A DNA stretch of 64,000 nucleotides from Fusobacterium ulcerans ATCC 49185 (GTDB taxonomy: Bacteria > Fusobacteriota > Fusobacteriia > Fusobacteriales > Fusobacteriaceae). Where the stretch lies: NCBI RefSeq assembly GCF_900683735.1, contig NZ_LR215979.1, positions 310,001-374,000 on the forward strand. Reading direction: 5' to 3'. A model generated the notes under the pieces. The model was not told where the DNA came from. It did no database searches and saw only the letters and a list, made by a program, of their open reading frames with translations. This document shows, piece by piece, positions 1 to 64,000 of this stretch (positions are counted from its first letter, which is position 1; every line of letters starts with the position of its first letter). Made by a program: the position numbers and the translations under genes.

Positions 1-831
1 GTAGCAGGAGCACTTCTTCTTGCAGCATCTTGCTTTCTTCCAAAGGTTTTAAAATTTAAAGAAGAAAAAAATGAAATAATAACATTCGTATCTGGGTTGA
101 CTTTAATTCTTGTGTATCTTCAAGAGAGAATGAGATTATCAACAACAACAATAGTTGGAATAGGTTGGATGATATATGGAGGATTCTATATTTTAAGACA
201 CTCCAAAATCTTAGATTTCTTGATTGTTCCAGCAGTAATTTCTGGATTAATAATGATTTTTCCAGGGACAAAGGAGTATTCAAAAACATTGATACTTGTG
301 ATACCACTCATTTTTATCTTGGTATCTAGTTGTAATGAAAAAATGAAAATAGCAAAAACGGAAAGAATAAAAAGAATAACTAGAGGAGCAGAGATCACTG
401 CTTTTATTCAAGCGATAGTAGTTAGCAGTACACTTTTTAGATATAATTATTATGACCCATATATAGTTAATGGAATAATACTTGCAATAGCATTAGGACT
501 GCTCTATAAAATATTTGCTGGAAAAAACTATTTTGCATTTTTTATTATAGCTGTATTAGTAGGGTTTTTAAGTTTCTTCTGTTTGGGTGCGTATGGAGTA
601 AACTTAGGAATAATGCTGATTTTATTATATATGTACAGAGATGAAAAATATATGATAGGAGCAGCAGTAATATTTTTAGGAGGAGAAATATCATTTTATT
701 ACTATAGCCTTCATATAACACTTCTTGAAAAATCTTATCTTATGATAAAAAGTGGGGCTTTATTATTTCTTGGATTTCTCATTTTATCTAAAATTACCTG
801 TAAAGCAATGGAGAGGGGGGAAGAGCTATGA
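1..831 (+). CDS. DUF4401-like integral membrane protein, C-terminal part (partial)
   Basis: The reading frame is open from the first base of the window, so the true start lies upstream; about 276 residues are visible. The protein is almost entirely hydrophobic, with many membrane segments separated by short charged loops, and ends in a short basic/acidic tail. I assign it to the DUF2157/DUF4401 family mainly because the next gene encodes a GDYXXLXY protein, and these two families are commonly neighbours. The stop codon overlaps the next start by four bases (ATGA), so the two are translationally coupled. Function is unknown; a role at the cytoplasmic membrane is all that can be said. An internal TTG at 97 could serve as a start, but the continuous open frame upstream makes this unlikely. 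Confidence 0.6.
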   Translation, partial: VAGALLLAASCFLPKVLKFKEEKNEIITFVSGLTLILVYLQERMRLSTTTIVGIGWMIYGGFYILRHSKILDFLIVPAVISGLIMIFPGTKEYSKTLILVIPLIFILVSSCNEKMKIAKTERIKRITRGAEITAFIQAIVVSSTLFRYNYYDPYIVNGIILAIALGLLYKIFAGKNYFAFFIIAVLVGFLSFFCLGAYGVNLGIMLILLYMYRDEKYMIGAAVIFLGGEISFYYYSLHITLLEKSYLMIKSGALLFLGFLILSKITCKAMERGEEL

Positions 832-1304
832 AAAAAATACTTGTAGTACTTAATCTCTTATTATTGATGATAGCTTTTGGGTATTCAGTAGTAAAAGAGG
901 AGAGAAATTTAAAACAAAAAACTTTCTATATAAAAACAGCTCCTGTTGATCCTCGTTCTTTAATACAGGGAGATTATATGATTCTTAATTATGATATTAC
1001 AGAGTCAGCCAGAGGAGAAGCAAGAAATTTAAGAAAAGGATATATAAGAGTTAGGCTAAATAATTTGAAAGTAGCTGAATTCATGGAAGTTAGTAAAGAA
1101 TATCTTCCATCATCTGATAATGAACTTTCTATTCAGTTTCATCAAAATGATTCTACTATAGATATAGGTGTTAATTCATATTTATTTCAGGAGGGAACTG
1201 GAAATAGATTTCAAAGAGCACAGTATGCAGAAGTTATAGAATTGAAAAGTGGTAAACTAAGATTAAAACATTTATTAGACAAAGACTTCAATATAATAAA
1301 ATAA
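828..1304 (+). CDS. GDYXXLXY domain-containing protein
   Basis: A 158-residue protein with one N-terminal hydrophobic segment (about residues 4-20), probably a signal anchor, followed by a soluble domain outside the membrane. The family signature GDYMILNY is present near residues 49-56, preceded by the usual PVDPRSLIQ stretch. These proteins pair with DUF2157/DUF4401 membrane proteins, as here, where the ATG overlaps the upstream stop (ATGA). The biochemical role of the pair is not known. The gene ends just before a bidirectional terminator shared with the convergent regulator gene. Length is typical of the family, so it appears intact. Confidence 0.85.
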   Translation: MKKILVVLNLLLLMIAFGYSVVKEERNLKQKTFYIKTAPVDPRSLIQGDYMILNYDITESARGEARNLRKGYIRVRLNNLKVAEFMEVSKEYLPSSDNELSIQFHQNDSTIDIGVNSYLFQEGTGNRFQRAQYAEVIELKSGKLRLKHLLDKDFNIIK

Positions 1305-1308
1305 GAAA

Positions 1309-1350
1309 AAGGCAGTTAAAATTTATAAAAGTTTTAACTGCCTTCTTTTT
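1309..1350. terminator. Bidirectional intrinsic terminator
   Basis: A 13-bp perfect inverted repeat (AAGGCAGTTAAAA at 1309-1321 and its complement at 1332-1344) is followed by a T run on the plus strand and, read from the other side, by a T-rich tract on the minus strand. It sits between the convergent GDYXXLXY gene and the GntR gene and can end both transcripts. Confidence 0.85.
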
Positions 1351-2053
1351 AACTTTGAGTGTTAGTAAAATAATCAGGGTGAATAAGAACTAATTTTTTT
1401 AGATATCCTTCAACTCTTTCATAGTTTTGCTGTGTATATGATACTAGTTTATCAACTGCTTTATTTCTTATATTTTCAGCAACTTCTCTATGATCTTTTA
1501 TAAAAAATTCTCCATAAAGCTGTTCCTCAAGATAAAGATTTAAAAAACGGTTATATTGAATATTGTTTAAACGAAGTATTTTCCAAACAAAACTAAATCC
1601 ATTGTATTCAAATATAGCTGAGTGGAACATATTATCATAGTCAAAAATTACAGTGCGAAAATTTTTGCTATTTTTATATTTATTTTCAGCCTCATCTAAT
1701 ATTTTATCAAGTTTATCAGCTAAGGGTTTAGTATCTTTTGTAGCGCACATATTAACTAAAACCTCTTTTTCTGCGATGCATCTTAGAAACCTACTTTCTA
1801 TTATCTGTTGATAATCAATAAGAACAACACGTGTCTTTTTTTTAGGTTGCACTTCAACCAAACCTTCATGATCCAATACCGAAATAGCTTCTCTGATAGG
1901 GCTTCTGCTTACATTAAATATTTGCTGTAATTTAGGCTCACTGATTGCTTCACCAGGTTTTATAGTAGCTCTAATAATACTTTCTCTAAGAGAACGGTAT
2001 ATAAAATCACGATTATTTTCATTTTCATATCTATCAAATTTAAAAATTTCCAT
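1349..2053 (-). CDS. GntR-family transcriptional regulator, FadR/FCD subfamily
   Basis: A 234-residue regulator with an N-terminal winged helix-turn-helix (about residues 10-75; the recognition helix region contains FNVSRSPIREAISVLDHEGL) and a C-terminal all-helical FCD-type effector domain. FadR-subfamily proteins usually bind palindromes and are released by small acid ligands. I chose the ATG at 2053 because GGAG lies 8 bases upstream; an in-frame TTG at 2059 overlaps that site. The gene is its own unit, separated by a terminator (2190-2224) from the acid-catabolic operon that precedes it on the same strand. The palindrome at 9230-9241 under that operon's promoter has the form FadR-type proteins favour, so this is its likely regulator. 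The ligand is probably an organic acid or its CoA ester (inference). Confidence 0.88.
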   Translation of the reverse strand: MEIFKFDRYENENNRDFIYRSLRESIIRATIKPGEAISEPKLQQIFNVSRSPIREAISVLDHEGLVEVQPKKKTRVVLIDYQQIIESRFLRCIAEKEVLVNMCATKDTKPLADKLDKILDEAENKYKNSKNFRTVIFDYDNMFHSAIFEYNGFSFVWKILRLNNIQYNRFLNLYLEEQLYGEFFIKDHREVAENIRNKAVDKLVSYTQQNYERVEGYLKKLVLIHPDYFTNTQS

Positions 2054-2169
2054 ACCCAAGTCTCCATTCCCTATTGATGATTTTATTTTTATATTACATA
2101 TATTAACATAAAACTTTTAAATAATACACTAAAAAAATCTATGTATAGCATAAAGGAAGAAAAATAATC

Positions 2170-2186
2170 TAGAATTTTAAATTCTA
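2170..2186. repeat. 17-bp AT-rich palindrome
   Basis: Eight-base arms TAGAATTT/AAATTCTA around a single T, between the terminator of the oxidoreductase operon and the GntR gene. It may be an operator or simply AT-rich chance symmetry; it does not resemble the 9230 palindrome. Confidence 0.3.
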
Positions 2187-2189
2187 TAT

Positions 2190-2224
2190 AAAAATAATAG
2201 CCTGCTTATACAGCAGACTATTAT
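2190..2224 (-). terminator. Terminator of the organic-acid catabolic operon
   Basis: Read on the minus strand, ATAATAGTCTGCT and AGCAGGCTATTAT form a 13-bp stem (one G-U pair) with a five-base loop, followed directly by TTTTTA. It lies 40 bases past the last operon gene and isolates the GntR gene from read-through. Confidence 0.85.
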
Positions 2225-2263
2225 CAATATTTAAGGGTAAGGATATTATGACAATAAATATTT

Positions 2264-2806
2264 TTATTGTTTGACTTTTTCAAATCCAATGTTAATAGCT
2301 TTTTCGTTCAGAATAAATAATTTTTCTTTTCCATGAAGTTTTTCTTTTAAAGTTTCAAAAGCTTCCTCTTTAGTAAAATCATTTGTAACCTTTGCAAATG
2401 CTCCAAGCATTACTGTATTTAAAACTTTCATATTTCCTAATTCAGTAGCTAGATCAGTAGCAGGAATATAGCAGACATTTACATCCTTTCTAGAAGTAGT
2501 TTTATTTTTTACTATGGAAGATTCAATCATTATCATTCCTCCAGGAATTACTTCATTTTCAAACTTATGTAAGGATACTTCATTCATTGCTATAAGAATA
2601 TCTATTCCATGTTTAATTATAGGAGAACCAATTGGTTCATCTGAATAAATTACTGAACAGTTAGCAGTTCCTCCACGCATTTCTGCTCCATAGGAAGGAA
2701 TCCATGTTACATTTAATCCACGATTCATTTGTATAAGAGCTATTATTTGACCTAGTGTCAGAACTCCTTGACCACCAAATCCTGCAAAAATTATTTTCTT
2801 TTTCAT
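2264..2806 (-). CDS. 2-oxoacid:ferredoxin oxidoreductase, gamma subunit
   Basis: A 180-residue gamma subunit of a multi-subunit 2-oxoacid:ferredoxin oxidoreductase. The N-terminus carries the family motif GFGGQGVLTLGQ (about residues 8-19), and the segment SYGAEMRGGTANCSVI (about 38-53) is typical of KorC/VorC-type subunits. The complex oxidatively decarboxylates a 2-oxoacid to its acyl-CoA and reduces ferredoxin. The gene lies two bases after the beta subunit gene, and GAGGTGAG provides a ribosome site at good spacing. It is the last gene of the operon, followed by a strong terminator. The closely spaced alpha, beta and ferredoxin genes upstream complete the enzyme. The oxoacid used (2-oxoglutarate, branched-chain or other) cannot be read from this subunit. 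Confidence 0.9.
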   Translation of the reverse strand: MKKKIIFAGFGGQGVLTLGQIIALIQMNRGLNVTWIPSYGAEMRGGTANCSVIYSDEPIGSPIIKHGIDILIAMNEVSLHKFENEVIPGGMIMIESSIVKNKTTSRKDVNVCYIPATDLATELGNMKVLNTVMLGAFAKVTNDFTKEEAFETLKEKLHGKEKLFILNEKAINIGFEKVKQ

Positions 2807-2808
2807 AA

Positions 2809-3564
2809 TTATCTCTCACCTCGTACATCTTTGTAAATTCCCAGAGGAAAATAATGTAGCATTTCATTTTTACACCATTCAATAGCATCTTTAGGAGATA
2901 ATCCCCATCCCACATTACATGTTCCTACAATTTCAATTAGAGAAAATCCTTTTCCTTCTTTTTGGCATTTAAAAGCATTAGAGATTGCTTTTTTTGCTTT
3001 AATAACATTTGCAGGAGTAGTTAGAGTAACTCTCTCTATATAGGTAGCTGAAGGAATTTGAGCTAAAACTTCACACATTTTAATTGGCAATCCAGCTGTT
3101 TTAGGATCTCTTCCATAAGGAGAAGTTGTAGTTTTTTGTCCTTCCAAAGTAGTTGGAGCCATTTGTCCACCAGTCATTCCATAGATAGCGTTATTCATAA
3201 AAATTATAGTAATATTCTCTCCTCTTACAGCAGCACTCATTGTTTCTCCTAAACCAATACTGGCAAGATCTCCATCTCCTTGATAAGTAAAAACAAGGGT
3301 ATTTTTATCAGAAATTGATCTTTTTATTCCAGTGGCAACGGCTGGAGCTCTTCCATGAGCAGCTTCTACAGCATCTATATTAAAGTATTCATAACTTAAT
3401 ACAGAACATCCAACTGAAGATACACACACAGAACTATCCAGCTCATTCATCTCTTCTAAGACTTCTGCAACAAGACGATGAGCAATTCCATGGGTACATC
3501 CAGGACAATAATGAGTTTCTTTCTCTGTAAGCCCCTTAGTTCTTTTAAAAATAATTTCCCCCAT
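2809..3564 (-). CDS. 2-oxoacid:ferredoxin oxidoreductase, beta subunit (TPP-binding)
   Basis: A 251-residue thiamine-pyrophosphate-binding subunit. CPGC at residues 20-23 gives the early cysteine pair; the TPP/Mg2+ motif begins GDGDLASIG, and NNAIYGMTGGQMAPTT follows, a pattern typical of the KOR/VOR branch rather than pyruvate oxidoreductase. The later KTTTSPYGRD segment also fits that branch. It forms the active site with the alpha subunit and passes electrons to the ferredoxin subunit encoded two genes upstream. It is separated by one base from the alpha gene and two from the gamma gene, so the three are one translational block. The start is ATG 3564 behind GAGGTG. Substrate specificity is inferred only to class level. 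Confidence 0.9.
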   Translation of the reverse strand: MGEIIFKRTKGLTEKETHYCPGCTHGIAHRLVAEVLEEMNELDSSVCVSSVGCSVLSYEYFNIDAVEAAHGRAPAVATGIKRSISDKNTLVFTYQGDGDLASIGLGETMSAAVRGENITIIFMNNAIYGMTGGQMAPTTLEGQKTTTSPYGRDPKTAGLPIKMCEVLAQIPSATYIERVTLTTPANVIKAKKAISNAFKCQKEGKGFSLIEIVGTCNVGWGLSPKDAIEWCKNEMLHYFPLGIYKDVRGER

Positions 3565-3565
3565 G

Positions 3566-4630
3566 TTATTTCACCTCTTTATAGTATTTTTCTATAGCAT
3601 TAGCCACTTCTTCACTGTCAAATAAATTTCCTCCACATCTCCCATAGAAACCTACTTCATATTTGCCAGCAACTCCAATTTTTACATCTTGAATCATTTG
3701 ACCCATACTAAGTTCAATTGACATAACAGCTTTACAAGATTCAGAAATATTTTTAAAGGCAGCATATGGGAAAGGCCATAAAGTAATAGGGCGTATCAGT
3801 CCAGCTTTTATCCCTTTTTTTCTTAAATCATTTATAGCATTTTTAACTATACGAGCAGATGTTCCATAAGATGCAATGATTATTTCAGCATCATCTACTA
3901 AATAGAGTTCAACCTCAGTTTCATTTTTTTCAATTTCATCATATTTTTTAAATAATTTTTGATTATGATTTTCGCAAGTATCAGTGTCTAAATAAATAGA
4001 AGTAATTATATGATGATCTTTTCTGCCTTTTTTTCCTGTGATAGTCCAGCTGGACTTGTCGATTGAAGGGAAAGTAATATCTTTAATTTCTACTCCTTCC
4101 ATCATTTGAGCTATAGTTCCATCTAATAGGAGCATCACAGGATTTCTATATTTATCAGCTATATAAAAAGCTTTTTGTGTTAGGTCAGAAAGTTCTTGAA
4201 GATTATAAGGAGCATATACTATGACATGATAATCTCCATTTCCCCCACCTCTTGTAGCTTGAAAATAATCTGATTGAGCAGGTTGTATACTTCCTAAACC
4301 AGGCCCTCCCCTACTTACACTTCCAATTACACAAGGAAGTTCAGCTCCACAACAGTATGCAATCCCTTCCTGTTTTAAGGCTATTCCAGGTGAGGAAGAG
4401 GAAGTCATACATCTTACTCCAGTAGATGCAGAGCCATAAACCATATTGATTGCGGCTACTTCAGATTCTGCTTGAACAAAAACTCCTCCTTCTATTTTAG
4501 GAAGTTCTTTTGACATATATTCAGGAATTTCATTTTGAGGAGTTATTGGATAACCAAAAAAATGTAAACATCCAGCTTTGATAGCTGAAGCTCCTAAAAC
4601 TTCTGATCCTTTCATCAATTTTTTTTTCAT
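3566..4630 (-). CDS. 2-oxoacid:ferredoxin oxidoreductase, alpha subunit
   Basis: A 354-residue alpha subunit (KorA/VorB class) containing the pyrimidine-binding region and the C-terminal swivel domain. Recognisable stretches include GYPITPQNEIPEYM near the N-terminus, ESEVAAINMVYGS, and RCMTSSSSPGIALKQEGI, all typical of four-subunit oxoacid oxidoreductases. I place the start at ATG 4630, which has AAGGAAGG about 8 bases upstream; a longer frame to 4672 would overlap the ferredoxin gene and lacks a better ribosome site. It works with the beta, gamma and ferredoxin products of neighbouring genes to make acyl-CoA, CO2 and reduced ferredoxin from a 2-oxoacid. The family does not fix the substrate, but a KOR/VOR-type acid fits better than pyruvate, since a full pyruvate enzyme is encoded at 11085-14108. 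Confidence 0.9.
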   Translation of the reverse strand: MKKKLMKGSEVLGASAIKAGCLHFFGYPITPQNEIPEYMSKELPKIEGGVFVQAESEVAAINMVYGSASTGVRCMTSSSSPGIALKQEGIAYCCGAELPCVIGSVSRGGPGLGSIQPAQSDYFQATRGGGNGDYHVIVYAPYNLQELSDLTQKAFYIADKYRNPVMLLLDGTIAQMMEGVEIKDITFPSIDKSSWTITGKKGRKDHHIITSIYLDTDTCENHNQKLFKKYDEIEKNETEVELYLVDDAEIIIASYGTSARIVKNAINDLRKKGIKAGLIRPITLWPFPYAAFKNISESCKAVMSIELSMGQMIQDVKIGVAGKYEVGFYGRCGGNLFDSEEVANAIEKYYKEVK

Positions 4631-4658
4631 TTTACACCTTCCTTTCGTTGCAAGTATT

Positions 4659-4874
4659 TTAGAACTTTTCAATAGTTATAACAGAGTCAGGACACATTAA
4701 AGCACAACTTTTACAACCTATACATTTATTTTTTTGAGCTTCATAGGCAGGATGATATCCTTTGGAATTGACTGTATTTTCATCAAGTTCTAATATTTTT
4801 AAAGGGCAGACTTCAACACATAAACCACAGCCTTTACAAATATCAATTTTAAAGTTCAGATTAATTTTAGTCAT
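4659..4874 (-). CDS. 2[4Fe-4S] ferredoxin subunit of the 2-oxoacid oxidoreductase (KorD-like)
   Basis: A 71-residue protein with two classic CxxCxxCxxxCP clusters: [12 protein letters not shown] near residues 14-25 and [12 protein letters not shown] near 51-62. It is the electron-transfer (delta) subunit that accepts electrons from the TPP site and passes them to free ferredoxin. It precedes the alpha gene, as in korDABC-type operons. The ribosome site is odd: AAGGAGG lies 31 bases upstream of the ATG with a perfect 7-bp hairpin in between, described separately. Length and cysteine spacing are normal. Confidence 0.92.
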
Positions 4875-4884
4875 AATTTTTTTT

Positions 4885-4911
4885 ATGATATTTATATATC
4901 ATAACCTCCTT
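4885..4911 (-). promoter_or_regulatory. Shine-Dalgarno separated from the ferredoxin start by a hairpin
   Basis: On the minus strand AAGGAGG (4905-4911) is followed after two bases by ATGATAT-ATAA-ATATCAT, a perfect 7-bp stem, then ten bases and the ferredoxin ATG at 4874. Folding the stem brings the ribosome site to about 12 bases from the start. An 11-codon frame starting inside the stem stops exactly over the ferredoxin ATG, so termination-reinitiation is another possibility. Confidence 0.45.
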
Positions 4912-4951
4912 ATGTAAGATTTAGATTAATAAAGGTAATCTATAAACCATT

Positions 4952-5626
4952 TTATTTCATCCAGCTTTTTCTATTAAAAAGCTTATCTATGTAAAATATA
5001 TTTTTATTTTGCAGTTTTTTTTGAACATCTTTATCTTTTTGTAAAAGAACAGTATAAATGACAGGGATATTCAATTTATGACTTACATTAAGAATAATTT
5101 TTTCTGCTGCTATAAGATCTTCTTCTGTTGAATATTCTAAAAGATTTGAGTTGTTAATAATACCTGTTATTTTAAAACTAGAAAAATTTTCATATTCTTT
5201 GATTAAATGAATAATTTTTTCTTCACTATCAGTTTCTTCCCGGTATATATTACAAATTAACCACATATCATATATAAAATTTTTATTTTTTAATGCTGTT
5301 AAAAGTTTTAAACCATTGATACTTCCAGCAAGGTCTACAACAACATTTTCCTTTTTTTCATTTAAAAGAGATTCAAAGCCATAACTTATTGCTGGGAGAT
5401 CGCTTCCATTATAATCAAAATTTGAAGAACCCCAGATTTTTATTCCTAATTTTTCTAACATTTCTTTATTTTCCCGTGAACGATAATAAACATTTATTAC
5501 ATCTAAATCAACTAAATTTATTTTTTTCTTCTGTTTTGCTAAAAAAAGAGAATATTGAATAGAAAACTCAGTTTTTCCACTTCCAGTATTTCCAGTTAAA
5601 ATTAAAACTTTACTATTTTTTCCCAT
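4952..5626 (-). CDS. P-loop NTPase of unknown function within the organic-acid operon
   Basis: A 224-residue ATPase/GTPase with an N-terminal Walker A motif GNTGSGKT (about residues 11-18), followed by VDLDVIN (about 39-45), which resembles the A' motif of MinD/CobQ-type proteins, and VVVDLAGS (about 92-99) as the Walker B region. The rest is an alternating alpha/beta domain without membrane segments. I place the start at ATG 5626 because AGGAG lies 8 bases upstream; a TTG at 5650 overlaps that region. Its position between the lyase gene and the oxidoreductase genes suggests it serves that pathway, for example in cofactor or iron-sulfur delivery or substrate-level assembly, but I do not recognise a characterised homologue. 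No function should be assigned beyond nucleotide binding. Confidence 0.7.
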   Translation of the reverse strand: MGKNSKVLILTGNTGSGKTEFSIQYSLFLAKQKKKINLVDLDVINVYYRSRENKEMLEKLGIKIWGSSNFDYNGSDLPAISYGFESLLNEKKENVVVDLAGSINGLKLLTALKNKNFIYDMWLICNIYREETDSEEKIIHLIKEYENFSSFKITGIINNSNLLEYSTEEDLIAAEKIILNVSHKLNIPVIYTVLLQKDKDVQKKLQNKNIFYIDKLFNRKSWMK

Positions 5627-5654
5627 AAAATATTCTCCTTTTTCTAACAATAAT

Positions 5655-6566
5655 TTATAAAGAACATTTAGACTTATAAACTGAATACATATGACTGTTA
5701 TTAAGCTTTACATCAACATATTGATTAAGCAGTTCTAAAGTATTATATAGTTTTTCAAGCTGTATGTTATGATTAATTCCCATTCCATTTAACATATTAA
5801 CAAAATCTTCTGTAGCAACATTTCCTGCTGCACCAGGAGCAAAGGGACATCCTCCTAATCCTCCAATAGAAGTTTCAAAAATAGAATATCCTAATTGCAA
5901 TGCAACAAGCATATTTGCCAATCCCATTCCACGAGTATCATGAATGTGTAAAATAATGTTTTCAGTTCCTACTTGTTCTTTTACTTGTTTTAATATCTTT
6001 TCAACTAATACAGGGTTACCTAATCCAACAGTATCCGCAAGCATTATTTCTTTGACTCCTATTTTTTTTGCTCTTTCTATAAGTTCAGAAACTCTTTCAG
6101 GTTTTATTTCTTCACCAAAAGGGCAACCAAATACTGTGGCAAGGTCTAAACGAAACTTCACATTAGGATATTTATATACCATTTCTTCTAATTCTTTAAA
6201 ACTTTCTTCTACAGTACGATTTACATTTGCTTTATTATGAGCTTCACTTACAGAAATAACTACAGAAATAACTTCTGCTCCAGAAGAAATAGCATTTTCC
6301 ACACCTTTTTTATTTGGACAAAGAACAATAACCTCATACTTTCTTTTATTTTTTTTGACACAAGTTTCACATATTTCTTTAGAATCTATCATTTGCGGGA
6401 TCCATTTTGGGTTTACAAATGAAGTGATTTCTATTTTATTACATCCTGCTTCTTCTAATGAGTCTATTATTTCTAATTTATGTTTAGTTTCAATGAAAGT
6501 TTTTATATTTTGAAAGCCATCACGAGGTCCTACTTCAACAATTTGGACTTTTTCAGGTAAATTCAT
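5655..6566 (-). CDS. HMG-CoA lyase-like DRE-TIM aldolase
   Basis: A 303-residue TIM-barrel lyase of the 3-hydroxy-3-methylglutaryl-CoA lyase family. The catalytic set is intact: GPRDGFQN (Arg15, Asp16), the metal-binding HIHD (His207, His209) and the mobile-loop cysteine in GGLGGCPFAPG (Cys240), followed by AGNVATED. The family cleaves 3-hydroxy-3-methylacyl-CoA thioesters by retro-Claisen reaction, classically HMG-CoA to acetoacetate and acetyl-CoA. The neighbouring CoA-transferase and tricarboxylate-type carrier suggest that here an imported hydroxy-dicarboxylic acid is activated and then cleaved. Related branched hydroxyacyl-CoAs such as citramalyl-CoA are alternatives. The start ATG 6566 has AGGAGG at good spacing. 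The protein is cytoplasmic and full length. Confidence 0.9.
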   Translation of the reverse strand: MNLPEKVQIVEVGPRDGFQNIKTFIETKHKLEIIDSLEEAGCNKIEITSFVNPKWIPQMIDSKEICETCVKKNKRKYEVIVLCPNKKGVENAISSGAEVISVVISVSEAHNKANVNRTVEESFKELEEMVYKYPNVKFRLDLATVFGCPFGEEIKPERVSELIERAKKIGVKEIMLADTVGLGNPVLVEKILKQVKEQVGTENIILHIHDTRGMGLANMLVALQLGYSIFETSIGGLGGCPFAPGAAGNVATEDFVNMLNGMGINHNIQLEKLYNTLELLNQYVDVKLNNSHMYSVYKSKCSL

Positions 6567-6590
6567 TTGAGTACCTCCTATTCAGATAAA

Positions 6591-7787
6591 TTACATAATT
6601 CCTTTTTCTTGATAATTTTTTATCTCTTCTTCAGACATATTTAACATTTTTTTATATATTTCTTCTGTATGTTGACCAAGAAGAGGGGCACAAGTTCTTA
6701 TTTTTGGCATAGTATCCATAAGCTTTATAGGATTTCCATTTACTCTCATAGTTCCTATTATTGGATGCTCTATAGTGACAAACATCTCCCTTTCTTCTGC
6801 AATATGTTTATCTTCAGAAATATCTTTAAGATTTAAAATAGGAGCAGCAGGAACTCCTGCAGCAAGAATCATGTCTACTGCTTCTTTTGAAGTAACAGTT
6901 GCAGACCATTTTTCAATTTCTGTTTTTAAAGAAGCATGATTCTCACATCTTAAATGATTTGTAAGAAACAGCGGATTTTCAAGTAAATCAGGTCTATTAA
7001 GTACTTGATTGCAAAGAAGGGTAAAGAGTTTTTGATTTCCACATCCTATAACAAACATTCCATCTTTTGATTTAAAAGAATCATATGGAGAAACAGCAGC
7101 GTATCTATTTCCTAATAATTTGGGAATTTCATTATTTACAAAATACCTTTGTGTACCAGTTTCTAAAGCAGATACAACAGAATCTACAAGAGAAACATCA
7201 ACTCTCTGTCCTTTTTTTATAATTTGTCTTGCATTCAAAGCTGCTAAGATTCCAATTGTTAGATTCATTCCTCCAAGTACATCTCCCATGGCATTTCCTG
7301 CCCTTGTAGGAGTACCATTTTCAGGACCTGTAATACTCATAAGTCCACCCATAGCCTGAGCAATAATATCATAACCAGGTCTTTCATGATAAGAACCATA
7401 AAATCCGAATCCTGAAACAGCTGCATATATAATTTGAGGATTAACTTCTTTTAAAACTTCATATCCAAGTCCTAATTTATCCATTACACCTGGACGATAG
7501 TTTTCAACTACAACATCTGCTTTTTTTACAAGTTCTTTAAATATAGATTTTCCTTCTTCAGATTTTAAATTAAGAGTTACACCGTGTTTGTTTCTGTTTA
7601 TATTTGCATAATACATACTTTCCCCATTTTTAAAAGGTCCCATTCCTCTTGTATCATCACCTTTTCCAGGAATTTCTATTTTTATAACTTCAGCTCCCAT
7701 ATCAGCCAGCATTGCAGTACAATATGGACCAGCTAAAACACGAGTTAAATCTAAAACTACAATATTGCTAAGTGCTCCTTTTTCCAT
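6591..7787 (-). CDS. CaiB/BaiF-family (class III) CoA-transferase
   Basis: A 398-residue class III CoA-transferase. The N-terminal half shows LDLTRVLAGPYCTAMLADMGAE (first twenty-two residues of the motif region cited only in part here: LDLTRVLAGP), the NLNRNKHGV-like NINRNKHGVTLNL segment, and the catalytic aspartate in NAMGDVLGG at residue 169, the position known for formyl-CoA transferase. These enzymes move CoA between carboxylic acids through an aspartyl-CoA intermediate. In this operon it most likely activates the acid imported by the CitMHS carrier so the adjacent lyase can cleave it. The CoA donor is probably succinyl- or acetyl-CoA (inference). The gene is 24 bases upstream of the lyase gene and 34 bases after the transporter. 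Length is normal. Confidence 0.9.
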   Translation of the reverse strand: MEKGALSNIVVLDLTRVLAGPYCTAMLADMGAEVIKIEIPGKGDDTRGMGPFKNGESMYYANINRNKHGVTLNLKSEEGKSIFKELVKKADVVVENYRPGVMDKLGLGYEVLKEVNPQIIYAAVSGFGFYGSYHERPGYDIIAQAMGGLMSITGPENGTPTRAGNAMGDVLGGMNLTIGILAALNARQIIKKGQRVDVSLVDSVVSALETGTQRYFVNNEIPKLLGNRYAAVSPYDSFKSKDGMFVIGCGNQKLFTLLCNQVLNRPDLLENPLFLTNHLRCENHASLKTEIEKWSATVTSKEAVDMILAAGVPAAPILNLKDISEDKHIAEEREMFVTIEHPIIGTMRVNGNPIKLMDTMPKIRTCAPLLGQHTEEIYKKMLNMSEEEIKNYQEKGIM

Positions 7788-7821
7788 TTATTATGCCTCC
7801 TAAAATTTGTTCCAAGTTTAT

Positions 7822-9192
7822 TTATGCTACTCCAATCATTATTGCTGCAAGAACCATAATAGTTGATACAGCTATAAAATATTTTAAAGAGAATTTTATA
7901 TGATCTTTAAGTTCCACTCCTGCAAGGCCAATTGCTAAAAATGTTGTTGGGATACATGGTGAAATAACTACTCCTACATTTTCTCCAATAAGCATAGCAA
8001 GACCTACTTTTATAGGACTTCCACCTAGTGCTTTTACTACTTCTCCAACTACTGGTAGTAACGAATAGTAATACAGATCTGGACTTAATATAATTCCTAT
8101 TGCAGATCCTAAAGCTCCAAATACACGTCCAATTTGAGGAAGGAAAACATTAGGAAGGTTGTCTAAAACAACATTGGCAAGAGCAATTGTCATACCAGTT
8201 TCTTTAAAAATACCCAAGAAAATACCAGCTGCTAAGAATGTAGCTGCAGTTCCTACAGCAGTAGGAGCATGAGCTTGAACTCTTTCGTTTTGAATTTTTA
8301 ATCCTTTGTAATTAATTACCAAGGCTATAGCTGTGGCAATTAAAAATACTAGATAACTAGGTATTTTTGAATTTACTATCATAATTATTATAATTACAGC
8401 AGTTAAAAGTAAATTTAAAGGTAAAAGTTTAGGACGTTTTAAATCAGTTATTTCTTGTGAAATAACAGGTTCTTCAGTAACTGCTTTATCAAAATAGTCT
8501 GCTCCATATTCTTTTATTAATCTTTTTTTATCTTGAATTCCAAAAAGTACTCCTAATCCTATTCCAAGAAACATTCCTAAAATTTCTATTGGAAGAATCA
8601 TTTTCCAAAGTTCTTGAGGAGTAACAGGAATTCCAAGATTTGTAATTGTTGTAGCAGTACGAATTATAGTTCCACCCCAAGGAACCATATTCCATGAACC
8701 AGTAACAATTCCAATAACAGTAAGCATTCCTAAAATATTAAGTTTTAATTTTTTAAATATTGGAAGCATTGCTGGAATAGTTATTAAATAAGTAGTGGCA
8801 GTAGCACCATCTAACTGTGAAACTAAAGCAATTAATGCAGTTGTAAGATATATCATTACAGGACTTTTACCAGCAATTTTAACAAGGCCTTTTACAATAG
8901 GATCAAACATACCCGCATCACTCATTATTCCAAAATAAATAATTGAAAAGATAAAAAGAGTAGCATTACTCATTGTCGTTTTTACTCCACCAGAGCACCA
9001 GTCAACCATGGTATTAAGTTGAACGCCAAGGGGGATTGCTTCCCCACCTGGACCAGTAAAAGTTCCAGTTAAAATTAGAATTACAGCAGAAATGATAGGC
9101 AAACACACAAAGGCAACAATAGGTGATACTTTATTTTTTAACAACAAATACATCATTGAACATATAAGCAACAATGCTACAAAAACAACCAT
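7822..9192 (-). CDS. CitMHS-family metal-citrate-type/organic-acid transporter
   Basis: A 456-residue membrane protein with about 11-12 hydrophobic segments. Family-specific stretches are SQLDGATATTYLI (about residues 125-137) and GSWNMVPWGGTIIR (about 165-178), which match CitMHS carriers that import tricarboxylates, often as metal complexes, with protons or sodium. It is the first gene of the catabolic operon, behind AAGGAGG and a strong promoter/palindrome arrangement, so uptake is controlled with the pathway. The CoA-transferase and HMG-CoA-lyase-like enzyme downstream suggest a branched hydroxy di- or tricarboxylate rather than plain citrate, as no citrate lyase genes are nearby. Substrate is an inference. 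Confidence 0.88.
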   Translation of the reverse strand: MVVFVALLLICSMMYLLLKNKVSPIVAFVCLPIISAVILILTGTFTGPGGEAIPLGVQLNTMVDWCSGGVKTTMSNATLFIFSIIYFGIMSDAGMFDPIVKGLVKIAGKSPVMIYLTTALIALVSQLDGATATTYLITIPAMLPIFKKLKLNILGMLTVIGIVTGSWNMVPWGGTIIRTATTITNLGIPVTPQELWKMILPIEILGMFLGIGLGVLFGIQDKKRLIKEYGADYFDKAVTEEPVISQEITDLKRPKLLPLNLLLTAVIIIIMIVNSKIPSYLVFLIATAIALVINYKGLKIQNERVQAHAPTAVGTAATFLAAGIFLGIFKETGMTIALANVVLDNLPNVFLPQIGRVFGALGSAIGIILSPDLYYYSLLPVVGEVVKALGGSPIKVGLAMLIGENVGVVISPCIPTTFLAIGLAGVELKDHIKFSLKYFIAVSTIMVLAAIMIGVA

Positions 9193-9229
9193 ATGATATC
9201 CTCCTTAATAAATTTATTCCCCTACATTT

Positions 9230-9241
9230 CTTGTCGACAAG
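9230..9241. promoter_or_regulatory. Palindromic operator, probable GntR/FadR-type site
   Basis: CTTGTCGACAAG is a perfect 12-bp palindrome lying about 6-17 bases downstream of the predicted transcription start of the organic-acid operon. Many FadR-subfamily GntR regulators bind sites of the TTGT-NN-ACAA type. A regulator of that class is encoded next to the operon end, so repression by roadblock is likely. Confidence 0.65.
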
Positions 9242-9253
9242 TTTTATAATCAG

Positions 9254-9283
9254 ATTATAAACATAAAAAAATAAAAAAGTCAA
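9254..9283 (-). promoter_or_regulatory. Sigma-70-type promoter of the organic-acid operon
   Basis: On the minus strand TTGACT (9278-9283) and TATAAT (9254-9259) are separated by 18 bases. This is the closest match to consensus seen in this intergenic region, and the predicted start near 9247 gives a leader of about 55 bases to the transporter ATG. Confidence 0.75.
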
Positions 9284-9398
9284 CAAAAATTTAGAATGAA
9301 TTGATTTAATAATGTAAAAATAGTCTAAAATTCGGTCTATAAAAATTAAAAAATAATATCAAATATTTTTTTATGAAAAATAGAGAAGTGTATAATTA

Positions 9399-9424
9399 TA
9401 GTATTTTTATCGTTAAAAATACTA
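9399..9424. repeat. 11-bp perfect inverted repeat
   Basis: TAGTATTTTTA and its exact complement TAAAAATACTA flank TCGT, upstream of the organic-acid operon promoter and downstream of the comM terminator. It lacks a T tract, so a protein-binding site or DNA cruciform is possible; AT richness makes chance symmetry also possible. Confidence 0.35.
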
Positions 9425-9445
9425 TTTTATATGAAAGGGATAATA

Positions 9446-9486
9446 AAAAAAATCGTAAATAATTATTTAAAATTACTTACGATTTT
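9446..9486 (-). terminator. Terminator after comM/yifB
   Basis: Minus-strand AAAATCGTAAGTAATT pairs with AATTATTTACGATTTT (one G-U pair), followed by a run of T. It lies 12 bases past the stop codon of the yifB-type gene. Confidence 0.85.
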
Positions 9487-9498
9487 GAAATGTGAAAT

Positions 9499-10998
9499 TT
9501 ATTTTTTTCTAAAGGAAACTGCTTCCATTAAATGATATTTTTTTATGTCTTTACAACCTTCTAGATCAGCAATGGTTCTTGCTACTTTCAGAATTTTATC
9601 ATAACCTCTTGCAGATATTTCCATTATTCTCATAGCATTTTTAAAATATTCTTTGTCTTCATCTGCAATCTTACAATATTTTTTTATTTCTTTTTGTCCC
9701 AGATTTCCATTTAAAAGATCACTATTATATCTTTTTCTTTGAATTTCTCGAGCTTTCATCACTCTTTCTTTTATAGTATTTGAATTTTCTGCTTCAGCTG
9801 AATTCATTAGTTCATCTTCTGACAGTCTTCTCATTTCAATATGAATATCAATCCTATCCATGATAGGACCAGAAAGTTTTTTCATATATTTATTTACTTC
9901 ATGTTGAGTACAGGTGCATGAAGCACCTTCATAATAATTCCCACAAAAACATGGATTACTTGTAGCAAGAAGCTGAAATTTACTTAAAAATTCAACTCTG
10001 TATTGAGCTCTTGTAATGGAAACTAAACCATCTTCCAAAGGCTGCCTTAAACTTTCTAAAACACTTCTTGGAAATTCTGCAAGTTCATCTAGTAGTAAGA
10101 CACCATTAGATGCCAAACTTATTTCACCAGGTTTTATTCTTTTTCCTCCACCTATAATTGAAGTAAGTGAACTTGTGTGATGAGGAGAACGAAAAGGTCT
10201 TTGATTAATTATTGGTTTTTTACTGTTAAGCTCACCAGCAACACTGTATATTTTTGTAGATTCAATTATTTCTTCTTCACTCATTGATGGGAGAATAGTT
10301 ATCATTCTTTTAGCAAGCATAGATTTTCCAGAACCAGGACTTCCTATTAATATTATATTGTGTCCACCAGCAGCAGCAATTTCTAATCCTCTTTTTCCTA
10401 GTGCTTGCCCCTTTACTTCTGAGAAATCTATACTATAATCTTTTTCTTCAAGGAATGGTTTTATATTTAAAGATTTAATTTGACCTTTAGAAATAAAATC
10501 AGCAACTTCTCTCAAGGTTGAAACAGGGACAATATCTATCCCTTTGATAAGAGAAGCTTCCTGTACATTATCCTCTGGAATAACTACACCTTTGTATCCT
10601 TTTTCTTTTACCAGAATCATTGTATTTATTATTCCTTTTACTCCTCTGATTTTTCCATCTAGAGAAAGTTCTCCTAGAAAAAGATAATTATCTAATGTAG
10701 AATTTCTATCTCTTACAAATCCCATAGCTACCATTATACCAACAGCTATAGGAAGATCAAATTGAGCTCCTTCTTTTTTTATTCCAGCTGGGGAAAGATT
10801 TACTATTATTTTTTTAGGTTCCATTTTGAAATCACTATTTTTTAATGCAGTTCTTACTCTATCTTTACTTTCTGAGATGGCAGTGTCTCCTAAACCTACT
10901 ATTGAAAAAAATGGAAGTCCACTGCTGATATCTACTTCAGCTTCTACTAAAAAAGGTTCTACTCCTAAATAACTGGAACTTAAAACTCTTATATTCAT
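9499..10998 (-). CDS. comM: YifB/ComM family Mg-chelatase-like AAA+ ATPase
   Basis: A 499-residue protein with an N-terminal Lon-protease-like (ChlI) domain, a central AAA+ Mg-chelatase domain with Walker A GSPGSGKSMLAKR (about residues 218-230) and Walker B VLLLDELAEF (about 299-308), and a C-terminal Mg_chelatase_C region. The loop with CFCGNYYEGASCTCTQHE carries the usual cysteines. ComM homologues are hexameric helicases that promote branch migration of incoming DNA during natural transformation. Length matches the family. The start ATG 10998 has GGAG 11 bases upstream, slightly far. It is separated from the por operon by a terminator and is probably transcribed alone. Confidence 0.93.
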   Translation of the reverse strand: MNIRVLSSSYLGVEPFLVEAEVDISSGLPFFSIVGLGDTAISESKDRVRTALKNSDFKMEPKKIIVNLSPAGIKKEGAQFDLPIAVGIMVAMGFVRDRNSTLDNYLFLGELSLDGKIRGVKGIINTMILVKEKGYKGVVIPEDNVQEASLIKGIDIVPVSTLREVADFISKGQIKSLNIKPFLEEKDYSIDFSEVKGQALGKRGLEIAAAGGHNIILIGSPGSGKSMLAKRMITILPSMSEEEIIESTKIYSVAGELNSKKPIINQRPFRSPHHTSSLTSIIGGGKRIKPGEISLASNGVLLLDELAEFPRSVLESLRQPLEDGLVSITRAQYRVEFLSKFQLLATSNPCFCGNYYEGASCTCTQHEVNKYMKKLSGPIMDRIDIHIEMRRLSEDELMNSAEAENSNTIKERVMKAREIQRKRYNSDLLNGNLGQKEIKKYCKIADEDKEYFKNAMRIMEISARGYDKILKVARTIADLEGCKDIKKYHLMEAVSFRKK

Positions 10999-11029
10999 AA
11001 ATTAAGGTGCTCCTCTGACAATTTTTTTA

Positions 11030-11063
11030 TACAAAAAATGAGTGGGACATTAAGTCCCACTTT
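11030..11063 (-). terminator. Terminator of the por operon
   Basis: AGTGGGAC (11041-11048) and GTCCCACT (11054-11061) form an 8-bp GC-rich stem with a five-base loop. On the minus strand it is followed within two bases by TTTTTT. It lies between porB and the comM gene. Confidence 0.88.
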
Positions 11064-11084
11064 TACATTAAATTTTATAGGTAA

Positions 11085-12023
11085 TTAAAGTTCCTCTCCA
11101 CATCTTTTAAGAAGTCTTTCCCATTTCAAATCCACATCTTTTTGGATTCTATCTATGATATGTCTGTTTTGTGGTTTAAATAGATGCTTGAATCTTCCTT
11201 GTTTTTTCAAGAATTCTTCTACAGGCAGTTTTACTTTTGGTCTGTAGCTTAATTTCCATTCTCCATCTATTACTTCAAATAGTGGCCAGTAGCAAGTTTC
11301 TACTGCCAGTTTACACATTTCCATCAGGTCTTCACCTTCATATCTCCATCCTCTTGGGCATGGTGCTAATATGTTTAGGAATGCTGCTCCCTCTGTATAG
11401 ATTGCTTTTTCTGCTTTCTCATGAAGGTCTTTGAAGTTTCCTATAAATGTTGTTTGAGCAACATATGCCACATTGTGGGCTGATATTACATCTGTAAGAT
11501 CTTTTCTTCCCTGTGGTTTTCCTGCGCTTTCTTTTCCTATTGGAGTTGTAGTTGTATCTGCTCCTATAGGTGTTGCTGATGATCTTTGGATACCTGTATT
11601 CATATATGCTTCATTGTCATAACATACATAAACCATATCATGTCCTCTTTCCATTGCTCCTGAAAGTGATTGGAATCCTATATCATAAGTTCCTCCATCT
11701 CCTCCAAAAGCTATGAATTTATATGATTCATCTATTTTTCCTTTTTTCTTTAATACTTTGTATGCTGTCTGGGCTCCACTTATTGTTGCTGCTGCATTTT
11801 CAAATGCTGAGTGAATAAATGAATCTTTCCATGCTGTATATGGATAAAGGAAAGTTGATACTTCAAGACAGCTTGTTGCACTGCATATTACTGCCTCATC
11901 TTCCTCTTTTAATGCTCTTAATACTCCTCTTACTGCTACTGGTGCTCCACACCCTGCACACATTCTGTGTCCTCCAGTAAGTCTTTCAGGTTTTTCCATT
12001 TCTTTTTTGAAATTATATGCCAT
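11085..12023 (-). CDS. porB: Pyruvate:ferredoxin oxidoreductase, beta subunit
   Basis: A 312-residue TPP-binding subunit of the four-subunit pyruvate synthase type. Cysteines for the proximal [4Fe-4S] cluster are visible in RMCAGCG (Cys22, Cys25), around residues 47-52 and in LAPCPRGW. The TPP motif is GGDGGTYDIGFQS followed by YDNEAYMNTGIQ, characteristic of PorB and different from the KOR-type beta subunit at 2809-3564. The enzyme converts pyruvate and CoA to acetyl-CoA, CO2 and reduced ferredoxin, central in anaerobic amino-acid and sugar fermentation. It is the last gene of porCDAB and precedes a strong terminator. It is complete and typical. Confidence 0.93.
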   Translation of the reverse strand: MAYNFKKEMEKPERLTGGHRMCAGCGAPVAVRGVLRALKEEDEAVICSATSCLEVSTFLYPYTAWKDSFIHSAFENAAATISGAQTAYKVLKKKGKIDESYKFIAFGGDGGTYDIGFQSLSGAMERGHDMVYVCYDNEAYMNTGIQRSSATPIGADTTTTPIGKESAGKPQGRKDLTDVISAHNVAYVAQTTFIGNFKDLHEKAEKAIYTEGAAFLNILAPCPRGWRYEGEDLMEMCKLAVETCYWPLFEVIDGEWKLSYRPKVKLPVEEFLKKQGRFKHLFKPQNRHIIDRIQKDVDLKWERLLKRCGEEL

Positions 12024-12035
12024 ATTCCTTTCCTC

Positions 12036-13214
12036 CTACCCTCTTACACCAAAATGTCTATATGTATCTTTTACTTCTTGATCTTTCTCTGCCAATAGAG
12101 TATTAAAGATCTCTTTTATATGATTTACAGTTATATCTCTTCCTCCAAGTCCATATACATAGTTGATCATTTTTGGTCTTGGGCTGCAGTCATAAAGAGC
12201 TGATCTTACCTCTGCAAATACTGGTCCTCCAGCTGCTGAGAATCCTTCGCATTTATCCATTACTGCTACCATTTTTACATTTTTAAGCGCTTGTGCTATT
12301 TCTTCCATTGGGAATGGTCTGAATACTCTGATTTTTAGAAGTCCAACTTTTTTACCTTCTTTTCTCATTTCTTCTATAGCTGCTTTAGCTGTTCCAGCAG
12401 TTGAGTTGATAACCACTATTGCAACTTCTGCATCATCTAATTTATATTCTTCAAACAGTCCATATTTTCTTCCAGTAAGTTTTTCATATTCTGCTGCTAC
12501 TTCAAGAATTACTTTTTTAGCATTCATCATAGCATGAGCTTGGCTTACTTTATGTTCCATATAGTAAGAAACAATATCATATGGTCCTACTGCTGTAGGT
12601 CTTTTAGCATTTAGAAGATAATCTTCTGGGTTGTATTCTCCAACAAAAGCTTTAGCTTTGTCGTCTTCTAATAATTCTATATTTTCAACAGCATGGCTTG
12701 TGATGAATCCATCTTGACATACCATAACAGGAAGTTGAACATCTGGATGTTCTCCTATTCTGTTAGCTTGAAGCATATTGTCATAAGCTTCTTGATTTGT
12801 TTCACTGTATAGCTGAATCCATCCAGCATCTCTTGCACCCATAGAATCACTATGGTCTGCATTGATATTGATAGGTCCTGTAAGAGCTCTGTTAACACAT
12901 GCTAAAGTTACAGGAAGTCTTGCAGAAGCTACAACATAAAGCATTTCCCACATCAATGCAAGTCCGCATGATGAAGTAGCAGTCATAGTTCTAGCTCCTG
13001 CTGCTTGTGATCCCATTGCAGCCGACATAGCGCTGTGCTCTGATTCTACTGGAATAAATTCACTGTCTACTGATCCATCAGCAACATATTGAGAGAAATA
13101 TTGTGGTATCTCTGTTGATGGAGTGATTGGAAAAGCAGGTACTACATCTGGATTTATTTGTCTCATTGCTATTGCAATAGCTTCGTTTCCTGACATTCTT
13201 TCTCTTATACTCAT
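12036..13214 (-). CDS. porA: Pyruvate:ferredoxin oxidoreductase, alpha subunit
   Basis: A 392-residue alpha subunit. Family stretches include GNEAIAIAMRQINPDVVPAF with FPITPSTEIPQYF near the N-terminus, PVESEHSAMSAAMGS, and TATSSCGLALMWEM. The C-terminal part has the domain II/swivel region with DKCEGFSAAGGPVFAEV, typical of PorA. It pairs with PorB to form the active site. The gene starts at ATG 13214 and ends 12 bases before porB. Codon choice (more GC at third positions and a less extreme AT bias) suggests a highly expressed operon compared with the organic-acid operon next door. Confidence 0.93.
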   Translation of the reverse strand: MSIRERMSGNEAIAIAMRQINPDVVPAFPITPSTEIPQYFSQYVADGSVDSEFIPVESEHSAMSAAMGSQAAGARTMTATSSCGLALMWEMLYVVASARLPVTLACVNRALTGPININADHSDSMGARDAGWIQLYSETNQEAYDNMLQANRIGEHPDVQLPVMVCQDGFITSHAVENIELLEDDKAKAFVGEYNPEDYLLNAKRPTAVGPYDIVSYYMEHKVSQAHAMMNAKKVILEVAAEYEKLTGRKYGLFEEYKLDDAEVAIVVINSTAGTAKAAIEEMRKEGKKVGLLKIRVFRPFPMEEIAQALKNVKMVAVMDKCEGFSAAGGPVFAEVRSALYDCSPRPKMINYVYGLGGRDITVNHIKEIFNTLLAEKDQEVKDTYRHFGVRG

Positions 13215-13230
13215 TAATTCTACCTCCGAA

Positions 13231-13533
13231 CTACTCTTTTATCAATTCTATTGCTTTGAATGGACATGCTTTAACACAAATTCCACATCCTTTGCAATGA
13301 TCCATATCAAACTCTAATCTTTTTCCATCTTTTACAGGTATTGCTGAATCTGGGCAGCAAGGAACACATAGAAGACAGTCAATACATTTATCTCTCAAAA
13401 GAACTGGTTTCATTGATCTCCAGTCCCCTGTTCTGAAGTGCTGAGCACTTCCAGCTTCATAAACTACTCCACCAGGAGTTATATCTCTCCAGCTAATATC
13501 TTCAGTAATTGGTACACCAGCTTTATTTTTCAT
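13231..13533 (-). CDS. porD: Pyruvate:ferredoxin oxidoreductase, delta (ferredoxin) subunit
   Basis: A 100-residue subunit with two [4Fe-4S] motifs, CIDCLLCVPCCP and CKGCGICVKACP, in its C-terminal two thirds. The N-terminal part with WRSMKPVL is typical of PorD. It relays electrons from the TPP site to external ferredoxin. Its ATG overlaps the porC stop by one base (TAATG), showing tight coupling. Order porC-porD-porA-porB is the usual four-subunit arrangement. Confidence 0.94.
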   Translation of the reverse strand: MKNKAGVPITEDISWRDITPGGVVYEAGSAQHFRTGDWRSMKPVLLRDKCIDCLLCVPCCPDSAIPVKDGKRLEFDMDHCKGCGICVKACPFKAIELIKE

Positions 13534-14108
13534 TATTCTTTCACCTCATTCATAGAACGTACTAATGCAGCCATATTTCCTTTTAGTACTTCTGGTTTAC
13601 TTGCAAATTTGTGCGCAAAAGAGTTTTCCATTGCTTCTAGGAAAGCTTTTTCTTCCATAACTCCACTTACTTTTACAACTGCTCCAAGCATAGGAGTGTT
13701 AGGGAAGTTTTTCCCAAGAGTTTCCTCAGAAATAGTTCTTGCATCACAAGTACATACTCTTCCTTTGTATCCTTTTAAAAGAGATTTAAATTCAGAAGCA
13801 GGCTTAGAACTATTGATAATAATAGCTCCATCCTCTTTAAGACCTTTAGTAACATCTACACTTTCAATAAGAGTTTCATCAACAACAACTACAAAATCAG
13901 GTTCATAGATATTAGAGTGAACAGTAACTCTATCTTTAGAGATACGATTGTAAGCGGTAATAGGAGCTCCCATTCTCTCAGGTCCATACTCTGGGAACCC
14001 TTGAACGAACATTCCACCACTGAATGCTGCATCTGCCAAAAGTAAAGAAGCTGTTTTGGCTCCTTGTCCACCTCTTCCATGCCATCTTATTTCAAAAATT
14101 TCTTTCAT
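13533..14108 (-). CDS. porC: Pyruvate:ferredoxin oxidoreductase, gamma subunit
   Basis: A 191-residue gamma subunit beginning with the family signature WHGRGGQGAKTAS (about residues 9-21), followed by FPEYGPERMGAPITAYNR (about 39-56), which is diagnostic for PorC rather than KorC. The gamma subunit is the CoA-binding domain of the complex. It is the first gene of the operon, so the promoter lies in the 550-base region upstream, where an extended -10 element and a pair of direct repeats are seen. The presence of both this enzyme and the KOR-type enzyme means the cell can oxidise at least two classes of 2-oxoacid. Confidence 0.93.
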   Translation of the reverse strand: MKEIFEIRWHGRGGQGAKTASLLLADAAFSGGMFVQGFPEYGPERMGAPITAYNRISKDRVTVHSNIYEPDFVVVVDETLIESVDVTKGLKEDGAIIINSSKPASEFKSLLKGYKGRVCTCDARTISEETLGKNFPNTPMLGAVVKVSGVMEEKAFLEAMENSFAHKFASKPEVLKGNMAALVRSMNEVKE

Positions 14109-14181
14109 AGATTACCTTCCCTTCCTAAAATTTTTTAAAAAAGAGAAAGACTAAAATTGTCCTTCTCTATAATATTTATTG

Positions 14182-14234
14182 CATGTTCAAATTTAACCAT
14201 TTTAAACATGTTCATATAAAAATATTATATACCA
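14182..14234 (-). promoter_or_regulatory. Putative por promoter with direct repeats
   Basis: On the minus strand TGGTATATAAT (14224-14234) has an extended -10 form (TGnTATATA) without a clear -35. Just downstream of it the octamer CATGTTCA (plus-strand reading) occurs twice, at 14182 and 14208, 26 bases apart. Regulator binding downstream of the start site is plausible but unproven. Confidence 0.4.
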
Positions 14235-14383
14235 TTTTCAAGCTAAATGCTATATTTTTTTGACAGATAATTTCAAAAAAATACTTATTTTTTTGAAAAA
14301 AAGAAATTAGATATATTTAATAAATAATTAAAAAACTTTCTGTTTTGGAAAAGTATCTCAAAATAGAAAGAAATTTTAAGTTA

Positions 14384-14567
14384 TTATTTATTACATAAAC
14401 ATATGTGCTCCAAGTTCAATATGAGTAAGGGGATCCAAGCCACTAAGAATACCATAAAATATGGAAGTATCATTGTAATAACACTTCCTAATCTCATATT
14501 TTCTTCAATTTTAGGATATTTAGCCATAAATCCAACTATGATTAGAATAGAAACTTTAATTCTATAA
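14384..14567 (-). pseudogene. Remnant of an AbgT-family transporter, C-terminal end
   Basis: A minus-strand frame of about 60 codons ends at a stop at 14384-14386. It reads FMAKYPKIEENMRLGSVITM followed by ILPYFMVFLVAWIPLLIL, which has the shape of the C-terminus of AbgT (p-aminobenzoyl-glutamate) transporters: an aKYdpkaG-like loop, then the G-xx-I-xx-MLPY helix ending in W-xxLL. No start codon with a ribosome site and none of the other ten or so membrane segments are present upstream, where a stop appears in frame. I infer the residue of a deleted gene. YfcC-type carriers are a less likely source. The rest of the 14109-14669 interval holds promoters and AT-rich sequence with no other gene. 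Confidence 0.55.
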
Positions 14568-14624
14568 AGTCAATTGGGTATAGTGAAAAAAATATTTTTT
14601 ATATTTAATTTCTATAAGTATTAT

Positions 14625-14632
14625 GGTAAAAT
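14625..14632 (+). promoter_or_regulatory. Putative extended -10 promoter of mntP
   Basis: TGGTAAAAT gives an extended -10 hexamer (TAAAAT at 14627-14632) about 38 bases upstream of the mntP start. A TTTAAT 17 bases further up is a weak -35. I saw no convincing yybP-ykoY manganese riboswitch in the short leader. Confidence 0.35.
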
Positions 14633-14669
14633 AAAAAGGTTATAAAATTTAAAATACGAGGTGTTTGGA

Positions 14670-15227
14670 TTGGGATTTTTTCAGATTTTTTTGATCGGAG
14701 TGGGTCTTTCAATGGATGCTTTTGCCATTTCTTTATGTCAAGGACTTATTATGGGAAAAGTAAAAATAGCAAAAACAGTAAAAATAGCATTTACTTTTGG
14801 AATATTTCAAACAATTATGCCAATAATAGGGTTTTATGTAGGAAGTATTTTTAGTGGAAAAGTTTCTCAATATAGTAATATAATAGCATTTATTATTTTG
14901 GGATATTTAGGCTTTAATATGATAAGAGAAGCTAGAAAAGAGGATAATTGCTGTACAGATGAAGGATGTAGTTCAAAAACTCTTTTAGTATTAGGAGTAG
15001 CTACAAGCATTGATGCATTAGCAATAGGATTTACTTTTTCCTTTTTGAATGATTTTAATATTTGGCTGTCTTCTTCTGAAATTGGGATAATTACTTTTAT
15101 AATTTCAGGTCTAGGAGTAATTTTAGGAACAAAGTTTGGAACTTTGTTGGAAAGTAAAGCTCAATATTTAGGAGGAACTATTCTTATACTTATAGGAATA
15201 AAAAGTTTAGCAGGGAATTTTGCTTAA
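14670..15227 (+). CDS. mntP: Manganese efflux pump MntP
   Basis: A 185-residue membrane protein with six hydrophobic segments in two halves. The paired acidic motifs are GVGLSMDAFAISLCQG in helix 1 and GVATSIDALAIGFTF in helix 4, diagnostic of MntP. It exports Mn2+ from the cytoplasm. The start is taken as TTG 14670, with GAGG 7-8 bases upstream; a GTG at 14661 overlaps that ribosome site. The cysteine-rich central loop (DNCCTDEGCSS) between the halves is a variable hydrophilic linker and may bind metal, which is unusual and worth noting. The gene appears monocistronic. Confidence 0.92.
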   Translation: MGFFQIFLIGVGLSMDAFAISLCQGLIMGKVKIAKTVKIAFTFGIFQTIMPIIGFYVGSIFSGKVSQYSNIIAFIILGYLGFNMIREARKEDNCCTDEGCSSKTLLVLGVATSIDALAIGFTFSFLNDFNIWLSSSEIGIITFIISGLGVILGTKFGTLLESKAQYLGGTILILIGIKSLAGNFA

Positions 15228-15236
15228 TATTTTTAC

Positions 15237-15261
15237 AATATAATATTGTTGATATTATATT
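15237..15261 (+). terminator. Weak AT-only hairpin after mntP
   Basis: AATATAATAT and ATATTATATT form a 10-bp A/T stem around TGTTG shortly after the mntP stop. No clean T tract follows, so termination would be weak. Confidence 0.3.
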
Positions 15262-15291
15262 TCAGTAATATATTTATTTTTTTCTAATAAG

Positions 15292-15300
15292 TGATATAAT
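15292..15300 (+). promoter_or_regulatory. Extended -10 promoter of the CoA-disulfide reductase gene
   Basis: TGATATAAT (TGnTATAAT) ends at 15300, giving a start near 15307 and a leader of about 70 bases. No good -35 is seen, as is usual for extended -10 promoters. Confidence 0.6.
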
Positions 15301-15378
15301 ATCTAATATAGAGACTTATGAACATTTATTTTAAATTATAGATTCATTTAACTTAAATAATTAAGGAGGATGTTAGAT

Positions 15379-17004
15379 ATGAAAGTAATAGTAGTAGGTG
15401 GAGTAGCAGCAGGAACTAAAGTAGCTGCAAAATTGAAAAGAGAAGATCGTAGTAATGAGGTAATTATTTTGACTAAAAGTAAAGAAATATCTTATGCTGG
15501 ATGTGGATTACCTTATTATGTTGGAAATGTAATAAAAAATAAAGAACAACTTATTGTAAATACTCCTGAGAAATTTTCTAAACTTACTGATGCTGAAGTT
15601 CATACAGAAATTGAAGTTATTGGTTTGGACAGAGAGAAAAAAATAATAAAAGCGAAAGATTTAAAGCTAAATAAAGAGATTGAATATTCATATGATAAAC
15701 TAGTTATAGCTACAGGAGCAAGTCCTGTGAAACCTCCAATAAAAGGATTGGATCTTCCAGGAGTTTATTTTATGAGAACTCCAGATGATGCTATTAATTT
15801 AAGAGCTGATATAGAAGCTGGAAAAATAAAAAAGGCAGCTGTAATAGGTGGAGGATATATAGGATTGGAAGTTGCTGAAAATTTAGCTCTCCAAAATATA
15901 AAAGTATCTGTTATAGAGATGGCTCCTCATATTCTTACAGGATTTGATAAAGAATTTGCTGAATATGCAGAAGATTATTTAACAGATCATGGAATAATGG
16001 TTTTTACTGAAACTAAATTAGAATTAATAGAAGGAACTGAAAGGGTAGAAAAGATACAAACTTCAAAAAAAGCTATGGAAGTGGATGCAGTCATTATGTC
16101 TGTTGGAATTCGTCCAAATACTGAATTTTTAGCAGATACTGGAATAGAACTTTTACCTAACAAAACAATAAAAGTAAATGAATATTTTCAAACAAATGAT
16201 GAAAATATATATGCAGCAGGAGATTGTGTTTCAGTAAAAAATATACTTACAGATAAATTAGTATGGTCTCCAATGGGATCTTCAGCCAATATAGAAGGAC
16301 GTATCATAGCTCAGAATTTAAGTGGTAAAAAAATAAAATTTAAAGGAGTTCTTGGAACTGCTGTAGCAAAACTTCCAGGATTAAATGTTGGAAGAACAGG
16401 GCTCACAGAAACTGCTGCTAGAGAAATGGGATTTGATGTTGTAAGTGTAGTAACTGTTGAAGATGATAAAGCTCATTATTATGCCGGAGCATCAAATTTT
16501 ATAATAAAACTTATTGCTGATAGAAAAACATTAAAAATACTTGGAGTACAAGTTTTTGGTACAGGAGCAGTGGATAAAGTAGTAGATGTAATAGTGACTG
16601 CTATGTCTATGAGAGGAACACTTCATGATATAGAAGATTTAGATCTTGCATATGCACCACCATTTTCTACAGCAATACATCCAATAGTTCACACAGCAAA
16701 TGTTCTTTTTAATAAAATAAATGGAGTATTAGAAAGTATAGCACCAGCTGAATATTTAGATGGCAATGGAACTGGGTATACTGTATTTGATTCATGTACT
16801 GTTCCAACAATAGAAGGAGCACCTTATTTAGAATTAACTGAAGTAAATGGAAAACTTGAAGGGTATGATTTAGATGATAGATTGCTGTTAGTATGTAATA
16901 GAGGAAGAAAAGCATATCTTATTCAAAATCGTTTAAAATATTATGGTTATACAAATACAAGAGTTTTAGAAGGCGGAGTAACTTTTAATAAGGTAAAAAT
17001 TTAA
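15379..17004 (+). CDS. CoA-disulfide reductase-like FAD flavoprotein with C-terminal rhodanese domain
   Basis: A 541-residue pyridine nucleotide-disulfide oxidoreductase. The N-terminal FAD-binding fold starts VIVVGGVAAGTKVA; the single redox cysteine lies in SYAGCGLPYYVGN near residue 43, as in CoA-disulfide reductases and NADH oxidases; the NAD-binding GGGYIGLEVAE follows near residue 155. A dimerisation domain is followed by a rhodanese-like domain whose catalytic loop is CNRGRKAY. Fused enzymes of this type reduce CoA disulfides, persulfides or polysulfide with NAD(P)H. The start ATG 15379 has AGGAGG 9 bases upstream; an ATG at 15370 abuts it. It probably defends thiols or handles sulfur in this anaerobe. 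Transcription is probably single-gene. Confidence 0.9.
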   Translation: MKVIVVGGVAAGTKVAAKLKREDRSNEVIILTKSKEISYAGCGLPYYVGNVIKNKEQLIVNTPEKFSKLTDAEVHTEIEVIGLDREKKIIKAKDLKLNKEIEYSYDKLVIATGASPVKPPIKGLDLPGVYFMRTPDDAINLRADIEAGKIKKAAVIGGGYIGLEVAENLALQNIKVSVIEMAPHILTGFDKEFAEYAEDYLTDHGIMVFTETKLELIEGTERVEKIQTSKKAMEVDAVIMSVGIRPNTEFLADTGIELLPNKTIKVNEYFQTNDENIYAAGDCVSVKNILTDKLVWSPMGSSANIEGRIIAQNLSGKKIKFKGVLGTAVAKLPGLNVGRTGLTETAAREMGFDVVSVVTVEDDKAHYYAGASNFIIKLIADRKTLKILGVQVFGTGAVDKVVDVIVTAMSMRGTLHDIEDLDLAYAPPFSTAIHPIVHTANVLFNKINGVLESIAPAEYLDGNGTGYTVFDSCTVPTIEGAPYLELTEVNGKLEGYDLDDRLLLVCNRGRKAYLIQNRLKYYGYTNTRVLEGGVTFNKVKI

Positions 17005-17128
17005 AATTAGAAATATAAAAGTTAATTATTTCATGTGAGAATAAAAGAGGCATTCTAAAGGCTGACACCTAATAAGGAAGTATTGAGGAACATTTAGATT
17101 GGGCAGTCAGCAAGCGGAATGTGACAGT

Positions 17129-17170
17129 AAAAGACGGGCTATTAGCGGTAAGCTGATAAGCCCATCTTTT
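17129..17170 (+). terminator. GC-rich terminator-like hairpin at the island edge
   Basis: AAAAGACGGGCTATTAGC and GCTGATAAGCCCATCTTTT pair with one mismatch, one bulge and one G-U pair and end in TTTT. It could stop transcription from the CoA-disulfide reductase gene or be a relic of the element. Confidence 0.5.
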
Positions 17171-17298
17171 GCATTGAGAGGGTCACAGCATTTGAAACGA
17201 CAGGAAAACAGGCTATTTTCATCAATAGACAGGGTGTAATGGAAGCTCTCGCCCCTCGTCCATCCTCCAACAAATGGGAAGCTGTAGGACTCATTTAA
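17152..17298 (+). pseudogene. Fragment of an element-borne coding sequence
   Basis: A plus-strand frame is open from 17152 to a stop at 17296-17298 and has protein-like composition (for example FETTGKQAIFINRQGVMEAL), but it lacks a start codon with ribosome site and follows an in-frame stop. A neighbouring frame upstream (ending at the TGA near 17154) also looks coding, which suggests a frameshifted gene tail. The family is not recognised. Confidence 0.4.
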
Positions 17299-17309
17299 TG
17301 CGTAATTGC

Positions 17310-17939
17310 TTACTTATTTTCACCTTTTGTATTCCCATCTACCAACTTGTACTTAAACTTTTTCAAATTGCTTTTCTTTACATTTAAGTCAATGATACTT
17401 TCTTGCAATTCTTGTACTAGTTTATTATATTCCGATGGTGCATTGACACCTTCAAGATAAGTCATATAACGAATTATTTTATCCAATGCCCGCCTTCTAT
17501 ATTTAGCTATCTCTCCCAATGGGGCATAATCTCTTGATGAAGCATAGCTCTCTAAATCGAACGCTTTAATGCGTAAAATATCAATATAGTGTTGTTCTTC
17601 TTGCTCAAATCGCATAACAGACAACATATTTTCAACTTCAAATCTAATCCCTCGTTCACAAAGAAATCTCAACTGTTCAAATAGATTATTGTCAACAAAA
17701 TGCTCCGCTAATGGCTCAAAAAACACACTGTCTTTATACCAGCCACTGTGGGCACAAGATATGAGTTCCTTATAATGCTTCTCAATTATCCATTGTTCAA
17801 ATATTTGTTTTGTACCAATTTGCCAAGCGTCTAACCTTGCCTGCGTGACTTCATCGCTATCATAGGCCGTTCCTCGCCAAGGAAGCCCATTGTCTTTTAA
17901 CCATCTTGTCACTTCTTTACTGAAAAGAGTATAACTCAA
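17310..17939 (-). CDS. Hypothetical protein in the atypical island
   Basis: A soluble protein of about 209 residues, rich in helices and charged residues, with no signal peptide or membrane segment and no motif I recognise. The start is probably TTG 17939, with GGAGG 8 bases upstream; a GTG at 17948 overlaps that ribosome site. Aromatic and acidic residues are frequent (EQWIIEKHYKELISCAHSGW region near residue 50). Its composition differs from flanking chromosomal genes, in line with acquisition by transfer. Some small helical proteins on such islands are immunity or accessory proteins, but nothing in the sequence shows that here. The frame is intact, so it may still be expressed. Confidence 0.55.
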   Translation of the reverse strand: MSYTLFSKEVTRWLKDNGLPWRGTAYDSDEVTQARLDAWQIGTKQIFEQWIIEKHYKELISCAHSGWYKDSVFFEPLAEHFVDNNLFEQLRFLCERGIRFEVENMLSVMRFEQEEQHYIDILRIKAFDLESYASSRDYAPLGEIAKYRRRALDKIIRYMTYLEGVNAPSEYNKLVQELQESIIDLNVKKSNLKKFKYKLVDGNTKGENK

Positions 17940-18038
17940 GCCATTCACCTCCCATATCCTTTAATGTCTACCATATTCCGATTTGTTGCTCTCTACTTTT
18001 TCTTACCTCTTTGTGGCAGCACATAGCTTTTCACCAGC

Positions 18039-18371
18039 TCAGATTTTTGGACAATTTGGGTCAGCCATTGTTTTTTTCTCTGCTAGGTTGTTGTAGCGCA
18101 GCTTCATAAAATCCGGGTGTACAACCAGTTCACAGAGCAGGGCGGTAAGATTTGCGTTTGGGTGAGTTGTCAATCCCTGCAGATAGTCGGCGGTCACGCC
18201 ATAAAACTTCTCCAGTTTGATAAGGGCATAGTGACTGATGTCCATGAAGTCATCCACTTCATAGCTGCTCAGCGCAGACTTAAAAGGAGGATCTGTTCTG
18301 CAAGCTGTTTCAGCCATCAACCCATGCTCCACACACAGGTTTTTTAGGCGTTCTTGGATTGTTAAAGCCAT
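18039..18371 (-). pseudogene. Degraded HTH (Cro/CI-like) regulator of a Firmicutes-type mobile element
   Basis: A frame of 110 residues starting MALTIQERLKNL behind AAGGAGG. It resembles, from memory, a family of element-borne regulators whose helix-turn-helix should read roughly as a QLA...SKSALGSYE region; here the first half of that motif is replaced by TACRTDPPFKSALSSYE, and the C-terminal part after VVHPDFMKLRYN is short and dissimilar. The conserved middle DISHYALIKLEKFYGVTADY is intact. I infer internal damage and truncation by frameshifts, so DNA binding is doubtful. It marks the island as derived from a conjugative or mobilisable element. Confidence 0.55.
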
Positions 18372-18442
18372 GCTGTTCCTCCTTGTCTGCTTAATAAATG
18401 GAATCTGTGTTTTATTACCAATTAGAGGTACTAAATGCCCAT

Positions 18443-18850
18443 TCACTGCCGAAGTCTTTCTTGTATTGAAAGTTTATCCTCTCTCCATGCCTCATACAGT
18501 TCCAAATTTTCTTCCCATAATTCTCTTAATTCAGAGTTGTTGGAAAGAACAGTGTCAATAGCTTTTACTGCTTTTTGTTTGATGGGAGAAAAATCAAGAT
18601 GCTTTAGTGATTTTGTCCATTCAAAATAATCATTTTCATCGCATCTATGATGAATGTCATTTATAACACTGTCAATAACTGCAGCTGACACCAAAGCATA
18701 ATGTGCTTCGTCATAACCAACATATTTTGCCTGTATAACCTCATCAAAGTATTTTTCCATATCAGTAATAATTTTTGCTGATGCTTTAAGGTCATCTAAA
18801 GCATCATATGCAGTATCATCATCAAACACAGCATAATTCCAAGCACCCAT
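18443..18850 (-). CDS. DUF4259 domain protein
   Basis: A 135-residue protein starting MGAWNYAVFDDDTAYDALDDL, which matches the DUF4259 pattern (MGAWG-x-G-x-F-x-ND-x-ALDW-x-x-x-L) at its N-terminus. The remainder is helical and acidic, with no membrane segment. I chose ATG 18850 because AGGAGG lies 9 bases upstream; a longer frame to 19039 has no ribosome site and contains cysteine-rich sequence of uncertain origin. DUF4259 proteins have no established function that I can cite. It is the best-preserved gene of the island and is translated from a good ribosome site, so it may be functional cargo. Confidence 0.65.
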   Translation of the reverse strand: MGAWNYAVFDDDTAYDALDDLKASAKIITDMEKYFDEVIQAKYVGYDEAHYALVSAAVIDSVINDIHHRCDENDYFEWTKSLKHLDFSPIKQKAVKAIDTVLSNNSELRELWEENLELYEAWREDKLSIQERLRQ

Positions 18851-19153
18851 ATATTTTTTCCTCCTAAAAACGTAGATTTGTTGCTTTGTTTCTTTTATTA
18901 TACCACAAATCCGAGAGTGTGGACATAGTGCGTTTTTCAGTGTGATTTCCAATCTTTCGGATATATGGGAGAGCGTACCAATGTCGGGACACATCTCAAG
19001 AATGGGGCAGGAACGGCAAGACCACTTTGTATGCTCCAACTACAAGAGTAGCACAGCCACAATGACTATGCCGCTCGCTGTAACAATACTTCTTTATTGG
19101 GGATCACCTTTTTCTATTATACTTTTATTTTTTATACTTAAAAGATAGAGTAT

Positions 19154-19170
19154 TTCATTTCTGAAATGAA
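19154..19170. repeat. 17-bp palindrome upstream of the ATP-grasp operon
   Basis: TTCATTTC and GAAATGAA flank a single T. It lies about 80 bases upstream of the predicted promoter at 19237 and may be a regulator site. Confidence 0.35.
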
Positions 19171-19236
19171 TATTGAGTAAATTTTGCTCTATTTTATAAA
19201 AAATATAAACTTTTTTAAGTTCTAAGAATATTTTAT

Positions 19237-19265
19237 TTGATTATAAACAACTGTTGTGGTAGTAT
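19237..19265 (+). promoter_or_regulatory. Promoter of the ATP-grasp/esterase operon with internal palindrome
   Basis: TTGATT (19237-19242) and TAGTAT (19260-19265) are 17 bases apart. The spacer contains ACAACTGTTGT (19247-19257), a perfect 11-bp palindrome, in the position of a classical operator. The start codon at 19309 lies about 37 bases past the likely start site. Confidence 0.5.
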
Positions 19266-19308
19266 GTAAAGAAAATATTTTTTATGTTTAATAAAAGGGG
19301 GGAGCTGT

Positions 19309-20499
19309 ATGAATTTTATTTTTATTTCACCAAACTTTCCAAAAAATTATTGGAATTTTTGCAGAGGATTGAAAAATAATGGAGTAAATACTCTAGCAAT
19401 AGGAGAAGAGGAATATTATAGTTTAACAGATGAATTGAGAGGTTCTTTAAATGAGTACTATAAAGTATCTTCACTGGAAAATTATGATGAAGTATATCGT
19501 GCATGCGCATATTTTGCATATAAATATGGGCGTATAGACTGGTTAGAGTCTAATAATGAATACTGGCTTTTAAGAGATGCACAGCTTCGTACAGATTTTA
19601 ATATTAATACAGGACTTAAAAATGATAAGATAGCTGGAATAAAATATAAGAGTGTAATGAAGAAATTTTATGAGAAAGCAGGAGTACCAAGTGCACGTTA
19701 TCATATTGTAACTAATTATGAGGAAGGAAAAGCATTTATAGAGAAAGTGGGATATCCAGTAGTTGTAAAACCTAATAATGGTGTAGGAGCAGCAGCTACA
19801 TATAAATTGATAAATGATATAGAATTGGGATATTTCTATAGGGATCTTCCTCCAGTTGAATATATTATGGAAGAATATGTAAATGGAGAGCTTCTGTCAT
19901 ATGATGGAATAGCTGGAAGAGATAAAGAGATAATATTTGAAACTGCCCATGCATATCCTATTCCAATAATGGATATAGTAAATGAACAGGCAGATGTAAT
20001 GTATTATTCCTATAAAGATATTCCAGAAGATTTAAAGGAAGCAGGAAGAAAAGTAGTACAAGCTTTTGATACTAATAGTCGTTTCTTTCATTGTGAATTT
20101 TTCAGACTTTCAGAAGATAAAAAAGGGCTTGGGAAAAAAGGAGATATAATAGGGCTTGAAGTAAATATGCGTCCACCAGGTGGATATACTCCTGATATGA
20201 TGAATTTTGCAAATGATATAGATGTTTATCAAATATGGGCAAATATGGTAGCATATAATCAAGGATATTTTGATACAGAATCTAGACCATATAATTGTGT
20301 ATATGCAGCTAGAAGAGATGTTCACAGATATGTTTACAGTAAAGAGGAAACATTGGCTAAATATAAAGATAATATAGTAATGAAAGAAAGAATGCCAGAG
20401 ATATTTTCAGTAGCTATGGGAAATGATATGCTTACTGCAAGATTCTGTGATTTGCAGGAATGTTTTGAATTTATTGATTTTTATTTGAAAAAATATTAA
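19309..20499 (+). CDS. ATP-grasp ligase of unknown substrate
   Basis: A 396-residue protein of the ATP-grasp superfamily (carbamoyl-phosphate-synthase-L-like). An N-terminal pre-ATP-grasp domain (MNFIFISPNFP start) is followed by the ATP-binding core: YPVVVKPNNGVGAAATY (about residues 148-164) as the lysine/glycine-rich loop, VEYIMEEYVNGE (about 183-194), and the metal-binding end GLEVNMRPPGG (about 282-292). These enzymes join a carboxylate to an amine, thiol or imino acid through an acyl phosphate. It leads an operon with two alpha/beta-hydrolase esterases and a small acidic protein. Nothing identifies the substrate. The ribosome site GGGGGGAG is 7 bases upstream. It could make or modify a peptide-like metabolite or act as an amino-acid ligase. 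Confidence 0.8.
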   Translation: MNFIFISPNFPKNYWNFCRGLKNNGVNTLAIGEEEYYSLTDELRGSLNEYYKVSSLENYDEVYRACAYFAYKYGRIDWLESNNEYWLLRDAQLRTDFNINTGLKNDKIAGIKYKSVMKKFYEKAGVPSARYHIVTNYEEGKAFIEKVGYPVVVKPNNGVGAAATYKLINDIELGYFYRDLPPVEYIMEEYVNGELLSYDGIAGRDKEIIFETAHAYPIPIMDIVNEQADVMYYSYKDIPEDLKEAGRKVVQAFDTNSRFFHCEFFRLSEDKKGLGKKGDIIGLEVNMRPPGGYTPDMMNFANDIDVYQIWANMVAYNQGYFDTESRPYNCVYAARRDVHRYVYSKEETLAKYKDNIVMKERMPEIFSVAMGNDMLTARFCDLQECFEFIDFYLKKY

Positions 20500-20519
20500 A
20501 ATGTAGGAGGATACAGAAT

Positions 20520-21275
20520 ATGCATACTGCTTATTATAAAGAATATAGCCATATACTGGAAAGAGAAATGGAATTTACAGTATATGGACATAGTGGAAAA
20601 CCTTGTATAGTTTTTCCTGCGCAAGATGGAAGATTTTATGATTTTTTTAATTTTGGAATGGTAGATGCTTCTTCAAAATTTATTGAAGAGGGAAAATTAC
20701 AACTTTTTTGTGTAGATGGAATTGACTGGGAAAGCTGGTCTCAAATAGGTGGAGATTATCATTGGAGAATAATGCAGCATGAAAAATGGTTCAATTATAT
20801 AACTGAAGAGGCTGTTCCAAGATTTAGAGAAATTCATGGAGATACTTCTGGAGAATATTACAGAGGAAAATTTTTAACAACAGGATGCAGTATGGGAGCT
20901 TATCATGCATTGAACTTTTTCCTTCGTCGTCCAGATATTTTTGATGGTGTGATTGCCATGAGCGGACTTTATCATGCAGGATACTTTTTTCCAAATTACA
21001 ACCATGAGGTAATTTATAATAACTCTCCAGTTGATTATATGAAAAATATGCCATGGAATCATTATTATTTAAATATGTATAGAAACTCAAAAATAATTCT
21101 TTGCTGTGGACAAGGAAGATGGGAAAAAGAATGTATAGAGGATACCAATAGTTTAAAAGAAAGTTTTAAACGTCTACAAGTACCAGTATGGACAGATTTT
21201 TGGGGATATGATGTAGATCATGACTGGCCTTGGTGGAGAATACAGTTTCCATATTTTTTAGATATAGTACTATAG
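20520..21275 (+). CDS. Alpha/beta-hydrolase esterase (esterase D/enterochelin-esterase-like), first copy
   Basis: A 251-residue alpha/beta hydrolase. The nucleophile elbow is GCSMGAYHA (serine near residue 123), and the C-terminal DVDHDWPWW holds the histidine of the triad. There is no signal peptide, so it acts in the cytoplasm. It is spaced 20 bases from the ATP-grasp gene and 19 from a second hydrolase, with a ribosome site before each, so they are one operon. This protein belongs to a subgroup with the WESW/GDYHWRIMQHE region that I have seen named only generically as esterase. The likely role is hydrolysis or transfer of an ester or thioester linked to the ATP-grasp product (inference). 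Confidence 0.8.
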   Translation: MHTAYYKEYSHILEREMEFTVYGHSGKPCIVFPAQDGRFYDFFNFGMVDASSKFIEEGKLQLFCVDGIDWESWSQIGGDYHWRIMQHEKWFNYITEEAVPRFREIHGDTSGEYYRGKFLTTGCSMGAYHALNFFLRRPDIFDGVIAMSGLYHAGYFFPNYNHEVIYNNSPVDYMKNMPWNHYYLNMYRNSKIILCCGQGRWEKECIEDTNSLKESFKRLQVPVWTDFWGYDVDHDWPWWRIQFPYFLDIVL

Positions 21276-21294
21276 TTTACTAAAGGAGCTTACC

Positions 21295-22053
21295 ATGGTT
21301 TTAAAACATGAAATTTTTATTGAACCTTTTGGTTTGAAGAGATTTTTACATATATATATTCCAGATAATATCAAAGAAGGGGAAAGATTTCCTGTAATGT
21401 ATATGTTTGATGGACACAATCTATTTTTTGACTCAGAAGCAACTTATGGAAAATCTTGGGGAATAAAAGATTTCTTGGATAATTCCAATATAAGAATGAT
21501 AGTTGTAGGATTAGAATGCAACCATGAAGGAAATAAGAGACTTTGGGAATTTTCTCCTTATTCTTTTAAAGATAAATATTTTGGAACTGTCAAAGGATAT
21601 GGTAAAATATTAATAGATTGGATGGCTGATTCTCTAAAACCAATGATAGATGCTAATTTTCCAACACTGCCTGAAAGAGAATTTACTGGTCTTGGAGGAA
21701 GCTCTATGGGAGGTCTTATGTCAGTCTATGGAACTGCTGTGAGATCAGATATATTTTCTATGGGAGCTTGTCTTTCCCCTTTTTATGATCATATATTTAA
21801 AAAATTAGTAGAAGAACTTTCAGCAGCAGAAGTAAATCCAGCTACAAAATTTTATATCAGTTGGGGAAGATATGAAGTACATTCTAAAAAACAGTTAGCT
21901 GTAGAATCTGAAAAAAATCTTATTATAAGCAGAATATTGACTTTTAAAGGAGTTCAGGTATTTCCTCATCTAATGGTAGAAGGTGGACATAATGAAGCTT
22001 CATGGGAAACAGAAAATCCTATATGGATGACTGAACTGGGGCTCATAAAATAA
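21295..22053 (+). CDS. Alpha/beta-hydrolase esterase (COG2819-like), second copy
   Basis: A 252-residue hydrolase of the Fes/YbbA-like (putative esterase) family. The nucleophile motif is GGSSMGGLMS (serine near residue 140), and the histidine lies in VEGGHNEASWE. An N-terminal beta-sandwich-like start with RFLHIYIPDN and MYMFDGHNLFFD is typical of this family, many members of which cleave siderophore or acylated sugar esters. It is distinct in sequence from the preceding esterase, so the pair is not a recent duplication. Both have full catalytic residues. The gene is preceded by AAAGGAGC and followed 20 bases later by a small gene in the same operon. Confidence 0.8.
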   Translation: MVLKHEIFIEPFGLKRFLHIYIPDNIKEGERFPVMYMFDGHNLFFDSEATYGKSWGIKDFLDNSNIRMIVVGLECNHEGNKRLWEFSPYSFKDKYFGTVKGYGKILIDWMADSLKPMIDANFPTLPEREFTGLGGSSMGGLMSVYGTAVRSDIFSMGACLSPFYDHIFKKLVEELSAAEVNPATKFYISWGRYEVHSKKQLAVESEKNLIISRILTFKGVQVFPHLMVEGGHNEASWETENPIWMTELGLIK

Positions 22054-22073
22054 TATTAAATATGGAGGGGTAT

Positions 22074-22352
22074 ATGTATTATAGTATTTTTTTAGAAGTG
22101 GAAAATAATCCTGAAATAAAGAAATGGCTCAATATGAATACTAAAGATGAAATTATTGAAATATTAAAAGGATTGCCTGATGAAGGAGTAAAAAAATTAC
22201 AAATAGTTGAAACTTCTACTGAAACTACTGGAGAATATGATCTTATAAAAAGATTTATTAAGGAAACTCAAATTTTAGGAGAGAAATTTTTTAACGAAAA
22301 ATATCCTTTTTATTATGCTAAAGATATTACTGAAGAGATTATAAAAAAATAA
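22074..22352 (+). CDS. Small acidic hypothetical protein ending the ATP-grasp operon
   Basis: A 92-residue soluble protein without recognised motif. It starts MYYSIFLEVENNPE at ATG 22074, with GGAGG 5 bases upstream; an ATG at 22062 overlaps this site. Lysines and glutamates alternate, and the predicted pattern is helix-rich with no membrane segment. Its position suggests a partner or chaperone of the ATP-grasp enzyme, but this is only context. A terminator follows directly. Confidence 0.6.
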   Translation: MYYSIFLEVENNPEIKKWLNMNTKDEIIEILKGLPDEGVKKLQIVETSTETTGEYDLIKRFIKETQILGEKFFNEKYPFYYAKDITEEIIKK

Positions 22353-22363
22353 TAGTTATTACC

Positions 22364-22447
22364 AGAGGATGACTTGCAGGCAGAAATATAATTTTAGAAT
22401 TTTTTATTTCTAAAGTTTAATCTAGCTTTTATGTCATCCTCTTTTTT
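22364..22447 (+). terminator. Two-stem terminator with long closing arm
   Basis: AGAGGATGAC (22364-22373) pairs perfectly with GTCATCCTCT (22433-22442), followed by TTTTTT. The 59-base interval contains a second smaller stem (TTTAGAA/TTCTAAA), so the structure is branched rather than a simple hairpin. It separates the ATP-grasp operon from the lipase-like gene. Confidence 0.65.
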
Positions 22448-22474
22448 AAAATTGAAAGGGGAGAAGAGGAAAAG

Positions 22475-23827
22475 ATGATACAACATTTGATAAAAAAATT
22501 ATTTATGATTTTTTACATACCTGCTGCTGCTAATATTCCTTTGCTCATATATTTTTATTATAAGAATGACGGAAATATTTTGCTGTCAGTCTTAATTAGT
22601 TTAATAGTATTTATTCTATGGATGTATATTAATATTTTTCCATATAAAAAAGAAGAATATACAAGAAAACGATTGAGAATAATGATAGGTGGGAGAATTT
22701 TATGTTTTTATTCTTTTTATGGTTTTTTAACTCAAATATGTATAATTATATTTCTATATCCTTTGTTGAGAGAAAAAATAGCTAATAGTGAAATATTATG
22801 GCTCAATGGAATATATGCTCTAGGAATAAATTTTTTTCTTTTTCTTAATGGAATTATTCGAATATTTTTTACTTCAAAATGGTTAAGTTTTAGAAAGAGA
22901 GTTCTACTGATACTTACTATTTGGATACCAATAATAAATATTTTAGTTCTTTGCTATATTTTGAGAATTATAAAATGGGAGTATGAATTTGAATGTTATA
23001 AAGTTTCTTTGAGGGAAACAAGAGCAGAATCAGATATGTGCAAGACTAAATATCCTATAATACTTGTACATGGAGTAGGATTCAGAGATTTTAGGCACTT
23101 TAATTATTGGGGTCGTATTCCAAGAGAATTGATAAAGTATGGAGCATCTATTTATTACGGAAATCAAGAAGCTTTTGGGACTATTGAATACAATGGAGAG
23201 GATATTAAGAAAAAAATATTAGAAGTAATAGAGAGAACAGGGTGCGAAAAAGTAAATATAATAGCACATTCTAAAGGTGGATTGGATTCAAGATATGCTA
23301 TAAGTATATTGGGGATGGATAAGTATACAGCTTCCCTTACAACTATAAGTACTCCACATAGAGGGTGTCTTTTTGTCGATAAAATGTGCAGACTGCCTGA
23401 AAAATTGCATAGAAGAGTTGCTAAGTTCTATGATAGTATGTTTAAAAAGTTGGGAGATAAAAATCCAGATTTTTATGGAGCAATTCATCAATTCACTACT
23501 TATAACAGTAAGGAGTTTAATGAAAAAGTAATAGATTCTCCAGAAGTTTATTATCAAAGTTATATATCTGTAATGAAAGATTGTTTAAGTGATGTTTTGC
23601 TTACTATACCATATTGTTTTATCAAGAAAGTAGATGAAGAAAATGATGGTTTGGTAAGTATTTCTTCTGCCAAGTGGGGAAATTTTAAAGGGGTTATAAG
23701 AAATAGATATCATAGAGGAATATCTCATGGAGATATTATAGATTTGAAAAGACAGGATTATAAAGGATTTGATGTAATAGAATTTTATGTACAGCTTGTT
23801 TCTGAATTAAAGGAAATGGGATTTTAA
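22475..23827 (+). CDS. Membrane-anchored lipase-like alpha/beta hydrolase
   Basis: A 450-residue protein. The first 170 or so residues hold about four hydrophobic segments; the remainder is an alpha/beta hydrolase with oxyanion motif ILVHGVGFRDF, nucleophile elbow IAHSKGGLDSRY, and later acidic and histidine residues (ENDGLVS and ISHGD) that can complete the triad. This resembles bacterial triacylglycerol lipases (PGAP1/class I type), but fused to a membrane domain. A role in membrane-lipid or acyl-ester turnover is plausible. The ribosome site GAGG is 7 bases upstream of the ATG. It lies between two terminators and is probably a single-gene unit. Confidence 0.72.
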   Translation: MIQHLIKKLFMIFYIPAAANIPLLIYFYYKNDGNILLSVLISLIVFILWMYINIFPYKKEEYTRKRLRIMIGGRILCFYSFYGFLTQICIIIFLYPLLREKIANSEILWLNGIYALGINFFLFLNGIIRIFFTSKWLSFRKRVLLILTIWIPIINILVLCYILRIIKWEYEFECYKVSLRETRAESDMCKTKYPIILVHGVGFRDFRHFNYWGRIPRELIKYGASIYYGNQEAFGTIEYNGEDIKKKILEVIERTGCEKVNIIAHSKGGLDSRYAISILGMDKYTASLTTISTPHRGCLFVDKMCRLPEKLHRRVAKFYDSMFKKLGDKNPDFYGAIHQFTTYNSKEFNEKVIDSPEVYYQSYISVMKDCLSDVLLTIPYCFIKKVDEENDGLVSISSAKWGNFKGVIRNRYHRGISHGDIIDLKRQDYKGFDVIEFYVQLVSELKEMGF

Positions 23828-23862
23828 AGAGATTGTTACAAATTCAAAATAACTTGTTTATA

Positions 23863-23902
23863 AAAAAACTGACTTGGAGTTTTTCTTCTTGTCAGTTTTT
23901 TC
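23863..23902 (+). terminator. Terminator of the lipase-like gene
   Basis: AAAAAACTGAC (23863-23873) pairs with GTCAGTTTTTT (23891-23901) around a 17-base loop. The T tract serves the plus strand, and the A tract on the other side allows weak action on the convergent permease gene. Confidence 0.75.
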
Positions 23903-23980
23903 TTTTAAAATAAAAAGGTATAAAATATTAAAAAATTTTTAAAATTTCTAATGTTTTATACCAATGTAAAATTCAATTAA

Positions 23981-26203
23981 TTATATGTCTTTGATTTTTT
24001 CAGAGATGTATCTGCTAGGACTCATTTCTTCTTTCCAGTCAGGATCTGAGATATTGAAATTTTTTCCATATATTTCAAGAAGTCTTTTTAAAGAATTTCT
24101 TGGAATGTAAGTATCTATTCCCATAAATTTAATTTCTTTCAATGTAGAATTTGAAAGCTTATATGCTGAAATAATTCCATTTTTATCTTCAAGATAGCAT
24201 ACGACTTTATCATTTTCTCTATCAAAAAGGAATATCTCTATTTCAATTCCTTTATACTCATACTTGATGTTTTTAAGTCCTTCATTTTTTAGACTTAATG
24301 AAGAAATTCTTTTAAACCCTACACTCTCTATATCTATTATGAACTTAGGAATAAGTTCCTCTTTCATTATTCCAATGTCAAAGTTAATATCATGTCCTAT
24401 AAAATTATTTTCTCTAATTTTTCCTAGAAGAGTTCCAAATTCAAGCCAATATTTTACTCCCGTTTTTTGAGAAATTTTATTCAATTTTTCAAGAACTTCC
24501 TTACCAGTTAAAAGTAAATTTTCTCCTTGCTTTTCTTTCTTTATTGAATTTTTTCTCTTTTTATTATAGCTTCTATTTCTTATATATTTTGTTGAAAGAT
24601 CAAAAACTACTTTGAAAAATATATTTACAAGAATAATCATTACAGATATTGCAGCAGCAGCTCCTATATCTCCAGCATCATTTTTACTTATCATCATTAC
24701 AGAAATAAGCCTTGTTTTGGTTGTATAAAGAAAAATAACTGCTGAAATAGTTATCATAGAATTTATAAAATAATATGAAAAACTTTCAATGATGGAATCT
24801 ATAGATAAAGGAATTATAACTTTAAAAATAGTTCTATACCATGATACTCCCATTATGTTAGATATAGTTTCATACTCACTGTCTAAAGTCTTCAATCTTG
24901 CAGTTATAGTCAAAAAAGGTGTTGCAAAAAAATGAACTATATTTGCTAATATAATTATTCCAAAGCTTCCATATAGAAAATTCAGAATATTATTCTTAGA
25001 GTTAAAGAAGAAAATATATGCAAGCCCTATTGTTAGTCCAGGAAGAGCATTAGGGAGGATAGAAAGAAAATATCCTATTTTTCTGATAACAATATAATTT
25101 TTTTCTCTCTCAACTACATATGCTGTAAGGAAGCATAAAATAGTTCCAAGTATTGCAGAGAAAACTGAAACAAGAATACTGTTGCCAAATATTTTCCAGA
25201 TGCTTTCACCCATTATTGTAAAATTATATGATTTAAAAGATAAAGTCATATCATAAGGCCATGTTTTTACAAGAGAGGCTAAGATAACTATTCCAAAGAA
25301 AGATATTATAATTAAACTTAGAATATAGTTAAAAAGTTTAAAAAAGATATCTCTTGTTTTATTTTCTTTTATAATATATTTAGTAGACTTTGAATCTATT
25401 TTTGAGCTTTTGCTTTTGATGATAATATCAAATATAAATGCAAGAAAAGCAGGAATTATAAGGAGTATTCCAACAGCTGATCCCATAGAGAAATTTTGTT
25501 GTCCTATTACCTGTTTAAATATATCAGTAGCAAGAACATTATAATTTCCACCAACTACTTTTGGAGCTCCAAAGTCTGTAAAGCTCAAAGTAAAACCAGA
25601 GAAAAAGCAAGTTATTAGAGTGTATTTAATATTGGGAATAGTTATTGTAAAAAATTGTTTTAATTTGCTTATTCCCATTATTTCTGCCATTTCATATTTT
25701 CTATAATCTTCTGAATCAAAAGCTAGTACGAGCATAAAAAAAAGTACTGGAAATATAAAAATAGTTTCTGCAAAAACTATTCCCCAGAATCCGTATATAG
25801 AAATTGAAAGATTAAGAGCTTTTGTTATAATCCCTTGCCTTCCAAAAAGATATATAAGTGCAATACCATGTGTCATAGTTGGAGAAAATAAAGGCAAAAG
25901 AGCAATTCCTTTTAAAAGAGATTTTCCTCTCATATTACTTCTATTTATTCCATATGAAAAAAGAAAAGCAAGAATTATTGTAAAGATAGTTACAGTTATA
26001 GAAACTGCCAAACTATTAGTAAGAGAACTCGCTGTAACTGGGCTGCTAAAATATTCAACAAAGTTTTTTAAACCAATATAATTGCCACTCTTTCCTTGAA
26101 AAGCTTTTATAAAAAGATTGAATATAGGAAAAATTATGGAAATAACAAGAAAAAGAACTAAAACTGAAGACAAGACTATTTTTATAAATTTATCTTTTTT
26201 CAT
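23981..26203 (-). CDS. ABC transporter double permease fused to a LicD-type phosphotransferase domain
   Basis: A 740-residue protein. Residues 1 to about 545 form two binding-protein-dependent permease halves (about 12 membrane segments) with EAA loops near 171-193 and 447-467, as in putative 2-aminoethylphosphonate or iron-type fused permeases. After a lysine-rich linker (about 546-560) comes a cytoplasmic LicD/fukutin-like domain: YWLEFGTLLGKIRENN (585-600), the acidic HDINFDIG (604-611) and the C-terminal IYGKNFNISDPDWK. LicD proteins transfer phosphocholine or similar groups from CDP-activated donors to glycans. The frame is continuous, so this is a genuine fusion. It is the last gene of an operon with the ATPase, binding protein and cytidylyltransferases. 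I infer coupling of import to transfer of the imported headgroup. Confidence 0.85.
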   Translation of the reverse strand: MKKDKFIKIVLSSVLVLFLVISIIFPIFNLFIKAFQGKSGNYIGLKNFVEYFSSPVTASSLTNSLAVSITVTIFTIILAFLFSYGINRSNMRGKSLLKGIALLPLFSPTMTHGIALIYLFGRQGIITKALNLSISIYGFWGIVFAETIFIFPVLFFMLVLAFDSEDYRKYEMAEIMGISKLKQFFTITIPNIKYTLITCFFSGFTLSFTDFGAPKVVGGNYNVLATDIFKQVIGQQNFSMGSAVGILLIIPAFLAFIFDIIIKSKSSKIDSKSTKYIIKENKTRDIFFKLFNYILSLIIISFFGIVILASLVKTWPYDMTLSFKSYNFTIMGESIWKIFGNSILVSVFSAILGTILCFLTAYVVEREKNYIVIRKIGYFLSILPNALPGLTIGLAYIFFFNSKNNILNFLYGSFGIIILANIVHFFATPFLTITARLKTLDSEYETISNIMGVSWYRTIFKVIIPLSIDSIIESFSYYFINSMITISAVIFLYTTKTRLISVMMISKNDAGDIGAAAAISVMIILVNIFFKVVFDLSTKYIRNRSYNKKRKNSIKKEKQGENLLLTGKEVLEKLNKISQKTGVKYWLEFGTLLGKIRENNFIGHDINFDIGIMKEELIPKFIIDIESVGFKRISSLSLKNEGLKNIKYEYKGIEIEIFLFDRENDKVVCYLEDKNGIISAYKLSNSTLKEIKFMGIDTYIPRNSLKRLLEIYGKNFNISDPDWKEEMSPSRYISEKIKDI

Positions 26204-26211
26204 AAAATCTC

Positions 26212-27177
26212 CTAAATACTATTTTTTTCATTTAATTTGATATATAGAGAATCATTAATTTTGAGATTCAGCTTTTCTTTTTCTTTAGATAGTATATCAA
26301 TATAGATATTATCTCCAAATAGTTCTAGTGTAATTCTATAAAAAGCACCTCTAAACTCAATATTTTTTATAATACCCTTATATGTTTCTTCTTTTTCATC
26401 TGTAAAGTATTCTACATCTTCAGGTCTTATAGTGTAGATATCATTGTTTTTATCAGTGATAAAATTTATTTTTCCTATAAAATCTGCTACAAATATATCT
26501 TTAGGTTTGCTGTAAATTTCTTCTGGAGTTCCAAACTGAACAATTTCTCCACCATTGATAATAGCAATTTTATCTCCCATTGTAAGAGCTTCCTCTTGAT
26601 CATGAGTTACCATAATTGTGGTTATTTTTAATTTCTGCTGAATTTCTCTTATTTCTTTTCTTAAAGATTCTCTTACTTTTGCATCTAGAGCTGAAAGAGG
26701 TTCATCAAGTAGTAAAATATTAGGTTCAAGAGCTAAAGCTCTGGCAAGGGATACTCTTTGCTGTTGACCTCCGCTCATTTCATCAGGGTATTTAGAAGTT
26801 ATGTGGTCAAGTCCTACCATTTTAAGAACTTCCATAATTTTGTTTTTTCTTTCATGTTTATCTTTTACTTTATTTTTTAATCCATATTCTATATTTTCAA
26901 ATACTGTCATATTGGGAAAGAGAGCATATGACTGAAATACCATACTTAAATTTCTTTGTGAAGGTTCCAAAGTAGTTATTTCTTTTCCATTAACCAAGAT
27001 ACTTCCAGAATCAAGTTTTTCAAGTCCAGCTATTATACGAAGTAAAGTTGTTTTACCGCAACCACTTGGTCCTAGAAAACATATAAATTCTCCTTTTTCT
27101 ATTTCTAGATCAATACCTTTTAGAACTTCTACTTTATTAAATTGTTTTTTTACTTTTTTTATAGCTAAATAAGGCAT
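26212..27177 (-). CDS. ABC transporter ATP-binding protein (2-aminoethylphosphonate/polyamine-iron type)
   Basis: A 322-residue ATPase: Walker A GPSGCGKTT (about residues 37-45), Q-loop VFQSYALFPN, signature MSGGQQQRVSLARAL, Walker B ILLLDEPLSALD and a switch histidine in MVTHDQ. A C-terminal TOBE-like domain begins near residue 235. It powers the permease encoded next. The start is ATG 27177, with GGAG 6-7 bases upstream; a longer frame to 27195 would overlap the binding-protein gene. Spacing of 1 base to the binding protein and 8 to the permease shows one operon. Confidence 0.92.
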   Translation of the reverse strand: MPYLAIKKVKKQFNKVEVLKGIDLEIEKGEFICFLGPSGCGKTTLLRIIAGLEKLDSGSILVNGKEITTLEPSQRNLSMVFQSYALFPNMTVFENIEYGLKNKVKDKHERKNKIMEVLKMVGLDHITSKYPDEMSGGQQQRVSLARALALEPNILLLDEPLSALDAKVRESLRKEIREIQQKLKITTIMVTHDQEEALTMGDKIAIINGGEIVQFGTPEEIYSKPKDIFVADFIGKINFITDKNNDIYTIRPEDVEYFTDEKEETYKGIIKNIEFRGAFYRITLELFGDNIYIDILSKEKEKLNLKINDSLYIKLNEKNSI

Positions 27178-27178
27178 T

Positions 27179-28198
27179 TTATTCTCCTTTACCATATCTA
27201 GTTTCCCATTCTTTAAGTAATCTCTCTCTATTATCTGAAGCCCATTTGAAATCTATTTTAGCTAATTTTTCTTTGAAATCTGCTGGGTAACCTTCAAGCT
27301 TAGTATTTACACCTTTATATGAAACTAGTCCAATATTTTTAGAATATTCTTCCATCATTTTTTTAGAAAGAGTCCAATTAATAAAATCAACAGCTTCTGG
27401 TTTAATTGTATCTTTTTTTACAAGAGCAATACCTTCCATATCCCATCCATATCCTTCAGCAGGAAGAATAGTGACTATAGATTCATTAGTTTTTCCAAGT
27501 CTTATACTTTCACTGTCCATTCCAACTCCAATTAGTTGTTCTCCTTGCATAGCCATTTTAACTGGAGCACTACCAGAATGAGTGTATTGAGATATATTTT
27601 TGTGAAGCTGATCCATATATTCCCATGCTTTTTCTTCACCCCAGATACTTATCCAACCTAATATAGTAAGATAACCAGTTCCAGAAGAAGCTGGATTAGG
27701 CATAACTATTTCTTTAGAATATTTTTCATCAAGAAGATCTATATATGATGTAGGAATAGGTAAATTTTTAGCTGCAAGTTCATACTTATTAGCTGTAATA
27801 GCAGAAGTCCAAGCAGTCATCCCTGTCCATTGCGGTTTTTCACTGATAGAATCAATGTAGGCAGGATCAATATTTGTAAGCCATTCACTTTTTAATTCAG
27901 CTAATCTCCCTTGTTTAGCAAGATCAATGAGGTTTATACTTGCCATTCCCCATAAGACATCAGCTACAGGGTTATTTCCTTCAGCAATTACTTTAGCAGC
28001 AATAGCTCCTTGAGAATCTCTTATTATATTTAGTTCTACATTTGGAAAATCTGTTTTATACATTTCAATATAATGGTTCAGATATTCCTCTTCAAGACCA
28101 GTATAAACATTTAAAACAGTTTTGTTTTCTTTACTTCCACATCCAAAAAGAAATGCTGAAAGAATAAAAAGTATAGAAATTTTAAATAGTTTTTTCAT
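27179..28198 (-). CDS. ABC substrate-binding lipoprotein, putative 2-aminoethylphosphonate type
   Basis: A 339-residue lipoprotein with signal peptide and lipobox FLFGC (Cys20), exported and tethered on the periplasmic side of the inner membrane. The mature part matches the putative 2-aminoethylphosphonate binding family: VYTGLEEEYL near the start, RDSQGAIAAKVIAEGNNPVA, ADVLWGMASINL, SSGTGYLTILGWI and QYTHSGSAPVKMAMQGE. The family is related to ferric-ion binding proteins, so iron is the chief alternative, but the neighbouring cytidylyltransferase and LicD domain favour a phosphonate or phospho-amino alcohol. Gene order binding protein-ATPase-permease fits an importer. Confidence 0.85.
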   Translation of the reverse strand: MKKLFKISILFILSAFLFGCGSKENKTVLNVYTGLEEEYLNHYIEMYKTDFPNVELNIIRDSQGAIAAKVIAEGNNPVADVLWGMASINLIDLAKQGRLAELKSEWLTNIDPAYIDSISEKPQWTGMTAWTSAITANKYELAAKNLPIPTSYIDLLDEKYSKEIVMPNPASSGTGYLTILGWISIWGEEKAWEYMDQLHKNISQYTHSGSAPVKMAMQGEQLIGVGMDSESIRLGKTNESIVTILPAEGYGWDMEGIALVKKDTIKPEAVDFINWTLSKKMMEEYSKNIGLVSYKGVNTKLEGYPADFKEKLAKIDFKWASDNRERLLKEWETRYGKGE

Positions 28199-28200
28199 AA

Positions 28201-28929
28201 TTAATTTTCTCCTTTTTCTAATAGTTTAGGATAAATAGTTTCCATTACTCTATTTAACTGGAACTCATCATCTATTTCAGACCAGATAATACCATCTACT
28301 CTTTTACAAAATATTTTTCTTTCTTTTGCTATTTTTTCCATACAGTATTCATAACCTAATTTAAGATTTTTTTCATCTTCATATTTTTTAAACATGAGCT
28401 GACATAATTCATTAGATAGTTTTTGTAATCCAGTAAGTTCTCCATACTCTCCTTTGATTTCAAAAAGATTGAAAGTGAGTTTTCCAATACCATTGTCTAT
28501 GATCTCATAGTAATAATCATCAGACATTTTTTTGTCTTCTGATAAGAGAATAGTATCTTTTTCTGGGGAAGCAACCAATATATCAAGACAGTTTTTTTCA
28601 TAGATAAGATCACCTTCTAAAAGGAGAATATCTTCATCCCCAATTAGCTCTTTAGCACAATAGAAACTTCCCATACTGCTTGTATTAGCATAGTTATTGT
28701 TTTTTATTGTAACAACACTGCTGTATTTCTTTTTTAAAGGTTCAAAGAAATAATCTAAGTGTCCTGTTACTAATATTATTTTTTTAATTCCTGAGTCTAG
28801 GAGCTTCTCTATTGACCTTTCAATGAGAGACAATCCATTTATTGCTAAAAAAGGTTTTGGAATTTCATCATTAGTTATTCCCCTAAGTCTTGTTCCCATA
28901 CCTGCAACAAGTATTACTGCTGTTTTCAT
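28201..28929 (-). CDS. LicC/PntC-like CTP:phospho(no)-headgroup cytidylyltransferase
   Basis: A 242-residue nucleotidyltransferase of the LicC class. It begins KTAVILVAGMGTRLRGITNDE, giving the glycine-rich GMGTR loop and the lysine in IPKPFL; NNYANTSSMGSF and LLEGDLIYEK match the cytidylyltransferase core, and the C-terminal WSEIDDEFQL holds the metal-binding aspartates. LicC makes CDP-choline, and the related PntC makes CMP-2-aminoethylphosphonate. The adjacent importer of the aminoethylphosphonate type makes the latter attractive, but residues that would discriminate were not tested. It overlaps the upstream gene by four bases (ATGA) and precedes the binding-protein gene by two. Cytoplasmic. 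Confidence 0.85.
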   Translation of the reverse strand: MKTAVILVAGMGTRLRGITNDEIPKPFLAINGLSLIERSIEKLLDSGIKKIILVTGHLDYFFEPLKKKYSSVVTIKNNNYANTSSMGSFYCAKELIGDEDILLLEGDLIYEKNCLDILVASPEKDTILLSEDKKMSDDYYYEIIDNGIGKLTFNLFEIKGEYGELTGLQKLSNELCQLMFKKYEDEKNLKLGYEYCMEKIAKERKIFCKRVDGIIWSEIDDEFQLNRVMETIYPKLLEKGEN

Positions 28930-29867
28930 AAATCTTTCTCCTTTTTGTATAAACTTTTAACTATATTATTTTTAACGTATTCATATTGTTTTTGATTATC
29001 TATCTCTCCCCAAATATTTTCTTTAGAGTATATACATTTTAAATCAGAAAAAATATTTTTATCTAAAAAACTATATTCATAAAAAAATAATTTGTTTTCT
29101 ATTTGTGTGAACTTATCCAACATTTTTAAATATGAACTATACTTTAATTTGCTGATTCCTATAAGTTCACCTGAAATCTTCTCAAGGCTGTATTTACCTT
29201 TGGAAATATTTAAGAGTTCACCTTTTTTAGTAGTAACATAGAGAGAATCTTCTTTATCTGATATAGATGTATCTATCATAGTAACATTCTTATCTTTAGA
29301 ATTCAGCAGAAGTGAGATTATATTTTCTTCAAAAATGAGGTCTCCTTCCAAAAGAATAAAATCTTCCTGCAGATATTTTCTTAAAAGATATAGAGAATAC
29401 ATATTTCCAGTAGTCTTATATTTTTTGTTTTCTACTATTTTAATATTTGGATATTTTTTAGCTAATTTTTTATAGTATTCTGCTTTATAACCAGCTGCAA
29501 TTATTATTTCATCTATATTATATTTGGACAGCAATTTTATAGTTCTTTCAATAAGCGTGGAATCAAATATTTCAAGAAATCCTACAGGTTTATCAAAATC
29601 TAAAGTTTCTCCAGCAGCTAAAATAACTGCAGTTTTTATTGAATTATTATTGGAATTTAAAAGCTCATTTCCAAGATATGTGATAATATATTTAGTTTTT
29701 CTATATGAAATATTTTCTTTTATAAGATAGCCTTCATGTAAAAGAGAATTAATATATTTATTGACAGAACCAAGAGAAATATTTAAATATTCAGATATTT
29801 TTCGTTGACTGATTATATTATTTTCATGTATAAGAGATATAATTTTTTCTTTTATCTGGATCACCAC
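28926..29867 (-). CDS. Winged-helix/nucleotidyltransferase fusion, likely operon regulator
   Basis: A protein of about 313 residues. Residues 1-70 form a winged helix (ISQRKISEYLNISLGSVNKYINSLLHEGYL region), followed by a LicC-like nucleotidyltransferase fold starting KTAVILAAGETLDFDKPVGF. The usual GxGTR loop is altered to AAGETLDFDKP, while LLEGDLIFEE and the C-terminal WGEIDNQKQY are kept. It may be an active second cytidylyltransferase with its own repressor domain or a sensor that lost catalysis. It starts the operon, at a GTG (29867 or 29864) within GGTGGTG, an unusual start/ribosome-site arrangement. Direct repeats across the promoter upstream are candidate binding sites for it. Confidence 0.75.
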   Translation of the reverse strand: MVIQIKEKIISLIHENNIISQRKISEYLNISLGSVNKYINSLLHEGYLIKENISYRKTKYIITYLGNELLNSNNNSIKTAVILAAGETLDFDKPVGFLEIFDSTLIERTIKLLSKYNIDEIIIAAGYKAEYYKKLAKKYPNIKIVENKKYKTTGNMYSLYLLRKYLQEDFILLEGDLIFEENIISLLLNSKDKNVTMIDTSISDKEDSLYVTTKKGELLNISKGKYSLEKISGELIGISKLKYSSYLKMLDKFTQIENKLFFYEYSFLDKNIFSDLKCIYSKENIWGEIDNQKQYEYVKNNIVKSLYKKEKDL

Positions 29868-29880
29868 CTTATATAAAAAA

Positions 29881-29920
29881 TGAACGATTATATTTTTACA
29901 CTGTGAACGATTTTTGTCAA
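29881..29920 (-). promoter_or_regulatory. Promoter with paired operator repeats for the LicD/ABC operon
   Basis: On the minus strand TTGACA (29915-29920) precedes TATAAT (29887-29892) by 22 bases, longer than optimal; a TAAAAA 16 bases from the -35 is an alternative. TGAACGAT (plus-strand reading) occurs at 29881 and 29904, 23 bases apart, overlapping the -10 and the spacer, so a regulator bound there would block the promoter. The 29921-30140 interval is AT-rich and holds no gene. Confidence 0.5.
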
Positions 29921-30158
29921 GAATAAATATTTGTAATTACTATCTTAAATTACGAAAAAAAATTAAAAAATAGTATAGAAATTAAAATGATATTTTTTTA
30001 TATCGAACAAATTATTTATAAGAAAAATAATAATAGAACTAAAAATAAAGGATTTTATTGAAAAAATACGAACAAAAAATATTTTATTTTGAAGGTGTTA
30101 ATTTATATCAAATAATGTTAATATATAAGTTAAGAAAAATTGTCAGGAGGAAATTAGT

Positions 30159-31505
30159 TTGGAAAGTATAAGAGTAATAATCAATTTTGTAAATAATTTG
30201 TTGTGGGGGAAAAATATATTAGTTGTTATGTTGATAGGAACAGCTGTATATTTTACTTTCAAAACAAAGTTTATGCAATTTAGATTATTTGGAGATATAG
30301 TAAGGATACTGAAGGGAAATGGAGATGAGAAAAGAGATGGAGTCAGTTCATTAGAAACCTTTTTCTTAGGAACAGCTTGCAGAGTAGGAGCAGGGAATAT
30401 ATCTGGAGTTGTGGCAGCGGTGTCTATTGGAGGACCAGGAGCACTTTTTTGGATGTGGTTGGTAGCTCTTCTTGGAGCATCAACATCTTTTGTTGAATCA
30501 AGTCTTGCTGTTATGTACAGAACTAAAATAAAAGATGGTGAATATCAAGGTGGAACTCCTTGGATAATAAAAAAAAGACTTAATATGAAATGGCTTGGAG
30601 CTGTATATGTAGTTGCATCTATTGTATGTTATATAGGAGTTATACAGGTAATGTCTAATTCAGTAACAGAATCAGTAGTTAGTGCTTATGGATTTAATCC
30701 TAAAATAATAGCTGTTATATTAGCTGTTGTTGTTGGATTGATAATATTTGGAAAAAGTAAAAAAGATAAAATAATATTGGCACTTAATAAAATAGTTCCT
30801 GTGATGGCTATAATGTATCTTATAGTAGTAATTTATGTTATTGTTACTAATATAACAGGAATTCCAGCAATGATTGGAAATGTGTTTTACCAAGCTTTTG
30901 GAGGAAAAGAGTTTTTAGGTGGAGCAGTTGGTGGGATTATTATGCAGGGAGTAAGAAGAGGTTTATTTTCTAATGAGGCAGGAAGCGGAAATTCTAACTA
31001 TGCAGCAGCAGTGGTTGATATAGATGAGCCAGCTAAACAGGGAATGGTACAGGCTCTAGGTGTTTTTGTGGATACTCTTGTAATATGCAGTGCAACAGCT
31101 TTTGTTATTTTATTAGCTGATACAGAAGTTGTAAATGGACTTTCTGGAATGACTCTTTTTCAAGAATCGTTAAAAAATCATATAGGATGGATAGGAATAC
31201 CATTTACTGTAGTTGTGTTATTTTTCTTTTCTTTAAGTACAATATTAGGTGTTACATATTATGGAAAAAATGCTATGAATTTTATAAGTTCTAAACCAAT
31301 TGTAAAAGAAGTATATCATGTAGTAGTTGTTCTTATGGTTTATATTGGTGGAATAGAACAAAATTTCTTTGTTTGGTCTTTGGCAGATTTTGGATTGGGA
31401 ATAATGACTGTAATTAATATAGTGTGTATTTTACCTATTTCTGGAGAGGCTTTAATTGAATTGAAAAAATATGAAAAAAAGCTTAAAAATAGTAAAAGAG
31501 CCTAA
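30159..31505 (+). CDS. AGCS-family sodium:alanine/glycine symporter
   Basis: A 448-residue carrier with about 10-11 membrane segments. Family signatures are visible: GTACRVGAGNISGVVAA (about residues 71-87), GGPGALFWMW just after, and MQGVRRGLFSNEAGSGN (about 262-278). These symporters import alanine or glycine with sodium. The start is TTG 30159, with AGGAGG 8 bases upstream. An extended -10 (TGTTAATAT ending at 30124) may be its promoter. It ends in a bidirectional terminator shared with the convergent response-regulator gene. It is next to a two-component system and the poly-gamma-glutamate locus, which suggests amino-acid-linked control, but no direct evidence shows this. Confidence 0.92.
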   Translation: MESIRVIINFVNNLLWGKNILVVMLIGTAVYFTFKTKFMQFRLFGDIVRILKGNGDEKRDGVSSLETFFLGTACRVGAGNISGVVAAVSIGGPGALFWMWLVALLGASTSFVESSLAVMYRTKIKDGEYQGGTPWIIKKRLNMKWLGAVYVVASIVCYIGVIQVMSNSVTESVVSAYGFNPKIIAVILAVVVGLIIFGKSKKDKIILALNKIVPVMAIMYLIVVIYVIVTNITGIPAMIGNVFYQAFGGKEFLGGAVGGIIMQGVRRGLFSNEAGSGNSNYAAAVVDIDEPAKQGMVQALGVFVDTLVICSATAFVILLADTEVVNGLSGMTLFQESLKNHIGWIGIPFTVVVLFFFSLSTILGVTYYGKNAMNFISSKPIVKEVYHVVVVLMVYIGGIEQNFFVWSLADFGLGIMTVINIVCILPISGEALIELKKYEKKLKNSKRA

Positions 31506-31521
31506 AGGGCTCTTTTATTTT
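31494..31521. terminator. Bidirectional terminator between symporter and response regulator
   Basis: AAAAGAGCC and GGCTCTTTT form a stem around the symporter stop codon, followed by ATTTTTT on the plus strand. Its A-rich left side gives a T tract on the minus strand. It overlaps both gene ends. Confidence 0.8.
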
Positions 31522-32156
31522 TTCCAGTAATATTCATTTCTGGGTCTTCCAATTTTTCCATAAATAATTTTTAAATCAACCATTTCTATTTCAACAAGAT
31601 AATTCATATATTTGTTTACTGTCTGAGAAGCAAGACCAGTAGCTTCTGATATTTCTTCAATTGTGGTATAAGCATCTATCTGTTTCATTTTATTTTCTAT
31701 TAATGAAATAGTATTTACACTTATACCTTTTTTATAATCTCCATATTTTTCTTTTTTTACTGTTAAAACTTCAGGAGAAGGCTCTTTAGTTTTGTTCTTG
31801 TTAAGATGAACATTTACTCTTGAATATAAATCAAGAACTTTAATAGGCTTTATAGCAAAATCATCAGCTCCAGCAAGAAAAAATTCTTCAGCAATATTTT
31901 CCAATCCTTCAATAGTAAGAGCTATTATAGATACATCTTCATTCATCTGCCTTATTAATTTTACTCCAAGGACTCCATTTATATATGGCATATGATAGTC
32001 AATTATTATAATATCAAGCTCCTTAGTACTTACTATTTTTAAAGCTTCTTCCATTGAAAGAGCAGTATATACTTCCCAATCTTTCATGAGAAAAAATTCT
32101 GAGATAGCAAAAATAATATCCTTAGAATCATCTATAATAAGAATTTTGTTTTTCAT
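31515..32156 (-). CDS. Response regulator with C-terminal winged-helix domain
   Basis: A 213-residue protein. Residues 1-120 are a receiver domain with the acidic pair Asp9/Asp10, phosphoacceptor Asp53 in IIIIDYHMP and Lys103 in AIKPIKV. The C-terminal part (about 150-213) has a winged helix with TTIEEISEATGLASQTVNKYM, resembling CitT/DcuR-type regulators for carboxylates. It overlaps the upstream kinase gene by 29 bases, so the pair is co-translated. Likely targets are nearby transport or poly-gamma-glutamate genes, but no binding site has been identified. All key residues are present. Confidence 0.87.
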   Translation of the reverse strand: MKNKILIIDDSKDIIFAISEFFLMKDWEVYTALSMEEALKIVSTKELDIIIIDYHMPYINGVLGVKLIRQMNEDVSIIALTIEGLENIAEEFFLAGADDFAIKPIKVLDLYSRVNVHLNKNKTKEPSPEVLTVKKEKYGDYKKGISVNTISLIENKMKQIDAYTTIEEISEATGLASQTVNKYMNYLVEIEMVDLKIIYGKIGRPRNEYYWKK

Positions 32157-33543
32157 TTTCTAAAACCTCCCCATGCATAATAATATATACTCCAATACCT
32201 CTATTTTTTCTATTTTTAATAAATATTTTACATTTGTGTTCTTCCATAACTGTTTTTACAAAATTCAAACCTACTCCACTGGAGTTCTTTGTTGAAAAAC
32301 CATTTATAAAAGCATTTTCTAACTCTTTTTCAGACATTCCCTTTCCATAGTCCTCAATTTTTATAAGTATAAATTTTTTATAATCTTTTACAGTAAGTTC
32401 AATTTTATTATTTTCATATTCAGTAAAGGCTTCATAAGAATTTATAATAAGATTAGTTATGGCTCTTGAAAAAACTATTTTATTAACTTTTATTTTTCTT
32501 CCAGTACAGTAATTATTATAAGTTAAAAATTCAATACATCTGTGTGTAGATAGATAGGAAAGAATAAAATTAAATACCTTATTTATATCAATCGGATTTT
32601 TATGAGTATCCCTTAAAATCTCAGATACCATTATATTACATCTTTCTAAAGATTTTTCAATTCTATTATAATAATCTTTTTTCTTTTCATTTTCTTCCTG
32701 CATATCAAGTATTTCAATAAGAGTTCCCATAGAAAATAATGGAGTCTTTAAATCGTGAACTAAATATTGAATTTCTTTTAGATATCTATTTTCAACTTCT
32801 TGTAATTTAAGATCTGAAAGAGCTTTTGTCATATCTTTTTCTTTCTTGTATATATTTTGCCTTCTTTCCTGTTCAAAGAATACAAGAAGTAAAGTTATAG
32901 AAAAAATAAAGAAAAGTATAAAAAATAAAAAACCAATTAAATTTAGAATGTTATCAGCTTCCATTAATGATGAAATATTCTTCAAGTCAAAAAATATTTC
33001 TCCAGTTGATTTATAATCCAATACAGAAAAGTATTTTGTAATATCAAGCCATTGAATACCAGTAAAAACTAAAAGAAGAACAATATTTCTTTTAAATAAA
33101 TTGATATTTTTAAAACGATTGCTTGAATGAAATGCAAGATAAATCATTTCAAGTATTGATACTTTACCAAAATAATACTCCATATCATAGTAGACTTTGT
33201 AGATTATAAAATAAATTATTTGAATTATCACCATTCCAAAGATGACTTTCAAAGTATTATTTAATTTTCCATTTATTTCAATATCTATAGAATCCATAAG
33301 TAAGAAAACAGAAAAAAATATTGGAAATGCTTTTATGGTATTTAGAAAAACTAATCCAAAAGCTGCATGAAGAAGATATTCTTTATCCCAGAAATCTATA
33401 CTTTTTTCTAGTGAATCGTAAATATCAAAATTTTTATATAACAAAAAATTTGGTAGAACGATACTTATTAATACCATGAGTATCCCCAATGAAAGTTCTG
33501 TTTTATGAATTTGAATATGAAATTTTTTCCCAAAAATTTTCAT
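32128..33543 (-). CDS. Membrane sensor histidine kinase
   Basis: A 471-residue kinase. The first 225 residues hold about six hydrophobic segments forming a membrane sensor without a large external domain. A coiled-coil linker leads to the H-box YLVHDLKTPLFSM (His263), and the ATPase domain contains the N-box NLIINSYEAF, G1 IEDYGKGMSEKE and G2 STKNSSGVGLNFVKTV. It phosphorylates the response regulator encoded after it. I chose ATG 33543 because AAGGGG lies 7 bases upstream; the ATG at 33549 nearly touches it. The ligand is unknown; a membrane-embedded sensor suggests a lipid-soluble signal, membrane stress or a transporter partner. Confidence 0.87.
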   Translation of the reverse strand: MKIFGKKFHIQIHKTELSLGILMVLISIVLPNFLLYKNFDIYDSLEKSIDFWDKEYLLHAAFGLVFLNTIKAFPIFFSVFLLMDSIDIEINGKLNNTLKVIFGMVIIQIIYFIIYKVYYDMEYYFGKVSILEMIYLAFHSSNRFKNINLFKRNIVLLLVFTGIQWLDITKYFSVLDYKSTGEIFFDLKNISSLMEADNILNLIGFLFFILFFIFSITLLLVFFEQERRQNIYKKEKDMTKALSDLKLQEVENRYLKEIQYLVHDLKTPLFSMGTLIEILDMQEENEKKKDYYNRIEKSLERCNIMVSEILRDTHKNPIDINKVFNFILSYLSTHRCIEFLTYNNYCTGRKIKVNKIVFSRAITNLIINSYEAFTEYENNKIELTVKDYKKFILIKIEDYGKGMSEKELENAFINGFSTKNSSGVGLNFVKTVMEEHKCKIFIKNRKNRGIGVYIIMHGEVLENEKQNSYYR

Positions 33544-33697
33544 GATCATTCCCCTTAAATCTAAAAATCATTAAATTCTAATTATGATTACAAATTAAAT
33601 TAATGATACCATATTTTAAGTAAAAATAGTAGAAAAAAGATGAGAGGAAAAAGAGGAAAAAGAGAAATAAGAGTATAAGATTTACTTTTCAAATATC

Positions 33698-33725
33698 TTG
33701 AAATATACTTAATAGTAGGTAAAAA
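33698..33725 (+). promoter_or_regulatory. Putative promoter of the gamma-glutamyltransferase locus
   Basis: TTGAAA (33698-33703) and TAAAAA (33720-33725) are 16 bases apart, about 50 bases upstream of the first gamma-glutamyltransferase gene. The match is modest and AT-rich background makes chance hits common. Confidence 0.35.
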
Positions 33726-33773
33726 GATAAAAACATTTTAAAATAGAACAAAAAAATAAAAAAGGGGGAACAT

Positions 33774-35477
33774 ATGATTTCGTTGAAGAGATTTATGAAA
33801 GTTGGTAGTGTGATTGTTGGTTTAATGACAAGTATTTTTACAGTATCTAATGCAGCACATCCATTAAATCTTTATGGAAGACATGCTGAAGGAAAAAATG
33901 GAGTAGTAGCAGCAGCTAAACCAGAAGTATCACAAATAGGAGTAGAAGTATTAAAAAAAGGCGGAAATGCTGTAGATGCTGCAGTAGCTACTGCATTTGC
34001 TATCAGTGTTTTTGAACCAAATGCCTCTGGAATAGGTGGAGGAGGATTTATGTTAATTAGAATGGCTAAGACAGGAAAAACAGTAGTCATAGATTACAGA
34101 GAAAAGGCTCCAGCTAAAGCAACACCAGATATGTTTGTACTTGATGAAAATGGAAAGGTAGTAAATGATGAAATAACTGTTGGAGGAAAAGCTTCAGGAG
34201 TTCCAGGAACAGTAGCAGGACTTTTAACTGCATTGGAAAAATATGGAACAATGAAAAGAGCAGATGTTATGGCTCCAGCTATAAAATATGCAAAAGAAGG
34301 TATTCCAGTAACTGTAAATTTAGAAAGTATAATAAAAGATAATTATGAGAAACTTGCACAATTTGATGCAGCAGCAGAAATATATTTAAAAGATGGACTT
34401 CCTTATGAAATAGGGGATACTATAAAGAATCCTGATTTAGCAGCAACTCTTACAAAGATTTCAAAAGAAGGTAAAAAAGCTTTCTATGAAGGTGAGATCG
34501 CTAAAAAAATAGCTGATGAAGTTCAAAAGCAAGGTGGTCTTATGACAGTTGAAGACCTTAAAAATTATACAATAGAAGAGAGAGAACCAGTAGTTGGAAA
34601 ATATAGAGATTATACTATTATTTCTTGCCCACCAGCAAGTTCTGGAGGAACTCATATAGTACAACTTTTAAATATGGTTGAAAACTATGATCTTAAAGGA
34701 ATGGGAGATAATACTCCTGAAAGTTGGCATGTATGGGCTGAAAGTATGAGACAAGCCTTTGCAGATAGAGCTGAATATATGGGAGATACTGCTTATGTAA
34801 AAGTTCCTTTAAAAGGTCTTACATCTAAAGAATATGCAAAAGATCTTGTTAAAAAAATAGATTTAGAAAAAGCTGGAAAAGATATAAAAGCTGGAGATCC
34901 TAGCAAATATGAAAGTGGAAGTACAACTCACTTTTCTGTAATGGATAAAGAAGGAAATATGGTTGCAGTAACTCAAACTATTAATTATTTCTTTGGTTCT
35001 GGAGTTATGGTACCTGGAACTGGAATAATGATGAATAATGAAATGGATGATTTTGTTCCTCAAAAAAATATGAAGAACTCTATTGAAGGTGGAAAAAGAC
35101 CTCTAAGTAGTATGTCACCTACTTTAGTTCTTGACCCTAAAAATAGACCACTTATGACAATAGGTTCTCCAGGAGCTACAAGAATTATACCAGCAGTAGC
35201 ATTAACTATAAGCAATGTAATAGATCATGGAATGACTATTCAAGAAGCTATTAATGCACCAAGAATAGCTCAATTTCAATCTGGGAAATTGAATCTTGAA
35301 GGAAGAGTATCACATGAATCATATAATAAATTGAAAGAAATGGGACATGAAATAAATGTTAGAGATAGTTATGATGCTTATTTTGGAGGAGTTCATGGAG
35401 TAATGATGGATTATGATACAAAAACTCTTCAAGGTGGAGCAGATCCAAGAAGAGATGGGCAGGCAGCAGCATTTTAA
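33774..35477 (+). CDS. ggt: Gamma-glutamyltransferase, secreted
   Basis: A 567-residue enzyme with an N-terminal signal peptide (cleavage near SNAAHP, residue 27-28). The autoprocessing nucleophile is the first threonine of STTHFSV (Thr384), giving a large and a small subunit after self-cleavage. Substrate-binding stretches PNASGIGGGGFMLIR and RPLSSMSPTLVL are intact. GGTs hydrolyse or transfer gamma-glutamyl groups; in this locus it probably attacks poly-gamma-glutamate or glutathione in the periplasm. A second, clearly different copy follows after a hairpin. The ATG has GGGGGAAC directly upstream. The first gene of a locus ending in pgsBCW. Confidence 0.93.
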   Translation: MISLKRFMKVGSVIVGLMTSIFTVSNAAHPLNLYGRHAEGKNGVVAAAKPEVSQIGVEVLKKGGNAVDAAVATAFAISVFEPNASGIGGGGFMLIRMAKTGKTVVIDYREKAPAKATPDMFVLDENGKVVNDEITVGGKASGVPGTVAGLLTALEKYGTMKRADVMAPAIKYAKEGIPVTVNLESIIKDNYEKLAQFDAAAEIYLKDGLPYEIGDTIKNPDLAATLTKISKEGKKAFYEGEIAKKIADEVQKQGGLMTVEDLKNYTIEEREPVVGKYRDYTIISCPPASSGGTHIVQLLNMVENYDLKGMGDNTPESWHVWAESMRQAFADRAEYMGDTAYVKVPLKGLTSKEYAKDLVKKIDLEKAGKDIKAGDPSKYESGSTTHFSVMDKEGNMVAVTQTINYFFGSGVMVPGTGIMMNNEMDDFVPQKNMKNSIEGGKRPLSSMSPTLVLDPKNRPLMTIGSPGATRIIPAVALTISNVIDHGMTIQEAINAPRIAQFQSGKLNLEGRVSHESYNKLKEMGHEINVRDSYDAYFGGVHGVMMDYDTKTLQGGADPRRDGQAAAF

Positions 35478-35497
35478 ATAAAAAATGTAAGTTATAA

Positions 35498-35531
35498 AAA
35501 CTGCTTCTGAAATAAGTTTCAGAAGCAGTTT
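35498..35531 (+). repeat. Perfect 15-bp hairpin between the two ggt genes, no T tract
   Basis: AAACTGCTTCTGAAA and its exact complement surround TAAG. Only ATAAAAAT follows, so it is not a standard terminator. It may stabilise the upstream message or mark an RNA processing site. Confidence 0.7.
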
Positions 35532-35565
35532 ATAAAAATAAATAAATAAATTGGGAGGAAGAATA

Positions 35566-37320
35566 ATGAAAAAAAGATTCTTTTTTGCAAGTGTCATAGC
35601 AGCATTAGCATTGTCATTAGCAGCATGTACAACTACTCAAACAAATTTAGGAGATAAAGGGACAGCTTCAGTAGTTCAACAATCAAAAGAGTGGGTTCCT
35701 TATGATGCAGCAGGAAATATTTTAAGAAGTGATAGAGATGCAACAGGTATAAATGGAGTTGTTTCAACTGGGAAATATGAAGCAACAAAAATAGGGGTAG
35801 AGATAATAAAACAAGGTGGAAATGCAATAGATGCTGCAGTTGCTGCTGGATTTGCATTAGGAATATGCGAGCCTCAATCTTCTGGAATTGGAGGAGGAGG
35901 ATTTATGGTAATCCGTTTTGCTAAGACTGGAGAAACTAAATTTATAGATTTTAGAGAAATAGCACCTAAAAATGCAACACCTGATATGTGGAAAGAAGAT
36001 AAAGATGGAAATGTAATAGGAAATGAAAAAGTTGTTGGTGGAAAATCTATAGGAGTTCCAGGTGAAGTAAAAGGAATGTTATATGCATTAGAAAAGTATG
36101 GAACTATGTCAAGAGAAAAAGTTATGCAACCAGCAATTGATTTGGCAGAAAATGGATATAAAGTATCAGCAGTCTTAAATAGAGATATGAAAAATTCTTT
36201 TGAAAGGATAGAACAATATCCAGAAACAGCTGAAATATATTTAGATGGAGGGCTTCCATTTGAAGTAGGATCTGTATTGAAAAATCCAGATTTAGCTAAT
36301 ACTTTGAGAAAAATAATGAAAAATGGAGAAAAAGCTTTTTATGAAGGAGAAATAGCAGAGGCAATAGTAAAGTCAGCACAAGATGCTGGAGGACCTCTAA
36401 CTATGGAAGATATGAAAGATTATAATATAAGAGTGAGTGATCCATTAGTAGGACATTACAGAGGATATGAAATAATAACATCAGCACCACCTTCATCAGG
36501 GGGAGCACATATAATTCAAATTCTTAATATTTTAGAAAACTATGATATGAAAAATATAAAACCGGGATCAGCAGAATACTATCATTTATTCTCAGAAGCA
36601 ATTAAAATGGCTTTTGCTGATAGAGCAAAATTCTGTGGAGATACAGAGTTTGTAGATGTTCCAGTTGATGGAATAATTTCTAAAGATTATGCAAAAGAAC
36701 TTGTAAAAAAATTGGATATGAAAAAATCTAAAGATTATTTGGCAGGAAATCCATGGAAATGGAATGAATCAAAAGATACAACACATTATTCAATAGTTGA
36801 TAAAGAAGGAAATATAGTAGCTGTTACAAAAACTGTCAATGATGTTTTTGCATCAGGAGTGGTAGCTGAAGGAACTGGAATACTTTTAAATGATGAAATG
36901 GATGATTTTGATACTGGACATGGAAAAGCTAACTCAGTAGAACCAGGTAAAAAACCTTTAAGTTCAATGAGTCCTACAATAGTATTAAAAGATGGAAAAC
37001 CAGTAATGAGTTTAGGTGCTCCAGGGTCTACTAGAATAATAACAGGAGTAGCTCAGGTAATAAGTCTTGTTCTTGATTATGGAATGGATATCCAAGAAGC
37101 AATAAACTTCCCAAGAATTCATGATGACTATCAAGAATTAGTATATGAAACAAGGATAGATCCAGCTGTTATAGCAAAATTAAAGGCTATGGGACATACA
37201 GTAGTAGAAGAAGGAGAATGGTTTGAATATCCATGTGTTCAAGGTGTAACAATGGGAGAAGATGGAAAACTTAGAGGAGGAGCAGATCCTAGAAGAGATG
37301 GTAAAGCTCTTGGATTCTAA
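35566..37320 (+). CDS. ggt: Gamma-glutamyltransferase, lipoprotein form
   Basis: A 584-residue gamma-glutamyltransferase with a lipoprotein signal: LSLAAC puts the acylated cysteine at residue 21, so this copy is membrane-tethered while the first is soluble. The nucleophile is the first threonine of DTTHYSI (Thr405), and RPLSSMSP-like KKPLSSMSPTIVL and SSGIGGGGFMVIRF are present. It starts at ATG 35566, with GGGAGG upstream; a TTG at 35551 overlaps it. A 40-residue insert after the signal, absent from the first copy, may be a spacer. Two anchored/soluble forms suggest division of labour on poly-gamma-glutamate chains. Confidence 0.93.
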   Translation: MKKRFFFASVIAALALSLAACTTTQTNLGDKGTASVVQQSKEWVPYDAAGNILRSDRDATGINGVVSTGKYEATKIGVEIIKQGGNAIDAAVAAGFALGICEPQSSGIGGGGFMVIRFAKTGETKFIDFREIAPKNATPDMWKEDKDGNVIGNEKVVGGKSIGVPGEVKGMLYALEKYGTMSREKVMQPAIDLAENGYKVSAVLNRDMKNSFERIEQYPETAEIYLDGGLPFEVGSVLKNPDLANTLRKIMKNGEKAFYEGEIAEAIVKSAQDAGGPLTMEDMKDYNIRVSDPLVGHYRGYEIITSAPPSSGGAHIIQILNILENYDMKNIKPGSAEYYHLFSEAIKMAFADRAKFCGDTEFVDVPVDGIISKDYAKELVKKLDMKKSKDYLAGNPWKWNESKDTTHYSIVDKEGNIVAVTKTVNDVFASGVVAEGTGILLNDEMDDFDTGHGKANSVEPGKKPLSSMSPTIVLKDGKPVMSLGAPGSTRIITGVAQVISLVLDYGMDIQEAINFPRIHDDYQELVYETRIDPAVIAKLKAMGHTVVEEGEWFEYPCVQGVTMGEDGKLRGGADPRRDGKALGF

Positions 37321-37373
37321 TAAAAAGTGATTAAATTAAGAAAAAATAATAAAATACAGGAGGAATAAATAAA

Positions 37374-37907
37374 ATGAAAAAATTATTAACAGTATTGATG
37401 TTTGTATTAACAGCAATGGCAGCAATGGCAGCAAAATTTGAAAAACCAATAATGCTTACTTCAGTAGGACAAAGTGCTGATGTACAAATGGTAAAGGCTT
37501 TATTAAAAAAAGGTGGATTAGAATCTGGCTTTGACAAATCAATAACAGCAGAAGGATTGACAAATGAAAAAACTTTAATACTTGCTATTGGAGGAAGTTC
37601 AAAAGGTCTTGGAGCAGCTGGAATAAAAGTTGAAGATGAACTTGACAGAACTGCTAAATTAATAAAAGGTGCAAGAGATAAAGGAATAAAAATAATTGGA
37701 ATGCACATTGGTGGAGCAGCAAGAAGAGGAGAATTATCTGACAAATTCGTAAATGCAGCAGCACCAAATGTAGATTATTTAATCATTGTAGAAGAAGGAA
37801 ATAAAGACGGTTTATTTACAAAGATGTCAACTGAAAAGAATATTCCTATGGATACAGTTCCAAAGATTACTAATGCAGTAGAACCTTTGAAGAAAGCATT
37901 TGAATAA
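37374..37907 (+). CDS. DUF6305 family exported protein
   Basis: A 177-residue protein with a signal peptide (AMAAMA cleavage near residue 20). The mature domain has a Rossmann-like pattern: PIMLTSVGQSADVQM, LILAIGGSSKGLGAAGI, IKIIGMHIGGAARRGELSD and VDYLIIVEEGNKDGLF. I assign it to DUF6305 from this pattern and from its place before a transporter gene. It could be a periplasmic binding component for the orphan TRAP permease encoded next, though that is inference; it does not look like a normal DctP protein, being half that size. The ribosome site AGGAGG lies 8 bases upstream. Confidence 0.75.
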   Translation: MKKLLTVLMFVLTAMAAMAAKFEKPIMLTSVGQSADVQMVKALLKKGGLESGFDKSITAEGLTNEKTLILAIGGSSKGLGAAGIKVEDELDRTAKLIKGARDKGIKIIGMHIGGAARRGELSDKFVNAAAPNVDYLIIVEEGNKDGLFTKMSTEKNIPMDTVPKITNAVEPLKKAFE

Positions 37908-37914
37908 TTTGATT

Positions 37915-37942
37915 AATAGGGGGCAATACATTGTCCCCTATT
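37915..37942 (+). repeat. 12-bp intercistronic hairpin without T tract
   Basis: AATAGGGGGCAA pairs with TTGTCCCCTATT (one G-U pair) around TACA, between DUF6305 and the TRAP permease. Only ATTTAAA follows, so read-through is likely and a role in differential mRNA stability is possible. Confidence 0.65.
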
Positions 37943-37964
37943 ATTTAAAGGAGGGAAAGAAGAT

Positions 37965-39236
37965 ATGTCACTTGAACTTATATTGTTTTTAGCTATGGTA
38001 GCTGTCTTTATGATTGCATGTTTTGCAGCGAAATTACCAGTGAGTATAGCTATGGTATTATCATCTATAACAGCAACACTGATAGCAGGAAAAGGTATTC
38101 CTGTAAGACACTTAATTGAGGGAACTTTTGGATATATTGATACAATTCTTGTAATAGCAACAGCTATGATCTTTATGAAGGTTATTCAAGAGATAGGGAC
38201 ATTGAATGCTTTAAGTGCTTCAATAATCCGTAAGTTTCATAAAACACCATGGCTTTTATTAGTATTGTTAATGTTTATTTCAATGTTTCCAGGAATGATA
38301 ACTGGATCATCAACAGCATCTGTATTGACAGCAGGAAGTATTGTTGCCCCTATATTGATGCTTATAGGAATACCTATGATAGAAACAGCTACTATCATAG
38401 CTCTTGGAGGAATATTAGGTATGATAGCTCCTCCAGTTAATGTACCAGCTATGATTATAGGTGGAGGAATAGATATGCCTTATGTTGGGTTTACTATTCC
38501 ACTATTATTATTGACAGTACCAGTAGCAATATTCTCAGTATTGTATCTTGGACTAAAACATGTAAATAAAATAGATTATAGCGAGATAAAAAATGAAATA
38601 GATTTTACAGCAATTGATGAATATGGAATGAAGCTGTATATACCTATCATTATAGCAATGTTTTTAATGACTATGGATAAAGTTGCTCCAAGCCTATTTG
38701 GTTTGGGAATGCCTTTAATATTTATATTGAGTGCTATATCAGGACTTTTCTGTGGTAAAAAAATAAACTTTTTTAAAGTTTCAAAAGAAGCAGTTAATCA
38801 AACTCTTCCAGTAATGGGAATTCTGATGGGAGTTGGAATGTTTATTCAAGTAATGACATTGACAGGAGTGAGAGGATATATTGTTGTAAACAGTTTAAGT
38901 CTTCCTCCATCTTTGATATATATTGCAATGGCTGTAACTATACCATTATTTGGAGCCGTATCATCATTTGGAGCAGCTTCAGTTCTTGGAGTACCTTTCT
39001 TAATGGTATTTTTATCACAAAATCAGATTATTACAGGTTCAGCTATATCATTTATAGCTTCTCTTGGAGATTTGATGCCTCCTACAGCACTTGCAGGAAT
39101 ATTTGCAGCTCAGGTAGTGGGAATGAAAGATTATACTCCTGTACTAAGAAAAGCAGCAGTTCCAGCAGTAGTTATCATAGTTTATTCTATAATTATGATA
39201 ATCTTCTCTAACCAATTAGGTTCTATTATATACTAG
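37965..39236 (+). CDS. TRAP transporter large permease (DctM-like), orphan
   Basis: A 423-residue membrane protein with about 12 hydrophobic segments, matching the DctM/large subunit length. Diagnostic pieces are MITGSSTASVLTAGSIV, ALGGILGMIAPPVNVPAM and ASLGDLMPPTALAG near the C-terminus. TRAP carriers import carboxylates such as glutamate with sodium, and normally need a DctP binding protein and a DctQ small subunit. Neither is found nearby; DUF6305 upstream and a 48-residue membrane protein downstream occupy those positions. In this locus it probably takes up glutamate or short gamma-glutamyl oligomers released by the hydrolases (inference). Confidence 0.85.
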   Translation: MSLELILFLAMVAVFMIACFAAKLPVSIAMVLSSITATLIAGKGIPVRHLIEGTFGYIDTILVIATAMIFMKVIQEIGTLNALSASIIRKFHKTPWLLLVLLMFISMFPGMITGSSTASVLTAGSIVAPILMLIGIPMIETATIIALGGILGMIAPPVNVPAMIIGGGIDMPYVGFTIPLLLLTVPVAIFSVLYLGLKHVNKIDYSEIKNEIDFTAIDEYGMKLYIPIIIAMFLMTMDKVAPSLFGLGMPLIFILSAISGLFCGKKINFFKVSKEAVNQTLPVMGILMGVGMFIQVMTLTGVRGYIVVNSLSLPPSLIYIAMAVTIPLFGAVSSFGAASVLGVPFLMVFLSQNQIITGSAISFIASLGDLMPPTALAGIFAAQVVGMKDYTPVLRKAAVPAVVIIVYSIIMIIFSNQLGSIIY

Positions 39237-39253
39237 GATGAGGTGATAAAAAT

Positions 39254-39400
39254 ATGATGATGTATATATATTTAGCTTTAGTTTTATATGTTTTAGTAAT
39301 GGTTGTTTTAAATCTATTAGAGGAAAAAGATTTGATGAAACAAGTAAATGCAGCTCTTGTTATAATTCCTCTATTATTGAGAATATTAATGATAAAATAA
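39254..39400 (+). CDS. 48-residue small membrane protein
   Basis: A short gene of 48 codons plus stop, starting ATG-ATG-ATG at 39254 behind GAGGTG (8-9 bases) and ending in TAA at 39398-39400. Two hydrophobic segments (about residues 4-20, beginning YIYLALVLYV, and about 32-46, beginning NAALVIIPLL) are separated by a charged LEEKDLMKQ loop. It lies 17 bases after the TRAP permease and 12 before a hydrolase gene, in the same direction, with its own ribosome site, which argues it is real. It could replace the DctQ small subunit. I do not recognise a named family. Confidence 0.72.
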   Translation: MMMYIYLALVLYVLVMVVLNLLEEKDLMKQVNAALVIIPLLLRILMIK

Positions 39401-39412
39401 GGGGGAAAGAAA

Positions 39413-40540
39413 ATGAAAGGAAATAGAGGAACAGGAATTGCAATGATTTTTCTTTCTCTGATTGTTGCATTTCTAGCAGGAAAAGAATTTTTAAAAATGA
39501 GGGAACCAGAACCTATAGTAAAAGGGGAAGGAGTAACTTCAATGCAAAAATTAAGTGATTATCTTCCAGCGTTAAAAGGAACTTCTGGTGATAGTGATGT
39601 CTATATCCTTCAAGGAAAAGAAGAAGGTGGAAGTGTTCTTGTATTAGGAGGAACTCATGGAAATGAACCTTCAGGATATATGACAGCGATACTTATGATA
39701 GAGAACTTGAAAGTTGATAAAGGAACTGTATATATTCTTCCAAGAACTAATGGAAGTGGACTTACACATAATGACCCTCAAGAAGGATCACCACAAAGAT
39801 TTACCCTAAAAACTCCATATGGAGAAAGATGGTTTAGATATGGTTCAAGAGCAACTAACCCTCTAGATCAATGGCCTGATCCTGATGTATATATCCATGC
39901 AGCATCTGGACAACAGCTTTCAGGAAATGAAACTAGGAATATCAATAGAGCATATCCTGGAAGACCTGATGGAACTTATACAGAGAAAATGGCTTATGCA
40001 ATAACAGAAATGATAAGAAAAAATAAAATAGATATGACTATTGATCTTCATGAAGCATCTCCTGAATATCCAGTAATAAATGCTATAGTATCTCATGAAA
40101 GAGCAATGCCAATAACATCACAAGTTGTTATGAATATGGAATTTGATGATATAGCAATTGGATTAGAACCATCTCCAGTATCTTTAAGGGGACTCACTCA
40201 TAGAGAATTGGGAGATTATACAGATACTTATGCTGTGCTTATGGAATCAGCAAATGCTGCTCAAGGAAGACTTAGAGGAAGAACAGATGAAGCTCTTGTA
40301 TTGACAGGAAAAGATCCAAGATATGTAGAAGCTCAAAAGTTAGGAAGATTATTTGTTCCTTATGATGAAAATGGACATCCTTTAGAGGAAAGAGTAGGAA
40401 GACACTTGACAGGAGTTGTTCAACTTGTTACAGTAATGGGTGAAAATGAACCTGAAAAAGAAATCATAATGGGAGGAGTTCCATCTTATTCTGAACTTCT
40501 TGAAAATGGTGTAGGACAATATCTGAAAGAGGTAAAATAG
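39413..40540 (+). CDS. AstE/AspA-like (M14 superfamily) zinc hydrolase, membrane-anchored
   Basis: A 375-residue protein with an N-terminal signal anchor (about residues 7-23) and a zinc carboxypeptidase-like domain: GGTHGNEPSG gives His82 and Glu85, DLHEA gives His213, and LMESAN has the catalytic glutamate near 278. It belongs to the succinylglutamate desuccinylase/aspartoacylase branch. With its extracytoplasmic location and the PGA context, it may cut gamma-glutamyl amide bonds. The long GQYLKEVK tail and segments such as LDQWPDPDVYIHAASG are specific to this subgroup. Ribosome site GGGGG is 8 bases upstream. Confidence 0.82.
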   Translation: MKGNRGTGIAMIFLSLIVAFLAGKEFLKMREPEPIVKGEGVTSMQKLSDYLPALKGTSGDSDVYILQGKEEGGSVLVLGGTHGNEPSGYMTAILMIENLKVDKGTVYILPRTNGSGLTHNDPQEGSPQRFTLKTPYGERWFRYGSRATNPLDQWPDPDVYIHAASGQQLSGNETRNINRAYPGRPDGTYTEKMAYAITEMIRKNKIDMTIDLHEASPEYPVINAIVSHERAMPITSQVVMNMEFDDIAIGLEPSPVSLRGLTHRELGDYTDTYAVLMESANAAQGRLRGRTDEALVLTGKDPRYVEAQKLGRLFVPYDENGHPLEERVGRHLTGVVQLVTVMGENEPEKEIIMGGVPSYSELLENGVGQYLKEVK

Positions 40541-40558
40541 TCAAAAAGGGGTAGAAAT

Positions 40559-41236
40559 TTGATAAAAAAAATCTTGTTTATATTTATTTTTAATTCTATT
40601 ATATGCTATCCAAATGAAAAAGTTTCATTAACTGAAATTGATTATTTTAAAATTGGAAGGGGAAAGCCAATAGTTATGGTAATTGGTGGAATACATGGTG
40701 ATGAAATATCTGGAATAGAAATGGCTAAAGAGCTTGCAGAATATAAAATTTCAAAGGGAACTCTTATAATAATTCCAGAAGCAAATAAAGAGGCAGTAAA
40801 AAACGGAAATAGAACTGAATATTATATGCAGGATTTAAACAGATCTTTTTTTCAGAATAATAATGACAGAGCATCTAAAATAGCTCAGGAAATTACAAAA
40901 GTAATAGAAGAGTACAAACCAAATATAATATTGGACTATCATGAATCCTATTACAATTATGATGAAAATAAAGATCCAAATTTTTACATTGGAAATGTCC
41001 TGATTTTTCAAGAAAATATAATAGATGAATATCCAGAACTTATATTCAGCTTACTTGAAGAGGGGTTTATCCCTCTTCAAGGGGCAGAAAAAGGAAGTTT
41101 AAATAGAGAAGTTTCAGAAAAAATGAATATTTCAGTAATAACAATTGAAAGTTCTAGAGAAGATACAGTAGAAGTGAGAAAAGAAAAATATGAAACTGTT
41201 TTTAAGAAAACCTTAAAATATTTAAAAATGGAGTAA
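40559..41236 (+). CDS. Second AstE/AspA-like zinc hydrolase, exported
   Basis: A 225-residue protein with a hydrophobic N-terminus (residues 3-16, possible signal) and the zinc motif GGIHGDEISG (His46, Glu49), QDLNRSF and DYHES (His128), with ITIESS carrying the glutamate. It is shorter and distinct from the preceding hydrolase, lacking its insertions. The family removes acyl or gamma-glutamyl groups. Start is TTG 40559 with AAGGGG 8 bases upstream. It is followed after four bases by pgsB, so degradation and synthesis genes share one transcript. Confidence 0.8.
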   Translation: MIKKILFIFIFNSIICYPNEKVSLTEIDYFKIGRGKPIVMVIGGIHGDEISGIEMAKELAEYKISKGTLIIIPEANKEAVKNGNRTEYYMQDLNRSFFQNNNDRASKIAQEITKVIEEYKPNIILDYHESYYNYDENKDPNFYIGNVLIFQENIIDEYPELIFSLLEEGFIPLQGAEKGSLNREVSEKMNISVITIESSREDTVEVRKEKYETVFKKTLKYLKME

Positions 41237-41240
41237 AATT

Positions 41241-42386
41241 ATGGAAAAAATAATTCTTATACTATGTTTTATCTGTATTGGATATCTTTTTTTTGAGAAA
41301 AAAAGAGCCATGAATCAGAGAAAAACTTTTAAATATGTCATCCATGTAAATGGAATCAGGGGAAAATCAACAGTTTCCAGGCTTATAGATGCGGGAGTAC
41401 GTACTGGTGGCTATAAGACATTCACAAAAACTACTGGGACATCTCCTAGGACTATTTCTATTTTGGGAGAAGAAAAAGAAATAAATAGAAGAGGGAAAGC
41501 AAATATAAAAGAGCAGATAAAAGCAATAAATTGGGCTTATAAAGAAGGAGCAGAGGTTCTGATTTTAGAATGTATGGCTGTAAAACCAGAGTTACAGCAT
41601 ATATGTGAAAATAAAATATTGGATTCTGACATTGGAGTAATTACTAATGTAAGAGAAGATCATCTTGACGAAATGGGGAAAACTTTAGATGAGATAGCCG
41701 AATCCCTTTCTAACACAATTCCAAAGAATGGAGCTTTTTTCACAAGTGATAAAAAATATTTTGAATTTTTTAAAAGAAAAGCTGAAAAAAGAAATTCTAA
41801 AGCATTTATAAACAAAAATGAAAAAGACCAATACTGGGAGATTGATTTTGCTAATAATGTGGCTTTAGCAGTAGAGGTATGTAAATATATAGGGATAAGT
41901 GAAGAAAAAGCCTTAGAGGGAATGAGAGAGTATCACAAAGACCCAGGTTGTTTAAAAACTTTAGTATATAAAAATGAAAAGGGACATGAAGTGTTTTTTG
42001 TAAATGCTATGGCTGCAAATGATCCAAATTCTACAGATATAATTTTAGAGAGAATATCTAAAAGACCTTACTGGAAAAATAAAAGATATCTTTTAGTAAA
42101 TAACAGAGGAGATAGAGTAAGCAGATGGGAGCAGTACATAAAATTTGTAAAAAATGTTGAAGGTAAATTTGATAAAATAGTAGTTTCAGGAGAAAATAGA
42201 GATCTTTTTAAAAAATACTTATTAAAAAATAAAGTAGATGAAAATAAAATAGAAATATTACAAAATGAAAAATATTTTGATGAAATAGAAGATGGAATAC
42301 TCATTTTTGCAGTTGGTAATATATGTGGACATGGAAAAAAATTAGTAGACTATCTGGAGAACAAGGGGGAGATAATAGATGGCTAA
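41241..42386 (+). CDS. pgsB: Poly-gamma-glutamate synthase, ATPase/ligase subunit PgsB (CapB)
   Basis: A 381-residue protein related to Mur ligases. A short N-terminal membrane segment (about residues 3-17) precedes the P-loop VNGIRGKSTVSRLI (about 37-50), and FTKTTGTSPR, ECMAVKPE and ITNVREDHLDEMG follow as in CapB proteins. It activates glutamate and extends the gamma-linked chain at the membrane with PgsC. Length is typical. It overlaps pgsC by eight bases. Fusobacterium nucleatum has been reported to make polyglutamate, in line with this assignment. Confidence 0.93.
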   Translation: MEKIILILCFICIGYLFFEKKRAMNQRKTFKYVIHVNGIRGKSTVSRLIDAGVRTGGYKTFTKTTGTSPRTISILGEEKEINRRGKANIKEQIKAINWAYKEGAEVLILECMAVKPELQHICENKILDSDIGVITNVREDHLDEMGKTLDEIAESLSNTIPKNGAFFTSDKKYFEFFKRKAEKRNSKAFINKNEKDQYWEIDFANNVALAVEVCKYIGISEEKALEGMREYHKDPGCLKTLVYKNEKGHEVFFVNAMAANDPNSTDIILERISKRPYWKNKRYLLVNNRGDRVSRWEQYIKFVKNVEGKFDKIVVSGENRDLFKKYLLKNKVDENKIEILQNEKYFDEIEDGILIFAVGNICGHGKKLVDYLENKGEIIDG

Positions 42387-42837
42387 TGACATAATAATAT
42401 TTGGTATCATATTGAGTATAATATTTTATGAAATTACAGAAATATCTCCTGGAGGTTTAATTGTACCAGCATATATAGCTTTTTATATAAATACACCTCA
42501 AAGAATAGTTATGACTATAGCTGCTGGAATACTAACTTTTCTTATAGTAAAGTTTATATCTAACTACACTATAATTTATGGACGAAGAAAATTTGCACTA
42601 TGTATTATGATAAGTTTTATAATAAGGCTCATATTAAAATATTTCAATATCTATGTAGTAAATGAATATGAGATTTATATTTTAGGTGGAAGTGTAATTG
42701 GAGTAATAATTCCAGGAATAATGGCACAGGAAATGGAGAAACATGGAGTAGTGAGAACTGTGTCTTCTCTTATGATGCTTTCAATATTTATAAAAGCTGT
42801 AGTAGAAGTTATCTACAAGGCAGGTGGAGCTAATTGA
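42379..42837 (+). CDS. pgsC: Poly-gamma-glutamate synthase membrane subunit PgsC (CapC)
   Basis: A 152-residue membrane protein with four to five hydrophobic segments, beginning MANDIIIFGIILSIIFYEIT and containing SPGGLIVPAYIAFY, a CapC hallmark. It is the membrane partner of PgsB in polymer synthesis and probably translocation. It overlaps both neighbours (pgsB by eight bases, pgsW by four, TTGA), so the three are co-translated in fixed ratio. Confidence 0.93.
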   Translation: MANDIIIFGIILSIIFYEITEISPGGLIVPAYIAFYINTPQRIVMTIAAGILTFLIVKFISNYTIIYGRRKFALCIMISFIIRLILKYFNIYVVNEYEIYILGGSVIGVIIPGIMAQEMEKHGVVRTVSSLMMLSIFIKAVVEVIYKAGGAN

Positions 42838-43886
42838 ATAAAAAGATTAATAATATAACACTTGCAGTAGTAGCTTTATTATTTATTTTTATCCAATATG
42901 GGTTAAAAAGTAAAGAAATAAAAGTAAAAAGTCCTTATTATAAAGAGATGATGGAAGCTTCTACAAAAATGAAAAATATGAGTGCAGAGATAAAAAATGA
43001 AAGAATAAGAAGAGGAATAGAGATAGATAAAAGTTTTGATATTAATGAAACTGGGCTTATTGGAGAAGAATGGAGTGAAATAACAACTACTCTGGGAAAT
43101 CTTGAAAGTAAAAGAACAAGTACAAATCCTGATTTTGCAGCTCTTATGGTAAAACTATTTAAAGAAAAAGGCTTGAAAAAAGGAGATACAATAGCAGCCA
43201 ATCTTTCAAGTTCTTTTCCTGCATTAAACTTATCTTTAATAGCAGCAGCAGATACTCTTGGGTTGAATGCGATAATGGTAAATTCAGTTGGAGCTTCTAC
43301 ATATGGAGGAAATATTGAAAATTTTACATATCTTGATATGGAAAATCATCTTTTTTCTAAGGGAATGATTCAAAATAGGAGCAGAGGATTTTCTTTGGGA
43401 GGGATAAGAGATATTGGAAAAGAATTTGAAGATGAAATAAAAGAAAAAATAATAGAGAAAAACAAAGGATATGGACTCGAATTTTTTTATAATGAAAATT
43501 TAGAAAAAAATATAGAGGAAAGATATAATTATTTCGTAAAAGAAAGTAATAATAAAATAAAAGCCTTTGTAAATATAGGAGGCAATCTTTTATCAATTGG
43601 AGATAGTGTAGATATTATAGTAAATTCAAAAGTAATTTTAGATAAAAATACAAATATGAAAAGAGGGTTAGTAGGAAAATTTTTAAAAGATGAAATTCCA
43701 GTTTTTTATCTTCTAAACCTTAAAGGAATAGCAACAGCTTATAATTTACCTTTTGATCAATCTAAGCTTCAAAACAAAACAATATCTGATATTTATTTTG
43801 AAAAAAATGGTAATATATGGAACTATTTGATCATTGTAATTTTCTTAGTGTTTATATTGAAAACGATATTTATGAAAAAAAAATAA
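42834..43886 (+). CDS. pgsW: Poly-gamma-glutamate system protein PgsW
   Basis: A 350-residue protein with membrane segments at both ends (about residues 8-22 and 328-346) and a central extracytoplasmic domain. ALNLSLIAAADTLGLNAIMV and VNSVGASTYGGN fit the PgsW family that accompanies PgsB and PgsC in lineages without a classical PgsA/CapA. Its exact task is not established; it may replace PgsA in export or chain release. Start is a TTG overlapping the pgsC stop. It ends the locus; no clear terminator is seen before the HU gene. Confidence 0.85.
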   Translation: MNKKINNITLAVVALLFIFIQYGLKSKEIKVKSPYYKEMMEASTKMKNMSAEIKNERIRRGIEIDKSFDINETGLIGEEWSEITTTLGNLESKRTSTNPDFAALMVKLFKEKGLKKGDTIAANLSSSFPALNLSLIAAADTLGLNAIMVNSVGASTYGGNIENFTYLDMENHLFSKGMIQNRSRGFSLGGIRDIGKEFEDEIKEKIIEKNKGYGLEFFYNENLEKNIEERYNYFVKESNNKIKAFVNIGGNLLSIGDSVDIIVNSKVILDKNTNMKRGLVGKFLKDEIPVFYLLNLKGIATAYNLPFDQSKLQNKTISDIYFEKNGNIWNYLIIVIFLVFILKTIFMKKK

Positions 43887-43982
43887 AAAAATTTACGAAA
43901 AGTATTGAGTTTATTGAAAAAAAATGCTACTGTAATAGTAGTAGGAACACAATATCATATAAAATAGTTGGGAGTGATAGGA

Positions 43983-44303
43983 ATGACAAAAAAAGAATTT
44001 GTAGAATTATTTGGAACTAAAGCTGGAATAAAAACTAAAGTAGAAGCTGACAAACTTACAAAAGCTTTTATAGATACTCTTGAAGAAATTTTGGTAAAAG
44101 GTGAAAATGTGTCATTTATAGGATTTGGAAAATTCGAAGCTGCTGAAAGAGCTGCTAGAACTTGTGTTAATCCACAAACTAAAAAACCTATGAAAGTAGA
44201 AGCTAAAAAAGTTGCTAAATTTAGAGCTGGAAAAAATTTATTAGAAAAAATGAATCCAGTTGTTGAGAAAAAAGCTGCAAAATCTAAGAAAAAAGGAAAA
44301 TAG
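43983..44303 (+). CDS. HU-family DNA-binding protein
   Basis: A 106-residue histone-like protein. It has the HU core: MTKKEFVELFGTKAG, the arm FIGFGKFEAAERAARTCVNP and the FRAGKNLLEKM end, plus a lysine-rich tail (EKKAAKSKKKGK) beyond the usual 90 residues. It compacts and bends DNA. The start is ATG 43983 behind GGGAG; an upstream in-frame GTG/ATG at 43968 lacks a better site. The tail is an extension seen in some HU proteins. A strong terminator follows. Confidence 0.93.
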   Translation: MTKKEFVELFGTKAGIKTKVEADKLTKAFIDTLEEILVKGENVSFIGFGKFEAAERAARTCVNPQTKKPMKVEAKKVAKFRAGKNLLEKMNPVVEKKAAKSKKKGK

Positions 44304-44313
44304 TTAAATATAT

Positions 44314-44343
44314 AAAATGGCTGCTTACGGGCAGCTATTTTTT
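44314..44343 (+). terminator. Terminator of the HU gene
   Basis: AAAATGGCTGC and GGCAGCTATTTT form a hairpin around TTACG, followed by further T. The 44344-44583 region after it contains a promoter for plsY and no gene. Confidence 0.88.
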
Positions 44344-44495
44344 ATATGTTTAATTATATTTTTAAATTAAATATACAGCTGACTTTTATTGAAATAAATT
44401 TGTATAATATAAAGATTAAAAACTTTGATAGAATGAAGTTTTATGTACAAAATATAGAGAATTTTGAATTCTAGCTTTATACTTCTTTTTTTATA

Positions 44496-44504
44496 TGATA
44501 TAAT
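44496..44504 (+). promoter_or_regulatory. Extended -10 promoter of plsY-gpsA
   Basis: TGATATAAT (TGnTATAAT) ending at 44504 predicts a start near 44511 and a leader of about 70 bases. The -35 region is weak (TTTATA). Confidence 0.55.
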
Positions 44505-44583
44505 TTAAGATAAGAAAAAATCTATTTAAAAATTAATAGAAGTCTGTACAATGCAGAAGAGATATAAACATAGGAGAGAAATT

Positions 44584-45186
44584 ATGAAAGAAATATTATT
44601 TTTAATTTTAGGTTATGTAATGGGTGCACTTCCAAATGGTGTCTGGATTGGAAAATATTTTAAAAAAATAGATATAAGAGAACATGGAAGCAAAAATCCA
44701 GGAGCTACAAATGCATATAGAGTACTGGGACCTAAATATGGTCTGATGGTATTGGCAGCAGATGCATTGAAAGGATTTCTACCACCATTTATAGCCAGCA
44801 GATATGGAGTAACTGGAGATATGTTGTTGCTGATAGGAGTTTTAACTATTGTAGGACATTCACTTTCTTTTTTTCTTCGTTTTAAAGGAGGAAAAGGAGT
44901 CGCAACAAGTTTGGGAGTGTTTCTTTTCTTAATACCAAATGTAACTCTTGCTTTACTTATAGTTTTTATCTTAGTGGTTTATTTTACAAGATATATTTCT
45001 TTAGGCTCAATTGTAGCAGCAATAGCATTACCAATTCTTACAGCATTGAGTCCAGTAGGGTATGGAATAGGGAAAACACCTCTTCTGATAATGACTACTT
45101 TAATAGGAGTTTTTGTAGTATATAGACATAGAACTAACATCAAAAGGCTTATGGAAGGAACAGAAAATAAATTTAAGCTTAAATAA
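44584..45186 (+). CDS. plsY: Glycerol-3-phosphate acyltransferase PlsY
   Basis: A 200-residue membrane enzyme with five or so segments that acylates glycerol-3-phosphate using acyl-phosphate, the first step of phospholipid synthesis. Motifs GYVMGALPNGVWIGK, HGSKNPGATNAYRVLG and RFKGGKGVATSLGVF are intact. The ATG at 44584 has AGGAG 7 bases upstream; an ATG at 44551 lacks one. It is followed after 12 bases by gpsA, which makes its substrate, so the two form a lipid-synthesis pair. Confidence 0.94.
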   Translation: MKEILFLILGYVMGALPNGVWIGKYFKKIDIREHGSKNPGATNAYRVLGPKYGLMVLAADALKGFLPPFIASRYGVTGDMLLLIGVLTIVGHSLSFFLRFKGGKGVATSLGVFLFLIPNVTLALLIVFILVVYFTRYISLGSIVAAIALPILTALSPVGYGIGKTPLLIMTTLIGVFVVYRHRTNIKRLMEGTENKFKLK

Positions 45187-45198
45187 GGAGTGATTGGC

Positions 45199-46200
45199 AT
45201 GAAAAAAGTAGTAATCATAGGAGCAGGAAGCTGGGGGACAGCTTTAGGATTGGTACTAGCTAGAAAAGGTTATGATATTACTTTATGGGAATTCAATAAA
45301 GAAAGAGCTGAAGAAATACAAAAAGAAAGAGAAAATAAAAGATATTTACCTGGAATAAAATTTCCAGATAATTTAAATGTTACATATGAGAAAGAAGGGC
45401 TTCTTGAAGGAATAAAATATGTTGTCTTTTCAGTTCCATCGCAAGTATTAAGAGGAGTAATAAGAGGATTTTCAAATGACTTAACCGAAGATATGCTTCT
45501 TGTAAATACTGCAAAAGGAATAGAAGTTACAACAGGAATGAGACTTTCAGAAGTAATGAAAGATGAAATAAAAGGAAAATTCCATAAAAATATAGTGGTT
45601 TTATCAGGACCTACACATGCAGAAGAGGTAGCAATAGGAATACCAACAACTATAGTTGCAGCTGGAGAAAAAGAAAAGGCAGCAGAGATACAGGAACTTT
45701 TTAACAGTAAAGTATTTAGAGTATATTTGAGTGAAGATGTGGTTGGAGTAGAACTAGGTGCTGCAGTAAAAAACTGTTTGGCTATAGGAGCTGGAATTGC
45801 AGATGGAATGGGATTTGGAGATAACACAAAAGCTGCCTTGATAACTAGAGGAATAGCTGAAATGATAAGATATGGAAAAGCTTGTGGTGCTAAAGAAATA
45901 ACTTTCTCAGGACTTAGTGGAATAGGAGATTTGATAGTAACATGTGCAAGTAAGCACAGTAGAAACAGACACGTTGGTGAATGTTTAGGAAAAGGTCAAG
46001 ATATACAAACTATTTTAAATGAGATGACTATGGTTGCTGAAGGTGTCCCTACAGTAAAAGCAGTGTATGAGCAAATTCAAAAACTAAATATCTCAATGCC
46101 GATATTAGAAGCTACATACAATATTATATATAAAAATGCAAATGCTGGAAATATGGTAGAAGAACTTATGGAGAGAACTTTGAAAGAGGAATTTTACTAA
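45199..46200 (+). CDS. gpsA: NAD(P)-dependent glycerol-3-phosphate dehydrogenase
   Basis: A 333-residue cytoplasmic enzyme that reduces dihydroxyacetone phosphate to sn-glycerol-3-phosphate. The N-terminal nucleotide fold has GAGSWGTALGLVLA; LSGPTHAEEVAIG, AVKNCLAIGAGIADG and FSGLSGIGDLIVTC are conserved family stretches. The start is ATG 45199, with AAGGAG 8 bases upstream; a GTG at 45190 overlaps that region. It supplies PlsY. Length is typical. Confidence 0.95.
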   Translation: MKKVVIIGAGSWGTALGLVLARKGYDITLWEFNKERAEEIQKERENKRYLPGIKFPDNLNVTYEKEGLLEGIKYVVFSVPSQVLRGVIRGFSNDLTEDMLLVNTAKGIEVTTGMRLSEVMKDEIKGKFHKNIVVLSGPTHAEEVAIGIPTTIVAAGEKEKAAEIQELFNSKVFRVYLSEDVVGVELGAAVKNCLAIGAGIADGMGFGDNTKAALITRGIAEMIRYGKACGAKEITFSGLSGIGDLIVTCASKHSRNRHVGECLGKGQDIQTILNEMTMVAEGVPTVKAVYEQIQKLNISMPILEATYNIIYKNANAGNMVEELMERTLKEEFY

Positions 46201-46229
46201 AATAAAATTGACAAAAGCGGGGAATGGCA

Positions 46230-47051
46230 ATGATAGAGAAGGATCTTATTTCACTTTATTTAGCAGATATAAGAAAATATAAAATATTAGATAAAGATGA
46301 GGAATTAACCCTTTTAATTAAAGCTAAAGCTGGAGATGAAGAGGCTAAAAATCAGCTGATTTTATCTAATCTCAGATTAGTTGTTAATATTGCAAAAGGA
46401 TATATAAACAAAGGATTGAGTTTTATAGATTTAATCAGTGAAGGAAATTTAGGGCTTATTTATGCAATAGAAAAATTTGATATTACAAAAGGATTTAGAT
46501 TTTCAACATATGCAGTGTGGTGGATTAAACAATCTATAAGTAAGGCTGTTATAGTAAAAGGAAGAGAAATAAGAATTCCGTCATATAAGTATGACCTGTT
46601 AAATAAAGTAAATCGTTATGTTATGTCAAGATTAAAGGATGAAGGGAATTATCCATCAGTGGAAGAGATAGCAATGGAATTGAACATTGAAGCTGATAAA
46701 GTGCAGGATATAATAATGGATTTCCAAGATCCAATGTCTTTGAGCACACAGATAGGAGATGATATCTATTTGGAGGATACTCTAGCTCAACAGGAAGATT
46801 GTTCTATGGAAGAAGAAATTTTTAATGAAATGGGAAGAAAGCAAGTAAGGGATATGGTTAATCAACTAGAAGAACGGGAAAAAGAAATATTAAAATTAAG
46901 ATATGGTTTAGATGGGTATGAAATACATACTTTAGAAGAAATTGGAAATACTCTTAATATAACAAGAGAGAGAGTAAGACAGATAGAGAAAAAAACTTTA
47001 CAAAAGCTTAGATCAAAATACACTAAGGAATTAAAAGGGGATCTTTTTTAG
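46230..47051 (+). CDS. Sigma-70 family RNA polymerase sigma factor (group 2/3)
   Basis: A 273-residue sigma factor lacking region 1.1. Region 1.2 (DLISLYLADIRKYKILD), regions 2.1-2.4 with NLRLVVNIAKGYINKGLSF and FSTYAVWWIKQSISKAV, region 3 and region 4.2 (TLEEIGNTLNITRERVRQIE) are present. The 2.4/3.0 end reads KGREIRIPSY instead of the housekeeping QARTIRIP, and region 3 is short, so it is an alternative sigma rather than RpoD. It starts at ATG 46230 behind GCGGGG; ATG 46224 nearly touches that site. It sits between gpsA and dnaN on the same strand. The regulon is unknown. Confidence 0.85.
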   Translation: MIEKDLISLYLADIRKYKILDKDEELTLLIKAKAGDEEAKNQLILSNLRLVVNIAKGYINKGLSFIDLISEGNLGLIYAIEKFDITKGFRFSTYAVWWIKQSISKAVIVKGREIRIPSYKYDLLNKVNRYVMSRLKDEGNYPSVEEIAMELNIEADKVQDIIMDFQDPMSLSTQIGDDIYLEDTLAQQEDCSMEEEIFNEMGRKQVRDMVNQLEEREKEILKLRYGLDGYEIHTLEEIGNTLNITRERVRQIEKKTLQKLRSKYTKELKGDLF

Positions 47052-47074
47052 GAGCTTAAACAGGAGGAAAAAAA

Positions 47075-48205
47075 GTGATTGTAAAATTAAAAAGACAAGA
47101 TTTTTTAAAAAGATTAAAAATAGTTGAAAAAGCTATAAACGAGAATAAAATAAAACCTATAATTTCTTGTGCTTACATAGAAACAAGAGGAGAAAATCTA
47201 TTTTTTTGCGGAACTAATCTTGAAACTACTATTACAACTGAAATGAGATGTGAAGAGATAGCAGAAGAGGGAAAAATAGTATTCCAACATCAATTGGTAG
47301 ATGAGTATTTAAGAGAAATAAAAGATGAAATTGTGACTTTAAGTGTAAGAGATAATAATCTTTTCATAGAGAGTTCTGATTCTTCTTCTGAATTTTCTCT
47401 TATGGAAGCAGAAGATTTTCCTAAAATACTTGTCGAAGCTGATTTCTTTCAAAGACAGGAAGAGTTTAAAATGAACAGTGTAGAATTGGCGGATATATTT
47501 GAAAAAGTAAAATTTGCTGCTTCTAGTTCAAGTGATAATCTTTCTATAAATTGTGTAAGATTAGAAAGTGAAGAAAATAATTTGAAATTTATAACCACTG
47601 ATACTTACAGACTTGTTTTTTTAGAAAAAGAGTTAGAAAAAGTAAATGACAAACTTGGAGTAAGTATACCTTTAAATACAGTTGAAGCTTTAGCTAAACT
47701 TTTGAGAAGCATAGAAGAAACAGAAATAAAATTCTATTTTTATAATAAGCAGGTATATTTTAAACTAGAAGATACCCTTATAATAAGTAGAGTTATTGAT
47801 TTAGCATTTCCTAACTATAAAGGAATATTAGGAAATGATACTTATAATAAAACTCTTATTATAAATAGTGAAAAATTTTTAAAAGTTCTCAGAAGAATAA
47901 TAATATTTGTAAGAAATAATGCAGAATCAAAATATGGAGCAACATTTGAACTGGAAGGAAAAGATCTTAAAGTAAATGGAGTAAATGATATTGCAAAGAT
48001 AAATGAACAGTTGGAAGTAGAATATGAAGGAGATAGGATAAAAATTTCTCTTAATGCTAAATTTCTGTCTGATTTTATCCAAAACTTGAATAAAGAAAGT
48101 AATATTATGCTTAATTTCATCAGTTCAAATAGTTCAGTTAAAATAAAAAAAGAAAATGATAATAATTATCTTTACATAGTAATGCCATTGGCATTAAAAG
48201 ATTAA
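47075..48205 (+). CDS. dnaN: DNA polymerase III beta sliding clamp
   Basis: A 376-residue protein with the three-domain clamp fold; recognisable parts include MIVKLKRQDFLKRLKIVEKA, CAYIETRGENLFFCGTNLE, ITTDTYRLVFLEKEL and the C-terminal YLYIVMPLALKD (clamp C-termini end in a MP-hydrophobic pattern). It holds polymerases on DNA. It starts at GTG 47075 behind GGAGG. Its place far from dnaA is unusual compared with the classical dnaA-dnaN order, but dnaX and dnaB lie 8-11 kb downstream. Confidence 0.93.
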   Translation: MIVKLKRQDFLKRLKIVEKAINENKIKPIISCAYIETRGENLFFCGTNLETTITTEMRCEEIAEEGKIVFQHQLVDEYLREIKDEIVTLSVRDNNLFIESSDSSSEFSLMEAEDFPKILVEADFFQRQEEFKMNSVELADIFEKVKFAASSSSDNLSINCVRLESEENNLKFITTDTYRLVFLEKELEKVNDKLGVSIPLNTVEALAKLLRSIEETEIKFYFYNKQVYFKLEDTLIISRVIDLAFPNYKGILGNDTYNKTLIINSEKFLKVLRRIIIFVRNNAESKYGATFELEGKDLKVNGVNDIAKINEQLEVEYEGDRIKISLNAKFLSDFIQNLNKESNIMLNFISSNSSVKIKKENDNNYLYIVMPLALKD

Positions 48206-48213
48206 TTTTAAAT

Positions 48214-48247
48214 GGGAGCTAATAGGAAATATTAGCTCTATTTTTTC
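48214..48247 (+). terminator. Terminator of dnaN
   Basis: GAGCTAATA and TATTAGCTC form a 9-bp stem around GGAAA, followed by TATTTTTT. Confidence 0.88.
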
Positions 48248-48269
48248 TTAATGATTAATTTTTGATTGT

Positions 48270-48298
48270 TTGAAATATAGATTTAAATATGATATAAT
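48270..48298 (+). promoter_or_regulatory. Strong promoter of the DUF116-TPR-TonB operon
   Basis: TTGAAA (48270-48275), a 17-base spacer and TATAAT (48293-48298) with an extended TG element. This is one of the best consensus promoters in the window and probably drives the tonB operon. Confidence 0.75.
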
Positions 48299-48327
48299 TT
48301 CCTTAATAATTTTGAAGAGGTAAAAAG

Positions 48328-48876
48328 ATGAGCAGTAATTTTTTTAGAAAAATAGTATATGATTTTTACTATCTGCTATTTTTATTTGTAGATAGAAAAA
48401 AGAAAGAAATAGAGATAAATAATATAGCTGTAAAGTTTTTAAATTACAATAATAAGAAAGTAATGGCTTCTTTGAAAGAAAAGGATATAAAAAAATTGTT
48501 GATTCTACTTCCTCATTGTGTTCAAAAATATACATGTCCTTATAAAGTAACTTCCAATATAGAAAATTGTAAGAATTGTGGACAATGTGTAATAGGTGAA
48601 CTTTTGAGCATGAAAAAAGAATTTCCAATAGAGGTGAGAATAGCTACTGGTGGAACTCTTGCAAGGAAACATATAAAGGAATTAAAACCAGATTTAGTAG
48701 CAGCAGTAGCATGTAAAAGAGATCTTATGTCAGGAATACATGATGCATTTCCTGTAAAAGTTTATGGGATTTTTAATAAAATTTTAAATGAACCATGTAT
48801 TGATACAACTGTTTCTAGTGAAAAAATAAGGAGTTTTTTAAAAGAAATATACAAAACTCAAGGAGGAGAAATGTGA
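48328..48876 (+). CDS. DUF116 domain protein
   Basis: A 182-residue protein with family DUF116 features: LLPHCVQKYTCPYKVT, CKNCGQCVIGEL, RIATGGTLARKHIKEL, AAVACKRDLMSGIHD and PCIDTTV. Several cysteines (in CPYKV, CKNCGQC, ACKRD, PCID) could bind a metal or iron-sulfur cluster. The N-terminus has a hydrophobic stretch (YYLLFLFV). Function is unknown. Its ATG follows GAAGAGG. The GTG of the next gene overlaps its stop by four bases, so it is coupled to the TPR protein of the TonB operon. Confidence 0.85.
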   Translation: MSSNFFRKIVYDFYYLLFLFVDRKKKEIEINNIAVKFLNYNNKKVMASLKEKDIKKLLILLPHCVQKYTCPYKVTSNIENCKNCGQCVIGELLSMKKEFPIEVRIATGGTLARKHIKELKPDLVAAVACKRDLMSGIHDAFPVKVYGIFNKILNEPCIDTTVSSEKIRSFLKEIYKTQGGEM

Positions 48877-51725
48877 AAAAGATACACTTGATACTTGCAT
48901 TATTATTAAGCACGAATATCATTTTAGCTGCCTCAGAGAGAGAAGATATTGCATTTCTGGATGAACTTTATAAACAGAAAAAATTCTCAATGGCCATAAC
49001 AGAGTCTGTGAGCTTTTTAAAAAGATACCCTGATTCTAGATATACAAGAAATATTCAAGATAGAATAGCAAAAACATACTTTCTTCAGGAAGATTATAAC
49101 AATGCTATAAAGTACTTTAAAATCATTTTAATGAATAATGATATAAAAGCAAAAGAAAAAGATGAGATTAATTTTTATCTTATGAAAAGTTATACTGCAT
49201 TAGGAGATGTACAAAATAGTGACTTTTATATGGAAGCTTTAGATAAAAATGGAGATTTTTATGAAAGAGCATTGTATGATTCAGGAATGACTTATTTAGC
49301 TAAAGAAAATTATCCAAAAGCAGAAGAGTTATTTCAAAGAGTTATACAACTGAATAAAAAGTATTACAGTGAAGCTGTTTTGAGTATGGCAATGTCATCA
49401 TATAATAAAGCAGACTATAAGAGAACTCTTATATTTTTAAATGAATATTCAAATGGAAAAGATAAAAATAAAAATCAATCTCTTTTGAATTATTTATATG
49501 GTTCAGCTTATTATAAATTAAATTCAACAGAAGATGCAGTAACATATTTTCAAAAAGTTACAAATAAAGATAAGACGAGTTCATATGGGAAAAAGTCTAT
49601 ATTGAGCTTAATAGAGATATATAGCAATAGAGGCGATGTCAACTCTATGCAGAAATATCTTGCTATGCTTGAAAATACTAAAGAGTATGGAGAAGCAATG
49701 AGAATGATAGGAGATCTTTATGCTACAAGAGGAGAATATGAAAAAGCTGTAAGTTATTATTCAAAAACTAATACACCAAATGATCCAAAACTTATGTATG
49801 GATATGGATTTTCACTATATAAATTAAACAGATTAAAAGAAGCTCAAAAATATTTTGAAGGATTAAGAAATACTACTTATTATAATCAGTCTATATATTA
49901 TATATTCGCGATTGATTACAGATTAAAAAACTATAAGAAAATAGTAAGAAATAGAGATGAAGTAAAAAGAGTTGTTGTAAATCAGCAAGATACTGATAAC
50001 ATTAACTTAATGATAGCCAATTCAGCTTATGAAATTGGAGAATATGCTCTTTCAAAAGATTATTATGGAAGGCTTTATGCAAGAAATTCTAATAAAGAAA
50101 ATCTTTACAGAATAATAGTTATAGATAATAAAGTTGGAGATATTGATGATATTGCAAAAAGATTCAATGAGTATAAGACTAAATATCCAGATGATAAAGA
50201 ATATAAAAGAAATATATATTTTTCTGTAGGAGAAGCATACTATAAAAGAAATAAAGTATCAGAAGCAATAGATGTATATAAAGAATTTTTGGCTTCAGAT
50301 AGGGATTTCAGTATTTTAAACAATCTTATTGTTTCACTGTTAAGTGAACAGAGATATGATGAAATGCTTACATATCTTAATGATGAAGGGACAGAAAATA
50401 CAAAAGATAACATATATTTGAAGGGAATAGCTTTTGTAGGAATGGGAAGATATGAAGAGGCAGATACAGCTTTTAACCAATTGGAAGCAGATACAACTTC
50501 TGATGCAGCACTTCTGACAAAGGTGAAGTTTAATAAGATGAGAAATTATTTCTTGTGGGGAAAATATGAAGATGCTATAAAATATGGAGAAGAGTATCTT
50601 ACATTAGAGAATCCAGAAGGAAAAAATGAAATAATGGATAAATTAGCTATCAGTTATTTTAGAATAGATAATTTTGAAAAAAGCAGAGAGTATTATAATA
50701 AACTTTCTACAACTCCTGAATTTGAAGCTTATGGAAAATTTCAAATAGCAGATACTTATTATGCTGAAAAAAACTTTGAAAAAGCTAAAGAGGAATATAA
50801 ACTTGTTGCAGAACAATATGGAGATGGACAGTATGGAGAAAAAGCATACTATTGGTATCTCACTACTTTAATTAATTTAGGAGAGAATGAAACTTTTGAA
50901 AAAGAGAAGGAGACATTTCTTGCAAAATATCCTGGAAGTAAAATGAGAGATAATCTTCTTATATTATCAGGAGAAGTATATGAAAGTGGAAATAATAATG
51001 ATAAAGCACTAGAAAATTATAAAGAACTTCTTTCAACTTCAGAGGATAAAGTAGTTAAAGAAAGCACAGCTTCTAAAATATTAGATATTCATTTAAGTAA
51101 AAATAATATAGAGGAAGCTAAAAAATACATAGAGAATATTACAAATATAGACACTAAAAATTATTATAATTCTCTTATTTATGAGAAACAGAATAACAAA
51201 GAAGCTGCAATGAAAGAATATGAAAAACTTTTAGAAAGTAGCAAATATAAAGATTATGCTTCTGTAAATATAGCTTCTAAATTATTTGCTGAAAAGAATT
51301 ATAAAAAAGCAAGAGAATACTATGAACAGGTAAATAATATGGAGAATAGTATCTATAAAGATCTTGTATTGTTCCAAATAGCATCTATTGATGAAATAGA
51401 AAAGAAAAATGAAGAAGCCTTGAGAGGTTATACAAAAGGATATGTAATGTATGATGGAAAGTATTCTCAAGTATCAAAATTAAAAGCAGCCCAGTTAAGT
51501 GAAAAAATGGGAAAAGAAAAAGATGCAGAAACATTGTATAGAGAACTTTATGCTCTTGATAAAAAACTTATATACAAAGAATTTGTTCTTGAAAAAATGA
51601 TCTATTTTGCTTTAAAAGCTGAAAATAAAGTAGATGGTAAAAAATATTATTTAGAATTAAAAGCAATCAATGCTAAAAAAGCAGAAAAATATGCAGATTT
51701 TTTTAAAGAGGAGGAAAATAAATGA
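48873..51725 (+). CDS. Large exported tetratricopeptide-repeat protein
   Basis: A 950-residue protein with a signal peptide (LILALLLSTNIILAAS, cleavage near residue 20) followed by about 20 or more helical TPR-like repeats over the whole length, with repeated YYKxxxFxxA patterns. It has no other domain. It is encoded in an operon with ExbB, ExbD and TonB, so it is likely a periplasmic scaffold that acts with the TonB complex on the outer membrane or envelope. Start is GTG 48873 behind AAGGAGG, overlapping the DUF116 stop. Its tail overlaps the next gene by four bases (ATGA). Confidence 0.85.
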   Translation: MKKIHLILALLLSTNIILAASEREDIAFLDELYKQKKFSMAITESVSFLKRYPDSRYTRNIQDRIAKTYFLQEDYNNAIKYFKIILMNNDIKAKEKDEINFYLMKSYTALGDVQNSDFYMEALDKNGDFYERALYDSGMTYLAKENYPKAEELFQRVIQLNKKYYSEAVLSMAMSSYNKADYKRTLIFLNEYSNGKDKNKNQSLLNYLYGSAYYKLNSTEDAVTYFQKVTNKDKTSSYGKKSILSLIEIYSNRGDVNSMQKYLAMLENTKEYGEAMRMIGDLYATRGEYEKAVSYYSKTNTPNDPKLMYGYGFSLYKLNRLKEAQKYFEGLRNTTYYNQSIYYIFAIDYRLKNYKKIVRNRDEVKRVVVNQQDTDNINLMIANSAYEIGEYALSKDYYGRLYARNSNKENLYRIIVIDNKVGDIDDIAKRFNEYKTKYPDDKEYKRNIYFSVGEAYYKRNKVSEAIDVYKEFLASDRDFSILNNLIVSLLSEQRYDEMLTYLNDEGTENTKDNIYLKGIAFVGMGRYEEADTAFNQLEADTTSDAALLTKVKFNKMRNYFLWGKYEDAIKYGEEYLTLENPEGKNEIMDKLAISYFRIDNFEKSREYYNKLSTTPEFEAYGKFQIADTYYAEKNFEKAKEEYKLVAEQYGDGQYGEKAYYWYLTTLINLGENETFEKEKETFLAKYPGSKMRDNLLILSGEVYESGNNNDKALENYKELLSTSEDKVVKESTASKILDIHLSKNNIEEAKKYIENITNIDTKNYYNSLIYEKQNNKEAAMKEYEKLLESSKYKDYASVNIASKLFAEKNYKKAREYYEQVNNMENSIYKDLVLFQIASIDEIEKKNEEALRGYTKGYVMYDGKYSQVSKLKAAQLSEKMGKEKDAETLYRELYALDKKLIYKEFVLEKMIYFALKAENKVDGKKYYLELKAINAKKAEKYADFFKEEENK

Positions 51726-52063
51726 AAAAATTAGTAGTATCTTTATTTTTATTAAGTGCCCTTGTAGTGAGTGCAGAAGACAGTGTGACTGCAATAGACA
51801 AAGAAGTAACTGGTGTAAACAAAGAACAGCTTGAAATGAAAGAGATAGAAACGAAAGAAATGTTGCTGAAAGGACAAAAAATTGATTCTGGCTCAGTTGA
51901 GTTATCAGGAGAAAATCTTAAAAATCAACAACAAAAAATAAAAGTAGTTCAAAATGAGAAATCAGCTTTAGAAGATGAGTTATCACAAGGAGTGGAGAAA
52001 AAATCATTCCTTAAATATGTAATAGGAGCATTAGGAGTAGTAGTTTTAATTATAGCACTTTAA
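51722..52063 (+). CDS. Small exported coiled-coil protein with C-terminal membrane anchor
   Basis: A 113-residue protein with a signal peptide (cleavage near VVSAED), a charged helix likely to form a coiled coil (about residues 20-90, with NKEQLEMKEIETKEMLLKG) and a C-terminal hydrophobic segment (YVIGALGVVVLIIAL). It overlaps the TPR gene (ATGA) and precedes exbB. It is probably an accessory part of the TonB apparatus. I recognise no named family. Confidence 0.72.
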   Translation: MKKLVVSLFLLSALVVSAEDSVTAIDKEVTGVNKEQLEMKEIETKEMLLKGQKIDSGSVELSGENLKNQQQKIKVVQNEKSALEDELSQGVEKKSFLKYVIGALGVVVLIIAL

Positions 52064-52100
52064 TTAAATTTACATAAGAGAGTATAAAGGAGAAATAGAT

Positions 52101-52712
52101 ATGTATTGGATTAAAAATGGTGGAATTCTAATGTATTTTATTTTAGCTATGTCTATCATAGGACTGGCAGTAGTAATAGAGAGATTTATTTATTTTAAAT
52201 TAAGTGAGAGAGATAGTTTCAATAAAATAAATCCAGAACTTAGACAGCTTATAGAAAAAGGGTCTGTAAAGGAAGCAATAGTTTTACTTAATAATCAAAA
52301 AGCTTCAGCAGCTAGAGTTTTAAAAGATATATTAATACAATATTATAAAAGCAACAGTAAGGATCCTGTAATGTTGGAAGAAAAGGGAAAAGAAAGTGCA
52401 ATGGCACAGGTACCTCTTTTAGAAAAACACATGTGGATGCTTTCATTAGTTGCTCATATAACTCCTTTATTAGGACTATTAGGAACTGTTACAGGAATGA
52501 TTAAGGCATTTCAGGCAGTATCTGTCCATGGAACAGGAGATGCTTCTGTTTTGGCAAAAGGTATATCAGAAGCATTATTTACTACTGCTGGAGGACTTTT
52601 TGTAGCCATTCCTGCTACTATTTTCTATAATTATTTTAATAAAAAAATAGATGAAACAATAAATGATATGGAAAAAACTAGTACAGAATTGATAAACTAC
52701 TTCAGAAGATAG
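52101..52712 (+). CDS. exbB: ExbB/TolQ/MotA-type proton channel
   Basis: A 203-residue membrane protein with three hydrophobic segments. ERFIYFKL after the first, HITPLLGLLGTVTGMIKAFQ at the second and FTTAGGLFVAIPATIFYNYF at the third are classic ExbB/TolQ motifs. With ExbD it converts proton motive force into movement of TonB. The ATG has AAAGGAG upstream. Genes exbB-exbD-tonB follow in order with small gaps. The exact pair (Exb versus Tol) is set by the adjacent tonB and lack of tolAB/pal. Confidence 0.92.
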   Translation: MYWIKNGGILMYFILAMSIIGLAVVIERFIYFKLSERDSFNKINPELRQLIEKGSVKEAIVLLNNQKASAARVLKDILIQYYKSNSKDPVMLEEKGKESAMAQVPLLEKHMWMLSLVAHITPLLGLLGTVTGMIKAFQAVSVHGTGDASVLAKGISEALFTTAGGLFVAIPATIFYNYFNKKIDETINDMEKTSTELINYFRR

Positions 52713-52720
52713 GAGAAATT

Positions 52721-53158
52721 ATGAAAATTGAAAGAACAAAAAGACGTGGAAAGGGAGAATTAGCATTAGAAATAACTCCCCTTATTGATGTTGTGTTTCT
52801 TTTATTAATATTTTTTCTGGTTGCAACTACTTTTGAAGATATTAACAGTGGGATCAAAATAGACCTGCCGCAGTCTACGATCAGAGAGATAAAGAATATA
52901 AAAGAAATACAAGTTGCAATAAATAAAAATAAAGAAATTGTCTTGAATTTTAAAGATAAAGGTAAAAATCAGAAAGTTAAAGTTAATAAGAATAACTTAA
53001 AAGCAGAACTTGAAAATAAACTGAAGGAATCTGAGGAAAAAAATATAGTAATAAGTGCTGATAAAAGTCTAGATTATGGATTTATAGTAGAAATAATGAC
53101 TATTTCTAAAGAAGCAGGAGCAGCCTCGCTGGATATAGATACAGCAAGCAGTAAATAA
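52721..53158 (+). CDS. exbD: ExbD/TolR-type biopolymer transport protein
   Basis: A 145-residue protein with one N-terminal membrane segment carrying the functional aspartate in ITPLIDVVFLLLIFFLVAT (Asp23) and a periplasmic domain with DLPQSTIREI. It forms the proton-conducting complex with ExbB. It starts 8 bases after exbB and is followed by tonB. Complete. Confidence 0.92.
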   Translation: MKIERTKRRGKGELALEITPLIDVVFLLLIFFLVATTFEDINSGIKIDLPQSTIREIKNIKEIQVAINKNKEIVLNFKDKGKNQKVKVNKNNLKAELENKLKESEEKNIVISADKSLDYGFIVEIMTISKEAGAASLDIDTASSK

Positions 53159-53172
53159 ATAAGGAGAGAATT

Positions 53173-54108
53173 ATGAAAAGAGTTGATTATGTAAGCTTTG
53201 GTCTTTCTATACTTCTAAACCTGCTTATCATACTGCTTATACCTGGTCTTTCAGTGGAAACTATAGTAGATAAAAAAATTAAAGTTGGATTAGTTTCTTA
53301 TGATAATAACAGCAGAATAAAGATGGAAGGAACTAAAAATACTAACTCTAAAACTAAAAATCTGACAGCTGAAACTAGAAAAAAGACAGAAAAAGTTGAA
53401 ACTCAGGTCAAGAAAGAAAGTACAGTAAAAAAAGAACCTACCACTCAGGTAAAAGCAAAAGAACCTGAAAAGAAGCCAACTTTAAGTGATATAGCTAAAT
53501 CTATATCTGGTCCTGAAATAGATGTTTTATCTGGAATAAATGACATAAGCCATTCTGTTGTTAGAGAAAAAGTAAAAACAATTCCTAAAAGGCAAACTGA
53601 TGATAAACAAGGGGTAATTTCAAAAGATAATCTTGTTGGAGAAAAACTAGATTTAGCATCTGATTCAGATATGAATATCCAGGGAAAGGAACAATTCTTA
53701 GTTGAGGAAGATGGAAAGCTTGCCTTTAACTCAGAAGAGGGAAAAGACTTGGAATTTGAAAGAATATTGAAAGCAGATGGAGATGTAGAAGGTTTGCCAA
53801 GTGGATATAGGCTTGGAACAGAAGATGGAAATATTGTTGCTAGATGGGATAATACCAACAGGGAACCTGTATATCCTGAAAGTGCTCAGCTAAGAGGACT
53901 TCATGGAACAGTAAAGATAAGAATGAATATTGATGAAAATGGAAATGTAAATTCTTTATTCCTTGAAAAAGGAAGTGGAGTTCCAGAAATCAATAGTGCT
54001 ATAGAAGAGATAGGAAGAACTTGGAAAATATATTTGAGTAAAAATGGAATGAACGTAAAAGGCGATGTTATACTGGAATATAACTTTACATTAAGAGGAA
54101 AAAATTAA
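53173..54108 (+). CDS. tonB: TonB energy-transducing protein
   Basis: A 311-residue protein with one N-terminal membrane segment (about residues 9-27), a long lysine/threonine/glutamate-rich spacer (about 50-150) and a C-terminal TonB domain (about 225-311) with EPVYPESAQLRGLHGTVKIR and ENGNVNSLFLEKGSG. It carries energy to outer-membrane receptors. The Pro-Lys repeat of classical TonB is replaced by KKES/KKEP-type charged repeats. No TonB-dependent receptor is in the window. Confidence 0.88.
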   Translation: MKRVDYVSFGLSILLNLLIILLIPGLSVETIVDKKIKVGLVSYDNNSRIKMEGTKNTNSKTKNLTAETRKKTEKVETQVKKESTVKKEPTTQVKAKEPEKKPTLSDIAKSISGPEIDVLSGINDISHSVVREKVKTIPKRQTDDKQGVISKDNLVGEKLDLASDSDMNIQGKEQFLVEEDGKLAFNSEEGKDLEFERILKADGDVEGLPSGYRLGTEDGNIVARWDNTNREPVYPESAQLRGLHGTVKIRMNIDENGNVNSLFLEKGSGVPEINSAIEEIGRTWKIYLSKNGMNVKGDVILEYNFTLRGKN

Positions 54109-54125
54109 TTTGTGAGGTGGATGGT

Positions 54126-55517
54126 TTGATTCTTCTAGGGTTTAGATTAGATAAAAGTTTAAAAGAGGAATTAGAAAATAATTTTGAAAATGAATTAACT
54201 TTTGCAGAAAATATAACTGATTTTATAGAATATTTAAAAAATAAAAAGTATGAAACTATAGTTATAGAAGAAAGAAATCTTCAGGAAGAAGCTCTTATTA
54301 ATTTAGTAAAAAAAGTGGGAGAATATCAAAAAAAAGGTGTTATAATAATTCTTGGAGAAACTTCTAATTTAAAAGTGGTTGCAGGGAGTGTAAAGGCTGG
54401 AGCATATGATTATATACTAAAACCAGTAGACAATAATACTGTTATAAAAATAATAGAAAAATCTGTAAAAGATTATAAATTATTGGCTGAAAGAGTGGAT
54501 AAACATAAGAGTTCTGGAGATAAACTCATAGGACAGACAAAAGAAATAGTAGAACTTTACAAGATGATAGGGAAAGTTGCAAGTAGCAGAGTACCTGTTT
54601 TAGTAGTGGGAGAAAAGGGAACTGGAAAAACAAGTGTAGCAAAGTCTATTCATCAATTTAGTGATTGGTCAAATGAGCCTCTTATAAGTATTAACTGTAC
54701 TTCTTTTCAGAATGAGTTATTAGAAAGAAAGATGTTTGGATATGAAAAAGGAGCATTTACAGGAGCTGTTTTTTCTCAAATAGGAGATCTTGAAAAAGCT
54801 AATGGGGGAACACTCCATTTAGGAAATGTAGAATCACTGAGCTTAGATTTACAATCTAAAATACTCTATTTTTTAGAAGAAGGAGAGTTTTTTAGAATGG
54901 GAGGAGCAGAACCTATAAAAATTGATTTGAGAGTAGTAGCCAGTACATGTGAAAATCTTGAAGAACTTATAAATCAAGGCAGATTTATTGATGAACTATA
55001 CAGAAAATTAAAAGTTCTTGAAGTAAATATTCCACCATTGAGAGAAAGAAAGGATGATATACCTTTAATAATAGACCATTATTTAATAGAATGTAATGAA
55101 GAACTTCATAAAAATGTAAAAGGTGTAAGTAAGCCGGCTTTGAAAAAAATATTAAGATATGACTGGCCTGGAAATGTTAATGAACTTAAAAATGCAGTTA
55201 AATCTGCTGTGGCATTATGCAGAGGGGGCTCTATACTTATAGAAGACCTGCCAAGTAATGTGTTGGGAACAAAAGTTACAAAAAGAAAAGGAGATGCACA
55301 GACAAGTGCTCTCAAAGAATGGGTAAAGGTAGAGATGGAAGTGTATAAAACTGGTAATCAGAAAGGTTATTATGGGAATATCATTTCAAAAGTAGAGAAA
55401 GAACTTATCCATCAGGTATTGGAAATGACTAATGGAAAAAAAGTAGAAACAGCAGAAATACTTGGGATAACAAGAAATACTTTAAGAACAAAAATGAGTA
55501 ATTATGGTTTGGAGTAG
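54126..55517 (+). CDS. NtrC-like (bEBP-derived) regulator with apparently dead ATPase
   Basis: A 463-residue protein (TTG 54126, with GAGG 8 bases upstream; a GTG at 54117 overlaps it). An N-terminal pseudo-receiver ends near residue 115; its third strand reads TIVIEERN, without the phosphoacceptor aspartate. The central AAA+ domain keeps Walker A GEKGTGKTS and EKGAFTGA, but Walker B is GTLHLGNVE where family members have GTLFLDEI, the sensor asparagine is cysteine (VVASTCEN), and the arginine-finger FREDLYYRL reads FIDELYRKL. A Fis-type helix-turn-helix ends the protein. It probably binds DNA or protein without ATP-driven open-complex formation. Its target may be the TonB operon just upstream. 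Confidence 0.85.
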   Translation: MILLGFRLDKSLKEELENNFENELTFAENITDFIEYLKNKKYETIVIEERNLQEEALINLVKKVGEYQKKGVIIILGETSNLKVVAGSVKAGAYDYILKPVDNNTVIKIIEKSVKDYKLLAERVDKHKSSGDKLIGQTKEIVELYKMIGKVASSRVPVLVVGEKGTGKTSVAKSIHQFSDWSNEPLISINCTSFQNELLERKMFGYEKGAFTGAVFSQIGDLEKANGGTLHLGNVESLSLDLQSKILYFLEEGEFFRMGGAEPIKIDLRVVASTCENLEELINQGRFIDELYRKLKVLEVNIPPLRERKDDIPLIIDHYLIECNEELHKNVKGVSKPALKKILRYDWPGNVNELKNAVKSAVALCRGGSILIEDLPSNVLGTKVTKRKGDAQTSALKEWVKVEMEVYKTGNQKGYYGNIISKVEKELIHQVLEMTNGKKVETAEILGITRNTLRTKMSNYGLE

Positions 55518-55523
55518 GATGAA

Positions 55524-56978
55524 ATGCATATAACATTATATAGAAAATATAGACCTAAAAATTTTGAAGAGATAGCAGGGCAAAAGGAAATAGTAAAAAC
55601 TCTGAAAGCATCATTGAGAAATGGCAAAACTTCCCATGCATATCTTTTTACAGGTCCTAGAGGTGTGGGGAAAACTACAATAGCCAGACTAATAGCTAAA
55701 GGGGTCAATTGCCTGGAAAATGGTGTTACTGATGAACCTTGTAATAAATGTGAAAATTGTTTGTCAATAAATGATGGAAGTTTTATGGACATGATTGAAA
55801 TTGATGCTGCTTCTAACAGAGGAATAGATGAAATCAGACAATTGAAAGAAAAAATAAATTACCAGCCTTCAAAAGGAAGGAAAAAAATATATATTATAGA
55901 TGAGGTACATATGCTGACAAAAGAAGCATTTAATGCTCTTTTGAAAACATTGGAAGAACCTCCTGAACATGTAATATTTATATTGGCAACAACAGAGGCA
56001 GATAAAATACTTCCAACTATCATTTCAAGATGTCAGAGATATGACTTTAAAACTTTATCTCCAGCTGAAATGAAAGAAAAACTTGGAGAAATATCTAAAA
56101 ATGAAGGAGTTTCTGTACCAGATGATGTACTTGATTTGATTTATGAAAATTCTGGTGGAAGTATGAGAGATGCTACTTCTATACTGGAAAGACTTATGAT
56201 AACTTGTTTAGATGAAGAGATAACTTTAGAGAAATGTGAAAAGGTTCTTGGGGTAACTCCTGTAAAGCAAATGAAGGAATTTTTAGATAATGTCATAGAA
56301 AAAAAATACAGAGAGCTTGTAAAAATGCTTGATGAATTTTGGAGTGAATCTTTGGAAATTGAACTTTTCTTTAAGGATTTTGCTAAATATTGCAAAACTC
56401 TTATGAGCAGATCAGAATTGGAAGTAGATAAAGGATTAAAAATAATTGGAGCTGTCTATGATTCTTTGAATAAATTTAAATATGAAGAAGATAAAAGAAT
56501 GGTTGGCTATGTAGTTATTAATAATCTTTTAAGTACTAAAGCTACAGTGGTTCAAGAGAGAGTAGTAGAAAAAATAATTGAAAAACCAGTGACAGTACAT
56601 CAAAATAGTTCAAGTACAGAAGAAACTATTGATCTTTCAGGAATAACACTGGAATATGTAATAAGTCAGTGGAAAGATATAGTTGAAGAAGCTAAAAAAG
56701 AAAAAATAACATTGGGGGCATTTTTAATAAGTGCTAAGCCATATAAAATTGAGGGAGATACATTATTTATTGGATTTGAAAGCGAAAATTCTTTTGCTAA
56801 AGAGCAAATGGAAACAAGTACTTATGATGATGTATTTTTAGAAGTAGTAAAGAAAATAATCAATCCAAAAATAAAAGTAAAATATATACTTGTTGGTAAA
56901 AAGAGAGAAATCAGCAAGGGTGAAAATGATTTTACTAAAAAAATAGTAGATTTTTTTGGTGGAGAGATTATGAGATAA
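55524..56978 (+). CDS. dnaX: DNA polymerase III subunit gamma/tau
   Basis: A 484-residue clamp-loader protein. Walker A GPRGVGKTT (Gly44-Thr51), zinc-binding cysteines (Cys63, 73, 76, 79), Walker B IYIIDEVHML and the SRC motif ISRCQRYDF are present. Domain III and a short tau-like C-terminal region follow. It loads the beta clamp (dnaN, upstream). The ATG follows the regulator stop by six bases, so it may be co-transcribed with it. Confidence 0.94.
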   Translation: MHITLYRKYRPKNFEEIAGQKEIVKTLKASLRNGKTSHAYLFTGPRGVGKTTIARLIAKGVNCLENGVTDEPCNKCENCLSINDGSFMDMIEIDAASNRGIDEIRQLKEKINYQPSKGRKKIYIIDEVHMLTKEAFNALLKTLEEPPEHVIFILATTEADKILPTIISRCQRYDFKTLSPAEMKEKLGEISKNEGVSVPDDVLDLIYENSGGSMRDATSILERLMITCLDEEITLEKCEKVLGVTPVKQMKEFLDNVIEKKYRELVKMLDEFWSESLEIELFFKDFAKYCKTLMSRSELEVDKGLKIIGAVYDSLNKFKYEEDKRMVGYVVINNLLSTKATVVQERVVEKIIEKPVTVHQNSSSTEETIDLSGITLEYVISQWKDIVEEAKKEKITLGAFLISAKPYKIEGDTLFIGFESENSFAKEQMETSTYDDVFLEVVKKIINPKIKVKYILVGKKREISKGENDFTKKIVDFFGGEIMR

Positions 56979-57002
56979 ACACCAATAAAAACAGGGGGAA
57001 AA

Positions 57003-57809
57003 ATGTTTGTAGTTCATGGAATGGCAGTAGCAGCATTATTTATGATTTCTCTTATGATGCCAATATTTAGTTTCTTATTGCCAGTTTATAAGATAAAAAA
57101 AATGAGAGAATTAGATTTTAGACAAAAAGTATTGATCAATATTATTGCCATTATGCTTATAATATTGATGAACCCCATGCTTTTAAGTATATACATAGGA
57201 TTTTTTATAGTAATAGAACTTTTTTATTATTATTTTGAAAAAATAAACTATTCTGTAAAGAAATTTGACAGGATAACTATTACTGCAGTGGTGGTAACAG
57301 CATTTATGGTGGGGATATTTTTCCTTGTTAAAAAAGATATAGATGCTAATATAGGAACAATAATGGAGATGTATCAACAGAGAACAAATTTTAGTATGGA
57401 AGATGTTCAGGTGATATTTAAAGAAATAAAATTAAATTCATTATGGCTTATATTTACTTATTCAATGCTATGTTCATTTATGACATATTTTTCTTTAGAT
57501 AAGAAAAATTATGAAAACTGGGAAATTTCATATGGATGGGTACTAATTTATATAACAACATTTTTTGCAGCAAAAATATTTAAAATAGATAATTTTTATA
57601 TAAATAATTTAATGGAAATAGGAAAAGTAATATTTATATTCTTTGGATTAAAAAGTATTTATACAGCATTAAATAAAATATTAAAAATAAGAATTTTAAA
57701 TAGTTTTATAGCAATTTTTACCTCTGTAATGTTCCCATTCCTAACTTTTGTGATTGGGGTAGTTTCAGGGTTTAAGATAGATAAAGTATTATTTAATGAA
57801 AAAAAATAA
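57003..57809 (+). CDS. DUF2232-like (YybS-type) membrane protein
   Basis: A 268-residue membrane protein with about eight hydrophobic segments and a basic C-terminus. It is assigned to the YybS/DUF2232 family from topology and from its place before rplI and dnaB, which is the order in many Firmicutes (yybS-yybT-rplI-dnaC). The sequence itself is too divergent for a firm motif match. It starts at ATG 57003 behind GGGGG. Function is unknown, possibly membrane-related transport. Confidence 0.6.
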   Translation: MFVVHGMAVAALFMISLMMPIFSFLLPVYKIKKMRELDFRQKVLINIIAIMLIILMNPMLLSIYIGFFIVIELFYYYFEKINYSVKKFDRITITAVVVTAFMVGIFFLVKKDIDANIGTIMEMYQQRTNFSMEDVQVIFKEIKLNSLWLIFTYSMLCSFMTYFSLDKKNYENWEISYGWVLIYITTFFAAKIFKIDNFYINNLMEIGKVIFIFFGLKSIYTALNKILKIRILNSFIAIFTSVMFPFLTFVIGVVSGFKIDKVLFNEKK

Positions 57810-57824
57810 TTGGAGGAAAATCAA

Positions 57825-58274
57825 ATGGCAAAAATACAAGTTATACTGACTCAAGATGTAGCAGGGCAAGGAAGAAAAGGAGATTTAATAACAGTTTCTG
57901 ATGGGTATGCACATAACTTTCTTATAAAAAATAAAAAAGGTATGATAGCAACTGAAGAAGAATTAAAAAAAATAGAAAACAGAAAAAAAAGAGAAGAAAA
58001 GAAACTTCAAGAAGATAAAGAAAAATCAATTGAATTGAAAAAACAGCTTGAATCTAAAAAAATAGAAATTGGAGTAAAAATTGGAGAAAATGGGAAACTA
58101 TTTGGAGCTATTACAAATAAAGAAGTTGCAGCAGCAATAGAACAAATTTTTGGAGTAGCTATTGATAGAAAAAAAATAGAATGCAATATAAAAAGTTTAG
58201 GTGAACATACTGCAGTTATAAAACTTCATACTGATGTAAAAGCTGAAGTTAAAATTATAGCAAAAGCTCAATAA
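57825..58274 (+). CDS. rplI: 50S ribosomal protein L9
   Basis: A 149-residue ribosomal protein. It begins MAKIQVILTQDVAGQGRKGD, and the loop GYAHNFLIKN follows, then a long charged helix (residues about 45-75) and the C-terminal domain with GENGKLFGAIT. Length is exactly typical. The start is ATG 57825, with GGAGG 9 bases upstream; the frame extends upstream to 57810 without a ribosome site. Precedes dnaB. Confidence 0.96.
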   Translation: MAKIQVILTQDVAGQGRKGDLITVSDGYAHNFLIKNKKGMIATEEELKKIENRKKREEKKLQEDKEKSIELKKQLESKKIEIGVKIGENGKLFGAITNKEVAAAIEQIFGVAIDRKKIECNIKSLGEHTAVIKLHTDVKAEVKIIAKAQ

Positions 58275-58300
58275 TTTTTTTGTTAAAATAAGGAGAAAAA

Positions 58301-59641
58301 ATGCCAGAAATTGAAAATTTGAGAAAAATTCCAAGCGACCTAGAGGCTGAAAGGTCTGTTTTAGGAGGTATATTCCTTAAACAAGATGTATTTGGTGATA
58401 TAATAGAGATACTTTCTCCTGATGATTTTTATAAAAATGCTCATAAAATAATCTATGAAACTATGAGAGAAATTTACAATAAAGGAGAGCCTCTTGATCC
58501 TCTTGTAGTAATGAATAGATTGAGAAAAAATGAAAAATTTGATGAAGTAGGAGGGGAACAGATATTCTATGATATAGTAGAAGAGGTTCCTACTGCTGCT
58601 AATATCACTGCTTATGCAAAAATAGTTAAAGAAAAAGCTATATTAAGAAGATTGGGAGATGTTGGAACTAAGATAGTAGAGATGACATACAGTGGTTATG
58701 AAGAAGCTGAAAGTATTTTAGATAGAGCAGAGGGAATGATATTTAAGATATCAGAAAACAGCGAATCAAAAGATTTAGTGAAAATAAGAGATGCTATGTC
58801 AGATGAATTTCTCAGACTTGAAAAAGTATATGCAAATAAAGGAACTACAATTGGTATTTCGTCAGGATTTACAGACTTTGATCAGATGACAAGTGGATTT
58901 CAGCCATCTGACCTTGTAATACTTGCAGCCAGACCAGCAATGGGAAAAACTGCCTTTGCACTTAACCTTGCTCTTAATGCAGCATTAAAAAGTGAGAAAG
59001 CAGTACTTCTATTCAGTATGGAGATGTCAAGTTCTCAGTTGCTTCAAAGACTTCTTGCTGTAGAAGCAGGAGTAGGTCTTCAAAAAATAAAAACAGGATT
59101 CCTAGCACCAGAAGACTGGGGAAGACTAGGAATAGCCAGTGGAAAACTTTCTAATACAGAAATAAATATAGCAGATGTACCTAATTTAGGGGTACTTGAA
59201 ATAAGAGCTATTGCCAGAAGATTAAAAGCTGCAGGGAAATTAGATATGATACTTATTGATTACTTACAGCTGATAAAAGGAAGCAGTGGAAAAACAGAAA
59301 ATAGACAACAGGAGATATCAGATATCTCAAGATCACTTAAAGGAATAGCCAGAGAGCTTGATGTACCTATTATAGCTCTTTCACAGTTGTCACGGGCTAC
59401 AGAACAAAGAGCAGACAGAAGACCTATGCTTTCAGATTTGAGAGAGTCTGGAGCCATAGAGCAGGATGCTGATATGGTAATGTTTTTGTATAGAGATGAT
59501 TACTATAATGAAGAAACAGATGATAAAGGTATAACAGAAGTAATCATTGGTAAACATAGAAATGGTCCAACAGGGACAGTTAAATTGAGATTTTTCCATG
59601 AACTTACAAAGTTTACGGATTATACAAATAAAGTAGAATAA
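58301..59641 (+). CDS. dnaB: Replicative DNA helicase DnaB
   Basis: A 446-residue hexameric helicase. The N-terminal domain begins IPSDLEAERSVLGGI, and the RecA-like domain has Walker A AARPAMGKTAFALN, Walker B MILIDYLQLIKG, ISRSLKGIARELDVPI and GKHRNGPTGT. It unwinds DNA at the fork. The ATG follows AGGAG by 5-6 bases. Complete, no intein. Confidence 0.96.
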   Translation: MPEIENLRKIPSDLEAERSVLGGIFLKQDVFGDIIEILSPDDFYKNAHKIIYETMREIYNKGEPLDPLVVMNRLRKNEKFDEVGGEQIFYDIVEEVPTAANITAYAKIVKEKAILRRLGDVGTKIVEMTYSGYEEAESILDRAEGMIFKISENSESKDLVKIRDAMSDEFLRLEKVYANKGTTIGISSGFTDFDQMTSGFQPSDLVILAARPAMGKTAFALNLALNAALKSEKAVLLFSMEMSSSQLLQRLLAVEAGVGLQKIKTGFLAPEDWGRLGIASGKLSNTEINIADVPNLGVLEIRAIARRLKAAGKLDMILIDYLQLIKGSSGKTENRQQEISDISRSLKGIARELDVPIIALSQLSRATEQRADRRPMLSDLRESGAIEQDADMVMFLYRDDYYNEETDDKGITEVIIGKHRNGPTGTVKLRFFHELTKFTDYTNKVE

Positions 59642-59660
59642 TTGAGAGAGGAATGATAAA

Positions 59661-60881
59661 GTGAAAAAAGTAGAATTACTAGCTCCAGTAGGAAATATGG
59701 AGAAGTTTAAAATGGCTATCCATTATGGAGCTGATGCAGTGTTCTTAGGAGGAAAAATGTTTAACCTAAGAGCAGGGAGCAGCAATTTTTCTGATGAAGA
59801 ATTAGAAGAAGCTGTATCTTATGCACATAATTTAGGAAAAAAAGTATATGTTACTTTAAATATAATACCACATAATGATGAATTGGATCTTTTGCCTGAC
59901 TATGTAAAATTTTTAGAAAAAATTGGAATAGATGGAGTAATAGTTGCTGATTTAGGAGTATTTCAAATAGTAAGAGAGAATACAAATCTTCGTATCAGTG
60001 TAAGTACTCAGGCAAGTAATACAAACTGGCGTTCTGTACAAATGTGGAGAGATCTTGGAGCAAAAAGAGTAGTATTGGCAAGAGAAATATCTTTAGATAA
60101 CATAGCAGAGATAAGAGCTAAAGTACCTGATATAGAACTTGAAGTATTTATCCATGGAGCTATGTGTATGTCAATATCTGGAAGATGTCTACTGAGCAAC
60201 TATATGACAGGAAGAGATGCTAATAGAGGAGATTGTGCTCAATCTTGCAGATGGAAATATTCTCTTGTTGAAGAAACAAGACCTGGAGAATATATGCCTG
60301 TATTTGAAGATGATCATGGAACATATATATTTAACTCAAAAGATTTATGCACAATAGAATTTATAGATAAAATTCTTGATATTGGAGTGGATTCACTTAA
60401 AATAGAAGGAAGAATGAAAGGAATATACTATGTAGCTAATTGTGTAAAAGTATATAGAGATGCTATAGACAGTTATTATTCTGGAAACTATAAATTCAAT
60501 CCTAAATGGTTGGAAGAGTTAGAATCTGTTTCTCATAGATCGTATACAGATGGATTTTATATGGGAAGACCAGGAGTAGATGGACAAAATTATAATGATA
60601 GAAATTCATACAGCCAGTCGCATCAATTAGTGGCAAAAGTAGAAAAAAAACTTTCTGAAAATGAATATATTCTTGCTATAAGAAATAGATTAGAAGTTGG
60701 AGAAAAGCTGGAAGTTGTAAGTCCAGGAATAAATGTAAGAGAGATAACTCTTCCTAAAATGACTCTTATTACAAGAGGAAAAGAGGGAGAAGAGGTAGAG
60801 GCAGCAAATCCTAACTCATTTGTTAAGATAACTATAGATACTGAATTAAATGAATTGGATATGCTTAGAAAAAGAATTTAA
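59661..60881 (+). CDS. Peptidase U32 family protein (tRNA-hydroxylation type)
   Basis: A 406-residue U32 protein. ELLAPVGNMEKFKMAIHYGADAV is the N-terminal family pattern (read here as ELLAPVGN and YGADAV), and the signature region has GRCLLSNYMTGRDANRGDCAQSCRW (cited in part: MTGRDANRGDC). Cysteines in this region can bind an iron-sulfur cluster. Some U32 members (TrhP/YrrN-YrrO) catalyse prephenate-dependent hydroxylation of uridine-34 in tRNA, which fits better than proteolysis. Start is GTG 59661 behind GAGAGG. Followed by a bidirectional terminator. Confidence 0.9.
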   Translation: MKKVELLAPVGNMEKFKMAIHYGADAVFLGGKMFNLRAGSSNFSDEELEEAVSYAHNLGKKVYVTLNIIPHNDELDLLPDYVKFLEKIGIDGVIVADLGVFQIVRENTNLRISVSTQASNTNWRSVQMWRDLGAKRVVLAREISLDNIAEIRAKVPDIELEVFIHGAMCMSISGRCLLSNYMTGRDANRGDCAQSCRWKYSLVEETRPGEYMPVFEDDHGTYIFNSKDLCTIEFIDKILDIGVDSLKIEGRMKGIYYVANCVKVYRDAIDSYYSGNYKFNPKWLEELESVSHRSYTDGFYMGRPGVDGQNYNDRNSYSQSHQLVAKVEKKLSENEYILAIRNRLEVGEKLEVVSPGINVREITLPKMTLITRGKEGEEVEAANPNSFVKITIDTELNELDMLRKRI

Positions 60882-60891
60882 ATAATTATGC

Positions 60892-60965
60892 AAAAAAGAA
60901 GCTAATTAAGAGAAAAAAGTAAGTTTAAAAATTTTACTTTAACTTCTAGGTTAGCTTCTTTTTTT
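60892..60965. terminator. Bidirectional terminator with nested stems
   Basis: AAAAAAGAAGCTAA (60892-60905) pairs with TTAGCTTCTTTTTTT (60951-60965), and the interval contains an inner AAAGTAA/TTACTTT stem. T tracts lie on both strands, so it ends both the U32 gene and the convergent symporter gene. Confidence 0.8.
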
Positions 60966-60981
60966 ATTAATTAAAATTTAA

Positions 60982-62673
60982 TTAATTTTTCTTTTCTACT
61001 TTTCGAGTAAAAATACAGATAATATAAGTTAAAACAATAAATATAAATGTTATTATTCCTATTCGTCCCTTTAGATTTTCACTTTGAGAAAGCAAACCTA
61101 TTTTTGAAAATACAACATATATCCAAACTAGAAGAGACATTAGCATTACAGATACTGTATATCTATATTCCCAAGGTTCAACAGATACCTCGTATCTAAT
61201 AGGAAGAGAATATTCCTTTTTAGGAGGAATAATTTTATCAACAATATACATTAGGAAAAGACAAATAACAAATAGAATTGCTATTACATATAGAAAATGT
61301 ATTTTTACAGGGCTGATAAATTGTGTATATCCATAAACAATGACAAAGAAGCCCATAGAAACTTTAGCAGCTAGAGCACTGGTTTTTTTAGAAAATATAC
61401 CAACTAATACAATTATTGCAATAGGAACACTAAAAAGTCCAGCAACTTTTTGAATAAATTCAAACAGTCCTCCTGATGATTTTGAGATAAATGGAGCCAC
61501 AATCATTGAAAAAACAGCTAAAACAGTACCAAAGTATTTGCTTACTTTTATAAGATTTTTTTCTGAAATATTTGGATTGAATAATGGTTTATAAATATTT
61601 AAACTAAATATAGTTGAAGCTGAATTTAAGGCGGAGTTAAAAGAACTCAAAACTGCTCCAAATAAGACTGCTCCAAAGAAACCAGATAATTTGCTGGGAA
61701 GAAGTTTATTAACTAATACAGGGTATACAATATCTCCACTAATTTGATTGCCATAAATATTGTAGGCAATGATTCCAGGAACAACAAGTATTAAAGGTGC
61801 GACTATTATTTTCAGAAAAGCTGTTAAAAGAACACCTTTCTGCCCTTCTTTCAGGGATTTTGCTCCTAAAGCTCTTTGAATTATAGCTTGATTTGTACAC
61901 CAATAATAGACAGCCATGATTCTCATTCCAGTAATTGCTGCACCAAATGGAGCTTGAGAATCTTTTGAACCAATAGCATTAAGTTTTTCTGGATTATGTT
62001 GAAATAGATATTCAATACCTTTTATCATACTTCCTTCACCTAGATATATAAATCCAAGAACAGGTATAGCTAATCCTCCTATTATTAATCCTACACCATT
62101 GACAGTATCTGAAACAGCTACAGCTTTTAATCCACCAAATATAGCATAAATACTTCCAATAATTCCTATCATCCATACTGAAAGAATAATAGCACTTTCA
62201 GGAGAAATATTAAGCAGTTCAGGGATATTAAATAATCTCATCATTGCAATAGAACCAGAATAAAGTACAGTAGGAAGAAATGCTACTCCTAATGTGAGCA
62301 GAAAAAATATACTGACAATATTTCTTACTGTTTTATCATATCTTTCTTCTAAAAATTCAGGAACAGTAGTAATTGATCCTTGAAGATATTTTGGAAGAAA
62401 ATAAAGGGCAAGAATAACAATACCAATTGATGCACCAGATTCCCAAGCAATAACTGAAAATCCACTTTTAAATCCCTGAGCATTTAATCCAACCATCTGC
62501 TCTGTAGAAAGATTTGTCAACATCATAGAACCAGCAATAACTGTTGCACTTAAACTTCTTCCTCCAAGAAAATAACCACTTTCAGTATTAAGATTATCAT
62601 CTTTTGTTAAATACCATGAAATTATAGCTACAAGAGCAGTGAATAATATAAATGTTACTATTGTAAAAACCAT
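60982..62673 (-). CDS. SSS-family sodium:solute symporter
   Basis: A 563-residue carrier with about 14 hydrophobic segments (sodium/glucose-type fold). SGYFLGGRSLSATVIAGSMMLTNLS near residues 33-55 (start GYFLGGRS) and FGGLKAVAVSDTVNG near 180 match the family. The C-terminal part with KKEYSLPIRYEVSVEPWEYRY is characteristic of sugar-like SGLT relatives. It lies 28 bases after the sulfatase gene on the same strand, so uptake of a desulfated sugar is likely. ATG 62673 has AAGGAGGG upstream. Confidence 0.88.
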   Translation of the reverse strand: MVFTIVTFILFTALVAIISWYLTKDDNLNTESGYFLGGRSLSATVIAGSMMLTNLSTEQMVGLNAQGFKSGFSVIAWESGASIGIVILALYFLPKYLQGSITTVPEFLEERYDKTVRNIVSIFFLLTLGVAFLPTVLYSGSIAMMRLFNIPELLNISPESAIILSVWMIGIIGSIYAIFGGLKAVAVSDTVNGVGLIIGGLAIPVLGFIYLGEGSMIKGIEYLFQHNPEKLNAIGSKDSQAPFGAAITGMRIMAVYYWCTNQAIIQRALGAKSLKEGQKGVLLTAFLKIIVAPLILVVPGIIAYNIYGNQISGDIVYPVLVNKLLPSKLSGFFGAVLFGAVLSSFNSALNSASTIFSLNIYKPLFNPNISEKNLIKVSKYFGTVLAVFSMIVAPFISKSSGGLFEFIQKVAGLFSVPIAIIVLVGIFSKKTSALAAKVSMGFFVIVYGYTQFISPVKIHFLYVIAILFVICLFLMYIVDKIIPPKKEYSLPIRYEVSVEPWEYRYTVSVMLMSLLVWIYVVFSKIGLLSQSENLKGRIGIITFIFIVLTYIICIFTRKVEKKN

Positions 62674-62701
62674 ATTCCCTCCTTAAATAATATGTTGAGA
62701 A

Positions 62702-64000
62702 TTACCAGTTGGCAGTTCTCTCAGATAAAGGATCACTACATTCCATCATTCTATAACAGAATTTTAATAGAAGATCACTTTTTAATTCTTTAAAATTTTC
62801 ATTAAAAAATAAATTTTCTTTCTCTAAAGGATCATTTTTTAAATCATAAAGTTCTCCATAACTTTCATTGAGAAATAAATTTAATTTGTATCTTTTATCC
62901 CTATATGTCTTTATCATAATTCCTCTATCTCTAGCATCATATGTAATAACTGCTGAAGATTTTTTTCTAGCTGAAGAAATATTTTTAATCAAAGTATTTA
63001 AACTTTCTCCCTGAATTCCATAAGGAATATTACTTCCTATTAATTCAAGGATGGTAGGAACAATATCGATATTTTCAACAACAGCATCTGAGATTCCCTT
63101 TGAAACTCCCTTACCCCAGATTAATAATGGAACTTTGATTAGATTATCATACATAAATGGACCCTTTTGTAAAAGTCCATAATCCCCCATATATTCTCCA
63201 TGATCACTTGTAAAAATTATTATTGTATTATCTAACTGTTTTTTTTCTTCTAAGGACTTTAGAATTTTTCCTATTTCTTGGTCTATAAAAGAAATCATAG
63301 CATAATAATATTTTGTAAATTCTTCTATTTTTTCATCAGAGAAGTTATGTTGTTCTCCACCCCCAGGCCAATATCCATTTTTTCCTTGTTTTTGCAAATG
63401 TTCAGGTCTTCCATTACATAGGAAATTTTTTGAAATAGGTTTATCAATAATTGTATTTTCATATAATGAAGCAAATTTTTCTATGGGATCAAAGGGATGA
63501 TGAGGATCAACAAAGCTTGTCCACATAAAAAGAGGAGATTTGAAATCATGATTTATTATTTCCTCGCAACTTTTCATACCTATCCAATAAGTTTGATTCA
63601 TTTCTTCTGGAAGGGGATTTATGCCATCTTCGCCTTTACCAACAGCAAGATCATATCCTTTTGCTTTTATATAGTCTAGATATTTTCCTTGTTTATCATC
63701 TTCAGTTATAAAAGTTTTGTCAAATCCATAATAAGTATTATCTTTTATTCTGTTTCTATCTCTGAAATCCACATCTTCAAAATTATTATTAAAATCTTTA
63801 AGTTGTGGTCTTAAATGCATTTTTCCAACAGCTACATTATAATAATTATAGACTTTTAGAATATCTGCTAAAGTAGTTTCATTTTCATCAAGACATGTAC
63901 CAATATTCCATGCTCCTGTATTCATTGGGTATCTTCCTGTGAATATAGCAGCTCTTGAAGGAGTACACACTGGACTTGTACAAAATGAATTTGTAAAAAT
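62702..64000 (-). CDS. Sulfatase (formylglycine type), N-terminus outside window
   Basis: A type I sulfatase of which 432 residues are visible; the frame is open to the window end, so the start is missing. The catalytic cysteine motif VCTPSRAAIFTGRYP is near the visible N-terminus; this cysteine is oxidised to formylglycine by a sulfatase-maturating enzyme. VDPHHPFDP, FTSDHGEYMGDYG and KGPFMYD provide further metal and substrate residues. The C-terminus has LYDLKNDPLEKENLF. Without a signal peptide seen, location is uncertain. It is likely a carbohydrate sulfatase acting with the adjacent symporter. Confidence 0.9.
   Translation of the reverse strand: MFTNSFCTSPVCTPSRAAIFTGRYPMNTGAWNIGTCLDENETTLADILKVYNYYNVAVGKMHLRPQLKDFNNNFEDVDFRDRNRIKDNTYYGFDKTFITEDDKQGKYLDYIKAKGYDLAVGKGEDGINPLPEEMNQTYWIGMKSCEEIINHDFKSPLFMWTSFVDPHHPFDPIEKFASLYENTIIDKPISKNFLCNGRPEHLQKQGKNGYWPGGGEQHNFSDEKIEEFTKYYYAMISFIDQEIGKILKSLEEKKQLDNTIIIFTSDHGEYMGDYGLLQKGPFMYDNLIKVPLLIWGKGVSKGISDAVVENIDIVPTILELIGSNIPYGIQGESLNTLIKNISSARKKSSAVITYDARDRGIMIKTYRDKRYKLNLFLNESYGELYDLKNDPLEKENLFFNENFKELKSDLLLKFCYRMMECSDPLSERTANW

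Follow-up and report, generated by a model that had tools for sequence, protein, structure and literature searches.

The lyase of itaconate degradation clusters is CitE-like and acts on (S)-citramalyl-CoA. In Chloroflexus, a succinyl-CoA:citramalate CoA-transferase is reportedly paired with an R-citramalyl-CoA lyase, as Friedmann's work of 2006 and 2007 is said to have established. For the FadR subfamily of GntR regulators, the accessible text of one study (PMC4494728) gives the operator consensus TKGT/ACMA, with 2-3 nt separating GT and AC. According to the same text, the residue at helix-turn-helix (HTH) position 39, FadR Thr46, correlates with the central operator bases, and a Pro at HTH position 40 avoids a G/C pair at K.

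Here, we analyzed a 64,000-nucleotide stretch of Fusobacterium ulcerans ATCC 49185 DNA (the window), in which an earlier note had paired a palindrome just downstream of a near-consensus promoter with a FadR-type GntR regulator encoded next to the distal end of the same operon. Our main reading, to which we assign a probability of roughly 0.85, is that this GntR binds the palindrome CTTGTCGACAAG as its operator and acts as a roadblock repressor of the operon until an organic acid or CoA ester releases it. We infer binding and induction, and we infer the sign of regulation from the position of the site.

A probable organic-acid operon and its candidate control region

The operon lies on the minus strand and begins with a CitMHS-type transporter gene (7822-9192; PF03600, with TIGR00784 at 245.5 bits, slightly below its cut-off of 259.7). 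Next come genes for a class III CoA-transferase (6591-7787; PF02515), whose nearest solved chains are YfdE and a succinate-hydroxymethylglutarate CoA-transferase, and an HMG-CoA-lyase-like lyase (5655-6566; PF00682, NF004283 above cut-off), whose nearest solved chains are HMG-CoA lyases. By Pfam assignment, a class III CoA-transferase gene thus adjoins an HMGL-family lyase gene, the arrangement of a citramalate-type pair. The remaining genes encode a P-loop protein (4952-5626) with weak CbiA/SRP54/MinD-type matches, every one under cut-off, a 71-residue ferredoxin-type subunit (4659-4874; Fer4 families), and the alpha (3566-4630; PF01855, PF17147; NF005507 VorB above cut-off), beta (2809-3564; PF02775) and gamma (2264-2806; PF01558) subunits of a 2-oxoacid:acceptor oxidoreductase. 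Together, these genes probably specify an organic-acid fermentation route. A second 2-oxoacid:acceptor oxidoreductase-like cluster of four genes occupies 11085-14108, directly upstream of yifB; its alpha and beta subunits match those of the operon weakly (27-28% in the congener G001). In that congener, the HMGL gene (L047:7722-8629) is split between two frames, in two overlapping tblastn pieces, reflecting a frameshift or an assembly error.

The FadR-type gene said to adjoin the distal end of the operon is real. It occupies 1349-2059 on the minus strand and encodes an FCD-type GntR regulator with an N-terminal winged HTH (PF00392, 59 bits against a cut-off of 27), the recognition helix SRSPIRE and an FCD domain (PF07729, 33.5 bits against 24.3). 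The FCD domain is present too in the five linked GntRs outside the genus. The best match among solved chains has an E value of 1.5e-15, and none of the NCBIfam equivalogs compared with the protein reached its cut-off. A terminator-like hairpin found by scanning (2193-2225, minus strand) separates the operon from gntR; it is soft evidence, since six such matches were found where 3.9 were expected. At two distant loci described below (L080 and L083), a hairpin was likewise read by eye between the lyase gene and gntR. Given these hairpins, gntR is probably transcribed largely apart from the operon, outside the control of the site at 9230-9241. That site is the sole window match to CTTGTCGACAAG with up to two mismatches (one copy; shuffles give likewise, mean 0.85), so no second copy lies at gntR.

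The promoter and palindrome were both found as the earlier note had described them. A motif scan places a sigma-70-type promoter, TTGACT-18-TATAAT, at 9254-9283 on the minus strand (TTGACT at 9283-9278, an 18-nt spacer, TATAAT at 9259-9254). With 11/12 consensus matches, it ranks first among 64 promoter-like matches in the scan of 1200-11000; as the shuffle mean is 49.9, the weaker matches carry little meaning. The perfect 12-bp palindrome CTTGTCGACAAG follows at 9230-9241 (minus strand), 12 nt after the -10. If transcription starts 7-8 nt after the -10, the palindrome would span about +6/+7 to +17/+18, close to the claimed position of about +6 to +17. The ATG of the transporter gene, at 9192, lies 37 bp past it.

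Conservation of the site with its linked regulator

In two congeners, the GntR orthologs are 95% (G001) and 92% (G002) identical and lie in the same operon. A three-way alignment of the upstream regions, including that of the window genome (G000), leaves both promoter hexamers and 12/12 palindrome bases unchanged while much else drifts. Two further blocks upstream of the promoter, at window positions 9305-9330 and 9390-9425, are also kept in the three congeners; they comprise CGAATTTTAGACTATT and the inverted repeat TAGTATTTTT...AAAAATACTA.

A scan of contigs that used the GntR alignment as query gave a single locus, L080, from an Acidaminococcaceae bacterium (G149) that we infer to belong to another phylum than the window genome. 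This locus carries the transporter, CoA-transferase, lyase and GntR (56% identical) in the same order as the window. It also carries CTTGTCGACAAG itself, at 5234-5245, behind a TTGACA-17-TATTAT promoter and again exactly 12 nt from it; the zero-order chance of finding CTTGTCGACAAG within 120 bp is 3-5e-6. A GntR search at E <= 1e-45 among 398 genomes sampled from the phylum of G149 retrieved G149 only, and among 63 genomes of its order we found one further carrier of the regulator, G153. At its locus (L083), the transporter, CoA-transferase, lyase and GntR genes recur, accompanied by two sites in tandem, GTTGTCGACAAG and ATTGTCGACAAA. When one mismatch to CTTGTCGACAAG is allowed, the sole other place in each of these two genomes is a CTTGTCCACAAG.

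These comparisons bear on whether the palindrome is a protein-binding site at all. It could instead be a chance palindrome or an element of a leader RNA, and perfect 12-bp palindromes are indeed common in this DNA of 30% G+C (33 observed in the window against a shuffle mean of 35). In Markov shuffles of the 306-bp intergenic region, a 12-bp palindrome appears in 42% of trials; one with at least 40% G+C appears in just 0.2%. Both this G+C content and the conservation in the congeners and at L080 speak against chance, and we regard this reading as highly improbable, the least credible of those considered here. A leader RNA hairpin was rejected, as folding was no better than in shuffles (z = +1.45, with a 4-bp stem). 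The exact 12-mer has a single copy in the whole genome of 3,839,419 bases, so the concern that the palindrome might be common and unlinked to its targets is not borne out there. Judged at the level of sequence, the palindrome by itself is weak evidence, and its linkage to regulator and operon is strong.

A second clade, represented by G027, G036 and G009, combines the CoA-transferase and lyase with a linked FCD GntR of 32-38% identity. The sites before the CoA-transferase gene read CTAGTCGACTAG in G027, CTAGTCGACAAG in G036 and CTAGTCGACTAA in G009; an extra site, CTAGTCGACGAC, precedes a neighboring flavoprotein gene in G036. In all, we found eight operons that combine CoA-transferase and lyase with a linked FCD GntR, and a GTCGAC-centered site was present in 8/8. 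These operons were found through GntR or lyase searches, never picked by the palindrome; being kin by descent or transfer, they do not represent eight independent events. When the best promoter within 70 nt upstream is taken, the distance from the -10 to one site is 11-15 nt in each operon (12 nt in G000, 11 in G001, 12 in G002, 12 in G149, 13 in G153, 11 in G036, and 15 in both G027 and G009), the promoter of G153 being weak at 8/12 consensus matches. The extra sites are placed differently, 0 nt (G153) and 4 nt (G036) after a -10. Site-to-start gaps are 30 bp in G153 (ATG at L083:6715) and 17 bp in G036 (ATG at L070:5191).

Gene sets that pair CoA-transferase with lyase near other types of regulator served as controls, and none of the three (G033, G040, G095) has the site before it. 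The nearby regulators are sigma-54 activators with PrpR_N in G033 and G040, where the G040 contig stops within the lyase gene, and a diacid-type regulator in G095. The HMGL search behind these sets gave 18 matches in 17 genomes, and 14 neighborhoods were covered (G101, G106, G129 and G144 being left out). They divide into six GntR-linked operons, three with a CoA-transferase and other regulators, and five with neither; these last five (G022, the second of G033, G104, G124 and G128) yielded no CoA-transferase match, GntR match or site. The operons of G149 and G153 came through the GntR searches. At loci L115-L118, the CoA-transferase/lyase pair is accompanied by varying helpers, including aconitase-type subunits, PrpF, MatC/CitMHS carriers and a 2-hydroxyacid dehydrogenase. 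Regulators at these loci also vary, with FCD GntR, diacid-type proteins and sigma-54 activators with PrpR_N all represented, which gives the impression of a core re-wired from one genome to the next.

Exact copies of CTWGTCGACWAG occur in 13 of 149 genomes. Five of them (G000, G001, G002, G027 and G036) have one copy each, at the operon. Seven distant genomes have theirs inside an open reading frame, and the surrounding stretch contains no operon homolog; we set these aside as chance. G022 has two copies, one in a mechanically called open reading frame and one promoter-like (TTGACA-17-TAAATA-12 nt-site, 9/12 consensus). Its GntR is 56% identical to that of the window and has the same recognition helix, is not on a CoA-transferase/lyase operon, and has TRAP transporter genes as neighbors (read by eye); no intergenic site linked to the gene was found in G022. 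With one mismatch allowed, this genome of 55% G+C has 22 matching places, compared with 7 for a reversed control pattern. At L121:8740-8985 (G022:C37), CTTGTCGACAAG sits 12 nt after a promoter-like pair, and a strong terminator-like hairpin (by eye) follows within about 130 nt; this element may be a small RNA or a leader that the G022 GntR controls.

Operator center, recognition helix and a second FCD GntR

The earlier note had proposed searching the genome for further copies to define a regulon. The search returned one exact site, so the regulator probably controls one operon, and the term "regulon" probably overstates its reach. Allowing one mismatch in TTGTCGACAA adds 22 places in the window genome, of which 11 were seen in context; we rejected a multi-site regulon. 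Places centered on TTGTTGACAA can merely contain the -35 hexamer TTGACA. The reversed-pattern control for TTGTCGACAA (426 vs 23) serves poorly as a null, given how seldom GTCGAC occurs in this genome: 234,704 bases, a sample biased to GntR loci, contain three, the one in the window and two at the gene of a second FCD GntR. A literature search for TTGTCGACAA found no title about a GntR operator among the papers listed, and one combining Fusobacterium, citramalate and GntR yielded no papers.

That second FCD GntR, with the helix SRAP (C1:99318-99998, within G000:C1:97911-100060; L033, L172), is the notable exception among the one-mismatch places. Intergenic GTCGAC sites lie on either side of its gene, ATTGTCGACATT and AATGTCGACTTT, one preceding the gene itself and the other preceding an iron alcohol dehydrogenase gene. 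The latter lies 15 nt after a -10; no good promoter is present at such a distance from the gene's own site. The window site might thus belong to another regulator, above all this one, given that both SRAP-linked sites share the TGTCGAC core with it and that GTCGAC is retained at both places in G001 and G002. However, the SRAP gene is 220 kb away from the operon, and close orthologs of it turned up in G000, G001 and G002 alone. In the other six genomes searched, all with a Ser-helix GntR, the best SRAP matches are 26-30% identical, whereas a linked GntR accompanies the site in eight genomes. We therefore consider it unlikely that the window site belongs to a regulator other than the linked GntR.

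The window site also fits the FadR-subfamily consensus. Within it, TTGT-CG-ACAA (9231-9240) matches TKGT/ACMA with 2-nt spacing, as that consensus is given in PMC4494728; the second-clade sites, which read TAGT with A at K, fit it more poorly. The helix of the window GntR (S51-R52-S53-P54-I55-R56-E57) has Ser at position 39 and Pro at position 40, and the Pro agrees with T at K in the window site under the rule given there. In a tree of 31 GntRs, the residue at position 39 is Ser in 8/8 site-linked proteins (SRSP or SKSP), Thr in 22/22 comparison proteins and Ser in G022. The site-linked proteins fall into two separate clades, forcing at least two changes of label on the tree. A Fisher test of the Ser/Thr association, leaving out the G022 protein, gives 1.7e-7, a value that is too strong because relatedness is ignored. 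Among the 26 GntR-type HTHs of the window genome (25 above cut-off), only that of the window GntR has the SRSP helix. At 41 loci with Thr, Asn or Met regulators (at least one region counted twice), no intergenic GTCGAC lies within 1.5 kb and five have coding ones; the comparison is unequal, the window site being 7 kb from gntR.

The proposed regulator-operator pairing thus draws strong support, at the level of sequence comparison, from conservation in congeners, from site sequence and spacing at L080, from the 8/8 against 0/3 distribution and from the helix signature. More tentatively, and with somewhat less than an even chance in our estimation, we suggest a recognition sub-code in which replacement of Thr by a small residue, Ser or Ala, at the FadR Thr46 position goes with G+C-centered GTCGAC operators in three FCD lineages, together with a cassette of transporter, CoA-transferase, lyase, regulator and operator that traveled as one between distant bacteria, its promoter-operator spacing kept to the base. 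Two of the small-residue lineages are on CoA-transferase/lyase operons, and one is next to the iron alcohol dehydrogenase. The Ser/Ala and Thr regulators with their sites provide a natural data set on how FCD-GntR proteins read operator centers. The general interest is moderate, residing in a possible sub-code and a conserved cassette.

Proposed regulation and relation to known systems

In the proposed mechanism, a GntR dimer bound from about +6 to +18 at the transporter promoter would block initiation or early elongation. A pathway substrate or CoA-ester intermediate would bind the FCD domain and release GntR, allowing joint production of the functions for uptake, CoA activation, lyase cleavage and the ferredoxin-linked oxidation of the 2-oxo acid that cleavage yields. 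Repression is favored by the position of the site together with the near-consensus promoter and the single target. Because the sign is deduced from position, the linked GntR might instead act here as an activator or fine-tuner. Activators rarely sit downstream of the -10, and this site does so at a promoter with 11/12 consensus matches; we judge such a role very unlikely and retain repression by the linked GntR as the preferred reading.

For the ligand, our best guess, a weak one, is citramalate or another 2-alkylmalate, or the corresponding CoA ester. The combination of CoA-transferase, HMGL-type lyase and 2-oxoacid oxidoreductase suggests a route in which a 2-alkylmalate receives CoA and is then split into acetyl-CoA and a 2-oxo acid. 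Aconitase-type and PrpF genes are also present in the G009 operon, in keeping with an unsaturated precursor, for example citraconate. Another serious candidate is 3-hydroxy-3-methylglutarate, since HMG-CoA lyases are the closest solved relatives of the lyase and, of the two nearest transferases, one is a succinate-hydroxymethylglutarate CoA-transferase; the accessible part of PMC3150298 offered nothing useful on the lyase. The candidate pair involves a single site and a single operon and poses a clear question about the ligand; the inducer would name the substrate.

Among known systems, the Chloroflexus citramalate pair resembles the window operon at the level of genes, in that a class III CoA-transferase adjoins an HMGL-family lyase. 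Unlike that pair, the window operon adds a transporter and a 2-oxoacid oxidoreductase, and its lyase has HMG-CoA lyases as nearest solved relatives. Itaconate degradation clusters, as the available text of PMC12290011 presents them, likewise pair a CoA-transferase with a C5-dicarboxylyl-CoA lyase; they include an itaconyl-CoA hydratase, which was not seen in the window operon, and the window lyase is HMGL-type, unlike theirs. On the regulatory side, the locus is like FadR-subfamily (FCD) GntRs with palindromic operators, as far as the accessible source describes them, in its GntR winged HTH plus FCD architecture, its fit to TKGT/ACMA and its linkage to a carboxylate-type operon. It differs from the typical members in the CG center of its site and in the Ser that replaces Thr at HTH position 39. 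The window GntR is a protein without a characterized close relative, within a type of regulator-operator system that is itself known.

What the first reader, a model, noticed from the sequence alone, without database searches (positions are those of the whole stretch)
23981..29867. Import, CTP activation and transfer of a phospho/phosphono headgroup encoded in one operon, with a permease-LicD fusion
A complete ABC importer of the putative 2-aminoethylphosphonate class is encoded with a LicC/PntC-like cytidylyltransferase, and its permease carries a C-terminal LicD-type transferase domain in one continuous 740-codon frame. Classical lic systems use a single-subunit choline permease and a separate LicD. 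Here the transporter itself may hand its cargo to activation and transfer, coupling uptake to decoration of a surface glycan with 2-aminoethylphosphonate or phosphocholine.
Basis: partly seen in the sequence, partly recalled or inferred. Interest (0 to 1): 0.88.

Follow-up and report, generated by a model that had tools for sequence, protein, structure and literature searches.

The report
Aminoethylphosphonate importer fused to degenerate LicD
A bacterium that looks like a Fusobacterium relative has an operon that appears to import a small phosphonate and activate it with CTP for surface decoration; its importer membrane protein is really fused to a LicD-type transferase domain, but that domain has lost key metal-binding residues, so it more likely senses than transfers.

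Summary
A tight five-gene minus-strand operon encodes a PhnS2T2U2-type importer, a PntC-like cytidylyltransferase and a 740-residue permease whose C-terminus is a LicD domain. The fusion is real: four species of one genus (90% identity or more) and one of another genus (68%) carry it without a stop, and the LicD part is under strong purifying selection. The predicted domain matches the FKRP catalytic domain best (Z 15.5).

Import and activation are supported, with 2-aminoethylphosphonate (AEP) favoured over choline. The cytidylyltransferase keeps the PntC-type Glu pair. The genome has no PEP mutase and no choline kinase above cut-off. In one relative the operon sits inside an O-antigen-type locus.

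The 'transfer' step is doubtful. All five fused domains have Asn where FKRP needs Asp362 (Asp in 129 of 130 stand-alone rows) and Glu for Asp416; one also lost Asp364. The first gene is a winged-helix protein with a degenerate PntC domain. Twin ATCGTTCA sites at the operon promoter occur once in each of the four genomes with that gene.

Best reading: an AEP-salvage surface-decoration operon in which two degenerate pathway enzymes act as sensors. The sensor role is inferred. In the other genus the fused domain is the only LicD found, so unusual catalysis is not excluded.

The parts
28926..29867 (-). Winged-helix regulator with degenerate PntC-like domain (313 aa, GTG start): HTH_24 at residues 5-48, NTP-transferase-like domain from residue 77
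   Evidence: Pfam HTH_24 E 9e-8 and NTP_transf_3 E 2e-8; best PDB sequence Tde PntC-AEPT 6pd1 E 6e-31 over residues 77-311; the GXG(T/S)R loop and the Lys of PK are missing (AAGETLDFDKPVGF) while both AEP-type Glu positions remain, in four species
28201..28929 (-). PntC-like CTP:AEP cytidylyltransferase (242 aa)
   Evidence: 6pd1 E 5e-44 against LicC 1jyk E 1e-13; E105 and E194 align with Tde-PntC E104 and E196; R14 and K25 conserved (one search read with PMC6697681)
27179..28198 (-). Lipoprotein-type substrate-binding protein, phnS2-like (339 aa)
   Evidence: TIGR03261 375 bits against cut-off 393; shares PASSGTG, HSGS and GWDxE motifs with the PhnX/PhnW-linked paralogue of the same genome
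26212..27195 (-). ABC ATPase, PhnT2-like (327 aa)
   Evidence: TIGR03265 445 bits against cut-off 458
24569..26203 (-). Permease part of the fusion, residues 1-545, PhnU2 family
   Evidence: TIGR03262 645 bits against cut-off 593
24509..24568 (-). Lys/Arg-rich linker, residues 546-565, after the last membrane helix; suggests that the LicD domain is cytoplasmic
   Evidence: Sequence and hydropathy; full-length model shows one continuous helix 512-581 at moderate to low confidence
23984..24508 (-). LicD/FKRP-fold domain, residues 566-740
   Evidence: PF04991, AlphaFold2 pLDDT 90.7, best structural match FKRP Z 15.5, dN/dS 0.016-0.079 against same-genus relatives
24377..24391 (-). Degenerate motif D605-I-N607-F-D609 (FKRP D360, D362, D364)
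   Evidence: N607 in 5 of 5 fusions, Asp in 129 of 130 stand-alone rows; FKRP mutational data PMC6965139
24236..24238 (-). E656, equivalent of FKRP D416
   Evidence: Glu in 5 of 5 fusions, Asp in 125 of 130 stand-alone rows
29881..29912 (-). Twin ATCGTTCA direct repeats, 23 bp apart: candidate operator
   Evidence: Conserved in four species; one site per genome in the four genomes with the winged-helix gene, none in G033, reversed control 0; 0 of 100 shuffles of the window reach two copies
29892..29920 (-). Candidate sigma-70 promoter TTGACA-17-AAAAAT of the operon
   Evidence: Consensus scan 10 of 12 (46 sites found against 39.7 expected, so weak alone); TTGACA invariant in four species

Best explanation
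This is an AEP-salvage operon for decorating a surface glycan. The lipoprotein-type binding protein, ATPase and permease import AEP or a close analogue (inferred from families and context). The PntC-like enzyme joins it to CTP to give CMP-AEP (inferred from residues and nearest solved relative). A transferase elsewhere puts AEP on the O-antigen: in this genome, one of three LicDs with an intact motif in an O-antigen-type locus (inferred). The LicD domain fused to the permease keeps the fold but has lost metal-binding aspartates (shown), so it most likely binds the CMP-AEP-type product in the cytoplasm and adjusts import through the last membrane helix (inferred). The winged-helix protein, whose PntC-like domain has lost the CTP/PPi loop but kept the headgroup Glu pair (shown), most likely controls the operon at the twin ATCGTTCA sites in response to AEP or CMP-AEP (inferred; the sites overlap the promoter, which suggests repression).
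For: Families. PntC: 6pd1 E 5e-44 and the Glu pair (PMC6697681). No PEP mutase in this or nine related genomes while the model rings in control genomes, so AEP would have to come from outside. No choline kinase above cut-off. A separate PhnS2T2U2-PhnX-PhnW cluster in the same genome, its binding protein, permease, PhnX and PhnW above curated cut-offs, so the organism meets AEP. In G033 the PntC-importer-fusion genes sit among glycosyltransferases and CDP- and GDP-sugar genes. Fused LicD: fold shown, catalytic residues lost in 5 of 5, FKRP residues D360, D362, D364 and D416 reported as critical by mutation, yet the domain is constrained. Regulator degeneracy and an operator found only in genomes with that gene. 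Precedents for regulatory domains on transporters: MetNI, ModABC, and LacS with a IIA-like domain (PMC10710835).
Against: No substrate, CTP or product binding has been measured. In G033 the fused domain is the only PF04991 match in a 99% complete genome, so either it is catalytic after all or the transferase there is of another family. The binding protein and ATPase fall just below the AEP equivalog cut-offs. In G026 the pntC-like frame is disrupted, so activation is dispensable there or the assembly is wrong. The permease tree does not resolve whether the fusion arose once.
Confidence: 0.5

Rival explanations
1. One reading: the fused LicD domain is a working transferase that uses CMP-AEP (or CDP-choline) delivered by the adjacent cytidylyltransferase, so import, activation and transfer are physically coupled.
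For: LicD fold and the other conserved LicD positions are kept; strong purifying selection; in G033 it is the only LicD found in the genome and lies inside the O-antigen-type locus.
Against: The FKRP D362 equivalent is Asn in all five fusions and the D416 equivalent is Glu; G033 also lost D364; mutation of these residues in FKRP is reported to damage activity.
Confidence: 0.22
2. The importer brings in a related molecule (phosphoethanolamine or another small phosphorylated amine) and the cytidylyltransferase makes a CDP-linked donor from it.
For: Binding protein and ATPase are slightly below the AEP equivalog cut-offs; the nearest PDB sequences include an entry named a pyridoxal-5-phosphate binding protein.
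Against: The permease passes the PhnU2 cut-off; the Glu pair matches the AEP enzyme rather than LicC; the binding-protein motifs are shared with the PhnX/PhnW-linked paralogue.
Confidence: 0.2
3. A classical phosphocholine (Lic-1) pathway in another guise: choline uptake, CDP-choline, LicD.
For: LicC-like and LicD-like domains together; the F. nucleatum genome paper reports a lic operon in one subspecies (PMC1924603).
Against: No LicB-type permease in the operon, no choline kinase above cut-off in the genome, importer of the AEP class, Glu not Asp at the two positions that differ in LicC.
Confidence: 0.05

Closest known systems
Phosphonyl tailoring (Pnt) pathway with PntC (Rice et al. 2019, PMC6697681)
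   Same: CTP activation of AEP by a LicC-like cytidylyltransferase with a Glu pair; surface glycan setting
   Different: Known clusters make AEP with PEP mutase; here PEP mutase is absent and an importer stands in its place
Lic-1 phosphocholine pathway (LicABCD; PMC10434233)
   Same: Logic of uptake, cytidylyl activation and LicD-type domain in one operon
   Different: ABC importer instead of LicB, no LicA above cut-off, LicD fused to the permease and missing catalytic aspartates
PhnS2T2U2 AEP importers with PhnX and PhnW
   Same: Same transporter families; a catabolic copy is in the same genome
   Different: Linked to activation, not degradation; permease carries an extra domain
FKRP / LicD family (PMC6965139)
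   Same: Fold and most conserved positions
   Different: Two to three of the four essential aspartates replaced; attached to a permease
Transporters with regulatory domains: LacS with a IIA-Glc-like domain, MetNI C2, ModABC (PMC10710835)
   Same: Cytoplasmic domain on an importer that adjusts transport
   Different: The domain here resembles a pathway enzyme of the LicD type; regulation untested

Membership tests
PhnS2T2U2 AEP ABC importer | Permease above TIGR03262 cut-off | tested here: met
   645 against 593 bits
PhnS2T2U2 AEP ABC importer | Binding protein and ATPase above TIGR03261 and TIGR03265 cut-offs | tested here: not met
   375 against 393 and 445 against 458, best family match in both cases
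PhnS2T2U2 AEP ABC importer | Transports AEP | not testable with these tools
   needs binding or uptake assay
PntC cytidylyltransferase | GXG(T/S)RX4-8PK motif | tested here: inconclusive
   GMGTR and PK are present, R14 and K25 aligned with Tde-PntC R15 and K25, but nine residues lie between R and PK, one more than the published spacing of 4-8
PntC cytidylyltransferase | Glu pair at the AEP amine (Tde E104, E196; Asp in LicC) | tested here: met
   E105 and E194 (PMC6697681)
PntC cytidylyltransferase | Prefers AEP over phosphocholine | not testable with these tools
   enzyme assay needed
LicD / FKRP transferase | NTase-type LicD fold | tested here: met
   PF04991 23.0 against 22.6 bits; FKRP Z 15.5
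LicD / FKRP transferase | Asp at FKRP 362, 364 and 416 positions | tested here: not met
   N607, D609 (Asn in G033) and E656
LicD / FKRP transferase | Transfers a phospho- or phosphono-group from a CDP/CMP donor | not testable with these tools
   enzyme assay needed
Lic-1 phosphocholine pathway | Choline kinase LicA in the genome | tested here: not met
   PF01633 only two hits of 17-18 bits, cut-off 29; kinases of other families not searched
Pnt pathway with own AEP synthesis | PEP mutase | tested here: not met
   PF13714 absent, model rings in control genomes

The most novel reading that the evidence does not exclude
Two degenerate enzymes of one pathway have been turned into sensors of that pathway: a LicD-type domain fused to an ABC permease that reads CMP-AEP and sets the rate of AEP import, and a PntC-type domain fused to a winged helix that reads AEP or CMP-AEP and sets transcription, so that surface decoration with a scavenged phosphonate is controlled by its own activated intermediate.
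Probability: 0.38. Interest if true: 0.75.

Novelty: new variant of a known kind. Interest (0 to 1): 0.6.

Why it matters
Described phosphonate surface tailoring starts from PEP mutase (PMC6697681); an import-driven route without it would mean that genomes counted as lacking phosphonate synthesis may still carry phosphonates on their surface, taken from neighbours or diet. The permease-LicD fusion, with metal ligands lost but under strong constraint, is a clean case for testing how a pathway enzyme domain might become a transporter regulator.

Tried and rejected
Sequencing error as cause of the fusion: rejected, five genomes. Fusion outside this family: none among the 78 loci fetched in the genome-contig scan, none on plasmids (686 records with a match, none covering 80% of the query), none in viral contigs. 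These scans used short peptide patterns or one collection each, and records near the window's genome may be left out, so absence is not proven. Choline route: weakened. Tree of permeases to place the fusion event: unresolved. Intrinsic terminator: none found. The full-length model is of moderate confidence (pLDDT 71) and was used only for the continuous helix. Paper searches for AEP import coupled to surface activation found nothing relevant in the held library; subscription journals are mostly not held.

Full report
The finding concerns 23981-29867 of a 64 kb window that lies at 310001-374000 of a 3.84 Mb single-contig genome. Five minus-strand genes overlap or lie at most 8 nt apart: a winged-helix protein, a cytidylyltransferase, a binding protein, an ATPase and a 740-residue permease with a C-terminal extension.

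The permease passes the PhnU2 cut-off; the binding protein and ATPase have PhnS2 and PhnT2 as best families but fall a few percent short of their cut-offs. The C-terminal extension reaches Pfam LicD over a short stretch only, and its sequence finds FKRP in the PDB. I predicted the domain from an alignment of 30 sequences: mean pLDDT 90.7, and the FKRP catalytic domain stands above every other match (Z 15.5 against 12.4 for the next family). So the LicD fold is well supported.

The fusion is real. The same frame is found in three further species of the genus and in one species of another genus, G033, with no stop inside. dN/dS in the LicD part is 0.016-0.079 between the window and its same-genus relatives, lower than in the permease part of the same pairs. 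Searches of bacterial genomes, plasmids and viral contigs gave no fusion elsewhere, within the limits stated under tried and rejected.

Substrate. The cytidylyltransferase is closer to PntC of Treponema denticola (6pd1, E 5e-44) than to LicC (1jyk, E 1e-13). Rice et al. (PMC6697681) report that Glu104 and Glu196 are placed to contact the AEP amine in PntC, where LicC has Asp; the window protein has Glu at both (E105, E194) and keeps the arginine and lysine of the nucleotide site. Its spacing between that arginine and the PK pair is nine residues, one more than the published consensus. PEP mutase, which installs the C-P bond in described phosphonate synthesis, is absent from this genome and nine relatives while the model rings in control genomes. 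Choline kinase is not found above cut-off. The same genome has a second, unfused PhnS2T2U2 cluster with phosphonatase PhnX and transaminase PhnW; its binding protein, permease, PhnX and PhnW all pass their cut-offs. The window operon thus looks like an anabolic paralogue of a catabolic AEP uptake system. In G033 the cytidylyltransferase, importer and fusion lie within a long stretch of glycosyltransferase, CDP-hexose and GDP-sugar genes (the outer genes were named from their sequence beginnings, by eye), which ties the operon to a surface glycan.

In FKRP three conserved aspartates (362, 364, 416) and Asp360 are reported as critical or indispensable (PMC6965139). In the fused domains Asp360 is kept, Asp362 is Asn in all five, Asp416 is Glu in all five, and G033 also has Asn for Asp364. 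Of 130 stand-alone LicD rows, 129 keep Asp at 362 and 125 at 416 (some rows are the same protein entered twice, and the set was gathered with patterns that do not include these positions). A domain with lost metal ligands under strong constraint is most simply a binding, not a catalytic, domain. Against this, G033 has no other LicD, so unusual catalysis remains possible. In the window's genome three LicDs with the intact motif lie in an O-antigen-type locus and could use the CMP donor.

Regulation. The first gene joins a winged helix to a PntC-like domain in which the GXG(T/S)R loop and the PK lysine are gone while both Glu positions remain, in four species. Proteins of the same build with a similar loop and a further C-terminal part that looks kinase-like by eye occur in Bacillus relatives near LicD, so this type of protein is wider than this family. 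Twin ATCGTTCA repeats, 23 bp apart, overlap the candidate operon promoter and are conserved in four species in an otherwise diverging spacer. The pair occurs once in each of the four genomes that have the winged-helix gene and not in G033, where no such gene was seen in the operon. That is good evidence of a local operator, though binding is untested.

Verdict. Import plus activation: likely. Fusion: shown. Fold: well supported. Transfer by the fused domain: doubtful. A sensor role for both degenerate domains is my preferred reading, by analogy with regulated importers such as LacS, MetNI and ModABC (PMC10710835), and is inferred, not shown.

Noticed in passing
L058 (G000:C1:689000-708000), about 7867-13580: PhnS2T2U2-PhnX-PhnW cluster in the same genome: AEP uptake and degradation, paralogous to the window operon.
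   Followed up: yes
L064:644-2557 and L069:12290-14179: Bacillus-group proteins with a winged helix, a degenerate cytidylyltransferase-like domain (AAGQRKDFSKPAGL in L064) and a further C-terminal part that looks kinase-like by eye, near LicD genes: possibly a wider family of lic regulators.
   Followed up: partly
L026:8059-8786 (G026): The pntC-like gene of this relative reads as two partial frames, while the importer and fusion frames are intact.
   Followed up: partly
L060:2995-6818 and L029:2046-6002: Cytidylyltransferase fused to a class I/II aminotransferase domain, with an ornithine-cyclodeaminase-like gene and DUF1015, near LicD genes, in genomes without PEP mutase: perhaps a donor made another way.
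   Followed up: no
L053 and L054 (G050, G049): Unfused PhnU2-type permeases 59-61% identical to the permease part of the fusion, with binding protein and ATPase but no LicD or PntC seen nearby; substrate unclear.
   Followed up: partly
window 19309-23827: Neighbouring plus-strand genes: an ATP-grasp protein, two putative esterases and a membrane-anchored lipase-like protein; conserved beside the operon in two relatives (L025, L026). Relation to the operon unknown.
   Followed up: no

What the first reader, a model, noticed from the sequence alone, without database searches (positions are those of the whole stretch)
54126..55517. NtrC-type regulator with GAFTGA but without Walker B, sensor and arginine-finger residues
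The AAA+ domain keeps Walker A and the sigma-54-contacting EKGAFTGA but has LGN in place of the Walker B DE pair, a cysteine for the sensor asparagine and no clear arginine finger; the receiver also lacks its aspartate. It appears to be a retired bEBP kept as a DNA-binding or scaffold protein, possibly acting with sigma-70 or an alternative sigma (one is encoded at 46230-47051).
Basis: seen in the sequence. Interest (0 to 1): 0.66.

Follow-up and report, generated by a model that had tools for sequence, protein, structure and literature searches.

The report
NtrC-like regulator with dismantled ATPase
A gene-control protein of a type that normally burns ATP to switch on a special class of promoters has, across a whole bacterial family, swapped its ATP-burning parts for other residues while keeping its ATP pocket and DNA-binding end, which suggests a motor has been turned into an ordinary DNA-binding regulator.

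Summary
The gene at 54126-55517 is an NtrC-architecture protein whose AAA+ domain keeps Walker A (K168) but has GN for Walker B DE, I and K for the two arginines, E for the aspartate between them, C at sensor I and N at sensor II. It is not a local error: among 57 syntenic orthologues from 98 Fusobacteriota genomes, 43 have none of six catalytic residues and only one (G062) has all six; 80 of 80 outside homologues have all six. The new residues are themselves conserved and the gene is under strong purifying selection, so it is remodelled, not retired. Its Thr is among the most variable AAA+ positions in the family; parsimony says the window's Thr was regained from Lys. Nine of 46 good genomes with the gene lack sigma-54; in two it is the only Sigma54_activat protein found. 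Best explanation: an ATPase-dead, probably ATP-binding, NtrC-derived DNA-binding regulator acting without sigma-54, at sigma-70-type promoters. Target genes were not found. A 2011 survey noted a Fusobacterium nucleatum EBP with Glu in GAFTGA and no sigma-54; the passages read do not mention loss of the ATPase site.

The parts
54126..55517 (+). NtrC-architecture regulator, 463 aa, TTG start (GTG 54117 possible), stop included
   Evidence: 57 orthologues at the same place next to tonB and/or dnaX
54114..54120 (+). GAGGTGG, likely ribosome-binding site for TTG 54126
   Evidence: read; orthologue starts
54126..54476 (+). degenerate receiver (residues 1-117): no acidic pair, Glu for the phospho-Asp, Gly for Thr/Ser, Lys kept
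   Evidence: Pfam Response_reg 32.7 bits (cut-off 30.2); site counts; model
54525..55025 (+). AAA+ Sigma54_activat domain
   Evidence: PF00158, 186 bits; model matches NtrC1, FleQ, PspF and VpsR folds
54609..54635 (+). Walker A GEKGTGKTS; K168 (54627-54629) is Lys in 57 of 57 orthologues
54750..54767 (+). L1 loop GAFTGA; Thr212 (54759-54761, ACA); this Thr is not conserved in the family
54822..54827 (+). Gly233-Asn234 in place of Walker B Asp-Glu
54948..54950 (+). Cys275 in place of the sensor I Asn
54987..55007 (+). I288, E290, K294 in place of the R-x-D-x-x-x-R residues
   Evidence: motif in PMC3419264
55041..55286 (+). AAA+ lid; Asn352 (55179-55181) in place of the sensor II Arg
   Evidence: PF25601
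55386..55505 (+). Fis/NtrC-type HTH, most conserved part of the protein
   Evidence: PF02954 44.3 bits; residues 421-463 mean identity 0.90, 22 of 43 invariant in 51 rows
48270..48298 (+). sigma-70-like promoter TTGAAA-N17-TATAAT upstream of the run of genes 48328-56978; its -10 element is shared by the aligned relatives; no obvious dyad
48873..54108 (+). upstream co-directional genes: TPR protein, 113-aa protein, exbB, exbD, tonB
   Evidence: exbB/exbD/tonB names by resemblance, not from a family call on each
55524..56978 (+). dnaX-like gene 6 bp downstream
   Evidence: name by resemblance

Best explanation
It is an NtrC-derived transcription factor whose AAA+ domain can bind, but almost certainly not usefully hydrolyse, ATP, and which no longer drives sigma-54 open-complex formation. 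Shown from sequence: family-wide replacement of the Walker B pair, the R-x-D-x-x-x-R residues and mostly sensor II; retention of Walker A and of the NtrC/Fis-type HTH; drift of the GAFTGA Thr; persistence in genomes without sigma-54; purifying selection; a fixed place in the exbBD-tonB/dnaX gene run. Inferred: it is constitutively oligomeric (the matching PspF arginine and Asp substitutions give constitutive hexamers), is not controlled by phosphorylation of its receiver, and acts as activator or repressor at ordinary sigma-70-type promoters through DNA binding. A role in envelope or TonB-linked genes is a guess from the neighbourhood.
For: Catalytic sites: 0 of 6 intact in 43 of 57 orthologues, 6 of 6 in one; controls 6 of 6 in 80 of 80 outside homologues and 19 of 20 own-genome bEBPs. 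In PspF single changes D107A, E108A, R162A, D164A and R168K each cut ATPase Vmax from 39.5 to 0.12-0.23 per min, and changes at R162, D164, R168 give constitutive hexamers (PMC3419264 passages). Walker A Lys 57 of 57. GAFTGA Thr 5 of 57, with 162 of 172 AAA+ columns more conserved in the 52-row clade. By my count, 9 of 46 good genomes (at least 90% complete, at most 5% contaminated) with the orthologue have no RpoN DBD or CBD match over the cut-off: G002, G018, G037, G041, G042, G043, G048, G057, G097; in G048 and G097 it is the only PF00158 match at 1e-25. dN/dS 0.010-0.046 against the four closest relatives. tonB by BLAST upstream in 54 of 57 loci, dnaX downstream in 55 of 57. R. capsulatus NtrC, lacking GAFTGA, acts with sigma-70 and needs ATP binding, not hydrolysis (as told in PMC10274813 passages).
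Against: No binding site or target was found, so regulation itself is unproven. PspF E108Q, hydrolysis-poor, still remodels sigma-54 holoenzyme on ATP binding, so loss of hydrolysis alone does not exclude sigma-54 action; the window's genome has sigma-54 and the window's copy does have GAFTGA. T-to-E is listed as tolerated in P. aeruginosa PhhR (PMC3162934), and 23 of 57 orthologues have E. The gene is cleanly absent in G039, G040 and G001, so it is dispensable there.
Confidence: 0.62

Rival explanations
1. It still works with sigma-54 by ATP binding alone, as the hydrolysis-poor PspF E108Q does, at least in the window's genus.
For: GAFTGA present in the window and three close relatives; genome has RpoN; E108Q remodels on ATP binding.
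Against: E108Q changes one Walker B residue and leaves the Asp and the arginines, and its activity needs the GAFTGA Thr; here all are gone and the Thr is Lys, Glu, Pro, Phe or Gln in most relatives; nine good genomes lack RpoN.
Confidence: 0.1
2. It is a dominant-negative or modulatory partner that joins mixed rings with catalytically active bEBPs.
For: Walker A kept; the own genome has 20 other bEBPs; in PspF, subunits defective in Walker B and in the arginines complement each other in trans.
Against: It is the only PF00158 protein at 1e-25 in G048 and G097; it lacks both cis and trans residues; its own HTH is its most conserved part.
Confidence: 0.1
3. It is a nucleoid-associated or architectural DNA-binding protein, a Fis-like use of the NtrC C-terminus, rather than a gene-specific regulator.
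For: HTH most conserved; pseudo-receiver and dead ATPase; next to dnaX and near dnaN and dnaB. The Fis-NtrC kinship is recalled; phmmer also matches Fis weakly.
Against: Receiver, AAA+ core and lid are also under purifying selection; no abundance data.
Confidence: 0.12
4. It is a decaying relic, a pseudogene in slow motion.
For: Different lineages show different catalytic losses (G063, G097, g10); clean absence in G039 and G040.
Against: dN/dS 0.010-0.046 in four close pairs, lower than dnaX or tonB in the same pairs; open frame without stops in all 57 matches; replaced residues conserved.
Confidence: 0.03

Closest known systems
Sigma-54 bEBPs of NtrC type (NtrC1 of Aquifex, PspF)
   Same: Receiver/AAA+/lid/HTH architecture, fold (NtrC1 1ny6 Z 30.5 at 1.8 A over 245 residues), Walker A
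   Different: Walker B, arginine/Asp triad and mostly sensor II replaced; L1 Thr not conserved; receiver not phosphorylatable by sequence
Rhodobacter capsulatus NtrC and Caulobacter NtrC (sigma-70-acting NtrC)
   Same: NtrC-type proteins that lost the sigma-54 contact; R. capsulatus NtrC needs ATP binding, not hydrolysis (passages)
   Different: Those have deletions of L1 and working phosphorylation; Caulobacter NtrC keeps Walker B and needs it for ammonium use. Here L1 length is kept in most rows and the whole catalytic centre is replaced
VpsR of Vibrio cholerae
   Same: bEBP fold (7v2b Z 28.0, rmsd 13.0 over 353 residues); sigma-70-acting and ATP-independent as told in PMC10274813
   Different: About 26% identity; c-di-GMP-binding by its PDB title; no c-di-GMP link tested here
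Putative EBP of Fusobacterium nucleatum ATCC 25586 (Francke et al. 2011, PMC3162934)
   Same: Fusobacterial EBP with Glu for the GAFTGA Thr in a genome without sigma-54, suggested to be sigma-70 dependent; probably this family, as Glu is the commonest state here

Membership tests
[quoted passage not shown]
   PF00158 186 bits, PF25601 85.5, PF02954 44.3, all over cut-off
[quoted passage not shown]
   K168; 57 of 57 orthologues
[quoted passage not shown]
   Gly-Asn; D in 1 of 57, E in 3 of 57 orthologues; 80 of 80 outside homologues have DE
[quoted passage not shown]
   I288, E290, K294; motif from PMC3419264
[quoted passage not shown]
   Present in the window; Thr in 5 of 57 orthologues and inferred to be a regain in the window's clade
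[quoted passage not shown]
   needs biochemistry
NtrC / NR(I) equivalog (TIGR01818) | score over the curated cut-off | tested here: not met
   345.9 bits against cut-off 558.6
Phosphorylatable response regulator | acidic pair, phospho-Asp, Thr/Ser, Lys | tested here: not met
   Only Lys99 kept; Glu at the Asp site; acidic pair and Thr/Ser lost
Sigma-70-acting NtrC-type regulators | lost or changed L1 sigma-54 contact | tested here: inconclusive
   True for 52 of 57 family members at the Thr, not for the window's own copy
Sigma-70-acting NtrC-type regulators | action at sigma-70 promoters | not testable with these tools
   no target known; own operon has a sigma-70-like promoter

The most novel reading that the evidence does not exclude
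A lineage-wide pseudo-AAA+ transcription factor: the ancestral sigma-54 motor (still intact in one outgroup lineage) was rebuilt in Fusobacteriaceae into an ATP-locked, non-hydrolysing DNA-binding oligomer with a newly conserved Gly-Asn/Ile/Glu site, outlived sigma-54 itself in several genomes, and now controls envelope genes through the housekeeping polymerase. A second conserved NtrC-type regulator in an envelope gene cluster lost the sigma-54 contact the opposite way, keeping the ATPase.
Probability: 0.3. Interest if true: 0.72.

Novelty: new variant of a known kind. Interest (0 to 1): 0.52.

Why it matters
It gives a sequence-resolved case of an AAA+ transcription motor losing its engine while its ATP pocket and DNA-binding parts stay under selection, with the intact type surviving in one lineage. 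Automatic annotation labels such proteins sigma-54-dependent activators; here that label would mislead, including in species that have no sigma-54. It makes testable whether ATP binding alone can run an NtrC-type regulator on the housekeeping polymerase.

Tried and rejected
Local sequencing error: rejected, the catalytic site is changed in 56 of 57 orthologues in some form.

Relic: rejected by dN/dS and conservation. dS exceeds 1 from L030 on, so only the three nearest pairs are free of saturation.

Partnership with the sigma gene at 46224: tested in 14 genomes; its nearest matches (52-62% identity) occur also in G068, G084 and G040, which lack the regulator, and in G037, G020 and G062 it lies far from the regulator. 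Not supported.

Autoregulation through a dyad in the operon promoter: upstream regions aligned for ten g1 rows and for nine rows of the window with other genera; only the promoter core is shared. Nothing found; a weak or distant site is not excluded.

An NtrC-like palindrome TGCAC-N7-GTGCA with up to one mismatch in nine genomes: more hits than the reversed control in seven genomes, fewer in G062 and G063; the reversed control has CpG-containing halves and is unfair in these AT-rich genomes; no site shared beyond close species was seen in the list. Dropped.

Sigma-54 promoters around the intact orthologue L078: only loose matches; the locus does not reach the operon start. Inconclusive.

Structure: model mean pLDDT 81.6, residues 118-133 and 383-393 under 50; it supports the fold, not nucleotide state or oligomer. 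Families absent from the VIA-align list are not excluded.

Branching order below the intact G062 protein is not firm: G063, G097 and g10 rows are long branches, so whether losses happened once or several times is open.

Literature: ten searches in open-access PMC listed no paper on this family that I recognised beyond PMC3162934 (section 6 part 1 and passages read). Passages only were read of PMC10274813, PMC4132715, PMC7175178, PMC3419264, PMC11705814 and PMC1274295. Subscription papers were not searched. The primary papers on R. capsulatus NtrC and VpsR were not read.

Full report
WHAT IS THERE. The gene at 54126-55517 (plus strand) encodes 463 aa from TTG 54126, preceded by GAGGTGG; GTG 54117 is also open. 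Pfam finds a weak receiver (32.7 bits), Sigma54_activat (186), the AAA+ lid (85.5) and HTH_8 (44.3). Among NCBIfam equivalogs the best is ntrC, 345.9 bits, well under its cut-off of 558.6. It lies 17 bp after tonB and 6 bp before dnaX, in a run of genes with a sigma-70-like promoter at 48270-48298.

THE CATALYTIC SITE. Numbering is from TTG. Walker A is GEKGTGKTS with K168. Walker B is Gly-Asn (233-234), sensor I Cys275, the R-x-D-x-x-x-R segment is I288, E290, K294, sensor II is Asn352. In PspF each of D107A, E108A, R162A, D164A and R168K alone lowers ATPase Vmax from 39.5 to 0.12-0.23 per minute (PMC3419264, passages). All five positions are changed here at once, so an inactive ATPase is a firm inference, though not measured. 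The same paper reports that changes at the arginines and D164 give constitutive hexamers.

IS IT FIXED? A search of 98 Fusobacteriota genomes gave matches at 1e-60 in 62. I took as orthologues 57 proteins of 40% identity or more found beside tonB and/or dnaX; the other matches, at 32-41%, are paralogues. L064 and L082 are cut by contig ends. By tblastn tonB lies upstream in 54 of 57 and dnaX downstream in 55 of 57; the exceptions are two contig ends and L078 (a TonB-like ORF by eye) for tonB, and the two g12 genomes for dnaX. Of six catalytic sites (D233, E234, R288, D290, R294, R352), 43 of 57 orthologues have none intact, 2 have one, 10 have two, 1 has three and 1 has six. Controls: six of six in 80 of 80 homologues from a named genome set (the best 80 of 566, none titled as Fusobacteriota) and in 19 of 20 other bEBPs of the same genome, the last having five.

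AN INTACT RELATIVE. The G062 orthologue (L078) has GAFTGA, LFLDE, ATN, FRDDLYHR and NIRELKN, in a genome with RpoN, at the same place. In the tree it splits first from the other 56 orthologues (support 92/96). Its receiver already lacks the acidic pair and the Thr/Ser, so receiver decay seems to precede ATPase loss. In the 52-row clade of the window's family the state is Gly-Asn-Ile-Glu; G063, G097 and g10 differ (EE, ED, KK or KE at Walker B), so loss has gone different ways, although the branching there is uncertain.

REMODELLED, NOT RETIRED. Within the 52-row clade, site 233 is Gly in 49 (Ala 3), 234 Asn in 51, 288 Ile in 51, 290 Glu in 52; 0 to 54 of 172 AAA+ columns are more conserved. 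dN/dS of the whole gene against the four nearest relatives is 0.010, 0.023, 0.036 and 0.046, below dnaX (0.058-0.142) and tonB (0.052-0.139) in the same pairs; it rises to 0.168 against more distant ones, where dS is saturated. The C-terminal 43 residues are the most conserved part (mean 0.90; 22 of 43 invariant in 51 rows).

GAFTGA. The Thr is present in 5 of 57 orthologues: the window, three close relatives and G062. Others have Glu 23, Lys 12, Phe 7, Pro 4, Gln 2, Asn 2, Ala 1, Ser 1. In the 52-row clade 162 of 172 AAA+ columns are more conserved. Parsimony on the tree gives Thr lost at the base and Lys-to-Thr in the window's clade, then Thr-to-Ala in G027; the codons (AAA in sister species, ACA in the window) need one base change. 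So the window's GAFTGA is probably a chance regain at a freed site. Caveats: Glu is listed as tolerated in PhhR, and the reconstruction rests on a site with many states.

WITHOUT SIGMA-54. The own genome has RpoN and 20 further bEBPs. By my count, 46 genomes with the orthologue are at least 90% complete and at most 5% contaminated; nine of them have no RpoN DBD or CBD match over the cut-off: G002, G018, G037 (one contig), G041, G042, G043, G048, G057, G097. G002 and G097 have one sub-threshold match each; G046, not counted among the nine, has only short DBD matches of about 25 to 34 positions. In G048 and G097 the orthologue is the only PF00158 match at 1e-25. Conversely G039, G040 and G001 have tonB directly followed by dnaX without the gene, so it can be lost. 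In f4 (33 genomes) no PF00158 match at 1e-25 was found, nor an RpoN CBD match; six had weak DBD matches.

STRUCTURE. AlphaFold2 with 23 rows gives mean pLDDT 81.6. VIA-align places it with NtrC1 (1ny6 Z 30.5, 1.8 A over 245 residues; the longer 1ny5 Z 30.8 with rmsd 19.1 over 362 residues, presumably from domain placement), FleQ, NtrX, PspF and VpsR (Z 28.0, rmsd 13.0 over 353). The fold is kept; the model says nothing on nucleotide state.

HOW IT MOST LIKELY WORKS. A DNA-binding oligomer, held together by the AAA+ domain with or without bound ATP, not switched by receiver phosphorylation, acting on sigma-70-type promoters. The nearest precedent is R. capsulatus NtrC, which lacks GAFTGA, acts with sigma-70 and needs ATP binding, not hydrolysis (PMC10274813, passages). 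Steps shown: residue losses, conservation, sigma-54-less genomes. Steps inferred: ATP binding, oligomerisation, sigma-70. Targets: unknown; two attempts found nothing. The place in the tonB operon suggests envelope functions; in F. nucleatum the exbB-exbD-tonB operon is said to respond to carbenicillin (unpublished data cited in PMC11705814).

WHAT IS KNOWN. Francke et al. 2011 (PMC3162934, section 6 part 1 and passages) noted an EBP of F. nucleatum ATCC 25586 with Glu in GAFTGA in a genome without sigma-54 and proposed sigma-70 dependence, calling it a PhhR orthologue. It is probably a member of this family. Ten searches of open-access papers listed nothing further on it. I therefore rate the finding a new variant of a known kind: sigma-54-independent NtrC-type regulators are known; a family-wide replacement of the whole catalytic centre, with an intact relative, appears not to have been described in what I could read.

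Noticed in passing
G000:C1:3428052-3429383 (L115:2956-4341) and L103-L122: A second conserved NtrC-type regulator, between an RseP-like protease gene and a PpiD/SurA-like gene (names by resemblance), keeps both arginines in 20 of 20 and all six catalytic sites in 12 of 20 sampled, but has lost the GAFTGA Thr in 15 of 20 (Pro, Leu, Ile and others): the opposite way of leaving sigma-54. It is the only PF00158 protein at 1e-25 in G039 and G040, where no RpoN was found.
   Followed up: partly
L222, L223, L227: The regulator is cleanly missing between tonB and dnaX in G039, G040 and G001.
   Followed up: yes
L056, L060, L221: In genus g12 the gene stays with tonB in two genomes while no dnaX follows; in the third (G051) dnaX has other neighbours and no orthologue was found at 1e-60.
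   Followed up: partly
46224-47051: RpoD/RpoS-like sigma of 275 aa, distinct from the longer primary-type sigma at G000:C1:3433687; matches in all 14 genomes tested, some at the same place near the tonB run.
   Followed up: partly
L078 (G062), oriented bases 2215-3879: A 554-aa exported-looking, beta-barrel-like ORF (by eye) sits between the TPR and exbB genes where the window has the 113-aa ORF 51722-52063, which has no Pfam match.
   Followed up: no
48205-48300: A hairpin with a T-run (by eye) follows dnaN, then the sigma-70-like promoter of the TPR-exbBD-tonB gene run.
   Followed up: no
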